Source: Tetrahymena thermophila SB210
Lineage: Eukaryota; Ciliophora; Oligohymenophorea; Hymenostomatida; Tetrahymenidae
Direction of reading: 5' to 3'
DNA length: 64,000 bases
Assembly (NCBI RefSeq): GCF_000189635.1
Contig: NW_002476400.1
Location: forward strand, 1 to 64,000
Below the pieces are notes generated by a model. That model saw nothing but the letters and a program-made list of their open reading frames with translations. It was not told where the DNA came from and searched no databases. Position numbers and translations under genes: made by a program. This document shows, one piece after another, positions 1-64,000 of the stretch (its first letter is position 1; each line of letters opens with the position of its first letter).

Positions 1-627
1 TTTATAATAATAACAATAATAATAATATAAAATAGACAATTTAATTAATTAAAAAGTAAAGAAAATCCCCTACTAATCCCCATGAATCCCCAATTTTTTA
101 TCTTTTTGCAATACAAATTAATTTTTATCAAATGATAATTTCCATTAGTTTTCTTTCTTTAAGTATAATCTCCATTAAATATTCCATTCTTTAATTTTAT
201 TATATATCTACTTTTATCTTTTTTCGGATCCAATTTAGGATATTAATAAATTCCTTATTATGTATCTATCTACAACAGTAACCTAATTTCCATTAATATT
301 TTTATAAATAATAAAATTATATGTATCTAAAAATTTGAATTAAAATTGAGGAATAATAAAATTTAAAATTTAAGCTACAATTTAATGAGGTTTCAAATCA
401 TATTTAATTACAACAATATAATGTTAAATTTCTTATGTTCCTGATAAAAATATAGGTGTTATTACATATCTAAGTTAATTATAAGGTATTTTTTTATTTT
501 TTTCTAATAATTTACTAAATTTATTTTCTTCATCAGCATAACATTCATCATATTATTGTGTTGAAAATAATTTTAAATTTCCCTCAAGATTCAGATATTT
601 TGTTGAAATTACTAACTAATATTCCAT
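1..627 (-). CDS. Unidentified intronless gene, 3' end beyond the left edge
   Basis: With TAA/TAG as Gln there is an open frame of 209 codons from an ATG at 627-625 to the left edge, with no TGA. The product begins MEYQLVISTKYLNLEGNLKL and contains IPYNQLRYVITPIFLSGTQ. Composition is that of a real soluble protein, with mixed hydrophobic and charged residues and few homopolymers until a Tyr-rich stretch from a TAT/ATA run at the very edge. I do not recognise the family. It points away from the other genes of the left block, with the repeat cluster at 770-1680 in between, so that interval may hold divergent promoters. It lacks introns, like its neighbours and unlike the giant genes to the right. 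The frame is well supported; the function is unknown. Confidence 0.72.
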
Positions 628-769
628 CAATATCAAATTGTGCAAATAATTATATATTTTTTATATTTTTTCTATTGAAAAGATAATTTCTACTTTAGAT
701 TTTTTTTATTTTTCAAATATATAATTATTTTTTTTTTCATATTATTCGCACAAATTATTTCTTCCATTT
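628..769. other. A+T-rich spacer upstream of the minus-strand gene
   Basis: This short spacer is made of T-runs and A-runs upstream of the minus-strand gene that starts at 627. I see no conserved motif or reading frame in it. Confidence 0.4.
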
Positions 770-789
770 CACCTCATTCGCTAAATAAA

Positions 790-1110
790 TTATTCCGTTT
801 CACTACATAATTTATTCGCGCTCATTTAATTATTTCTTGATATTTAATTGTCTTTCCTGCTATTCTGCTATTCTACTATTCGCTCAATAAATTATTCTGT
901 TTCACTACATAATTTATTCGCGCTCATTTAATTATTTCTTGATATTTAATTGTCTTTCCTGCTATTCTGCTATTCTACTATTCGCTCAATAAATTATTCT
1001 GTTTCACTACATAATTTATTCGCGCTCATTTAATTATTTCTCCAGATTTGATTGTCTGTCCTGCTATTCGCGCTCATTTAATTATTTCTTCAGATTTAAT
1101 TGTCTGTGCG
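790..1110. repeat. Direct tandem repeat, 102-bp unit, about three copies
   Basis: The segment beginning CACTACATAATTTATTCGCG recurs at 801, 903 and 1005, a constant spacing of 102 bp. The first two units are nearly identical and the third degenerates after its first half. Shorter pieces of the unit (TTATTCGCGCTCATTTAATT) recur near 1067, 1279 and 1318. The CGCG core stands out in DNA this poor in G+C. No reading frame crosses the array. Confidence 0.9.
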
Positions 1111-1269
1111 ACATTGAAATTTATTTATTTTTTTATTATTATTTATTTCTGATTTAAAATTAGATAAATTATTTTATTTTTTATTTATAAATTGATACAA
1201 TTTTAACTCTGAAATCTTTACAAACAAATAAATTCTGAGCATCAAATTAAATAAGATCAAATTAATTCT

Positions 1270-1350
1270 TCCTATTTATTCGCGCTCATTTAATTATTCC
1301 GTTTCACTACAAAATTTATTCGCGCTCATTTAATTATTTCTTCAGACATA
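1270..1350. repeat. Degenerate further copies of the 102-bp repeat core
   Basis: Two closely spaced copies of the TTATTCGCGCTCATTTAATT core, with a TTCACTACAAAATTTATT variant of the CACTACATAATTTATT segment, lie here after an unrelated A+T-rich gap. They look like eroded members of the array at 790-1110. Confidence 0.75.
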
Positions 1351-1453
1351 ATTAAGTGCTGCAATTGAGAATATTTAATTATTTTTTTAATTCTTTTTTC
1401 TGATTTAAAATTGGAATAATAATTAGGTGATAAAAAAATATATATTGAGTGAA

Positions 1454-1680
1454 AATAAATTATTCCGTTGCACTACATAATTTATTTGAACGAATAGTTG
1501 GAATTGAAATGAATAATTAGGTGATAAAAAAATAGTTAGAATTGGAATGAATAATTAGGTGATAAAAAAATAGATATTGAGTGAAAATAAATTATGTAGT
1601 GCAACGGAATAATTTATTTGAACGAATCAAATTATATAGAGCAACAGAATAATTTATTTGAACGAATAGTTGGAATTGAG
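1454..1680. repeat. Inverted repeat pair built from the same core
   Basis: The segment AAATTATTCCGTTGCACTAC near 1457 is followed by the end of the repeat core (ATAATTTATTTGAACGAA). Its reverse complement, beginning AAATTATGTAGTGCAACGGA, lies near 1588. The arms are about 30 bp, separated by about 100 bp that itself holds a direct repeat (GAATAATTAGGTGATAAAAA, twice, near 1510 and 1548). A third variant copy follows near 1640. Together with the direct repeats to the left, this forms a foldback-rich cluster about 900 bp wide between divergent genes. It may be a terminal or internal repeat of a mobile element, or a replication or excision signal; I cannot tell which. Confidence 0.82.
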
Positions 1681-1948
1681 GTGGAAAAAAATTGAAAAAT
1701 ATAATTCAGAAAAAAGATAAAAATAATATATTCAAAAATCAATTAAAATAAAGAATAAAGCATAATGTAAAACAACATACATAGTAAAAGGATTCTTATA
1801 ATTTTTAGGAAACTAAAAACAAGAAATATATGATCTAAATCACAAACATATAAACAAATAAACACTATAATTAAATAAGTAATTCATAGATTACTATCCT
1901 TTTGAAGACGAAGAAGAAGAGAGAAATTCATGGAATAAAACAAAGAAA

Positions 1949-2860
1949 ATGTTCAATTATGGTCATTATAGTTTGAATTTCCACAAATAAGAAATTTACA
2001 TAAAGTAATAGAAAAAAATATATGAAACAATAAATTATAATAAAATCGAGTATCTCAGATCAGGTTAAAATTTCTCTTTAAAAATGATATAAATAAATAA
2101 TTTAGTTAAATAATCTTGTGAAGATATACAAGTATTTATATCATAAGCCATTAATTTCTATAATATGTGCATAAAATTAGGAAACATTGAAAAATAAGAA
2201 AGAAAACTAACTTTCCATTTTAATAATTATCTTCTATCTTTTAACATAATAATCAATATAATAGAAGACAAAGATCCTGAAAATGAGTCAGGTTTAAAAA
2301 TGGTATTAATAATAAGAAAAGGAAAAAGTATGTTTTCAGAACAATTAAATAATTCTTATTTTGATGATATTACATTCTTGATACTCTATAAGATTTATCA
2401 ATATCTTGATTTAGAATATGAATTATAAGTCTTTAACAAGAGTTACATATTTTCTGAAGATGAAAATGAAAGAGAATCTTGTTATGTTCCAATTTAAACA
2501 AAGATTTATTTGGATAATAAAAATAAAATCAGAGTTAAACCTGATGAACTTTTCATATTATAGAAGATTTAATCCATTTATGAGAAGAAATTCAATAATA
2601 ACATTGCTTTAATTTATAGATGTTATAAGAAATTATGTAAAGATATATTTTTGTTTAATATGATAAATGATAATAAATGGAAAGGATTGAGTTAACGTTT
2701 GTCTATTTTTAATTAAATAATGGAATTCTTACCTTAAAAAGTTAGTATATATAAAGGTATTTATGATTATGAGAATATTCATGTTTATGATTCTCAATGT
2801 AATTAGAATTAGAATGGACAGAAATGCAAGTTCTGTTCGATGTATGAAATTTTTATTTGA
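1949..2860 (+). CDS. Unidentified intronless protein, 303 aa, Cys pair at C-terminus
   Basis: The frame runs from ATG 1949 to TGA 2858-2860 with no internal TGA. Stretches such as CYVPIQTKIYLDNKNKIRVK and QRLSIFNQIMEFLPQKVSIY look like ordinary protein. It ends in a CxxC-type cluster (GQKCKFCSMYEIFI). Upstream of the ATG the frame stays open to about 1697 and includes an acidic run (PFEDEEEER), but it holds no earlier ATG, so the true start is uncertain. No family is recognised. It is the first of four plus-strand genes in the left block; no copy of the palindromic motif precedes it. It looks whole from the ATG onwards. Confidence 0.72.
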
Positions 2861-3007
2861 TTTGATTTGATTTGATTTTCTTTTTATTTAACGATATAAT
2901 TAATTTTTAATTTATCTAAAATTGAAATTAAATAAAAATTGAAAAATAATAATTGTGAAAAGGTAATATAATTATAGATTAGAAAAGAATAAGATAAAGG
3001 TACAGGA
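2861..3007. promoter_or_regulatory. Leader region with similarity to the 6842-6911 leader
   Basis: After a short TTTGA microsatellite (2857-2877), the sequence GAAAAATAATAATTGTGAAA and the roughly 50 bases after it resemble the segment just upstream of the gene at 6912 (GAAAAATAATTTTTGTGAAA and onwards). Both leaders end just before the start codon of a paralogous gene. They are probably homologous 5' leaders carried along by duplication. Confidence 0.5.
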
Positions 3008-4279
3008 ATGTATAATAATAATAATAACAAAACTTCTAAATAATTATTAGAAGAAGAAGAAGAATTCTAAAGATATTAAATAGCAAAAGAAGAAAACTAT
3101 GAACTTTATAAGACAATAAATCCAAAAAAAGTTCTCGCATAAGATGCAATTAACAATGCAGAATTTTTGCATTAATAAATAGAACCTGAAATGTTAAAGG
3201 CAAGGATAAGAATCGATAATTAAGCAGCTATTAATGATAGTATCGAGATTAAGGTTTCTAAAAGGGATACATTATATATACCTTATAAAAATGACGAAAT
3301 TGAAGAAGAAACATAATCTTAATGGCAGATTGAACGTAATGAGGAAAAATTCTGCTAAAAAATAGAAAATACAATTCTATGTTTTAAATCAATATCAAAA
3401 GAAAAAACATTTAAAAATGTTTAAATTGTAAATCAAAGTTTATTTGGTTATGCATCACAAATAAATAGAAATTTATTTCGTTTATACTAGTTAGACAAAA
3501 AAGACTAGGAAACAAGAAAAATTATAGATTTTTAACATATCAGAAACAAATACGAATTGCATAATCATGTTTTTCATCAATAATTCATAGAAATTGCATC
3601 AGAATTTTTTACATTGGAGAAAATTAAAAATCCTTTCGATAGGACATATTATGAAAAAGTCTTGGATAATATGATTTCTCAAATTCCATTCCAGACTTTA
3701 ACAGTGGATATTGAAAGTGCTAATGATCTGATCGATCAACATCTCGTCGAATAATAAGCAATAAGATTTAATTGGTTAGTAAATTACAATTTAGTACACA
3801 TTGCTAGCTACAACTACGGAGTTTAAGAATCTAGTGGAATAGTTTTAAAATTTAATACTTCTTAAATTCCTGAAAAAAGCAAATTAAGGGAATCAAATAA
3901 ATTCTGTATCTAATTAAAGAAAATGATAATGTAGAAATAAAATAAATTCTAATAATTAGCAATATATTTTCATTAGAAAAATATGATGAAATTTCAGGAT
4001 GTTTAGAATTTTGAATTTTATTTTTCATTTGCTTTGATAGAAAAATTCTTTCTTGTACCTGATTTCCTAGGTATTCCTCTATTTGAAAGCGAATTGTAAA
4101 TCTAAAATTATCAAGATGCATTAATTAGAATGTAAAAAAGCTACATTAAAAACTTTGATCCTGTTAAACATGTAGATTATGAACCCTACAAATCTAATTT
4201 AGAAATTGATATTGAAAGCTATAGATAAGCTTAGGAATAATAAAGAATTCTGATAAATAATAAATTAAATAAATTCTGA
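3008..4279 (+). CDS. Paralogous family member 1 (single-domain), 423 aa
   Basis: ATG 3008 to TGA 4277-4279 is one uninterrupted frame. The N-terminus is low-complexity (MYNNNNN, then a Glu run). From about residue 190 a domain begins (FIEIASEFF), passes through a conserved IPFQ element in NMISQIPFQTL, and ends in FALIEKFFLVPDFLGIPL at about residues 341-358, followed by a tail with YEPYKSNL. The domain is shared with the genes at 4475 (twice) and 6912 (once); the shared signature is F-A-x-(I/V)-(E/K)-K-three hydrophobics, then D-F-x-G-x-P-L. There is no signal peptide, membrane segment or known catalytic motif. I do not recognise the family; a structural or DNA-associated role in the putative element is possible but unproven. 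Confidence 0.85.
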
Positions 4280-4446
4280 ATGTAATTTAAAATAATTTGA
4301 ACAACAAATATGAATTATTGATAACTCTAAATTAAAAATAATTTTTTTCATTCTCTATATATTTTAAAAAAAAGAAAAAAAAACAAATTAAAAAAAAAGA
4401 ACAAAAAAAAAAAAGAATAAAACAAAACAACAAAAAAAAAAAATAA

Positions 4447-4461
4447 AAAACTTTTAGTTTT
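4447..4461. promoter_or_regulatory. Palindromic intergenic motif, copy 1
   Basis: AAAACTTTTAGTTTT is an inverted repeat (AAAACT/AGTTTT around TTT). It lies 13 bases before ATG 4475 and ends a long A-rich spacer. The same 15 bases occur at 6812-6826 and 8528-8542. It could act as a promoter element for the following gene or as a 3'-end signal for the preceding one. Confidence 0.6.
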
Positions 4462-4474
4462 GAATATAATAAAA

Positions 4475-6703
4475 ATGGATAGAAATAATTAATCTTCCGA
4501 CTATGAAAAATATAGACAATAAAACAAAGAATTGTTTTAGAATAAAAAATAAATAGATTTTGGAAAGAAAAATAATGACGAAGAACAGAAACAGATAGAT
4601 AATAGTTAGATAGATGAAGAAAGTTATAAGCTAAGTTCTGAAAATCATGACAAAATGTACTAATATATTTACTAAATGTTCAAAAAAGAAATTGAATTTG
4701 AAAAAGGAAAAACTTTCTTTGAAACAGTTAGATAAAATTTCGAATCAAAGTATTGTAATAATAATGTAGTTTTAAAGGCATAAAGTATGATATAATTCAA
4801 ATAAATATCGGATATTAAAATTGAAAATAATTAAAATAATAGATAATTTTATGAAAAATTAAATAAAAGAGAAGAATTTTAAAATGATTTTTTAATTCTT
4901 GCTAAAAAGTTTTTTTATAATCAAGAATTAGGCGTTGAATTCAATGATTATTTATTCAATGAAATTTTTGATTAAATAGTTACTTAAATGCCGTTTAAAA
5001 AGTATGACATTCCAGGTGAAATATATGTAAATCACTTCATAAAATATAAAAATTTTTGTAGAGTAACAGAGAAATTCATGAAAGGAGTTGATGTTTATGG
5101 TTTGTAAGGGATTGCGAATTTTGTTATTGTTTTAAAAGATGATAATAATAATATTGAAGGGTTTGGAATGTGCACCAATAAAGATATGTTAGGTGTTAAA
5201 GGTTAGGAAGTATCTAGATTTTATAATTTAACAAAACCCATAATTCCAAGAAAAAATGTAAAAGTATGTCAGTTATAGGTTTATGTAAATATGTACAACA
5301 TTTCTAAAAGTTTATAATAACATGCATATAAATATAATTAAGACACTAGAGAATAGTATGAAATTTATCTAGCATTGGCTATAGTAAAAAAACTATTTCT
5401 AGAATGTGATTTCTATGGAGTTCCTCTAAATGAATCTGAAGCCTAGGATTTATAAAACTAGATATCAGATTTATATGATATTTACTCAGGACATTTTAAT
5501 AATGATTTAACTTTTCTTTAACCTATTATAGATATGGGTGGAGATAAATATAAATAAGTATAAGATTATTAATTAAATTTGATAGTTAAAAAACAATTTC
5601 AGCGCAAATCGGAAAACGATGAATTTGAATAATAATTCGATTCTTAAATGAATGTAGCAAGAATAAGAGTTTAGGGAAATAATTAAAACGAAGATTCGGA
5701 ATCTTCTAATAGAAATTAGGATAAATTTTATTTCAGTCTTACAGTTGAAGATTAAAAAAAAAATTAATTCCATTAAATCCTCGAAAATTTGATTTTGTGT
5801 TTCAGATTCGTAATAGAAGAAAGAATATCTGGAGATGAAACCTTATAAGGTTATGCTTAATAAATTAATGCCGAATTAAAGGAAAAACTATAATTAAAAA
5901 ATTACAGTCTATAATTGTATAGAAAGTTATTAGACCCTGTATGGGAAGCAAGAGTTTCAAAATATAATGAAGAATTTCATAAGTAATTTATGAATATTGC
6001 ATCATAATTTTTCTAGAAAAAAAAATTTGAAAATTAATTTGATAAAAATTTCTACCAAATAATAATTGATAATATGGTATCCAATATTCCTTTTTAAATC
6101 ATAACAGTATAACATAATTAGTTTGGTGATTTATTCGACTAGGAACTTATTTTTAAATAGAATTTGAGATTTTTAAATTTAATCGATGGTAATCTAGTCC
6201 ACTTAGCAAATTACAATACTGCTTTTACTCCTTCGAAAGGTGTCTTTATGACCTTTGATACAACAACATTTCCTGAAAATAGCTAAATGAAAGATCCCTC
6301 AGAATATCGCTTTGAATTGGCATAAAGATAAATAAATGAAAAAAACGAATATTAACAAGTAGCAATATACATGCATTATGAAAATATGATAAAAAAAATT
6401 ATCAAGTATCAATAAATGTTAGGATATCAAATTAAGTATGTAGATTTTTATATCATATTCGCGATGATGGAAAAATACTATTTGTTTCCTGATTTCTTAG
6501 GTATTCCTTTGAGTTAGAATGATTTAAGGAATTATTAAGATTCGATGATTAAAATACAGTAAAGTTATATTAGAAGTTTTAATCCGTAATATTAATAAGA
6601 TTATGAACCATATAAAACTAACCTACGTATCACAAAAGAAAAATATAGTGAATTCTAAAATATTCAATACTAAGAATTAAAAAAAAAATTAAGCTAATTT
6701 TGA
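4475..6703 (+). CDS. Paralogous family member 2 (two fused domains), 742 aa
   Basis: One frame runs without TGA from ATG 4475 to TGA 6701-6703. It holds the family domain twice. The N-terminal unit begins near residue 139 (FLILAKKFFYNQELGV) and closes with LALAIVKKLFLECDFYGVPL at about residues 299-318. After an acidic, Gln/Asn-rich linker, the C-terminal unit begins near residue 505 (FMNIASQFFQKKKF) and closes with IIFAMMEKYYLFPDFLGIPL at about 660-680, then YEPYKTNL. The C-terminal unit is closer to the gene at 3008 (shared PDFLGIPL and YEPYK), while the N-terminal unit is closer to the gene at 6912 (CDFYG-PL). So this gene looks like a fusion or internal duplication of the two types. There are no introns and the function is unknown. 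Confidence 0.86.
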
Positions 6704-6811
6704 ATTTAATTTATGAGTGATTTAAATAAATGAATAATATAATGATATTACACTAGATAAAAAAAATATTTTTTTCTTTATATATTATATTTTTAAAAAA
6801 ACAAAAAATAA

Positions 6812-6826
6812 AAAACTTTTAGTTTT
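6812..6826. promoter_or_regulatory. Palindromic intergenic motif, copy 2
   Basis: The same AAAACTTTTAGTTTT palindrome lies between the genes ending at 6703 and starting at 6912. The surrounding bases (AAAAATAAAA before it, TAAATATT after it) also match copy 3 at 8528. The first ATG after it, at 6842, opens only a short frame; the real start is 6912. Confidence 0.6.
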
Positions 6827-6911
6827 AAATATTAATAAAAAATGAAAAATAATTTTTGTGAAAAGATAATATATTTAATAATAGAAAAGTAAGTAAATAA
6901 CATAACAAAAA

Positions 6912-8390
6912 ATGAGTAACAGAAAGTCAAAGAAAACAAGTAATTCTCAGGATTTAAATGACATTGAGATTTCCTAACGAGTTTAGAAAAAAAGAATGAA
7001 AAAAGAAGAAAAAGAAGAAAAAGAATAGTAAGTAGAAGAAAAAATACAATAAGTTTCTAATTAAGAACTTATTTTTAAAAAACCATAAGGTAGGCCTTAA
7101 TATTCTAACAACGCAGCAATGAAATAATAAAATGAAAAAATACTTTAAAGTGAAACTTCACCCTAATGTACAGATTAACGTATTCTTGAACTTGGAATGA
7201 AAGTGTATAGTACGAATACACCTATAATAAAATCAAGAATAAACGCACTTAATATGGATACATACACTATTAATCCTGAATCATAATTTATGTTTAGTAT
7301 GTTTAGAAATAAACAATATCCTGTAATTGAAAGCAAAGATTTTTCAGAGGTAACTATAAAGCCTAGATTACCTATATCAAGTTAAGGTCAAATTCCAGAA
7401 TTTAAATTCTAAGAAATAAATATGGAAGAAATAATAGATAATCTTAATGAATGCTTTTTAATCAAATAACAGTTATCTTAAGGAAGTAATAAGTAAACAT
7501 TGTATGAATATCTCTATTAAAAAAAATAAGTTGTGTATAATAGATTAGACATATTCTAAAAATTAAGTGAAAAGAAATATTACTTCACTGTTGTTCATAA
7601 TCCTAACACCAAAAACGATTATGATACTCTCTATCAATTCTTTAACCAGATTTTCATGGAAGTTTTTTAAATCCATTTTAAAAACAAACTTGGAAATCAA
7701 ACTCCATTTAGCGAAGTCTTATTCAATAATTTGGTAGATAAATTAGTTGTTTAACAACCATATGGGTGCCTTGATTTAACAAGAGAATAATTATAAAATC
7801 ATATGTTAAATCCAACAAATGTTTAAAATTCAAAAAGATTTATAGATACTGTGGATAAAAATTTAAAACATTTTGCAACTTTTATTGCCGGTTGCAGTAA
7901 AAATTAATCAGATTTCGTTGATTATGTCGTTTTTAATTACGAAACAGTATCGTATTTTATTAAAAAATCTATTCCTAATTTGAAAACATTTGATAATGAA
8001 ATGAACTCGAAGGATAAATAAATTATTTCTACAAAAATGATTTATTTCCATTAAAAGGAAATTGAAAATTTAATGGATAAAATGTAAAAAATGTTTAATT
8101 AGGATTTGAGCATATAATTTAACTTATATTTTGCTTTTGCTGTAATGAAAAAATTGCTATTCTCATGTGATTTCTATGGAGAGCCTTTAGTATTATTTGA
8201 ATCGGATAATTTTATTTTAGCTAATGAAGAACTTCAAAAAAGCTACACTGGAAAGGAATTTGATAAGAAAAATGATATAAATAAACTTCCATATTTCTTC
8301 AATGTTCAATCTAATCCATGCATTTACAAAATAGAATAAAATAAATAATTAAAAATAGTATATGAAAAACTAAACAAGAGATTATTTTGA
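6912..8390 (+). CDS. Paralogous family member 3 (single-domain, charged N-terminus), 492 aa
   Basis: ATG 6912 to TGA 8388-8390 is a single open frame. The frame is closed upstream at 6843, and no other ATG lies between. The N-terminus is highly charged (KKEEKEEKEQQVEEK) and includes KKPQGRPQ, which resembles an AT-hook core, so DNA contact is conceivable. The family domain occupies roughly residues 240-430, closing with FAFAVMKKLLFSCDFYGEPL at about 407-426. This matches the N-terminal unit of the gene at 4475 best. It has no introns, signal peptide or known enzyme motif. It converges on the RNA polymerase relic that follows. Confidence 0.85.
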
Positions 8391-8527
8391 TTCTGATTTT
8401 AATTCGATTACACCAATATATTGAAAATTAAAATTTCATTGTATAAAATTAAAAAAAACAAAAAAAAAACAAATAAAAAAAACAAAAACAAAAAAACAAA
8501 AATAAAACAAAAAAAAACAAAAAATAA

Positions 8528-8542
8528 AAAACTTTTAGTTTT
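8528..8542. promoter_or_regulatory. Palindromic intergenic motif, copy 3 (orphan)
   Basis: A third exact AAAACTTTTAGTTTT lies downstream of the gene ending at 8390, but no plus-strand gene follows; the next feature is the converging polymerase relic. Each of the three paralogues is therefore followed by the motif, while only two are preceded by it. That fits a 3'-end signal, or a duplicated gene-plus-spacer unit whose next member has been lost. Confidence 0.6.
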
Positions 8543-8635
8543 AAATATTTAAAATAAATAAATAAATAATTAAAAAAATAAATAAATAATTAAAAAAAAA
8601 AAATAAATAAATAAAATCACATCAAATCAACATAA

Positions 8636-10811
8636 TCATATATTCTATTTTGGTTTGAAATAAATAGACATACCCAAAGAATTCAATAAATCCTTAAAGT
8701 GTTTCGATGAATATTATATTTATGTTTTAACAACTTCACTTTTACCGTTACAATTTTTACAATAATATTTTTATTAATTCTAATCTCTATGCGCATATAA
8801 ACCACAATGAGAACATATATCAACAACAAAACCATCTGAGTGCTACCATGCGAATTATTTTATTACATTTGTTGTACCTGCAGATAAAAATGCAGCCATT
8901 TCCATTTCACCCAATCTCGAACCTCCATTATTCTTTGCACCATCTCTAGGTTAAAATACTTAGTTTCTATAAGCTTCATTAAATCCTACAGCATAAAGTT
9001 TACTAAACGCTTTCTATTCTTGAGCAGCATAAAATACAAATCCAACTTGAGCATATCCAATAAATTCTCCAGTTAAAGGATAATAAATCTTTTTCTATCC
9101 CAATATATTTCTTTATATTTCTTCTTATCTATCTATCTTCTTCACTTTGATTTGTATCATTAAGATTTTACATTTTATTATAATAATCTAATAAATGTTT
9201 ATAAGTTTTATTAAGTTAATCTTTTACATCGCAAAACATTGAAGAATCCAAAAACAATCCAGTTAATAACACAAGATAAGAAGTATATTATTCAATATTC
9301 ATACCTATTGTCATTCTGGTTGAAAATGAACAAGGATTAATTATAATATCAATTGGTGTACCATCATTTGTATATGGCATTTAATTTTCATCTCTAATTG
9401 TTCCAATTGTTCCCTTCTATCCGCATCTTGCAGCATATTTATCACCAATTTAAGGATATAATGGAATAATAAATCTTATTATAATTTTTTATTATCCATC
9501 AACATTAATTTATTTCACTTTTAAAATTATTCCTTCTTCATATTCAAACTTTATAGACCTATCAATTATTTAATCTTCTTGATTTAAAATTAATATTTTA
9601 CCTATAACAATATCACCTTTTCTTACAACTGAACCTTCTCTAATTAATCCATTTTCATCTAATTTTTCATAATTTAAATCATGTTAGAAATTTTTAACAT
9701 CTCCATTCTTACCTTTAATTATATCTGTCTGGTCTTCCTATAATTTCAGTCGATCCAGTTTATTATTTCTAAATAACAACTTCTATTATATCTTATTTAC
9801 ATTATAAATACATAGATTTTGCTAATCTGGATGAAATTGTAATAGAATCTTCTTGTTAATATCCATGTTCTTACAATACTGCAATACATACATTTGTACC
9901 GTTAAACTTTTCATTTGTATTTATCATATTTGTTGTCATTGTTTAAACTAAAGGAGCAGAACCTAAAATAAGATATTAATTTATATCAGATCTCAAATCA
10001 TTATCACTATATGGTTTTTAAACACTTCTCTTCATCTGAACAAAAGCAAAAATATTTCTAGGTGCATAATTACAATGAGGATAAGGAATAGTCGAAGGAT
10101 TTATACCTAAAACATTTATAGGATGAATTTCCATCAAATCAAAATTTAAATATACTCCTACATATCTGTTTTTTTCTTATAATGATATATTTTTTTATTA
10201 TCCATTAATTCTACTATTTCTTAAAAAGTTATTATATTCTAATATTTGAGCACTTGGTGAAACTAATTTATTACTTATTTCTTAAATATCGCACCATTCT
10301 ATACTTTAAGGAAATTCAGATAAAAATTATTCCCAAGTTTATATTTTCTTTTTAACAATTAATTAATCATATATTTAATTTTAATCTTTTATTTCTTAGA
10401 ATATTTAATTATTTTAATCTTTAGTTTCAATTACAAATAAAGGTCTTATCATTCTTCCACTATCTCCATAAATTAAAATTTCATTCCATTATCCTTAAAC
10501 TTCGAAAGTAACATATCTAGGAATTTTACCTTGAAATCTTCCTTATCTTAGATATTATATTGTTGAATATGGATCATTTGTTAAAAATAATAACTTACCG
10601 AATAAATATATCTTTGTTTTATTTTAGATTTATTATATTTACATAACTCTTACTTAATGTTTTCATATAAAAATTAATTCTTCCTTCTACATTAAAATCT
10701 TTCAAAAATATTACAATCTATTTATTTCATACATTTTAATAAGATTCTCTATAAATATTATTCTTCTAAAATATTAATCGCTCTTTTTTCAAAATTAAAC
10801 TTATTTTCCAT
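8636..10811 (-). pseudogene. Relic of RNA polymerase second-largest subunit (RPB2-like), truncated
   Basis: Minus-strand translation shows conserved blocks of the RPB2/beta-subunit family in the right order: YGDSGRMIRPLF, then IHPINVLGINPSTIPYPHCN, then QQEDSI, then IGDKYAARCGQKGTIG of the catalytic region, then INPCSFSTRMTIGMNIE, then PRDGAKNNGGSRLGEMEM, then a C-terminal zinc ribbon (CSHCG... and CKNC). In the family these blocks lie in the C-terminal half; the N-terminal half (roughly 600 or more residues) is missing. The copy is broken, with at least three interruptions. Several family-invariant positions differ from typical eukaryotic Pol II (AARCGQKG rather than ASRHGQKG), which hints at a viral or plasmid polymerase rather than the host gene. 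Treated here as a fossil, possibly part of the virus- or plasmid-like left block. Confidence 0.88.
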
Positions 10812-10922
10812 ATATCTTATTTATCTTGTACTTATTAATAATTACCATCTATTTTTCAAAAGTTAATTTAATTTCTTATTTTAAACTCTTATTAAATTTT
10901 ACTCACTATTTTATATTTATAT

Positions 10923-11165
10923 TTTATTTTCTCAGTAAAAATCATTCTAAAATGTTAATTAAGTGCAATTTTGAATATGAATTTTTATTCAGTATTTATT
11001 TTCTCATCAAAATCATTCTAAAATGTTAATTGTGTGCAATTTTGAATATGAATTTTTATTCAGTATTTATTTTCTAGTAAAAATCATTCTAAAATGTTAA
11101 TTGAGTGCAATTTTGAATATGAATTTTTATTCAGTATTTATTTTCTCAGTAAAAATATTCTAAAT
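10923..11165. repeat. Tandem repeat, 71-bp unit, just over three copies
   Basis: The segment ATCATTCTAAAATGTTAATT recurs at 10941, 11012 and 11083, each followed by TTTTGAATATGAATTTTTAT and CAGTATTTATTTTCT. The units are almost identical, so the array is young. It lies between the start of the polymerase relic and the point where the giant-gene array begins. Confidence 0.9.
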
Positions 11166-14100
11166 TATTATTATATAAATGTGTTAAAAAAAGCTAGTCT
11201 AAAAAATTAATCGCCAGACCTCACTTTTCCCTATATATAAAGTATTCAGTAAAAGGGGTAAAAAATAAAAAGTTGCCCAATTGGTTTCTGCATTATTTAA
11301 GTTAAAAGTAATTAAAGATATTGCTTTCAGCTAGGTGCTTACCTGGGAGATTAGTAATATGTAGGAATAGAAAGTTTATCTCAAAGATGTCTGGCTTAGT
11401 TTGAAATTAGTAAAATTGGTAAATATTAACAAATAAATAAATATTCGCTTTAGTTTCTTTACTTCCAAGTTATTTATTGAAATTATCCCACCAAAAATAA
11501 AATAATTATATTAATATAAAGGTTTATGAAAATTATTAATAATTAATAAAAATTGTTAACTAAATCAAAAGGTATTGATGAATGTGGTGATCCAAATTAT
11601 TGCATATTCTAAATACCAACATCGTAATTTTATCAATACATACTTATTATAAACATGCAAGTGTATATTTTTTTAATTTTTTATCTAATTTAATAGAATA
11701 AGATCTAAATAGTAAAGATATTTATGCCATTCATTGTAATTAGAAAGCACTTAATATCCAGGAAATAGGGTTCCTGCAAAAAATAATTTAGGGAAATGTT
11801 AAGATCTATTTTTATGTAAGTTTTCACTTATTTGATTTAAATAAAATGAATGAATGATAGAAAGTAATAAAATTAAATATAAAAATAATAGCCTCCACAA
11901 TCAGCTGTGTTGATGGTTTTTTATGCATCAATGATAAAGGTGAGTGTCAACCATTAAGTATTAATCAACCAATTGCTAGAGATGTTTTCTAAAAATGTTA
12001 ACCAGCATACACAGATTAATCTTTATATTGTACTGTGGGCTATTGTTTGCTAAATTAAGTTTGTCTGCCTTTGTCTGTTTAGAATCCTGGGAGAGAAGGT
12101 AAAACAAGTAAATGCCTGTAAGAAGGAGAAAAAGGAGTCTTTGGTGCAATATAATGTTTTCAAAGGTTTTTATTTAGATTTTATAAATCTAAAATTTAAT
12201 TTAATTTAAATAACTTAGCTTTTGTTTGAAAGGTATTTCAGATGAACCCCAAGATTAATTTTGTGCTCAAATAGATTTTAAAATTAGTTCTTAAGTTGGT
12301 AAAAAGACTTTCAAATTTTAATTTATAAATTATGAATTAAATAATTATCATAGGCAGATACAAATAATCTCAAAAATGTGTTAAGGAAGATGACAATAAT
12401 AATCTTGTTAACAATTTTAAGATAGTAAAATATTCATCTAAATATAATTTATTCATTTCTGTATTTACATTTATAAAAGGAATATTGTTTCAAAGGAGAA
12501 TACTGTATTAGGAAAGATAGTTAAGGAATTTAATTTTGTTCCAAAGTATTGAGTAATGATATTGTTTGCTCTGATGTATACGGGGCTTGTATATTTTCTA
12601 AAGACCCTATATAGAATTGTTCAAGTTGTTCTTACACAGAATGTTTAAATTAGTAAACTAAAAAATGCATTCCTTTAGGAGCAGTATACTGCTAAGATTA
12701 TAATGGTATTATTTTATATTTTTATTTTTCTAAACACAAAATTTATTTAATTATTTAGGATTTTGCTCTAATTTTTAGTCATCAACTTAACCATATTGCG
12801 TAGTTTGTCCTAAATATTATTGCTTAAATAAAAGGACTTAGCTTTGTATCTATTATAAGTATATGTATAACTTACAATACTCTTAAACCAATTGTCTTTA
12901 CTAGTTTAGATAAGACGAAGAATGTATATTGTAAGATATCAACTCTGTTAATAAATATTAAGAGAATTTATGCATTGATAATAATTATTTTTGTTTACCT
13001 ATAGCTGAAGCACAAAAAACAAAAAATTGTCTATTCTGTCCAAAATATTATTATAATCCTGGAGATGGAATTTGCTATTAAAAATCAAACAATAATAATT
13101 ACCCTTACTTTAATCTAGATATTTAATATGTATCTGAAGATTGTTACCCAAAAAGCGATTGCTTAATTTCAAACTAAAAATGTCCTGAAGGGTAATTAAT
13201 TTCTTTTATTAATTAGTTATGTGAGTTAAATTAATTTTAGTTACTGTAATGTTTTTTTCACACTTAAAAAAAAGTTTTATACAAGTTATTGCAACAAAAA
13301 AAAGTATTCCATAATATAAATTTAAATAAAAGATAAATATGTTTAAAATTTAAAATTATTACATTATATCAATAATCCACATTTTTTATGTTATTTAAAA
13401 AAAGATGCTAGAAATGTGATAATCTAAATATGTGCACTTAATGTATAGAGGATTATTTCTTATATTAAGATAAATAGACTTAAAATTAATTTTGTATTAA
13501 GTGTGATACAAATATATACACCACCATAAGTTAAGATCCAATTTTAAGTTAATATGGCACTTAATCATATAAATGTGTAGAATGTAACATCTAGGATGAA
13601 GACTGGTATTTATTTAATTTTAAATTTTAAGATAAATAAATTAAAATAATAAACATATCTATCTATATAGGAATTTAAATTCTTTGAAATATAAGAATTG
13701 TGCAAAGATGGTAGTGTAAATTGCAGGAATAAAAAGATTTACGAATAATTATTCTAAATTTTTGTATTACATCATTCAAAGTGGAAATTCTCAAAACTTA
13801 GATTCAAATTAAGCTAATAGACAACTTGCTAGCCTAATGATACAAAAAAAGCAAGTTTCTCCTTTTGCATGTAAATAATATATATTTAAGATTGAATTAA
13901 TATGTGCAAGATAATAAATAATTAATTTTTTATATTAGGTTCCAATCTGTGTATAAGGTGTGATTCCAATCCAAATAAAAAACCATATTGCTACAGATGT
14001 GTTGATTATTATTACTCTGACTAAAATGGTATCTGCTAATAGTGCCCTTTAAACTGTTAAAAATGTGGAAGAGCCTTATTTGATTAAAACTTCTTACCTA

Positions 14101-14676
14101 TCCTTATAGATGATATACCAAAAGAAGATTTAGATTAAGGAATTTATGATTTTTCTAAATCTATATTTGCATGTATCGAATGTAATACCTAGTACACTGT
14201 TAGTCCGAATTTTAATTAGTGTGATTAATGTGGTTTATATTGTCTCGAGTGCGCTTATGGTATATTTACAATTTTTTTCAATAAAAAATTTTATAAACTA
14301 TAAAAAAATATAAGAATTTTAAGGAGACTTAGTAAATTATAGAAAATAAAATTTTAGAAACGAGGTATACTAAATTTTAAAATGTATAAAATGCAAACCA
14401 GGTTATACATTGTCTTCAAATAGTAATTTTTTTATCATATCTTAAATAATACATTCATAAATTAATTCATTTAAATTTTAGGAAAAGATTGTGACAAGAT
14501 CTAAGAATTTAGTAATTGTTTAGATTAAGATTTAAATGACTTAAATACGGGTTTATCTTTAAGGACCTACCTTGATTTATCTTCAAATTCATCAAAATAA
14601 TATTGTATTACATGTAATTACAATTCATGCTTATATAATAATAGCTCATGTGTAGATATGAGCTATTCTCCTAGAA

Positions 14677-15121
14677 GTAATTCACAATATTATTTTTATA
14701 AAATTTTATTTATCATTCTAAAAATAAAATCATATTGCCAGATAAAAGAGTTTTAGTTTCACTAAAATAAATATTTTTTAATTGCAAATTTTTCTGAAGT
14801 GATATAATAACTTTTATAACTCTATAATCATATAAATAATTATTAAGTTAAGTTATTTTTTCTCTCTTATTATATTTTTAACCTTGATTAGAGGTAAACA
14901 ATTTAGATTACGAAATTTTTAATCACTTAAAATAAGAAGGGTATTAATTTTAAATTGTTGATTAATTACTAAAAACCTTATTTCTCAACATCCATATACC
15001 AATAATATTAAATTGATTAAAATTTTGAGCTCTCACTATTAAAAAACTAAAATATTTTTTTAAGTGTTAGTTTATATTTTCTTTATTAATCATTGTTTTT
15101 TTATAATTCAAAAAAATTTAG
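14677..15121 (+). other. Intron 19 of copy 1 (long intron)
   Basis: This GTAATTC...TTTAG intron of about 445 bases interrupts the Cys-rich region between CCT-AGA-A and AT-TAT-GTT. Matching introns occur in copy 2 (30093-30580) and copy 3 (45170-45661). In copy 4 the coding sequence runs through the same place with no intron (around 59,096-59,160). Confidence 0.75.
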
Positions 15122-15156
15122 ATTATGTTTATAACTGTGAATATGCAAATAATGGT

Positions 15157-15192
15157 GATGACGATGATGATGATGATGATCATCATCATCAT
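15157..15192 (+). repeat. In-frame Asp8-His4 microsatellite forming a DNA palindrome
   Basis: Eight Asp codons (GAT/GAC) are followed by four His codons (CAT) in exon 20 of copy 1. Because GAT and CAT repeats are complementary when inverted, bases 15167-15192 form a perfect 26-bp palindrome around GATC. Copies 2 and 3 have short Tyr/Ser-rich stretches here instead. Confidence 0.9.
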
Positions 15193-18100
15193 AAACATTC
15201 TTATTATTATTTAACTACATTAAATACTTGTTTAAACGGATCTCCAACTATTTATTAAGGAGGAAGCGTATCTTGTGATTTCAATACTGAATGCAAAAAA
15301 TAGGTAAATATTAAATTATTTTTAATGAGTCTTATTAATGTTAAAAATAAAGATATATTAATGTCTTGAGTGTTTTGTTTCGACTGATAATACATATTAA
15401 TGCAAAGTTTGTTCTTAAGGATATATTCCAAGCATTTTTGGATGTATACCTTGCCCTGAAACTTGTTAAACCTGCTATGAAGAAGGATATATTAACTTTT
15501 AAAGAGTTAATTTTACTAACTACATAATCAATACACCTTAAACCACAATCAATTTTTCTTTATAATAAAGGCTTAATTATAAAAACATTTTTATGATAAA
15601 AATGAAGTGCTCAGATTGTAAATTTGGTTCTTTTCTTGATTATACACAATAAAATTGTTAAAAACCTTAATGTGGTAAATACTGCCAAAATTGCATAAAT
15701 TTTAAAGATAGTCCTTTATGTATATCCTGCAATTATACAAAACTTTTCAATCTCATAGCTCCTATTTAAGGTTATATATCTAAACTTCATTACGGAACCA
15801 ATTTTCTAAGCAACTTCTAATAAATGGTCACATTTGACTCTTAATAAAAAAATTGCTAAATTTGTCCACTTCTGTAAATTTTTTAATTTATTTAATTTCT
15901 TATAAAAAATTTTTCAGATTTTATTCATAGATCTAAAATAATAACTTAACATTATTCTTTCATAATAATTTATAAAATTTAAAAATAGGAACTTTGTTGT
16001 TAAAATATTTTAAACAATTATTTTTATAAACAAAGAAATAAACAATTTTGTTTGAAATAATTTTAATATAGAATTTTAATAGAAATAAAATTTTTTAAAT
16101 AATTTTTTGGAGAAAGATTTATAAATTTTTCATTTTTAAAATTCTTTTATTAAAATAATTTAATATTTCTTATTAGATGTGAAACTTGTGAAGATAACCA
16201 TTTAGATTTTGTTTTAGATCCTTTAAGTTTGTATAAAGTAAAATGCTATTCTTGTAAACAATAATTACCAAGTAATTACGGAGATATGTAAAAATATGAA
16301 ATCAGATATGATAAAGCAAGAAAGAGATGCATTTATTGTCTGAAAAATGATAATGGGTGCTATTTTAAAAAAAAAAGTGAGATCTTTGCTGAATGTGGGA
16401 CAGCTAGCCAACCGTTAGGTAAAGGTACGTTTGATGAACCACTTAATTTATATAGAATAAATGAAATAAATCTTGATAAATTTATAATAAATGAACCAGA
16501 ATTCGATATATCATTAGCTTACTTTAATGAACTTCAACTAAAATAAATTGATTTTACCATAAATTTCATTGATAAATCAAGAGTTTGCACTTTGGACTTT
16601 GCTTTAAATATCAACACAAATGTTAAAAATAAGATTCCTTCAATTTAGACTCTTTCTATCACTTTGAATGCAAACTAAACTAACAGTTTAACAGATTATG
16701 TAATGTTATAAAAAGACATAGCTACTTTTAAAGGTTTTAGCTCATTTAAGATTTAAAATATGAATATCTAACCAAAAGATTTGAATAAAAATTTTGGTTT
16801 CAAAATATATGAAGACCATGTAAATAATATAGAATTTTAGAACACAACATTCTTGTGCTAACGCTAATATACAAACTAACTTTAAACATATTTCGATAAT
16901 TTTAATGGGACATTTATCATGAATAACACCTTGTTTAATAACTGTAGCTTTTATTAATAGACTCTCATAAATGTTCATTCAGACTTTTAACCTACATTTA
17001 TAACTTACTAATTGATAAATTTGTCTATCTTAAATTCAGATTTTTCTCAAAAATCTAAGTTTATTTCAGTTAGTAGCCCTAGCAATTTAGATATTTAATA
17101 TTTTAAATTTATGCATGGATCACTCAGTTATCAATCATATGTATTTGCAAGTTACTTTTATGGCTAAGAAATTACAAGCATTTCAAATGTTACAAACATG
17201 TTGTTTTAAAATTCTACGTTTTTAAGCTATTCTTAAATATTAAAGGGGGAGAGATTTATGTATTTTTCTCTCATAAATTTTACTTTTACTAATTCAAATT
17301 GCTAGCAAAATTAATATTAAAAAGTGAAGATGCAGTTGTTCTAAGTTAACACAATAAAAGCATAAAATATAATAATTTAATCAAATTATTTTGAAAAAGC
17401 ATAATTCATTTAATTTTCTCCTGTTCTTGATTTCTAAGATTAAATGATTATTAGCCTAGACTAAATTATAGTGTTTAATAATACTTTTAACTCTTTTGAA
17501 TAGTTATTTTTTAGTTAAAGTGGTAAATTTAAAATGGATGTGATAATCAGTAATTTTAATATATCTCAAAATAAATACAGCTAAAATTACAACATATACT
17601 ATTTTTAAGTTAAATAGACAAATTCTTTATTATTAAGTAATGGGAATATTAATGAACCATAGCTTATAACAATCATACAAGCTTTTGGAGTGAATAAGGC
17701 TTCAATACAGACACTATTATTTGGAGATAAAATTAGTCAAAGCATATCGCTAAACTTGATAAATATTTAAGACTTGATTTAATAAGTAGAAATGAAAAGT
17801 GTAATATTTAATCAAATTATTGCTGATGAGATATTACTTATTGTCAATTAATTAATTACTAATTAATTTGACCCAAATCAATTTTAGGCAACTTTCAACT
17901 CAATTATATTTAATTAGATCATGCTAAGAAAATAAAAAAGCATTAAACTTAATATACAAATTTTTAGTGCTGCTTAAATCACAATCATGCAAGGATATAC
18001 TAAAATGAACTTTATATAAGCTTATAATACAATTCAATCACCTATAAACTTTTAAGTAAAATTTTAATTTATAACCAATAAAATTATTTATTTATTTACA

Positions 18101-21100
18101 ATTTTTAACATAAAAAAAGACTGATACCTTTTTTTCAACAGTAATTAACTTGAAAAATGTAATTGGGAAATTAGAAATAATAAATTCAAGAATTATAAAT
18201 GACTAGAATCATCCTAACCATAATCTTCTTTATATCTAAGGAAGCTAAATTTAGATACAGAATTCAAACTTTACAATACATGCAAATAATCAATAAAAAT
18301 TATAGTTTTTAAGTGGTAGTAATAGTATTCTAGGAGGTATAGCAATGATACAATGTTCAGCTTTAAAAATATTAAGCAGTATTTTTAGTGGTGGATTATC
18401 GCTTTAAGGAGGAGGTTTATACATATAAGCTACATCACTTGCTAATATTTATATCTTTTAAACAAATTTCACAGAGAATTGGAGTTTTTCTTTAAGCGAT
18501 CTTAAAAACTCTAATGGAGGAGCTATTTACATTAATTAAATGCAATAAAATTTAGGTGTAACCCTTAGATTTATTTAATGCCTATTTTCTAATAATTTTG
18601 CTTATAGCAAGGGAGGAGCATTGTATGTGTCTTCCAGTTATAATAAATTTTATTTGAATTTGCTGTTATCCAACTTTTCAAACAATTTTTCTTATGACGG
18701 AAGTAGCTTATATTCCTCTTAGAAAAACTTTTTAAGCATAGTGTAGATATAATAAACTTGTAATTTATATTCCTATAAGTATATCTCAGATTTTATCATT
18801 GAAATCGAATAATTTGTATAACCAATGAGCATTTCTCCAAGTCTATATTGCTTGTAAGGTTTTAATCAGGTTTACTTATTATAAAATACATTTTTAGTAG
18901 AGGAAACAAGTTTTTAGCTTAATTCTAAAGAAACTTAGTATTCGTTTATCTTTTAAAGTTTAATTATCTTTGATTCGATAAATTATCTTCAACTTGCTTA
19001 AAATAAAATAAGTAATTTTAAAGTATAAAATTACTTACTTAAAATGACTAATATAAAAAACTTAAGTTTGTCAAAAGATTAATTTTTTGATAATTAATAA
19101 ATAATTTATAATCTAAATCTATTTGTAGCAGATTCAATGATAATAATTTAAGCAAATTCAATTAAATTGGAGTAAATTATTTACATAAACAATACTTGCA
19201 GTAAATGTGCTTAAGGAAATTTGCGGGTAATTTCTAATCACATTTTAATTGCTGATAGCACTTTTCAATTGAATACAGCTCTAAATGGAGGAGCTCTTTC
19301 AATTTCAAAATATATAGAAGATGAAATAATTACACTTAGATTTTTACATTTTTATTCATATTATGAAGAATATTTAATTAGAAAATCAAATTAAAATTAA
19401 ACAATTTATAATTCAACATTTTTAAAAAATACTGCTTTGAATAACGGAGGATCAATCTTGGCATAAAATACTTATTTATACATAATAAAAAGCAAATTCT
19501 AAGAAAATAATGCAAATTAATTTGGAGGAGCAATAGTGTCTGATCTAAATGATAAATTGGATCAATTTTAAAAAATCCACTTAATAAAAAATATATTTTA
19601 CAGTAATAAAGCTAGAATCGGAAGTAGTTTTTATCAAATGTAGAATCTGCCACTACACTATCATTTTGATAATAAGCTATCTTAAAACGAAGCATAACTT
19701 TACAATAATAATCTAATCTAATTTGCTGTTCAATTTATAGGCATCAAGGATAAATAAACTTACAGAAAATCTTTATCAATAAATAAGCATTTGAGTGGAA
19801 AATTTAAGGTAAAAAAAAATAAATTTAAATTTGTTTACATAATATTTACATGATGATATCATTTTATTATTATAACATAATGAAAACACTAATTTGATGA
19901 GATAAAGAGAATTTATTAAACTAATCTATTAATTATGAATTAACCATTTATTTTATACTTAAATAAAATTAAATTCTTTTAATTAAATAGGATGAAATTG
20001 TTCTGTAATTAGTTAATAATGAAGATTAGCCTATAACAACTCTGAATGAAGAAATTAAATTAAAAGTTTAAGTTTTGAAAGGAGAAGATTATTACATTGA
20101 TTAGAATTATATATCATAAAAAAGTGGTATTTTTCACATAAAAGATAAAATAAATGTTTTTGGAAGGCTTGGAAAACAAATAATATTATAAATATCTTCT
20201 GAGTATGCCAAGTCTCCTATTTATAAATAAGATGGTGAATTAATTAAAATGGAAACTAATATTTCTTTTGAGATAGAAATAAATATAGCTGAAAAATGCT
20301 CTGTAGGTACAAGTTATTTTAATGATACTATAAAAAAAGATATATGTAATCCCTGCCTTGAATTTATGTATAATTTAAATGACGGTGATAAATGTCATAA
20401 ATGTCCAGATAATTTTTTATGCAAAAAGACTAGCATTTATTTACCAAGAGGATTTTGGAGATCAAAAAATAATAGCTATAATTACATCGAATGTTACGGA
20501 TACTTTTAGTGTGTAGGAGACATTAATAGAATAGGAATAGCAGAATAGTATTCAGATGAAAATCGTTATTGTGAAGAAGGTATTAATTAATTTTAACTAA
20601 AAATTCAATTCTAAAATTAACTTTTAACATTAAAGGAAATATTGGAGCATTATGTATGGATTGTGATTTGTATGGAAAGTATTGGAATGAAAGGTATTAT
20701 CAAGCTGCAACTTACACTTGTTTAAAGTAAAATAATTAAAATTTCTAAAAATTAATTTGTTAATAAAAATATATAAATAACTAGATGTGGATAATTCAAT
20801 GCTAATTTAATGATCGACATCATAGTACTTCTGCTTAGTATAACTTTGTTTATCAAAATTGCAAAATCTATTTTTATGCTGATGGACTATTTAAAAATAT
20901 AAAAAGTATTTCAAGTTTTGAAAATATACTTTAAATATGATTAAAGATTTTTTGTAATATCTAACATTTTACTTAATTGCTTTACTCAACTGTCATTGTG
21001 TGCAAAAAATATGATTTACTTGCCAATATATTTAAAGTAGATTTTTCTAGGTTTTGGAAATCCATCAGAAATCATTCTAAAATTACTTGACTGTGTATTG

Positions 21101-22206
21101 TCTTAGAGTATTTACTTTTAAGATAATTAACAATCCTACTACTATGTTAGAATAATCATTCTGTAGATATTTAACTTTTTAATTTGTTTTTTTGCGCTTC
21201 TTTGCTTTATAATTTTAAAAAACTAAGACCATTTAGCTCATATGTCTGTCTTAATATATTTCATCATCCATTTATTAACTCATACAATAGATTCAACTTT
21301 AAGAATGGTAATTAATTAATTAATTTTCTATTTTTAATATTTTTAATTCAAATTAATTCTAAAAAAAGATATTTTGCATTTAAGTAGATGATTAATTCTA
21401 TGTAAGCTAATATCCTAATATTAAATGTGATGATGACCATTAATTTTTTGTTAAAAAAATGCTAACACCTTGTTTTTGCTTTTAACTGCTCTTTATTTTT
21501 TTAATTTTTATCTATATTTATAGAGAAAATAAATCCTTTACTAATTGCAGGAAAATTTCAAGTACATTTAACTAATTCTATAAACATTATTGGTGGTATT
21601 TTTACTAAATACTGATAAGACTGCTGATAATAGTAATAGATAATTACTTCATTTTTGATGTATATTTAAAAGGCTCAGTATTATGCTCTTTGTATTTGTC
21701 ATACACCCTAACACTGCTATACTGTAAAATAATTTTTATTTAAACATAAAAATATATTGTTAAATTATAAAATAGTTTACCCTTACAATAGGCTCTAGTT
21801 TAATTACTTTGAGATTTTTATTTCTATTTTAATAACTATCAACTTTGGAATGATTGAAAATCTGAATTAATTTTCCTATCAAGAAAGAATTTTTATTGTA
21901 TTTTTAGCTTTGAATATTACATGTATTAGCGGATTCTTATATTGGGTAACTAGAGATCAAGTTAAATTAGTAATTAAAAAAATTGTAAGTAAAACTAAAA
22001 AGAATAGTATAAATGCTAAAAAAAAGTAATCTCCAATACTTTTGTGGAAGTTATTAAGGCTGAGAATATCCAGTATGTAGATATAGATTGATAAATATAA
22101 TGAAAAATAATTTTATAGCAACATATCAAAATACATTCCAAAATAAAATACCCTTTTTAGACATTTAAAAAAAAATTAATTAATTATTACTAAAAATAAA
22201 TATTGA

Positions 22207-23689
22207 AATCGGAGTTGTGTTGTACCTTTTTTGTTAGCATTTCTGTACCTCAATATGAACTACGCCTCCTATTTTTTAGCGTTTAAGTCTTAAATATCAA
22301 AAAAAAGAGTTATTAAATATTCATAGATTGTATATTTTAACTAAACTAATGTGAATTAATTTTTCAGAGTTTTTTTTTTAAATATTTTATTATTTAATTT
22401 CAATTACTTTAAGTTTAAAAAATATTTTTTTTTTAATTATAAATTTTTCTTTAATAAAATAAAATATTCTTAAAGTATTTTCACCCTAAATTTTATTTTT
22501 ATTCGCAATAAAGCTTTCAAAATAACGATTTATAAAAATTACAATTAGGCTTTATAATATCTCTTATTAAATTTGTTATATATATATTTTTAATATATCC
22601 TCTAACTTTAATATCCTATTTTAATTACAAAAACCAATATAAATATGTTTGTCTTATTTATATGTTATTTTTTATTGGTGAATTTTATTTTGTTTTTTTT
22701 TAGTTTTTTATAATTTCTTGATAATAGTATCTGTCCGCCAAATTTTCTAGAAATTCTCAATTTAATTAGATTTAGAAATAATTTTCCAGTTTGCAGAAAA
22801 ATTAAATGAAAGTTTATTGAACTTATTAAGGAGTATTTATTTTATTTATTTTTAAAATAAAATTTAAAGTGGAATATTTAAGGATTATATATTCCTTTTG
22901 CAAAATATACCAATAAATATATATATAGGTATATTTATTAATAAACAAAGAAAATAAAAGCTTTCATATATATAAACCTCATTTTTTATAAAAGTAATTA
23001 AATTAAATACCCTTGCATTCATTCAATTTAGATATTTTAATATAATTGAGTTATGAAATAAAATTTAGAATTCTTATTTATTTATTAATATTTAAGAAAT
23101 ATTATTCCTAAACAATAATAACAAATTAATTAATTGCAAATTAATAACAAATTTAGATTTATGAATATTTAAGAGCAGGGTTTATAAAATATTTCTAATC
23201 TTTTAGATTTAATCTTCAAAAAATTGATAATCCAATTCTTAAGGTTGAATTTTTGATTACCCATGAAAATCCACCCTCCCTTTTCAGCAAAAAAAAATTC
23301 AGAATAAAATATTTTTAATCATATTAAAAATCAATCAATTAGTACTTGTTCTTTTTATCTTGTCAAAAAATGTTAAAACATAATGTAATACCATGTAAGA
23401 TCAAGAATTCTGAAAAAAATTGAATGATTTACAGTTAATAAAAAATATCTAAAAAGAAGAAGATGCAAAAAAAAATTAAAAATATCTAACACTGACTTTA
23501 AATTAATGAATTTTAGCTATTTTATTAATTATTTTTTTAATTTTTCTTTTGAGTTTTTATCAAGAAAAATATAAGTAAGACCTAATTTCTGAAATTAAAT
23601 TTGTAAAAATATTTTCCAAAAAACTGCAAAGATAAAAGAAATACAAATGATAAAGTTAAATTTATAAAAAATATTTTATATTTATATCT
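22207..23689. other. 3' flank and spacer after copy 1
   Basis: About 1.5 kb of A+T-rich DNA with T-runs. A short protein-like frame near 22,712-22,812 reads LDNSICPPNFLEILNLIRF, then stops; it may be chance or a gene scrap. I see no other gene, repeat family or RNA here. It does not resemble the corresponding spacer after copy 2. Confidence 0.5.
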
Positions 23690-24718
23690 AAATATAAGTA
23701 TCTAATTTAGTTAAGATTACAGATGTTTGATCCATAATATATTCTAATTATGGATTTTGCAATAATTAGAGGAGAAATTTGTTTTGCTTCAATGATAAGA
23801 TAAAATATCTATTAATAAAAAGAAAAAGTAAAAGCAAGATGATTTAGTTTTTGAAATTGATAAAATACTATTGAATGTTTAGAAATTAATGATATCAAAA
23901 GATTAGTTTTTTTGAAAGGTAAAAACTGAATAGATTTAAAGAATTAGTAATATCCATAGAAATATTATTTTCTGAAATTAATCTTAATGTAACTAAAGCC
24001 TTCCTTAATAAAAATAATAAATATGATGTTATGATTTTTTATAAATACTAATAAATCAAAAACAAAAAATAATTTTTAATGTCATTATCCAGCTTAAATT
24101 AGTCTAAAATAGTAAAATTTTAAAAGCTAGAAATAATTAACCATATAGGCATAATACAATTTGAAAAGAATTTTTGCGAATGAAATATATTATATTTTTT
24201 TAATTAAAAAGACTATATTTTAATTCGTATCTTTAGATTAATGATTCCCTTGACTGTAACAAAATTAAAAAGATATTATCCTAAACACTGTTAACTTGCG
24301 TTTTAATAAAAATATTTATTTGCTTATTTAATATATATTATTTTATAAGCTGAATTATCAAAATATTTTATAGCTAATATATATCTAATAAAAATTTTTG
24401 ATATATATTATAAATCTAAACTTCAATTACAGTTTAGAGAAAGTATCTTTTTTTAAACTAAATATTTTGATATCAAAAATTATTCATAAAAAGTATATTT
24501 CTACCTCGATCTGGATATGCTTCCTACTTGCTATATATGTAAATAACCAAAATTATTGGTTTACTTTTTCATAAAAAAAAATTATCAATAACAAAAAGAT
24601 TAAACCTATTTGATTAATTATTGGCAGATTTTATATCTAATGAGAATTAGTTAGTTAATTAAATAATCAATATTTGAAACAAAAAAAAAGAATATTAAAG
24701 AATTATTATTAATATAAA
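23690..24718 (+). promoter_or_regulatory. Upstream region of copy 2, conserved with that of copy 3
   Basis: This kilobase aligns along most of its length with 38,650-39,750 upstream of copy 3: AAGATTACAGAT and TCTAATTATG near the left end, and GATTAATTATTGG with GAGAATTAGTTAGTTAATTA near the start codon. It is noncoding in all frames. The conservation says the duplicated unit included its promoter region; I cannot point to a specific core element. Confidence 0.65.
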
Positions 24719-26845
24719 ATGAGGATTTTTATTGTAATATAAATCATTTTTAGTCATTATATAATTTAAACAAAAGCAGATCTATGTGGTGAAAATTAAT
24801 GCTATTCAGTATTTATAAATATGTGCATATAGCTGTCTTCTGATATTGTAGGAATAGATTCTGATAGCTAAAAATGCTTATTTGATAGAGATATAGTCAA
24901 ACAGGTGAATAAATGTTTTGATATAGAAAAAAATGGAAAAAGTAATGTCTGCAAAAATAAATAAAATACAATGTGCATAAAAATAACTGAAGATATTTAG
25001 GATTAATATATAGGGATATATAAAGATGCTTAAATGAATTTGATTTGCATAGAAAAACAAGATGTTACTGATCAATTGAAAATAGACATTCCTCTAAGTA
25101 AATATAAATTAAATTACTAGTAATAAATTAATTAATATCTTTTGAATAAATCAAATTTATTAGTTTTAATCAATCTAAAATTTGAATATTGTCTGAAAGA
25201 TGACTTTTCGTTAGATGAATTTTATTAAAAGCCAAATAGTATGAAATGTAGCTGCAAATATTAGTATTTTTTATTTTATTTATTTATTTTTGAGTTTAAA
25301 ATACTATAATTCTTAGATATTGTCTATCTAATGACATTTGCATACCTATGGATTCAAATTAAAATGCAGCAAGAGATATTAATTAAAATTGTGCATAACT
25401 TAATTAAGAAGGGTAAATTTAGTCTTGCTTTAGTGATAAAAGTGTTTGCTTACTAAAGAATTCAATCACATAAATAAACAAATGCACTACTTATGAGTCT
25501 ATAGATGATGTAATTGGTGTTGCGTTTATTAATCAAACTAATGAATGCATCTTCAAAGACAAATATGCAGATTTAATTATCAATAAAAGTATTTAATTAC
25601 TATCTTAATTATGTCAACTTATTTAATTATTCAAAAATATTTAGATTTAGTATTTTTGAAAAACCCTTATTGTCTTTTTGAGTCTTCTCATATTCTACAA
25701 GTTGGAGATTTAAATAATAACATCGTCGGAAGAACCTAACAATATTTGTGTGCTAAAGAAAACGAAGTATTTTCTGATGATGATAATTTAATTGAAATGT
25801 GCATTTTTGGGTAAATTTTTTCAGTTTTATTCTTAAAAACTTTGCTACTATTTAATAATTATTTATTAGATTTTGTATTTCAAAATATTCTTGCGTTTAA
25901 ATGGATGATTTTGAAAATATTTCTAAAAAAAATGATAATTCATGCTCAACTAACTCAGAAACTGAGTTTATAGAGTGTTTTTACTCCCCAGAAGAAAAAT
26001 CTACATGCATTTTAGAGGATAATGGTCAGAAATCTTGTGAATTGATGACAATAGAAAACCCAAAAACTTTTGTAATTTTTTCTGTTTGCAATTAATCTAT
26101 TTAATTAGGTATTTTTATAAAATTTAGGGTGCTATTTATAAGAAAGAAAAGAATCAAATAGGAACCTGCATTTCTTAAGATGTACGTATTCTTAAATAGT
26201 CTTTAGGTATTTTTTTTTAATTAAAAAAATTAGTTTCATTATGTTAAATATGTTAAACTTAGATAGTTAAAATTAAAAATTAATATGCTCTGATGGTTCT
26301 TGTATATTGTAAACTGTAGAAAAATAGTGCCATAATAGGAGAATTTTAAAAGATGGTGGTGGTGGTAGTGGAGGTGGTGGTGGTGGTTAGTAAGTATGTG
26401 AAGATATATATTATGTCTAATGTACTAAAATGACATATACTGGGATAACTTCTACTTAAGACGATGATGGCTATTGCCAGCCAAGTTTTCCTTCGTAAAT
26501 ATAAATTTCATGATGATATAATATTAACTTTAATCATAAAATATAGAAAAAAATGCCGCAAGGCTAAATAATGTTTAATGGATGGTGTTTGTGTTGATAT
26601 GTCTCAAGATACATCCCTACCTAATTTTGCCAAAGAAATAATTACCACCTCTTGTCTCCCTTATTAAAGTATTCAGTAAAAGGGATAAAAAATAAAGAGT
26701 TGCCCAACCGGCTTCTGCATTATTTAAGTTAAAAGTAATTAAAGATATTGCTTTCAGATAGGTACTTACCTGGAAGATAAGTAATATGTAGGATTAGAAA
26801 GTTTATCTCAAAGATGTCTAGCTTAGTTTGAAATTAGTAAAATTG
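24719..26845 (+). other. Copy 2 exons 1-7 (signal peptide and N-terminal Cys-rich modules)
   Basis: Exons: 24719-25263, 25317-25588, 25645-25810, 25870-26071, 26128-26206, 26263-26494, 26547-26845. Introns of 52-59 bases separate them. All begin GT and end AG. The intron-4 donor GTAATT was chosen because copy 4 splices at the same place and copy 3 lacks the next possible GT. Exon 1 encodes the leader and module 1; exons 2-5 repeat the module in diverged form. Confidence 0.85.
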
Positions 26846-29800
26846 GTAAATATTAACAAATAAATAAATATTCGCTTTAGTTTCTTTACTTCAAAATTAT
26901 TTATTTATTAATACTGTGCACACTATAAATATAATAATTAAATTAAGATAAAGATTTATGAAAAATAATAATTATTAATTAAATCAAAAGGTATTGATGA
27001 ATGTGGAGATCCTTATTATTGCATATTCAAAATACCAACATTGTAATTTTAGCAGCATTTAAATACTAAAGAATATACAAAAATATAATTAAAAAATTTT
27101 TTATCTAATTTAAAAAAATAAGATCCAAAAATTAAAGATATTTATGCCATTCGTTACAATTAGAAAGCACTTAATATCCAGGAAATAGGGTTCCTGCAAA
27201 AAATAATTTAGGGAAATGTTAAGATCTATTTTTACGTAAGTATTCACTTATTTGATTTAAATAAAATGAATGAATGATAGAAAGTAATAATATTTACTTA
27301 TAAAAATGATAGCCTCCACAATAAGCTGCTTTGAGGGTTTTTATTGTATCAATTATTAAGGTTAGTGTCAACCTTTAAGTATTAATCTACCGATTGCTAG
27401 AGATGTTAACTAAAAATGCTAACCAGCATACACAGATTAATCTTTATATTGTGCTGAAGGCTATTGTTTACTCAATTAAGTTTGTCTACCTTTGTCAATT
27501 TAAAATCCTGGGAGAGAAGATAAAACAAGTAAATGTCTGTAGGAAGGAGAAAATGGAGTCTTTGGTGCTATATAATGTTTTTAAAGGTTTTTAAATTTCG
27601 ATTTTACAAACCAAAAATTTAGTTTAATTTAAATAACTTAGCTTTTGCTTGAAAAGTACTTCAGATGATACTCAAGATTAATATTGTGCTCTAATAGATT
27701 ATAAAATTAGTTCTTAAGTAGGTAAAAAAACTTTCAACTTTTATTTATAAATAATTAGTTAAATAATTATCATAGGCAGGTACAAATAATCCCAAAAATG
27801 TGTTAAGGAAGATGACAATAATAATCTTATTAATAATTTTAAAATTGTAAAATATTCATCTAAATATAATTTATTGATTTCTATATTTACATTTGTAAAA
27901 AGGAATATTGTTACAAAGGATAATACTGTATGAGAAAAGATAGTTAAGGAATTTAATTTTGTTCCAAAGTATTGAGTAATGATATTGTTTGTTCTGATGT
28001 AAACGGGGCTTGTATATTTTCTAAAGACCCTCTACAGAAATGTTCAAGCTGCTCTTACATGCAATGTTTAAATTAACAAACTTAAAAATGTGTTAATTTA
28101 GGAGCAGTATACTGTTAAGATAATAATGGTTTATTTTAATTATTTGTTTTTCTAAATAAAAAATTTATTTAATTATTTAGGATTTTGCTCTAATTTTTAG
28201 TCATTAGCTTATCCATATTGCATAGTTTGTCCTAAATATTATTGCCTAAATAAAAGGACTTAGAGATGTACTTATTATAAGTACATGTATAACTTATAAT
28301 ACTCTTAAACCAACTGTCTGTACTAGTTTAGATATGACGAAGAATGCATATTGTAAGATATCAACTCGGTTAATAAATATTAAGAAAATCTATGCATTGA
28401 TAAAAATTATGTTTGTTTACCTATAGCTGAAGCACAAAAAACAAAAAATTGTCTATTCTGTCCAAAATATTATTATAATCCAGGAGATGGAATTTGCTAT
28501 TAAAAATAAAACAATAAAAATTACCCTTACTTTAATTTAGATATTTAATATGTATCTGAAGATTGTTACCCAAAAAATGATTGCTCAATTTCAAACTAAT
28601 AATGTCCTGAAGGGTAATTAATTTCATTTATTAATTAATTATTGGTGAATTAAATTAATTTTATTTACTGTAGTGTTTTTTCAATACTTAAAAAAAACAA
28701 GTTATTGCAACAAAAAAATATGCATAATTATTTTAGATAAAAGATTTAAATTAAAAAATATCATTTTAAAGTTTATTTAAAAATTTTTACAATATATAAA
28801 TAATCCAAAATTTTTATTTTATTTAAAATAGATGCTAAAAATGTGATAATCTAAATATGTGCACTTAATGTAAAGAGGATTATTTCTTGTATTAAGATAA
28901 ATAGAATTAAAATTAATTTTGTATTAAATGTGATACAAATATATACAGCAACATTAGTTAAGATCCAATTTTAAGTTAATATGGCACTTAATTTTATAAA
29001 TGTGTAGAATGTAACATCCAAGATGAAGACTGGTATTTATTTAATTTTGAATTTTAAGATAAATGAATTAAAATGATAAAAATATCTATATAGGAATTTA
29101 AATGCTTGGAAAAATAAGAATTGTGCTAAGGTGGTAGTATAAATTGCAGGAATTAAAAGATTTTCGAATAATTATTCTAAATTATTGTATTACAGTATTC
29201 AAAGTGGAAATTCTCAAAATTTAGATCCAAGTTAAGCCAATAGATAGCTTGCTAACCTCATGATACAAAAAAGACAAGTTTCTCCTTTTGCATGTAAATA
29301 ATATATATTTAGATTGAATTAATATGTGCAAGATTACAAATAGTTAAACTTTTATCTTAGGTTCCAATCTTTGTATAAGGTGTGATTCAATTCCAAGTAA
29401 AAAACCATATTGCTACAGATGCATTGATTATTATTACTCTGACTAAAATGGTATATGCTAAAAGTGCCCTTTAAACTGCTAAAAATGTGGAAGAGCCATA
29501 TTCAATTAAAACTTGTAACCTATCCTAAAAGATGATATACCGAAAGATGATTTAGATTAAGGAATTTATGATTTTTCTAAATCTATATTTGCATGCATCT
29601 AATGCAATACCTATTACACTGTTAGTCCGAGTTTTAATTAGTGCGATTAATGTGGTTTATATTGTCTTGAGTGTGCTTATGGTATATTTATAATTTTTTC
29701 AACAAACAAATTTTAAGAAACTTTAAAAAAAATATAAGAATTTTTAGGAGACTTAGTAAATTATAGAAAATAAAATTTTAGAAACTAAGTATACTAATTT

Positions 29801-32800
29801 TTAAAATGTGTAAAATGCAAACCAGGTTATACATTGTCTTCAAATAGTAATTTTTAATCATATCTTGAATAATATATTAATTCATTTATATTTTTAGGAA
29901 AAGATTGCTATTAGATCTACTAATTAAGTTATTGCTTAGATTAAGATTTAAATGATTCAAAAACTGGTTTATCTTTAAGGACCTTCCTTGATCTATCTTC
30001 AACTTCATAAACACTTAATTGCTTAACATGCAAATACAATTCATGCTTATATCGTTAATCATGCATAAATTTTGACTATTATCCTCCTAGAAGTAATTCA
30101 TAATATTATTTTACAAAATTGTAATTATCATTCATTATAAAAATAACATAATATTGGTAGATAATATTGGTTTTTATTTAATTAAAATAAACCTTTTTTA
30201 ATTGCAAAGTTCTGAAGTAATATAAAAACTTTAAAAACTTCTAAATCATATAAATACTAATTTAGTTAAGTTATTATTTTTTCTTTTTATAATTACTAAC
30301 CTTAGTTATAAGAAAGCAATTTTGATTATTAAGTTTTTAGCAATTAAAAATGAGCAGGGTATTAATTTTAAATTGTTGGTTAAATACTAAAAACCTTTTT
30401 ATACTTTTATAAAATTTTTGAAAATCAAATATATCAAATTATTATCTTACCATCCAAATACCCATGATATTAATTTATTATAATTTAGAGTTTTCTCTAT
30501 TAAAAAACTAAAATATTTAAAAATTTTAGTTTTGATTATCTTTATTAATTATTATTTTTTTATTATTCAAAAAACTTTAGATTATGTTTATAATTGTAAA
30601 TATAAAAATTCTTATTATTAAATAACTACATTAAATACTTGTATAAATGGATCTCCAACTGTTTATTATGGAGGTAGTCTGTCATGTGATTTCAATACTG
30701 AATGCAAAAAATAAGTAAATATTTAATTATTTTAAGTGAATCTTATTAATGCTAAAAATAAAGATATATAAATGTCTTGAGTGCTTTGTCTCTGCCAATA
30801 CATATTAATGCAAAGTTTGTTCTTAAGGATATATTCCAAGTATTCTTGGATGTATACCTTGTCCTGAAACTTGTTAAACCTGCTATGAAGAAGGATATAT
30901 TAACTTTTAAAGAGTCAATTTTACTACATACATAATCAATACACCTTAAACCACAATCAATTTTACTTTATATTAAAGGCTGAATTATTAAAATGTTTTT
31001 ATGATAAAAATGAAGTGCTCAGATTGTAAATTTGGTTATTTTCTTGATTATACGCAATAACATTGTTACAAACCTTAATGTGGTAAATATTGCCAAAATT
31101 GTATTAATTATAGAGATAGTCCTTTATGTATATCCTGCAATTACACAAAACTTTTCAATCTCATAGCTCCTATTTAAGGTTATATATCTAAACTTCATTA
31201 CGGAACCAACTTTCTAATCAATTTCTAATAAATGGTCACATTTGACTCCTTATAAAAAAACTGCTAAATTTGTCCACTTCTGTAATTTTTTAATTTATTT
31301 AATTTCCTTAAAATAATATTTTAGATTTTATTATTTTTTGTAGATAAATCTAATATAATCATTTAAGTTAACTAATTTTGTTATAAAAATATTTTTTTAA
31401 ATTATTTTTATAAACTAAATATTTTTTAATTTGAAATCATTTAAAAATAAAATTTTTTTAGTAATTATTGGAGAGAGATTAATAAATTTTTCTTTTTTTA
31501 ATTTAGATTTTTAAATAATTTATATTTATTAATAGATGTGAAACTTGTGAAGATAATAATTTAGATTTGGTTTTGGATCCTTTAAGTTTGTATTAAGTAA
31601 AATGTTATTCATGTAAACAATAATTACCAAGTAATTACGGAGATATGTAAAAATATGAAATCAGATATGACAAAGCAAGAAAGAGATGCATTTATTGCTT
31701 AAAAAATGATAATGGGTGCTTTTTTAAGAAAAAAACTGAGATCTTTGTTGAATGTGGGACAGCCAGCCAACCTTTAGGTAAAGGCACGCTTGAAGAACCA
31801 CTTAATTTATATAGAATAAAAGAAATAAATCTTGATAAACTTATAATAAATGATCCTGAATTCGATATATCATTAGTTTACTACAATGAACTTCAATTAA
31901 GAGAAATTGATTTTACCATAAATTTCATTGATAAATCAAGAGTTTGCAATTAGGATTTTGATTTAAATATCAACACTAATATTAAAAATAAGATTCCTTC
32001 AATTTAGACTCTTTCTATCACTTTGAATGCAAACTAAACAAACAGTTTAACAGATTATGTAATGCTATAAAATGACATAGCTACTTTTAAAGGTTTTAGC
32101 TCTTTTAAGATTTAAAATATGAATGTCAAACCAAAAAATTTAAACAATAATTTCGGTTTCAAAATATATGAAGAACATATAAATAATATAGAATTTTAGA
32201 ACACAACATTCTTGTGTTAACGCTAATATTCAAACTAACTTTAAACTTATTTTGATAATTTTAATGGGACGTTTATCATGAATAACACTTTATTTAATAA
32301 CTGCAGCTTTTATTAATAGACTCTCATAAACGTTCATTCAGACTTTTATCCTACATTTATAACTTATTAATTGATAAACTTGTCTATTTTATATTCAGAT
32401 TTTTCTCAAAAATCTAAGTTTGTTTCAGTCAGTAGCCCTAGCGATTTAGAAATTTAAGATTTTAAATTTATGCATGGATCACTCAAATATCAATCATATG
32501 TATTTGCAAGCTATTATTAAGGCTAAGAAATTACAAGTATATCAAATGTTACAAACATGCTGTTCTAAAATTCTACGTTTTTGAGCTATTCTTAAATACT
32601 ATAGGGAGAGAGATTTATGTATTTTTCTCTCTTAAACTTTACTTTTACTAGTTCAAATTGCTAACAAAATTAATATTAAAAAGTGAAGATGCAGTTGTTC
32701 TAAGTAAACACAATAAAAGCATAAAATATAATAATTTAATCAAATTATTTTGAAAAAGCATAATTTATTTAATTTTCTCCCATACTTGATTTCTAAGATT

Positions 32801-35800
32801 AAATAATTATTAGCCTAGACTAAATTTTAGTGTTTAATAATACTTTTAATTCATTTGAATAGTTATTGTTTAGTTAAAGTGGTAAATTTAAAACTGATGT
32901 TATAATCAGCAATTTTAACATATCTTAAAACAAATACAGCTAAAATTACAACATATACTATTTTTAAGTTAGATAGACAAATTCATTATTATTAAGTAAT
33001 GGGAATATTAATGAACCATAGCTTATAACAATCATATAAGCTTTTGGAGTGAATAAGGCTTCCATACAAACAATATTATTTGGAGATAAAATTAATCAAA
33101 GCACATCACTTAATTTGATAAATATTTAAGACCTGATATAATAACTATAAATGAAAAGTGTAACGTTTAATTAAATTATTGCTGATGAGATATTAATTAT
33201 TGTCAATTAATTAATTACTAATTAATTTGACCCAAATCAATTTTAGGCAACTTTCAACTCAATTATATTTAATTAGATCATGCTAAGAAAATAAGCAAGC
33301 ATTAAGCTTAATATACAAATTTTTAGTGCTGCTTAAATCACAATCATGCAAGGATATACTAAAATGAACTTTATATAAGCTTATAATACAATTCAACCAC
33401 CTATAAATTTTTAAGTAAAATTTTAATTTAAAACCAATAAATATATTTTAAACTTTTTAATATTAAAAAAGATTGATAACTTTTTTTCTACTGTAATTAA
33501 CTTGAAAAATGTAATTGGGAAATTAGAAATAATAAATTCAAGAATAATGAATGCCTAGAATCATCCTAACCATAATCTTCTTTATATCTAAGGAAGCTAA
33601 ATTTAGATACAGAATTCAAATTTTACAATACTTGCAAATAATCAACAAAAATTACAGTTTTTGAGTGGTAGTAATAGTATTCTAGGAGGTATAGCAATGA
33701 TACAATGTTCAGCTTTAAAAATATTAAGCAGTAGTTTTAGTGGTGGACTCTCGCTTTAAGGAGGTGGTCTATACATAAAAGCTATTTCTCTAGCTAATAT
33801 TTATATTTATTAAACAAACTTCACAGAAAATTGGAGTTTTTCTTTAAGTGATCTTAAAAACTCTAATGGAGGAGCTATTTACATTAATTAAATACAATAA
33901 AATTTAGGTGCAACCTTTAGATTTATTTAGTGTATCTTTTCAAATAATTTTGCTTTTAGCAAAGGAGGAGCTTTGTATGTGTCTTCAAGTTATAATAAAT
34001 TTTATTTGAATTTGCTCTTATCAAACTTTTCAAATAACTTTTCATCAGATGGAAGTAACTTATATTCCTCTTAGAAAAACCTTACAAATATAGTGTAAAT
34101 ATAGTAAACTTATAATTTATATTCGCATAAGTATATCTAAGATTTTATATAGAAAATTAAATAATTTGTAAAACCGTTAAGCATTTCTCCAAGTCTCTAT
34201 CGTTTGTAAGGTTTTAATCAGGTTTACTTAATCTAAAACACATTTATAGTTGAAGCATCAAGTATATAGCTAAATTCTAAAGAAAACGAAAATTCATTTA
34301 TCTTTTAAAGTTTAATTATCTTTGATTCGATAAATTATCTTCAACTTGCTTAAAATAAAATAAGTAATTTTAAAGTATAAAATTACTTACTTAAATTGAC
34401 TAATATAGAAAACTTAAGTTTGTCATAAGATTAATTTTTTGATAATTAATAATTTATTTATAATCCAAATCAATTTATATCAAACTCATTGATAATAATT
34501 TAAGCAAATTCGATTAAACTGGAGTAAATTATTTACATAAATAATACATGCAGTAAATGTGCTTAAGGAAATTTGCAGGTAATTTCTAATCACACTTTAA
34601 TAGCTGATAGTACTTTTAAATTGAATACTGCTCTAAATGGAGGAGCTCTTTCAATTTCAAAATATATAAAAGATGAAATAATGATAAATAAACTTAGATT
34701 TTTACATTTTAATTCTTATTAAGAAGAATATTTAATTAGAAAATCAAATTAAAATTAAACAATTTATAATTCTACATTTATCAATAATACTTCATTGAAT
34801 AACGGAGGATCAATCATAGCATCAAATACTTTTTTATACATAATAAAAAGCAAATTCTAAGAAAATAATGCAAATTAATTTGGAGGGGCAATAGTATCTG
34901 ACCTTAATGATAAATTTGATCAATTCTAAAAAATCCACTTAATAAAAAATACCTTTTAAAGAAATAAAGCCAGAATTGGAAGCAGCTTTTATCAGATGTA
35001 GAATCTGCCATTACACTAGCATTTTGATAATAAACTCTCTTAAAACGAAGCATAACTATACAATAATAACCTAATCTAATTTGCTGTTCAATTTTTAGGA
35101 ATCAAGGGCAAATAAACTTACAGAAACTCTTTGTCAATAGATAAGCATTTGAGTGGAAAATTTAAGGTAAAAAAACACATTTAAATTTTTTATAATATCC
35201 TCATTATAAAATAATGAAAACAATATTTTGATGAGATAAAAAGCATATTATAAACTAATGTATAAATTAGTAATTAATTATTTAATATTTTCTTATCAAT
35301 TTTGAAAAAATATTTATTTTTTACTTAGATAAAATTTAATTCTCTTAATTGATAAATAGGATGACATAGTTCTGTAATTAGTTAATAATGAAGATTAGCC
35401 TATAACAACTCTGAATGAAGAAATTAAATTAAATGTTTAAGTTTTGGAAGGAAAAGATTACTATATTGATTAGTATTAAATATCATAAAAGAGTGGTGTA
35501 TTTGAAATAAAAGATAAAATAAATGTTTTTGGAAGGCTTGGAAAACAAATAATATTATAAATATCTTCTGAGTATGCAAAGTCTCCTATTTACAAATTAG
35601 ATGGCGAATTAACTAAAATTGAAACTAATATCTCTTTTGAGATAGAAATAAATATGGCTAAAAAATGCCCTGTAGGTACAACTTATTTTAATGATATTAT
35701 AAAAAAGGATCTATGTAATCCCTGTCCTTAATTTATGTATAATTTAAATGATGGTGATAAATGTTATAAATGTCCAGATGATTTTTTATGTTAAAAGACA

Positions 35801-37531
35801 AGCATTTATTTACCTAGGGGATTGTGGAGATCAAAGAATAATAGCTATAATTACATCGAGCGTTATGGATATTTTTAGTGTGTAGGAGATATTGATAGAG
35901 TAGAAATAACAGAAAAGTTTTAGGACGAAAATCGTTATTGTAAAGAAGGTATTAGTTTTAACTATAAATTAAATTCTAAAAATTAACTTTTAACAATAAA
36001 GGAAATATTGGAGCGTTGTGCATGGATTGTGATTTATATGGAAAATATTGGAATGAAAGGTATTATCAAGTTGCTACTTACACTTGTTTAAAGTAAAATA
36101 ATTAAAGTTTCTAAAAATTAATTTGTTAATAAATATATATAAACAACTAGATGTGGATAATTCAATGCTAGCTTAATCATTGATATCATAGTACTTCTGC
36201 TTAGTATAGCTTTGCTAGCTAAAATTGCAAAGTCTATTTTTATGCTAATGGATTATTTAAAGATATAAAAAGTATTTCAAGTTTTGAAAATATATTTTAA
36301 ATATGATTAAAGATTTTTTGTAATTTCTAGCATTTTACTTAATTATTTTACTCAACTATCATTGTGTGCAAAAAATATGAATTACTTGCCAATATATTTA
36401 AAGCAGATTTTTCTAGGTTTTGGAAATCCATCTGAAATCTTCCTAAAACTACTTGACTGTGTTTTATCATAGATTATTTGGTTTTAAGATAATTAGTATA
36501 TTTACCTATATTTTAGAATAGTCATTCTGTTGATATTTAACTTTTTAATTTGCTTGTTTACATTGATTTGCTTTAGAATTTTAAAAAACAAGGACCTTTT
36601 AGTTCATACCTCAGTACTAATATATTTCATCATTCATTTATTTACTCATACAATAGATTCAACTTTAGGAATGGTAATTAATTAATTAATTTTATTTTTT
36701 AATTAAAATTAATTTTAAAAAAGATATTTTGTGTGAAAGTAGATGACTAATTTTATATAAACTAACATCCTAGCATTAAATGTGATGAAGTCCATTTATC
36801 TTTTGTTAAAAAAATGCTAATACCTTGTCTTTGTATTTAACTGCTCTTTATTTTTTTAGTTTTTCTCTACATTATTAGAGAAAATCAAAATAAAACGAAT
36901 TCCAGGAAAATTTCAAGCATATTTAACTAATTCTATAAGCATTTTTGGTGGTATTTTTACTAAATATTGATAAGACTACTGATTATAGCAATAGATAATT
37001 ACTTCTTTTTCGATGTATATTTAAAAGGCTCAGTATTATGCTCATTGTATTTGTCATACACTCTAACACAATTATACTGTAAAATAATTTTAATTTAAAT
37101 ATAAAATTTTATTCTTAAATTATATAATAGTTAAACCTTACACTAGACTCTAGTTTAATTACTTAGACATTTTTATTTCTATTTTAATAACTATTAATTT
37201 TGGAATGATTGAAAATTTGAACTAATTTTAGAATCAAGATAGAATTTTTATTTCATTTTCAACTTTGAATATATCATGTGCTATCGGATTAATCTATTGG
37301 GCAATTATAGATGATGTTAAATTAAAAATTAAAAAAATTGTAAGTAAAATTAGGAAGAATAATATTAATGCTAAAAAAAAGTAATCTCCCATACTTTTGT
37401 GGAAATTTTTAAGGTTAAGAATATCCAGTAGATAGATATTGATTGATAACAATAATGAAAAATTATTTATTAGAAACATCTCAAAATATATTTCAAAATA
37501 AAATACCCTTCTTACAAACTTTTAAAAGTGA
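24719..37531 (+). CDS. Giant multi-domain surface membrane protein, copy 2, complete, 3,414 aa
   Basis: Twenty-eight exons join in phase from ATG 24719 to TGA 37529-37531. The protein begins with a signal peptide (MRIFIVIQIIFSHYIIQTKA). Residues to about 500 form Cys-rich modules built on a (V/I)-G-(I/V)...(K/E)-C-(L/I) theme, with a Gly-rich linker near residues 430-445. Residues of about 500-1570 are CxxC-rich, furin/growth-factor-receptor-like (CLFCPKYYYNPGDGIC, CQKCGRAIF, CIPCPETCQTCYEEGY). Residues 1571-2762 (exons 22-23) form a beta-helix region with NGGAIYI, KGGALYV, NGGALSI and FGGAIVS repeats. A final Cys-rich module (2763-2988; LPRGLWRSK, ALCMDCDLYGKYWNERYY) leads into about six or seven membrane helices (2989-3414). 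This is the layout of large ciliate surface proteins of unknown function. A receptor or adhesion role is inferred; the exon structure is seen directly. Confidence 0.93.
26352..26388 (+). repeat. Gly-codon microsatellite (GGT/GGA) in exon 6 of copy 2
   Basis: Repeated GGT and GGA codons encode DGGGGSGGGGGG. Copy 3 has the interrupted form DGDGGGGSGGGSSG (41,384-41,426), and copy 4 has no such run. It is probably a flexible linker between Cys-rich regions, varying by slippage. Confidence 0.85.
26991..31281 (+). other. Copy 2 exons 8-21 (CxxC-rich extracellular region)
   Basis: Exons: 26991-27042, 27123-27235, 27313-27586, 27642-27721, 27776-27846, 27903-28128, 28181-28613, 28832-29032, 29094-29293, 29361-29681, 29748-29846, 29898-30092, 30581-30714, 30764-31281. 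The phases all agree. Nearly every exon carries one or two CxxC motifs, and introns fall between Cys-rich units in varied phases. Intron 19 (30093-30580) is exceptionally long at 488 bases. Confidence 0.85.
31536..35166 (+). other. Copy 2 exons 22-23 (beta-helix region)
   Basis: Exon 22 is 31536-33414 (1,879 bases) and exon 23 is 33472-35166 (1,695 bases). Both are long and free of TGA. Exon 23 shows repeated small-Gly turns followed by beta strands (NGGAIYI, KGGALYVSS, NGGALSIS, NNGGSI, FGGAIV) and F-x-x-N strands typical of pectate-lyase-like or Pmp-type parallel beta-helices. Exon 22 has weaker repeats of the same kind (NGTFIMNNTLFNNCSF). Confidence 0.85.
35360..37531 (+). other. Copy 2 exons 24-28 (juxtamembrane Cys module and membrane domain)
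   Basis: Exons: 35360-35948, 36002-36092, 36151-36673, 36724-37078, 37131-37531. Exons 24-25 carry about ten Cys residues, including CPVGTTYF, CNPCPQF and CYKCPDDF. Exons 26-28 encode hydrophobic segments (LIIDIIVLLLSIALLAKIAK, ILLIFNFLICLFTLICF, TSVLIYFIIHLFTH, MLIPCLCIQLLFIFLVFLYI and others) and a basic cytoplasmic tail (KIKKIVSKIRKNNINAKKK). Confidence 0.82.
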
Positions 37532-38649
37532 ATTAATCAAACAAGTAATTCTACTTTTTTTACTTTTTAGAATTAAAACAAAATAAATATTTTATTTTAT
37601 ATTTATAAATTTGTATTCTTGTATTTATCAAATTTATTAAAAAGATTATTCTTTAAAAAAATACTATTAATTTATTTAAAATAGATTTTTAATTTTTTAA
37701 TTTTTCAAAAAATAAATTTTAATTCTGTTTTATAGCTGTTAATACATTAATTAATTTATTACTATGTAATAGTATTGAATAGTTGAAATTAGCAGTAGAT
37801 ACTGTTAAAAGGAAAAATGAATATCAAAGATAATTTTTTGAAAATTTTTTTGATGTTAGATTGACCTGCATCGAATTTCAAAAAAAAGATAACTATCATT
37901 TGAGCATTTATAATGACTAAAATTATAAAATTTATTTTAATTAGCTATTTAAAATTCATAATAATTATAAAATAAAGGATATACCAAAATTATGTTGACA
38001 CATAATAATAAATAGAGATGTTACATTTCTAATTGAAAATAATGATTATAATATAAAAGTGAGTGCTTTAATTGTCAATATCCACTTGTTCCAACTTAAT
38101 TATGTATCACAATCTACACCATTTTACTTAAACTAAAATAAAATTTTCTAATCCCATAAAAGTTAGAATGAATTAAAAAATATCTTACTTATACAGAAAT
38201 TTGTTATTTTAAAAAATTTGATCACTAGTAATGACTGACTGATTAATCAAGTGAGTAGTTAATTTTTTAATTAGGAAAAATAAATTTGGCTATAAATTTA
38301 TAATAGAATTAATTATTAATAACAATAATTATAATTTATTATTCTTTATTAAATTTAAATTAATGCGAGGATTTATAAAATTAATAAAAATTACAAATAC
38401 TATACTCATAATACATATAAAATTTAAGAGCATCTCCTATTATTAAAAAGAAAAATTTAATTAAACATAAAATGTATATTTTCATTCAATCATCAATCAA
38501 GAATTTTTTTGATTAAATATTCTGGAAAATATATGGAATTGCTATAATTTCTCAAATTATAATTTGTAAAAATATTTTCTAAACACTCTATATATTAAAG
38601 AAATAAAATAAATAAAATTTAAATAATTAAAAATATATTTTATTTATTG
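37532..38649. other. 3' flank and spacer after copy 2
   Basis: The first 200 bases or so match the 3' flank of copy 3 (52,678-52,850), then the two diverge. The rest is A+T-rich apart from the coding-like relic at 37,741-38,238. Confidence 0.55.
37741..38238 (+). pseudogene. Coding-like remnant of an unidentified gene between copies 2 and 3
   Basis: One frame reads as plausible protein for about 165 codons (for example RLTCIEFQKKDNYHLSIYND, VSALIVNIHLFQLNYVSQST, LIQKFVILKNLITSND), interrupted by a single TGA at 37996-37998 and ended by TGA at 38236-38238. An acceptor-like TTTTATAG precedes it at about 37,728-37,735. It has no convincing start codon. I do not recognise the family; it does not resemble the giant genes. 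It could be an exon scrap of a displaced gene. Confidence 0.45.
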
Positions 38650-39750
38650 TTTGATAATAAATAATATCTAGTTTATTTAAGATTACAGATATTTGATAGA
38701 AATATTCTAATTATGGGTTTTGAAATAATTAGAGGAAAAAGTTGTTTTGCTTCTTTGGTAAGACAAAATATCTATCAATCAATAAATAAATAGAAAAAGT
38801 CAAATTAAGATTATTAAGCTTTCGAAAATGATAAAATGCAAATGAGTGTAAAAAATTAATTTTTTTTGAAAATAGAAAAAGTCAAATTAAGATTATTAAG
38901 CTTTTGAAAATGATAAAATACAAATGAGTGTAAAAAATTAATTTTTTTTGAAAGGTAAAAACTGAATTGATTGAAAGAATAAATTATATCCATAGAAATG
39001 TTATTTTCTAAAATTAAGCTTAATGTAAACAAGCAATTCCTTAATAAACTAATATATATAATGTTATGATTTCTTATAAATACTTATAAATCAAAAACAA
39101 GAAAAATCATTTTAAATTTCTTCATCCAGCGTAAATCTGTCTAAAATAGCAAATTTTAAAAGTTAGAATATTTAACCAATAAAATTAGAAAACCATTTTT
39201 GCCAATGGAATATATTTAGGTTTTTTAATTAAAAAGACTAATATTTTAATCCAAACCCTTCATTAGTGATTCTATTTGCTGACTATAACTAAATTAAAAA
39301 GATATTATCATAAATAGCGTAAATATATGTTTCAATAAAAAATTTATTTGTTTGTTTAATATGTATTATTTTGTAAGCTAACAAACATATCAAAATATTT
39401 CATAGCTAACATATGTTCTAATTAAAATTATATGATATATATTATAAATATTAACTTCAGATATAGAGTGTAGAAAGTATCTTTTTTTAACTAAAAATTT
39501 TGATTTAAAATCATCAAAAATTATTCATAAAAAATATATGTCCACCTCGAATATGCTTCATACTTATTATATATGGAAATAATAAACAAAATTGTTGATT
39601 TACTTTAGAATAAGAAAAGAATTATCAATAACAAAAATGTTAAACTTGTTTGATTAATTATTGGTAGATTTTATATTAAATGAGAATTAGTTAGTTAATT
39701 AAATAATCAAAGAAAAAGTATATTAAAGAATTATCACTAATATAAAGAAG
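38650..39750 (+). promoter_or_regulatory. Upstream region of copy 3, conserved with that of copy 2
   Basis: This region aligns with 23,690-24,718. It is noncoding and rich in short A and T runs. It contains an extra tandem duplication (38,789-38,954) not seen upstream of copy 2. Confidence 0.65.
38789..38954. repeat. Perfect-looking tandem duplication, 82-bp unit, two copies
   Basis: ATAGAAAAAGTCAAATTAAG and the following 60-odd bases occur at about 38,790 and again 82 bases later, differing at only a few positions (TTTCG versus TTTTG; GCAAATG versus ACAAATG). It is a recent slippage-type duplication in the upstream region of copy 3. Confidence 0.88.
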
Positions 39751-41383
39751 ATGAGGATTTTTAATGTAATATAAACCATTTTTTTTCACTACATAATTTA
39801 AACAAAAGCCTAATTATGTGGTGAAAATTAATGCTATTCAGTATTTATCAATATGTGCGTATAGCTGTCTTCTGATATTGTGGGAATAGATTCTGATAGC
39901 TAAAAGTGCTTATTTGATAGAGACATAGTTAAAAAAGTGAATAAATGTTTTGATATAGAAAAAAAGGGAAAAAGTTGTGTCTGCAAAAATAAATAAAATA
40001 CAATGTGCGTAACTATAACTGAAGACATTTAAGATGAATATATTGGAATATATAAAGATGCTTAAATGAATTTGATTTGCATAGAAAAACAAGATATTGC
40101 TGATCAATTGAAAATAGACTCTCCTCTAAGTAAATATAAATTAAAGTATTATCAACTAATTAATATCTTTTGAATAAATGAAATTTATTAGTTCTAGTCA
40201 ATCTAAAATTTGAGTATTGCCTGAAAGATGACTTTTCGTTAGATGAGTTTTATTAAAAACCAAACAGTATGAAATGTAGCTGCAAATATTAGTATTATTT
40301 ATTTTATTTATATTTGAATTTAAAATACAATAAATATTAGATATTGTCTATCTAATGACATTTGTATACCTATGGATTCTAATTAAAATGCAGCAAGAGA
40401 TATTAATTAAAATTGTGCATAACTTAATTAAGAAGGGTAAATTTAGTCTTGCTTTAGCGACAAAAGTATTTGTTTACTAAAAAATTCAAATACATAAATA
40501 AACAAATGCACGACTTATGATTCTATAGATGAAGTAATTGGTGTAGCATTTATTAATAAAACTAATCAATGTATCTTCAAAGACAAATACTAAGACTTAA
40601 TTATCAATAAAAGTATTTAATTACTAGTTTAATTATGTCAATTTATTAAATTACTTAAAATTATTTAGATTTAGTTTTTTTGAAAAGTAATTATTGCCTT
40701 TTTGAGTCATCTCATATCTTAGAGGTTGGAGATATAAATAAGAACATCGTCGGAAGAACTTAATAATATTTGTGTGCTTAAGAAAATGAATTATTTTCTG
40801 ATGATGATAATTTAATTGAAATGTGTATTTTTGGGTAAGTTATTAAAAATTTTTTCTTAAAGATTTAATTACTTACTATTTAATTACAATTAATTAGATT
40901 TTGTATTTCAAAATATTCTTGCGTTGAAATGGATGATTTATAAAATATTTCTAAAAAACATGATAATTCCTGCTCAACTAACTCAGAAACTGATTTTATA
41001 GAGTGTTTTTATTCTACAGAAGACAAATCTACATGCATTTTAGAGGATAATGGTCAGAAATCTTGTGAATTGATGACAATAGATAACCCAAAAACATTTG
41101 TAATTTTTTCTTTTTGCAATTAATCTATTTAATTAGATATTTTTATAAAATTTAGGGTGCTATTTATAAAGAAAATAATCAAATAGGAATTTGCGTTTCT
41201 TAAGATGTACGTATTCCTAAATAGTCTTTAGGTTTTTTTTTTTTAATTAAAAAAACTAGTTTTATTTTATTAAATATGTTAAATTTAGATAGTTAAAATT
41301 AAAAATTAACATGCTCTGATGGTTCGTGTATCTTGTAAACTGTAGAATAATAATGCCATGATAAAACTTTGAGAATTTTAAAA

Positions 41384-41426
41384 GATGGAGATGGTGGTGG
41401 TGGTAGCGGCGGTGGTAGTAGTGGTT
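41384..41426 (+). repeat. Gly-codon run in exon 6 of copy 3
   Basis: This is an interrupted GGT/GGC/AGT run encoding DGDGGGGSGGGSSG, matching the linker at 26,352-26,388 in copy 2 but with different length and interruptions. Confidence 0.8.
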
Positions 41427-44400
41427 AAAAAGTGTAAGAATGCGTAGACGTGCTTTATGTCTAATGCACTAAAATGACATATACTGGAATAACTTCTACT
41501 TAAGACGACAATGGCTATTGCTAGCCAAGCTTTCCTTCGTAAATATAAATTTTATGATAATTTAATTTTATAATTTATAATCATAAAATATAGAAAAAAA
41601 TGTCGCAAGGCTAAATAATGTTTAATGAATGGTGTCTGTGTTGATATGTCTTAAGATACATCCCTACCTAATTTCGCCAAAGAAATAATAACTACCTCTT
41701 GTCTCCCTTATTAAAGTATTCAGGAAAAGGGATAAAAAATAAAGAGTTGCCCAACCGGTTTCTGCATTATTTAAGTTAAAAGTAATTAAAGATATTGCTT
41801 TCAGCTAGGTGCTTACCTGGGAGATACGTAATATGTAGGATTAGAAAGTTTATCTCAAAGATGTCTGGCTTAGTTCGAAATTAGTAAAATTGGTAAAAAT
41901 TTACAAATAAATAAAAATTCACTTTGGTTTCTTCACTTCCAAGTTATTTATTGAAATTAATTGTGCCACTAAAAATAGAATAATTAAATTAAGATAAAAA
42001 TTTATGAAAATTATGAATATTTAATAATTATTATTAACTAAATCAAAAGGTATTGATGAATGTGGAGATCCAAATTATTGCATATTCTAAATACCAGCAT
42101 TGTAATTTTAGCAATACTTACATACTAAAAACAAACAAAAATATACTTTATCTATTTTTTATCTAATTTTTAAAAATAAGATCTAAATAGAAAAGCTATC
42201 TATGCCATTCTTTATAATTAGAAAGCACTTCATATCCAGGAAATAGAGTTCCTGCAAAAAATAAATTTGGGAAATGTTAAGATCTATTTTTACGTAAGTA
42301 TTCGCTTGTTTGATTTAACTAAAATTAAAGTATGAAAGAATGATAGAAAGTAAATAATATTTTGGTATAAAAAATAATAGCCTCCACAATCAGTTGCGTT
42401 GATGGTTTTTAATGCATCAATGATAAAGGAGAATGTCAACCTTTAAGTATTAATCTACCGATTGCTAGAGATGTTAACTAATAATGCTAACCAGCATATA
42501 CAGATTAATCTTTATATTGTGCTGAAGGCTATTGTTTGCTAAATTAAGTTTGTCTACCTTTGTCAATTTAGAATCCTGGGAGAGAAGATAAAACAAGTAA
42601 ATGCCTCTAGGAAAGAGAAAAAGGAGTCTTTGGTGCTATATAATGTTTTAAAAGGTTTTAATTTTGATTTTATAAATTTAAAATTTAATTTAATTTAAAT
42701 AATTTAGCTTTTGTTTGACAGGTATTTCAGATGAACCTCAAGATTAATATTGTGCTCTAATAGATTATAAAATTAGTTCTTAAGTTGGTAAAAAAACTTT
42801 CAAATATTTATTTATTAATAATGAATGAAATAATTATCTTAGGCAGATACAAATAATCCTAAAAATGTGTTAAAGAAGATGACAATGATAACGCTGTTAA
42901 CAATTTTAAGATTGTAAAATATTCTTCTAAATATTATTTATTCATTTCTATATTTACATTTGTAAAAAAGGAATATTGTTACAAAGGATAATACTGTATG
43001 AGAAAAGATGGTTAAGGAATTTAATTTTGTTCCAAAGTATTGAGCAATGATATTGTTTGTTCTGATGAAAACGGGGCTTGTATATTTTCTAAAGATCCTA
43101 TACAGAAATGTTCAAGCTGTTCTTACACACAATGTTTAGACAAGTACACTTAAAAGTGCATTAATTTAGGAGTAGTATACTGCTAAGATAATAATGGTAT
43201 TATTTTAAATTTTTATTTTTCTTAACAAAGAATTTATTTAATTATTTAGGATTTTGCTCTAATTTTTAGTGGTTAATTTATCCATATTGCGTAGTTTGTC
43301 CTAAATATTATTGCTTAAATAAAAGAACTTAGAGATGTACTTATTATAAGTATATGTAAAACTTATAATATTCTTAAACCAACTGTCTTTACTAGTTTAG
43401 ATATGACGAAGAATGCATATTGTAAGATATCAACTCGGTTAATAAATATTAAGAAAATCTATGCATTGATAAAAACTATGTTTGTTTACTTATAGCTGAA
43501 GCACAAAAAACAAAAAATTGTCTATTCTGTCCAAAATATTATTATAATCCAGGAGATGGAATTTGCTATTAAAAATCAAATAATAAAAATTACCCTTACT
43601 TTAATTTAGATATTTAATATGTATCTGAAGATTGTTACCCAAAAAATGATTGTTCAATTTCAAACTAAAAATGTCCTGAAGGGTAATTAATTTCATTTAT
43701 TAATTAATTATTGGTGAATTAAATTAATTTTATTTACTGCAGTGTTTTTTCCACTCTTAAAAAAAAATAAAAAAAAGTTATTTCAACAAAAAAATATGTA
43801 TTTCAGAATATAAATTTAAATTAAAAAAAATCTTTTTAAATTTTATTTTAAATTTTTTACAATGTTTTAATAATCCACATTTTTTATGTTATTTTAAAAA
43901 GATGCTAGAAATGTGATAATCTAAATATGTGCACTCAATGTAAAGAGGATTATTTCTTATATTAAGATAAATAGACTTAAAATTAATTTTGTATTAAGTG
44001 CGATACAAATATATACAGCAACATAAGTTAAGATCCAATTTTAAGTTAATATGGCACTTAATTTTATAAATGTGTAGAATGTAACATTCAAGATGAAGAC
44101 TGGTATTTATTTATTTAACTTTAAATTTTAAGATATATTAATTAAAGTAATAATTATATTTAGGAATTTAAACACTTGGAAAAATAAGAATTGTGCTAAG
44201 ATGGTAGTATAGATTGCAGGAATAAATAGATTTACAAATAACTACTCTAAATTTTTGTATTACAGCATTCAAAGTGGAAATTCTCAAAACTTAGATTCAA
44301 ATTAAGCTAATAGACAACTTGCTAACCTCGTGATATAAAAAAGGCAAGTTTCTCCTTTTGCATGTAAATAAAATATATTTAAGATTGAATTAATATGTGC

Positions 44401-45169
44401 AAGATTATAAATAATTAAACTTTTATCTTAGGTTCCAATCTATGTATAAGGTGTGAATCAAATCCAAGTAAAAAGCCATACTGTTATAGATGCATTGATT
44501 ATTATTACTCTGACTAAAATGGTATATGCTAAAAGTGCCCTTTAAACTGCTAAAAATGTGGAAGTGCCATATTCAATTAAAACTTGTAACCTATCCTAAA
44601 AGATGATATACCGAAAGATGATTTAGATTAAGGAATTTATGATTTTTCTAAATCTATATTTACGTGCATCTAATGCAATACCTAGTACACTGTTAGTCCG
44701 AGTTTTAATTAGTGCGATTAATGTGGTTTATACTGTCTTGAGTGTGCTTATGGTATATTTATAATTTTTTCAACAAACAAATTTTAAGAAACTTTAAAAA
44801 AAATATAAGAATTTTAAGGAGACTTAGTAAATTATAGAAAATAAAATTTTAGAAACTAAGTATACTAATTTTTAAAATGTGTAAAATGCAAACCAGGTTA
44901 TACATTGTCTTCAAATAGTAATTTTTAATCATATCTTGAATAATATATTAATTCATTTACATTTTTAGGAAAAGATTGCTATTAGATCTACTAATTAGGT
45001 TATTGCTTAGATTAAGATTAAAATGATTATAAAACTGGTTTATCTTTAAGGACCTTCCTTGATCTATCTTCAACCTATTAAACACTTAATTGCTTAACAT
45101 GCAAATACAATACATGCTTATACTTATATCGTTAATCATGCATAAATTTTAACTATTATCCTCCTGGAA

Positions 45170-45661
45170 GTAATTCATAATATTATTTTACAAAATTGTA
45201 ATTATCATTCATTATAAAAATAACATAATATTGGTAGATAATATTGGTTTTTATTTAATTAAAATAAACCTTTTTTAATTGCAAAGTTCTGAAGTAATAT
45301 AAAAACTTTAAAAACTTCTAAATCATATAAATACTAATTTAGTTAAGTTATTATTTTTTCTTTTTATAATTACTAACCTTAGTTATAAGAAAGCAATTTT
45401 GATTATTAAGTTTTTAGCAACTAAAAATGAGCAGGGTATTAATTTTAAATTGTTGATTAAATACTAAAAACCTTTTTATACATGTTTATAAAATTTTTGA
45501 AAATCAAATATATCTAGTTATTATCATACCATCCAAATACCCATGATATTAATTTATTATAATTTAGATTTTTTTCTCTATTAAAAAACTAAAATATTTA
45601 AAAATTTTAGTTTTGATTATCTTTATTAATTATTATTTTTTTATTATTCAAAAAATTTTAG
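45170..45661 (+). other. Intron 19 of copy 3, nearly identical to that of copy 2
   Basis: The first 300 or so bases of this 492-base intron are the same as copy 2's 30093-30580 apart from an isolated difference, while copy 1's intron at the same place is highly diverged. Other introns of copies 2 and 3 (for example after exon 14) differ much more. See the finding on gene conversion. Confidence 0.75.
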
Positions 45662-48600
45662 ATTATGTTTATAATTGTTAATATAATTATGATTATTCTT
45701 ATTATTACAAAACTACATTAAATACTTGTATAAATGGATCTCCAACTGTTTATTATGGAGGTAATCTGTCCTGTGATTTCAATACTGAATGCAAAAAATA
45801 AGTAAATATTTAATTATTTTAAGTGAATCTTATTAATGCTAAAAATAAAGATATATAAATGTCTTGAGTGCTTTGTCTCTGCCAATACATATTAATGCAA
45901 AGTTTGTTCTTAAGGATATATTCCAAGTATTCTTGGATGTATACCTTGTCCTGAAACTTGTTAAACCTGCTATGAAGAAGGATATATTAACTTTTAAAGA
46001 GTTAATTTTACTACATACATAATCAATACACCTTAAACCACAAACAATTTTACTTTATATTAAAGGCTGAATTATTAAAATGTTTTTATGATAAAAATGA
46101 AGTGCTCAGATTGTAAATTTGGTTATTTTCTTGATTATACGCAATAACATTGTTAAAAACCTTAATGTGGTAAATATTGCCAAAATTGTATTAATTATAA
46201 AGATAGTCCTTTATGTATATCCTGCAATTACACAAAACTTTTCAATCTCATAGCTCCTATTTAAGGTTATATATCTAAACTTCATTACGGAACCAACTTT
46301 CTAAGCAATTTCTAATAAATGGTCACATTTGACTCCTTGTAAAAAAACTGCTAAATTTGTCCACTTCTGTAATTTTTTAATTTATTTAATTTCCTTGAAA
46401 ATAATATTTCAGATTTTATTATTTTTTGTAGATAAATCTAATATAATCATTTAAGTTAACTAACTTTGTTATAAAAATATTTTTATAGATTATTTTTATA
46501 AACTAAATATTTTTTAATTTGAAATAATTTAAAAATAAAATTTTAATTGCAATAAAATTTTTTTAGTAATTTTTGGAGAGAGATTAATAAATTTTTGTTT
46601 TTTTAATTTAGATTGTTAAATAATTTATATTTATTAATAGATGTGAAACTTGTGAAGATAATAATTTAGATTTGGTTTTGGATCCTTTAAGTTTGTATTA
46701 AGTAAAATGTTATTCATGTAAAAAATAATTACCAAGTAATTATGGAGATATGTAAAAATATGAAATCAGATATGACAAAGCAAGAAAGAGATGCATTTAT
46801 TGTTTAAAAAATGATAATGGGTGCTTTTTTAAGAAAAAAACTGAGATCTTTGTTGAATGTGGGACAGCCAGCCAACCTTTAGGTAAAGGCACACTTGATG
46901 AACCACTTAATTTATATAGAATAAAAGAAATAAATATTGATAAACTTATAATAAATGAACCTGAATTCGATATATCATTAGTTTATTACAATGAACTTCA
47001 ATTAAGAGAAATTGATTTTACCATCAATTTCATTGATACATCAAGAGTTTGCAATTAGGATTTTGCTTTAAATATCAACACTAATATTAAAAATAAGATT
47101 CCTTCAATTTAGACTCTTTCTATCACTTTGAATGCAAACTAAACAAACAGTTTAACAGATTATGTAATGTTATAAAATGACATAGCTACTTTTAAAGGTT
47201 TTAGCTCTTTTAAGATTTAAAATATGAATGTCAAACCAAAAAATTTAAACAATAATTTCGGTTTCAAAATATATGAAGAACATATAAATAATATAGAATT
47301 TTAGAACACAACATTCTTGTGTTAACGCTAATATTCAAACTAACTTTAAACTTATTTTGATAATTTTAATGGGACGTTTATCATGAATAACACTTTATTT
47401 AATAACTGCAGCTTTTATTAATAGACTCTCATAAACGTTCATTCAGACTTTTACCCTACATTTATAACTTATTAATTGATAAACTTGTCTATTTTATATT
47501 CAGATTTTTCTCAAAAATCTAAGTTTGTTTCAGTCAGTAGCCCTAGCGATTTAGAAATTTAAGATTTTAAATTTATGCATGGATCACTCAAATATCAATC
47601 ATATGTATTTGCTAGCTATTATTAAGGCTAAGAAATTACAAGTATATCAAATGTTACAAACATGCTGTTCTAAAATTCTACGTTTTTGAGCTATTCTTAA
47701 ATACTATAGGGAGAGAGATTTATGTATTTTTCTCTTATAAACTTTACTTTTACTAATTCAAATTGCTAGCAAAATTAATATTAAAAAGTGAAAATGTAGC
47801 TGTTCTAAGTAAACACAATAAAAGCATAAAATATAATAATTTAATCAAATTATTTTGAAAAAGCTTAATTTATTTAATTTTCTCCAGTACTTGATTTCTA
47901 AGATTAAATAATTATCAGCCTAGACTAAATTTTATTGTTTAATAATACTTTTAATTCTTTTGAATAGTTATTATTTAGTTAAAGTGGTAAATTTAAAACT
48001 GATGTTATAATCAGTAATTTTAACATATCTTAAAACAAATACAGCTAAAATTACAACATATACTATTTTTAAGTTAGATAGACAAATTCATTATTATTAA
48101 GTAATGGGAATATTAATGAACCATAACTTATAACAATCATATAAGTTTTTGGAGTAAATAAGGCTTCCATACAAACAATATTATTTGGAGATAAAATTAA
48201 TCAAAGTATATCACTAAACTTGATAAATATTTAAGACTTGATATAATAAATATAAATAAAAAGTGTAACATTTAATCAAATTATTGCTGATGAGATATTA
48301 CTTATTGTCAATTAATTAATTACTAATTAATTTGACCCAAATCAATTTCAAGCAACTTTCAACTCAATTACTTTTAATTAGATCACTCTAAGAAAATAAG
48401 CAAGCATAAAACTTAATATACAAATTTTTAGTGCTGCTTAATTCACAATCGTACAAGGTTATACTAAAATGAATATTATATAAGCTTATAATACAATTCA
48501 ACCACCTATAAATCTCTAAGTAAAATTTAATTTAAAACCAATAAAAATTTATTTTTACACTTTTTAATATTAAAAAAGACTGATTCCTTTTTTTCCACTG

Positions 48601-51600
48601 TAATTAACCTGAAAAATGTAATTGGGAAATTAGAAATAATAAATTCAAGAATAATAAATGCCTAGAATCATCCTAACCATAATCTTCTTTATATCTAAGG
48701 AAGCTAAATTTAGATACAGAATTCAAATTTTACAATACTTGCAAATAATTAACAAAAATTATAGTTTTTAAGTGGTAGTAATAGTATTCTAGGAGGTATA
48801 GCAATGATACAATGTTCAACTTTAAAAATATTAAGCAGTAGCTTTAGTGGTGGATTGTCACTTTAAGGAGGAGGTTTATACATATAAGCTATATCACTTG
48901 CTAATATTTATATATATTAAACAAATTTCATAGAGAATTGGAGTTTTTCTTTAAGCGATCCTAAAAACTCTAATGGAGGAGCTATTTACATTAATTAAAT
49001 TCAATAAAATGTAGGTGTAACCCTTAGATTTATTTAATGTCTCTTTTCTAATAATTTTGCTTATAACAAAGGAGGAGCTTTGTATGTGTCTTTGAGTTAT
49101 AATAAATTTTATTTGAATTTGCTGTTATCAAACTTTACAAATAATTTTTCATCAGATGGAAGTAGCTTATATTCCTCTTAGAAAAACCTTACAAATATAG
49201 TGTAGATATAGCAAACTTATAATTTATATTCCTATAAGTATATCTCAGATTTTATATAGAAAATTGAATAATTTGAAAAACCATTAAGCTTTTCTCCAAG
49301 TCTCTATCACTTGTAAGGTTTTAATCAGGTTTACTTATTCTAAAATACATTTATAGTTGAAACAACAAGTATATAGCTAAATTCTAAAGAAAACGAGTTT
49401 TCGTTTATCTTTTAAAGTTTAATTATCTTTGATTCGATTAATTATCTTCAACTTGCTTAAAATAAAATAAGTAATTTTAAAGTATAAAATTACTTACTTA
49501 AAATGACTAATATAGAAAACTTAAGCTTGTTATAAGATTAATTTTTTGATAATAAATAATTTATTTATAATCCAAATCAATTTATAGCAAATTCATTAAT
49601 AATAGTTTAAGCAAATTCTATTAAACTGGAGTAAATTATTTACATAAACAATACTTGCAGTAAATGTGTTTAAGGAAATTTGAGGCTAATTTCTAATCAC
49701 ATTTTAATAGCTGATAGTACTTTTCAATCGAATACTGCTCTAAATGGAGGAGCTCTTTCAATTTCAAAATATATAAAAGATGAAATAATGACAAATAAAC
49801 TTAGATTTTTACATTTTAATACTTATTATGAAGAATATTTAATTAGAAAATCAAATTAAAATTAAACAATTTATAATTCAACATTTTTCAATAATACTGC
49901 TTTGAATAATGGAGGATCAATCATAGCATCAAATACTTTTTTATACATAATAAAAAGCAGATTCTAAGAAAATAATGCAAATTAATTTGGAGGGGCAATA
50001 GTATCTGACCTTAATGATAAATTTGATCAATTCTAAAAGATCCATTTAATAAAAAATACTTTTTAAAGTAATAAAGCCAGAATTGGAAGCAGTTTTTATC
50101 AGATGTAGAATCTGCCACTACACTAGCATTTAGATAATAAGCTCTCTTAAAACAAAGCATAACTATACAATAATAATCTAATCTAATTTGCTGTTCAAAT
50201 TTTAGGAATAAAGGGCAAATAAACTTACAGAAACTCTTTATCAATAGATAAGCATTTGAGTGGAAAATTTAAGGTAAAAAAATACAATCTAAATTTATTT
50301 ACATCATATTTACTAGATATCCTTATCATAAAATAAAATGAAAACAATATTTTGATGAGCTAAAAAGCTACAAATAAACTAATTTATAATTTTACTAATT
50401 AATTATTTATTTAATATTTTTTCTTATAAATTTTGAAAAAGTATTTATTTTTACATAAGTAAAATTTAATTCTCTTAATTCATAAATAGGATAGCATTAT
50501 TCTGTAATTGGTTAATAACGAAGATTAGCCTATAACAACTCTCAACGAAGAAATTAAATTAAATGTTTAAGTCTTAAAAGGAGAAGATTATTATATTGAT
50601 TAATATTATATATCATAAAAAAGTGGTGTATTTGAAATATTAGATAAAATAAATGTTTTTGGAAGGCTTGGAAAACAAATAATATTATAAATATCTTCTG
50701 AGTATGCAAAGTCTCCTATTTACAAATTAGATGGCGAATTATCTAAAATAGAAACTAATATCTCCTTTGAAATAGAAATAAACATAGTTGAAAAATGCCC
50801 TGTAGGTACAACTTATTTTAATGATACTATAAAAAAGGATTTATGTAATCCCTGTCCTTAATTTATGTATAATTTAAATGATGGTGATAAATGTCATAAA
50901 TGTCCAGATGATTTTTTATGTTAAAAGACAAGCATTTATTTACCTAGAGGATTGTGGAGATCAAAGAATAATAGCTATACTTACATCGAATGTTATGGTT
51001 ATTTTTAGTGTGTAGGAGATATTGATAGAGAAGAAATAACAGAATAGTTTTCTGATGAAAATCGTTATTGTAAAGAAGGTATTAGTTTTAATTAAAAATT
51101 TAAAATTAATTTCTAAAAATTAAATTTTAACAATAAAGGAAATATTGGAGCCTTGTGCATGGATTGTGATTTATATGGAAAATATTGGAATGAAAGGTAT
51201 TATCAAGTTGCTACTTACACTTGTTTAAAGTAAAATAATTAAAGTTTCTAAAAATAAATTTTTTAATAAAAATATATAAATAATTAGATGTGGATAATTC
51301 AATACTAACTTAATGATTGATATCATAGTACTTCTGCTTAGTATAGCTTTGCTTGCTAAAATTGCAAAGTCTATTTTTATGCTAATGGATTATTTAAAGA
51401 TTTAAAAAGTATTTCAAGTTTTGAAAATATATTTTAAATATGATTAAAGATTTTTTGTAATTTCTAGCATTTTACTTAATTACTTTACTCAACTATCATT
51501 GTGTACAAAAAATATGATTTACTTGCCAATATATATAAAGCAGATTTTTCTAGGTTTTGGAAATCCATCTGAAATCTTCCTAAAACTATTTGACTGTGTT

Positions 51601-52677
51601 TTATCTTAGATTATTTTGTTTTAAGAAAATAACTATTCTTACTTCTATTTTAGAGTAGTCATTCTGTTGATATTTAACTTTTTAATTTGTTTGTTTACAC
51701 TGCTTTGCTTTAGAATTTTAAAAAAGAAGGACCTTTTAGTTCATACCTCAGTACTAATATATTTCATCATTCATTTATTTACTCATACAATAGATTCAAC
51801 TTTAGGAATGGTAATTAATTAATTAATTTTCTTTTTAATATTTTTTAATTAAAATTAATATTAAAAAAGATATTTTGTGTGAAAGTAGATGACTAATTTT
51901 ATATAAACTAATATCCTAGTATTAAATGTGATGAAGACCATTTAACTTTTGTTAAAAAAATGCTAATACCTTGTCTTTGTTTTTAACTGCTCTTTATTTT
52001 TTTAGTTTTTCTCTACATTATTAGAGAAAATCAAAATAAAACTAATTCCAGGAAAATTTCAAGCATATTTAACTAATTCTATAAGCATTTTTGGTGGTAT
52101 TTTTACTAAATATTGATAAGACTGCTTGTTATAGCTATAGATAATTACTTCTTTTTCGATGTATATTTAAAAGGCTCAGTATTATGCTCATTGTATTTGT
52201 CATACACTCTCACACAACTATACTGTAAAATAATTTAAATTTAAATTTTAAACTATATTCTTAAATTATATAATAGTTAAACCTTACACTAGACTCTAGT
52301 TTAATTACTTTGATATTTTTATTTCTATTTTAATAACTATTAATTTTGGAATGATTGAAAATCTGAACTAGTTTTTCAATCAAGAAAGAATTTTTGTTGC
52401 ATTTTTAACTTTGAATATATCATGTGCTATCGGATTGATCTATTGGGCAATTATAGATGATTTTAAATTAAAAATTTTTAAAATTGTAAGTAAAATTAGG
52501 AAGAATAATATTAATGCTAAAAAAAAGTAATCTCCCATCCTTTTGTGGAAATATTTAAGGTTAAGAATATTCAGTAGATAGATATTGATTGATAATAACA
52601 ATGAAAAATTATTTTATTGGAACATCTCAAAATACATTTCAAAACAAAATACTCTTCTTACAAATTTATAAAAGTGA

Positions 52678-53855
52678 ATTAATCAAACAAGCAATTCTAC
52701 TTTTTATACTGTTTAAAAATAAAACGAAATAAATGTTTTATTTTATATTTAAAAATATATATTTCTTTTACTCACCAAATTTATTAAAATGTATACTTTT
52801 AATTTATTTAAAATAAATTTTTAATTTTTCAAAAATTATTATTATTAATAATTGACATAGAAATATATAAACTAAGCAATAAAATAGAATATAAATTATA
52901 GATATATTTTTTAACTTAATTAAATTCTAATTCACATTATATTCTTAAATTCTTATAAGATTATATATAATGTGTTTTTATCTATATCTATTGTTTTATC
53001 AACCCAGGACACTTCTAGATGGTAGTAGCAAAGACTTAAATTTAGTAAATATTTTTATAAATACCAAAAGATCTAAGATATAAAAATTGCAATATAGATA
53101 TGTATTTTATTTTTTCAGAGACATCTGTATGTCTTACTTTGAATATCATAAATTTTATCAAATTTTAATAAAAAAAATTTTCTATTAGATAAAATTAAAT
53201 CAATTTAAAAGTAAAATTAATAATAAGTCATTTTAAAATTTTAATCTCTCAATTATTTTTCATAAAAAGAAAAAATAGATATAATATTAAATATTTTGAT
53301 TTTTAATTTGAATTTATGATTGAGTTTGATAATTTTCCTAAATCTATAGTTTAGAATCCATCAATATTTTTAGAGTTTTGTTAATTTTTTAAATAAAAAT
53401 ATAACTCTCCCTTTACAAAAAATAGTGTCAGAAAATATTGGGGAAATTTACAAGATAAATAGTTGTTTAGTTAAATAGTAAATTAAATTAATTAATATTG
53501 GTGATAGATTAAATAAAATATATAATTAAATTATATAAATTAACATTGTAAATGTAATTATTATTTTAATAAATTATCTCAAATGTACATGTAAAGATAA
53601 ATTTAAAATTAGGAGAGTCTAATAAATAATTAATTAAGGGAAACATGATTAATTGTAATAACATTTATACGAGTAAATTATTTATTTATTTCAGAATTTA
53701 GTTTACTTTGTTTTTATTTAGATGGTGTACACAAATTTTTGAATGGAATTAATAATAAATTTTTTTCTGAACTTAATATTGAAGAAGTTGTTTTAAAGTA
53801 AATTAAAAAAAAATAAAAAAGATTAAAAAAAGCTTTAAAAATTATGTAGATTTAA
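52678..53855. other. Spacer between copies 3 and 4
   Basis: The first 170 bases or so resemble the 3' flank of copy 2; the rest is unrelated to the other upstream regions. A 62-codon protein-like frame lies at 53,316-53,504, and another coding-like stretch (HKFLNGINNKFFSELNIEE) lies near 53,730-53,790. Otherwise A+T-rich with no repeat recognised. Confidence 0.5.
53316..53504 (+). CDS. Small protein-like ORF, 62 aa
   Basis: ATG 53316 to TGA 53502-53504 reads MIEFDNFPKSIVQNPSIFLE... with KNSVRKYWGNLQ later on. The residue mix looks coding rather than like random A+T-rich translation. It could be a small gene, a first exon, or a relic. A faintly similar stretch (PPNFLEILNLIRFRNNFP) occurs near 22,740 after copy 1. 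No family is recognised. Confidence 0.35.
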
Positions 53856-56800
53856 ATGAAAAGGTATTGCATATTTTACCTTTTTTTGGTAAAATAAATT
53901 TACGCTGAGGATTGTAGTGATAACGAGTGTTTTTCAGAAACTGTAAATAAATGCATTATGTTTTCATTTGATATAGTTGGCAGAGACTCTTAAAATCAAA
54001 AGTGCTTATATGATCGAGAAATAACCAGCAAAGTTGATAAATGCTTTGATAAGTAAATAAACTAGGTAAGTACAGTATGTAAAAATAGCTTAAATACAAT
54101 GTGTGTGACAATAAGCAATGATATTGATGATAACTACATTGGTATATATTAAAACTAAATAGGGGATTTAATATGTATTGAAAAATAAGATGTAAATTAA
54201 TTGATATTAGCATCTCCATTAAGTAAACTTAAGATTAATAATCTTTTATTAAGTATGAATTTATTAATACTTTTAATAGGTCTGATCAAGCTAAAATCTT
54301 AATACTGCATTCAAGATGATTATTCACTAGAAAAGTTAAGCTAGAGAATTAATAGCATGAAATGTAGTTGCAAACCATAGTAAACAATTAATCTATTAAT
54401 TGAAAAAAAATAAAAACAAATAAATAAATTAATTAATTAGATTTTGTCTTGAAAGCGATTCTTGCATTTCTATGGATTCTAAAGATAATATAGCAAGAGA
54501 TACCAATTAATTATGTTTATCAATTAATTAAGAAGGGTAGATCTAGAGTTGTTATTTAGATAAGAGCATTTGCTTGATAAAAGATCCTAATAATTAAAAA
54601 AGCAAGTGCGTATTGTAAGAAGAAGCTGAAAATGTAATTGGAATAGCACTAATTAATGGAAATAATGAATGCATTTTACAAGATTCATATTAAAAATTAT
54701 AAATTGATGAAAGTATTAAAAAACTTTTTAGTTTTTATTCTAAAAATATATTTTAAAAATAATAAATAAGATTTGGTTTCCTTGAAAAAAGATTATTGCC
54801 TTTTTTAATCCTCATAAGTTGTACGAATAAAAGATTAAAATAAATTAGTGGTTGGCAGAACATAATAATTTATGTGTGTGTAAGAAAATTAAGTGTATTC
54901 AGATAAAAATAATTTGGTGGAAATGTGTATATTTGGGTAAAATTAATAAATTCCTTTTTAATTAATTAAAATATCTTTCAAATAGATTTTGCATCTCCAA
55001 TAACTCTTGCGTGTTAATGGATGATTTCTAATATATTTCAAAAATGTCAGATGATACTTGCTCAGGAAATTCAAATACAGATTTTAAAGAGTGTTTTTAT
55101 TCTAGAGAAGCTAACACAACTTGTATTTTAGAGGAAGATGGTTAATAATCATGTGAAATTATCACTATTTAAAATACGAATGCTTCTGTATCAAATTTAA
55201 ATGCGATAAATAATTTAATTTATTTTCATTATTAATAGGGAGCAATTCTTAATTAATATGACAATAACATTGGAAAATGTATTAGAGCAAATTAAAAATT
55301 GATTGAAATTAATTTATGTAAATTTTATTTGTTTATTTTTCTTATTATAATAGTGCAATTATAAAATAGAGTAAGATAATCAAAAGCTAACTTGTGCTGA
55401 GGGTCTATGCATTCTAAAAATGCCAGTTTATAATAAATTTAATGATTTGATATATTATACATATGAATGCACTGAAATAACATTTAGTAATTAAACAGCT
55501 GCACAAGATGATGATGGATACTGCTAACCAACACCTACAAGGTATTATAAATTGATTTTAATTTAAAAAAAAAAAAAATTTAAATAAAAGTAAAATATGT
55601 AAGAAAACTAACTAGTGTCTATTAGGAAAAAAGTGCGTTGATATGACTTATGATAAAAGTCTTCCTAATTTTGCTAAAGAATAAGGAACTACAGCTTGTC
55701 TTCCCTATTAATTAACAGAAGAAAAAGGATAAAAAATTAAAAATTGCCCATATGGTTTTTGTATTCTTTAAATGAAAATAAATTAGAGATACTGTATTTA
55801 GTTAGGTTCATTTATTTAGAGCTTACAATATATTGGCGTAGAAAAAAGTACTTAGAGGTGTCTTACCTCATATTAAATTTCGACAATTGGTAAATAAAAT
55901 TTAAAAATAAAATATTTACAATTCTTAAAAATTATTAGAATAAATAATTTAAAATATTTTTGGAAAATGTATGATTTAAAGAAATTAATAAATCAATTAA
56001 AAAAATAATTTTAGGTAAATAAAGAATTTTTAAAATTTTAATTTGATTTAATTAATAAGGAATTGATTAGTGTGCAGATATGAATTATTGCATATTTTAA
56101 ATCCCATCAAAGTAAATTTAATTTGACTGTAATTTGAAATTTTATTTAAAAAATTATAAAGATCAAAATAGAAACAGTACCTATGCCATCTTTTATAATT
56201 AGAAAGCACTTAATTTAAAGGTTTTCAAGTTCCAGCAAAGAATGCGAATGGTTACTGTTAAAAATTATAATAAGGTACATGAATTTCAAATCTCTTTAAT
56301 TTTTAATTTTATTATTTTATAAGATAAAACAATAAGTTGTGTTGATGGTTTTTATTGTATTTCTAAATTGGGTTAATGTGTTCCTTTAGACTCAAAAATA
56401 AACATAGCCAGGAGCAGCACTTAACTTTGCTAGTCGGCTTATACTGATCAGTCAATATATTGTGCTTAGTAATACTGTTAGCTTAATTAGAGATGCATTC
56501 CTTTATCGTTTGAGTATCCAGGAAGGGAAAATAAAACAAGTAAATGTCTTTAAGAAAATGAAAAAGGAATATTTGGAGCAGGAAGTTGTTTTGAAATGTA
56601 TTTTTAATTTATTTCATTTGATTTCATAAAAATATTAAAAGATTTAAATTTGATTAATTAATAAGCTTTTGCTTGATTGGAAAGTCTGATGAAGAAAATG
56701 AGCAATTTTGCGTTTAAATCGATTATAAAATAAGTTCATAAGTTGGTAAATTTTTTTTATCTACAAAAAATAATTAATTTTAAAATAATTTAGGTAGGTA

Positions 56801-59800
56801 TAAGATATCTTAGAAATGTGTAAAAGAAGATGATTATAGCACAAAAACTGAAATTGTAAAACTAATTTTTTTTTTTTTTATAACTTAAACTTACAAAAAA
56901 TATTCTAAAAAGGAAAAATGCTTTAAGGGCTAATACTGTATTAAAAAAGATGAGAAAGGAGTGTAGGCTTGTACAAAGGTACATAATGATATTATTTGCT
57001 CTGACGATAATGGTGAATGTGTTTAAGCCTCTGATTAATCTAAAAAGTGCAAAAATTGCCCGTTTTCCTAGTGCCTTTAATCAGAAAAATGTATAAACCT
57101 TGAAAATTAATATTGTCAAGATGCAAATGGTAATTTATATTTAAATAAAAATAAATAATTTTTTTAAATTATGATAAATAATTAGGGTCTTGCTAATCAA
57201 TTTATAGCTACTCCTGTTCTGTGTGTCCAGAAAAATATTGTTTAAATTAGAGAATGAATAGATGCATATATTATTAGTTTATTCCTAACAATTATTCTAA
57301 AGCCAATTGTCTTTACTAGCCTAGATAAGACCAATAATGCTTTTTGTAGGATATAAATTCAGTTAATAAATACTAAGAAAATCTTTGCATAAATAAAAAC
57401 CATTTTTGTATTTCTCTTGCAGATGAAAAATCATCAAAACAGTGCTTTTTTTGTCCTAAGTATTATTACAATCCAGGTGACGGGTTTTGCTATCAGAAAA
57501 AAAATGATAACTAATATCCCTTCTTTAATCTGGATATTTAATATTCTTCAGAAGACTGCTTTCCTAACAGTGATTGCTCAAATAATAGTTAAAAATGTCC
57601 AGAAGGGTAACTTACTTATTAATTAATTTATTTTTTATCTTTTTTTATTTAATTATAATATTAAAATTAATTCAATTAAAAATACTTTGAAGATTTAATC
57701 ATTTATTTTTGTGTAAATTATAATAATTTTTATGAAACTTCTAAATTATTTAAATTAAATTATTTTTATTATTGGTATCAAAATCAATTCATTGTCTAAA
57801 AATCAATTAGATGTTTTTTGAAAAAGGAAAAGTTCAAATTATTTAACAAAATTAATTATCAGCTCATATTCAAAAACTTTTAATTTAATTAAGATGCTAA
57901 AAATGTGAAGGTCCTAATATGTGCACTTAGTGCATTGATGATTATTTCTTGTATTATGATAAAGATACATAATATCAAGTGTGTGTTAAGTGTGACACTC
58001 AATTTTACAATAATTTAAACTAAGACCCCTAATTATAAAAATATGGTAATGAGTTTTTTAAATGTATAGAATGCAATCTTCAGGAACAAGACTGGTAAAT
58101 TACTTTAAATCTTAACAACTTAATAATTTTTTATCAATTTAATTTAGGTAATTAAAAAAATAACTAAAAAAAAACTGTGCTAAGATGGTAGTTAAATTTA
58201 TTGGAAACTATAGATTTACTAAAAACTATTCTAATTTATTGTATTATGTTGTTTCAAGTGGAATTTCTGCAAATATAAGTGAGAGTTAAGCAAAAAGATT
58301 ACCAGTTAATTTCATGGTTGAATACAAAAATAGCTCTCCATTTTCTTGTATTATTTTAATATTTAAATCAATACATTATACTTATTTTTAATTAATTTAG
58401 GTGAATAAACATGTTTAAGATGTGAGTCAGACCCTAAAAAACCAATATATTGCTATAAATGTATTGACAGGTATTATAGTGATGAATAGGGTAAATGTTA
58501 AAAATGCCCTCTGAATTGTTTAAAGTGTGGAAAAGTTATTTTTAATGAGTAAAACTAACCAATTTTAATTGAAGATATTCCAAAAGAATTGCTAGATGAT
58601 CAGAAATATTCTTTTTCTGGTGCAGTATTTGCTTGTGTGTAATGTATTGCTTAATATGCAATATCTCATGATTTCAGTTAATGTATTTAGTGTGGCTTTA
58701 ATTGTCTTGAGTGCGCATTCGGTATATTTAATTTTAAAAAAACCATGAATTTAATTTAAATTAAATTATTAGAAATGTCAGGAAATCTTTTAAATTATAG
58801 AAAATAAAACTTTAAATAAGAATATTAGTTTTTTAAATGCATCAAATGTTTATAAGGTTATTAGTTGTCTGCAAACAGTAATTATTTTTTAAAGAAATTA
58901 AATAATATTGAACCAAATTTATAGAAAAAGACTGCATAATACCATAAGTTCTACAACTTTGTTATGAATAAGGAATATATGATAAGAATTCAGGTTAATC
59001 TCTATAGACTTATCTAGATATTTTTAATGCTGAAAATAATTATTAATGCTTAAAGTGTAAAGAAAATACATGCTCATATCAAAATGTTTGTATTAAAAGG
59101 AGTTATTTTTTTGACTTTTTTTATATAAATACAATATTTAATTGTTAAAAGTTAGAAAATGATTATGAAAAAACTACAATAAATTATTGTTAAAATGGTG
59201 TATCTGCTTAAATTAACTCCTATCTAGCTTGTGATTAAAATAATAAATGTAAAAATTAAGTAAATTAATTATTTTAAAAACGTATAACTGAGTAGACATT
59301 TTCTTTTTAATTTTTTAAATAAATTCAGATTTATTAATGCGAAGAGTGCTATACAGATTTATAGATTTACTAATGTAAAAAATGCAAGATCAATGGGTAA
59401 ATACCAAGTATTTTTGGTTGTTTACCTTGCCAACCAGGTTGTTTAAAATGCTACGAAGAGGGATATATTGACAATAAAAGAATTAATTTCACTGATTATC
59501 TTATCAATAATCCTTAAGGTACACTGAATCTTAATTTAAGCCAGAGACTAAATTACAAAAGTATTTTTAATATTAAGATGAAATGTATAGAATGTTATTA
59601 TGGCTATACTATTGACTTTACATAATAATATTGTTTAACTCCTTAATGTGGGAATTATTGTTAAAATTGCATAAATTAAAATGATATCCCTTTATGTTTA
59701 TCTTGCAATTACAATAAGCTTTTTTAGCTAATAGAACCAATTTAAAGTTTTATATCTTAACTTCATTTTGGTACTAATTATTTAAATAACTTCTAGTAAA

Positions 59801-62800
59801 TGGTAACTTTTAATTCTGAATAAAAGAATTGCTAAATATGTCCTCTTCTGTAAAATTATTTATTATTCTTTCTTTTAGTTTTTTTATTATTAAATATTTT
59901 CAAACTTTTTATTTAAATATTGTGTAAAATAAATATCAACTCTGTTAAAGTAAAAACTTTTTAATTTATAATTAATTCAAAATTAGCTATATTTATTTAA
60001 ATAAATAAAAAGATTTTAAAATTCTAATTTTTGAAATTTTTTACATTAAATTTAATTATCTTTAAACTCATTCTTAATTTCAACATTACATTTTATCTTA
60101 ATAAAATTTAAATAAATTTTATATTAATTATATTAGTTGTGAAACATGTGAAGATAACTAAATTAACCTTGCTTCAGATCCATTGAACTTATACAAAATT
60201 AACTGTTATTCTTGTAAGTAATAACTGCCTAATACTTAACCAGAAATGCAAAAATATGAAATAAGATATGATAAATTTAGGAAAAGATGCATTTACTGCT
60301 TAAAAGAAGACAATGGATGCTATTTCAAGAAAAAAACAGAGATTTTTGCTATTTGTGGTACTGCGAATGAACCTTTTGGTAAAGGTACTATTGATGAGCC
60401 ATACAATTTATATAAAGTTAAAACAACTGATTTAGATCAATTAATTATTAATGAGTCCGATTTTGATATGGCGTTGGTTTATTATAATGAACTTTAGCTG
60501 AGATATATTAATTTTATAATTAATTTTGTTGATCCTTCTAGAAATTGCACTTAGATAAATGCTTTAAATTTTACTACAAAATTAAAAGATAAGATTCCAT
60601 CAGTATAAAATATTTCTATAACATTAAATGCCTTTCAGAACGATTAATAATCCGATTATATTCTTTATTAATAAAATATTGCAATTTTTAGAGGATTTAG
60701 CTTTTTCAAGATTTAAAATTTTAATCTGATACCAAAAAATTTAGATAGTTAATTTGGTTTTAATGTTGAGGATGAATATTTAAAATATATTGAATTCTAG
60801 AATGTTAAATTCACATGTTAACGCTAATTTTATAATTAGCTGTAACTAAGTTTTTAAAATTTTAATGGCACTTTTTTAATGAATAATACGTATTTGAGAA
60901 ATTGTAGTTTTTAATAATAAACACTTATAAACGTTTTCTCATCGTTTATAACAACATATTTGACATATAACCTCACGAATGTATCAATATTATATTCAGA
61001 TTTCTTATCAAAATCTAAGTTCATATCAATAAGCAGTCGAAGCACTTTGGAGATTTATAATTTCACATTTTAGCATGGAGTTTTAGAGAATCAATCATAG
61101 ATTTTCTCAAATAACTTCTAAGGTGATGACTTGACTAGCACTCTCAATATAACACACTTTTATTTTCAGAACACTACAATTTTAACTCAATCTTAAATAT
61201 TGATTGGGGAGAGATTTAATTACTTTTATCTTCAAGACTTTATATTTATTAACTCAACTAGCAAGTTAAATCTAAATAAAAAGATAAAAAATTCTTTGTT
61301 TAGTGTCAATACAATTAATGCAAATAATGTCACAATACAGTCAAATATCTTTGAGAAAACACATATTATTTAATTTTCTCCTATATAAGACTTTATAGAT
61401 TAAACTTCTATAAATCTTAATTAATTTTTATTATTTAACAATACAATAAGCAGCTATGAATAGATATTTTTTTACTAAAATGGTAGATTCAAAACTGATG
61501 TGAATATAACTAATTTTAACATTTCACAAAACACTTACAGCTAAAATTATAATTTATATTTATTCAAATTTAAATAGATCAACTCTCTCATTTTAAATAA
61601 TGGTATAGTTGATGAAAAGGAATTAATAACTTTCATTCAAGTAACTAGTGTGAATAAAGTATCTGTTTAGTCTTTGAGTTTTGGAAATAAATTAATCTCA
61701 AGCTCTTCACAAAATTTAATTAATATTCAAGATATAATTTATTAAGTATAATTAAAAAATGTTACATTTAACTAAATTATTGCAGATGAGATACTACTCA
61801 TTGTCAGTTAATTAGCTACAAACAACCTTAACCTATCAGCATTCAAAGCAATATTTAGCATCATAAATTTTAATTAGATAGTTTTAAGAAAATAAGCAAG
61901 TGTTAAGCTCAACATTCACATATTTAGTGCTGCCTAGATCTCTTTGTCTTATGGAATCGCTAAATTCAATTTAATACAGGCTTTGAATGTCAACTAACCT
62001 GCAATAGAAAGTCAAGTATGTTATATTTTTATAAAATTATATTAAACTATTTTTATATTTCAATAGTCAGATAACTTTTTATCTTCTGTGATTAATTGTA
62101 AGAACCCATTAGGCTAGATTGAAATTACTAACGCTTATTTGACAAATGCCGATAATCATCCTAACCATAATCTATTTTATATTCAGGCAATCTCAGTTTC
62201 GATATAATCATCTAATTTTGTCATTAAATCGAATAACTATAATAAATTACAGTTAGCTGGAAGCCCCATTTTAGGGGGCTTAGCTTAAATACAATGCAGA
62301 GAACTTAAAATTTAAAGCTCTTTATTTAGCGGTGGGTTATCTCTTCAGGGAGGAGGAATTTACTGGTAAGCTTTAGAGATGGCAAGCATTTATATTTCTT
62401 AGACCAATTTTACAGAAAATTGGAGTTTTTCATAAAAAGATCCTAAAAACTCAAATGGAGGTGCAATTTATATTAACCAAGTTCAATATAATTATGGAGT
62501 AACCATCAATATTGTCTAATGCCTTTTTTAAAATAATTTTGCTTATTTAAGAGGAGGAGCCTTGTATGTTTCTCCAAACAAGAGAAAATTTTACTTGAAT
62601 TTGTAAAAATCACAATTCATAAATAACTATTCATAAGAAGGAAGTAACTTTTATTCTAGTTAGTAATTTATGCAAAACATTATTATGATCTAATAAACTT
62701 AGACTTTATATTAATATGAATTTATACAAAAATTAATGAGCTAGATAGAAAAAATTGTGCTTCCAATTTATAATTCTCCCAGTCTTTTCTATTTATAAGG

Positions 62801-64000
62801 TTTTTATTAGGTGCATTTGTTACAAAATAATTACACAGCAGAAAAAGCTCCTAATATAAATTAAGTTGATGATAAAATATAGCTAATTTTTCAAGGTTTA
62901 CTTTTCTTTGAAAACATAAATTAATTGTCATTAATTTAAAATAGAATAAATTAATTTACATCAAATAAGCACTTAATTCGCTTATCATATATTGGCAGTT
63001 TTTAAATGTTTCTTGATTCAATAAACGATAATTAATAATTTACACTTAATAAGCCAAATGATGATTTAGATTCATTTGTTTATATTTTTTCAAATTCAAT
63101 AAAAATTAACCAGTTAACATATCAAAATAATACTTGTGTCAGATGCTTATAAGGAAATATAAGAGCTGTTTCAAATCATATACTAATAATTGATAGTGTT
63201 TTAAAGTTAAACACTGCTTATAATGGAGGAGCTCTTTCTATTTCTTAACAATTTTAAACCATAATATAAGGAAATAACTTTAGATTCCTACCAATTAATT
63301 TTAATTAAGAATATATCATTAGAAGATCTGATTAAAATTAAACTATCTACAATACTACATTTATAAATAACTCTGCTTTAAACAACGGAGGTTCTATTTT
63401 AGTTTCTGATTCTATATTTTACTTAATTAGATGCTTGTTTTAAGAAAACAATGCAGCAGGCTATGGAGGTGCTGTTGTATCCGATTTGAATATTAAGTCA
63501 GATTAAATCTAAAAAATTCATTTAATTAAAAATATCTTTTTAAATAATGTAGCGAAAATAGGGAGTAGCTTTTATTAAATATAAAATCTTCCTATATATT
63601 AATAGTACAACAATTAACTAAAAGGAAATAAAGCAAAACTTTATAACAACAACCTTCTTTAGTTTGCAGTTAATTTTATTGGAATAAAGAATAAATAAGT
63701 TCTCAAAAATTCAATGAATATAGACAAACACATAAGTGGATATTTTCAGGTATTACATTTAAATTTTTTTATATTCTAATAATTAATTTCAATAATATTT
63801 TAATTTACTGTATATCTTCATTAAGATATTAAAACTTTTTTAAAGGTTAATTTTTGAAAATGTCAAAAATTTCTTATATTTATAAAAAATATTTATATTT
63901 ATTTTATCATAATAACTAAGAATTTTTACAGTAAATTAGAAAAATAAATAAAATAAATTTTATAAAATTAGGATGAGATTTTATTACAATTAGTAAATAG
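53856..64000 (+). CDS. Giant surface-protein gene, copy 4, diverged, 3' end beyond the right edge
   Basis: The copy has its own leader (MKRYCIFYLFLVKQIYA) from ATG 53856 and the same exon order as copy 2. Exons seen include 54441-54712, 54771-54936, exon 22 60137-62015 (1,879 bases, the same length as in the other copies), exon 23 62067-63749 (1,683) and the start of exon 24 at 63972. It is much more diverged from copies 1-3 than they are from each other, at both protein and intron level. It has no Gly linker and no intron 19. Exon 1 ends with an extra A relative to copies 2 and 3 (ATGAAAATG at 54357-54365). Splicing at 54380 would then break the frame, but an alternative GTAGTT donor after 54364 keeps it. 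The membrane domain lies outside the window. Confidence 0.85.

Follow-up and report, generated by a model that had tools for sequence, protein, structure and literature searches.

A giant ciliate gene copy cut off within exon 7, largely undecayed, and joined to satellite-bearing DNA

What kind of event leaves a gene without its 5′ end, the break lying in the middle of an exon, while the remaining coding sequence stays almost undamaged? The question is raised by a 64-kb stretch of DNA (the window, 64,000 nucleotides), whose comparison with itself reveals four plus-strand tandem copies of one very large gene. The ciliate code is used throughout, TAA and TAG being translated as glutamine; under table 11 the window has no frame as long as 200 codons, and under table 6 it has many. 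The code, a GC content near 22% and introns modelled at about 47–492 nt suggest a Tetrahymena-like genome. Copy 1 (11,201–22,183) is 87.4% identical to copy 2 (26,632–37,540) and, from 11,228, 87.7% identical to copy 3 (41,704–52,686); copies 2 and 3 share 91.8% identity across 14 kb, and copy 4, spanning from about 53.9 kb to the window end, is more diverged. No domain match was obtained for this family except a short PMP-type repeat. Exons were modelled with a small purpose-written gene finder and are concordant among the copies, the numbering of exons varying with the calling of introns.

Table 1. Features of the window discussed in the text.
Feature	Position	Strand	Basis
Tandem family of related ciliate-code frames	3008..8390	+	Mutual alignment; no family match
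RPB2-like gene (RNA polymerase second-largest subunit), domains 4, 6 and 7 only	8636..10644	-	Pfam and alignments
71-bp tandem repeat, 3.4 copies	10923..11164	.	Repeat search
Junction between left DNA and copy 1 exon 7	11215..11238	.	End of homology and satellite-like element
Remaining 3′ part of copy 1 exon 7	11229..11418	+	Homology and gene models
Remaining exons of copy 1, as far as the 3′ end	11744..22183	+	Self-comparison and models; gene end approximate
Copy 2, full length	24719..37540	+	Self-comparison and gene models
Copy 3, full length, with frame-breaking 7-nt insertion 51104-51110	39751..52686	+	Self-comparison and gene models
Copy 4, cut by window end; 5′ exon boundaries uncertain	53702..64000	+	Self-comparison and models

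Exon 7 measures 299 nt in the models of copies 2, 3 and 4 (26547–26845, 41594–41892 and 55591–55889), and in copy 1 about its last 180–190 nt remain, ending at 11418. Homology to the full copies thus stops abruptly within the gene, as in a 5′-truncated member of a tandem array. The initial annotation had copy 1 begin inside exon 7, which the models bear out; the start of homology, which it put at 11,165, has to be moved to about 11,229–11,241. Solid homology begins near 11,238, and the similarity of the 30 bp preceding 11,228 is marginal, an equal score being reached by 9 of 500 shuffles against copy 2 and by 46 of 500 against copy 3.

On the other side of the break lies the 71-bp satellite, whose units match no other place in the window at an E value below 0.005 and whose exact pattern has no hit in viral_contigs. 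Degenerate 17-bp relatives of its units occur at 10,765–10,781 and 11,198–11,214; because the second resembles both the satellite and the left-side element, the left DNA should extend to about 11,214, leaving the join within 11,215–11,238. Our search identified no repeat or microhomology able to mediate the event. An origin by chromosome breakage was rejected, the breakage motif having no matches at up to two mismatches and 11 at three, against 11.25 expected, and so was a telomeric origin of the junction, since a telomere-type repeat has no matches with up to two mismatches.

How intact is the remainder of copy 1? The exon of 1,879 nt said earlier to recur in all four copies does so (16177–18055, 31536–33414, 46641–48519 and 60137–62015, each directly followed by GT), but its designation as exon 22 does not hold in the present models. 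The further statement that the exons of copy 1 keep frame and length is largely borne out: 11 of 16 align to copies 2 and 3 without gaps, and in the other five the indels private to copy 1 are all multiples of three except one +4/−1 pair with its members about 38 bp apart. Two of the exons (14482–14676 and 15122–15303) align poorly, hold three private indels of 3, 3 and 42 nt, and were excluded from the codon analysis. The last modelled exon, of 76 codons, lacks codon-position bias, so that the 3′ end of the model looks wrong: its frame is probably incorrect, and the gene probably extends beyond 21,615.

No in-frame TGA occurs in copies 1, 2 or 3 over the 14 exons compared, which amount to 2,523 codons including the 76 of the doubtful last exon. 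The exons of copy 1 carry four private indels (+3, −6 and the frame-restoring +4/−1 pair) in 7,603 bases, and its introns 33 in 2,198 bases, 31 having lengths not divisible by three. Had the exons drifted neutrally at the intron rate, about 107 frame-breaking indels would be expected in them along the whole path of copy 1, or about 43 once the portion shared with the copy 2/3 stem is set aside (a synonymous share of 21/52). The dN/dS ratio is 0.247 on the copy 1 path (95% interval 0.206–0.315) and 0.23 between copies 2 and 3 (0.189–0.287), implying a neutral fraction on the former of 2% (−7 to 13%). When changes are polarised with copy 4 over 956 codons, the copy 1 branch bears 21 nonsynonymous and 21 synonymous changes, a ratio of 0.239. 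The ratios of copy 2 (0.195), copy 3 (0.100) and the stem (0.123) are lower, although the difference falls short of significance (Fisher p 0.15), and that of copy 1 is far from neutral expectation (binomial p 1.4e-5); by itself this branch test is compatible with some time of relaxed selection on copy 1. The 3′ flank (21616–22183), with one private indel in 568 bases, is unfit as a neutral control, as it looks partly coding.

An old pseudogene is thereby rejected: there are no stops in 2,523 codons, dN/dS stands at 0.247, and the sole off-frame indels compensate each other. The data agree with the earlier reasoning that an ancient cut would have let the copy decay, and since copy 1 has barely done so, the truncating event should be recent. 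That argument omitted two other routes to an intact truncated copy, namely a misjoined assembly and a shortened but still functional gene.

Two further observations concern copies 2 and 3. A 7-nt insertion at 51104–51110 in copy 3, without counterpart in copies 1 and 2, puts a long exon out of frame, so that at this point the truncated copy is cleaner than a full-length one. Over the region corresponding to 11,241–13,930, copies 2 and 3 have a mutual identity of 0.915, against 0.902 and 0.906 to copy 1, and past these first 2.7 kb they are closer to each other (0.934–0.975) than either is to copy 1 (0.867–0.930). Copies 2 and 3 are thus mosaic, a pattern that gene conversion would be expected to leave, and giving the entire gene one branch length is therefore a simplification.

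The DNA to the left of the junction had been described as foreign-looking, a view its composition does not bear out. Its GC content per kb is 0.190–0.248 left of 11,000 and 0.174–0.273 to the right, and GC3 is 0.197 in three left genes, 0.202–0.206 in the four giant-gene copies and 0.113 in the RPB2-like gene. Codon use in the left genes correlates with that of the copies at 0.957–0.967 (0.982–0.996 among the copies), and glutamine is encoded by TAA, TAG, CAA and CAG 112, 23, 22 and 11 times in the three left genes (1,657 codons) and 156, 39, 42 and 6 times in copy 1 (2,646 codons). The block contains host-like genes and no recognisable transposon genes. Its tandem family has members at 3008–4279, 4475–6703 (two related halves) and 6912–8390, which align to the first of them at 24–41% identity; no meaningful match was found for them in Pfam, PHROG or PDB, and their predicted structure is poor (mean pLDDT 40.6). 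A pattern-based search for a foreign or viral source found no relatives in viral_contigs or genome_contigs, collections of viral, bacterial and archaeal DNA in which absence says little about ciliates. Flanking the left-block genes, a conserved stretch recurs at 4346–4492, 6795–6913 and 8434–8627 with 79–81% mutual identity, possibly as the remains of tandem duplication. Farther left, positions 744–1760 comprise a 102-bp tandem repeat of 2.9 copies and a related unit that recurs several times in inverted orientation, and inverted arms such as 1453–1487 and 1585–1619 display full complementarity.

Next to the satellite, and reading away from the junction, stands the RPB2-like gene, which is itself incomplete. 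Pfam recognises Rpb2 domain 4 (E 3.8e-15), domain 6 (5.8e-37) and domain 7 (3.3e-16); its alignment begins at residue 561 of S. pombe Rpb2, and the first ATG available to it lies at 10,644. The N-terminal domains 1–3 are absent from the three minus-strand frames of 10,560–11,262, and six frames of 1–1700 and one of 1622–2857 were likewise scanned for them with negative result. Two frame changes in the gene need not be pseudogene damage, as both can be explained by short introns assumed at 9780–9738 (43 nt) and 9227–9188 (40 nt), with which the gene would read through. The sequence is divergent: its best matches among solved structures are, piece by piece, archaeal, eukaryotic Pol II and large-DNA-virus subunits, and tblastn of one of its frames against phages returned only distant polymerase subunits, below 60% identity. 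Oxytricha is said to possess an RPB2 paralogue, reportedly treated by Khurana in 2014, and would thus be alike in having an extra RPB2-like ciliate gene; the one found here is confined to domains 4, 6 and 7.

The RPB2-like gene and copy 1 therefore stand head to head, each without its facing 5′ half, with the satellite alongside. The absence of both halves beside a satellite is most simply explained by one deletion or rearrangement, or by a collapse of the assembly. We tentatively favour, at somewhat less than an even chance, the reading in which copy 1 is the left-edge member of the array and lost its 5′ end in a recent chromosomal event, the simplest form of which is a single deletion. Such a deletion would span the facing 5′ halves of two divergently oriented neighbours, the minus-strand RPB2-like gene and the plus-strand giant gene, and would have removed some 560 codons of the former, the spacer, and about 1.9 kb of the latter including its putative signal peptide. 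We infer that both halves went in one event, treated here as a deletion, with the join taken as real DNA. The RPB2-like gene may instead be naturally short or an old paralogue, which weighs against a shared deletion, as does the GC3 of this gene, which falls below that of the other genes.

Could the join itself be an artefact? The leading competitor, which we regard as a substantial if lesser possibility, holds that both copy 1 and the RPB2-like gene are complete in the real genome, and that broken ends were joined at the satellite by a misjoin or collapse of the assembly. It predicts the same picture as a deletion, with both flanking genes deprived of their facing 5′ ends, and it would account naturally for the almost complete lack of decay in copy 1. 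Satellite-like DNA meets a mid-exon position at the join, the 71-bp repeat is located there, and satellites are also a typical point at which assemblies fail. Against it, the satellite resembles left-side sequence at 10,765–10,942, so that the left side appears unbroken to about 11,214, and reads should be able to tell the copies apart, since these differ at roughly 10% of positions.

It is rather unlikely, in our estimate, that copy 1 is a functional shortened gene maintained by selection and starting at a new in-frame ATG within the satellite. The frame is indeed open from 11,052 into exon 7 and offers an ATG at 11,094, and the constraint on copy 1 is similar to that on the full copies; yet an equally long open frame follows 42 of 105 ATGs in sampled noncoding stretches, which leaves the open frame little weight. 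The putative signal peptide, as read from the N-terminus of copies 2 and 3, would be gone, and a recent loss accounts for identical data.

The alternative raised at the outset by the initial annotation was that the left block, of at least 11 kb, lies inside exon 7 as germline-limited DNA excised during macronuclear development, with exons 1–7 farther to the left. The ciliate code and the intact remainder of copy 1 are in its favour, but we found no further support for this reading, which emerges weakened and in our view highly improbable, no usable excision boundary having been found. With the modelled exons of copies 2–4 as tblastn queries, exons 1–7 went undetected in 1–11,260 (best E 0.18). 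The best blastn match among those listed (E 2.8e-8) pairs 53,221–53,307, which precedes the modelled exons of copy 4, with 4,814–4,894, and is AT-rich. TTAA direct repeats with CACTTT inverted termini were not found at the exon boundary. One decamer, 11178–11187 on the minus strand, also speaks for this reading in having the orientation expected for a right-hand end and in matching TTAACACTTT, the terminus of T. thermophila coding-region elements given in PMC5182062, at all but one position. It lies some 40–60 bp outside the end of homology, however, so that excision would leave foreign bases in the exon, and terminus-like matches occur in the window at chance density (32 found against 26.2 expected, with as many in 9 of 100 shuffles).

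That over 11 kb of DNA with genes of its own should be removed precisely from a coding exon during macronuclear development, so that a gene seemingly broken in the germline is whole in the soma, is likewise scarcely to be expected. According to PMC5182062, high-confidence eliminated sequences of T. thermophila are 82% intergenic and 16% intronic, and lengths of up to 43.4 kb occur, so size alone is no bar to a removable block, whose left end would lie beyond the window. The six solid coding-region elements of that account interrupt ciliate exons as the present block would; they are exceptionally short, flanked by TTAA repeats, end in CACTTT inverted termini and are excised precisely, whereas the block here exceeds 11 kb, bears genes, is one-sided in the window and has no usable terminus at its junction. 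Eliminated sites are under-represented in exons according to PMC3276166. The modelled introns of this locus (47–492 nt) also weaken any parallel with Paramecium. Introns in that genus measure about 20–35 nt, unlike those modelled here. Exonic eliminated elements are common in Paramecium, as stated in PMC8354472.

Returning to a recent deletion or rearrangement, the closest comparison is with the tandem gene arrays of Tetrahymena, likewise ciliate genes in tandem copies, for which PMC6564038 names unequal crossing over as the likely mechanism by which parts of genes are gained and lost. The arrays described there centre on leucine-rich-repeat genes, whereas the family in the window has no domain match beyond the PMP-type repeat, and copy 1 is cut in mid-exon and adjoins another incomplete gene.

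Were the left block in fact removed precisely in the soma, it would be an exonic eliminated sequence of large size, in contrast to the short examples reported for Tetrahymena. As it stands, the locus is a local detail, a truncated copy at the edge of its array that is useful either in cautioning against an assembly join or in exemplifying a gene broken recently. Of note is how strongly selection has acted on copy 1, a gene seemingly without a start, because this dates the break.
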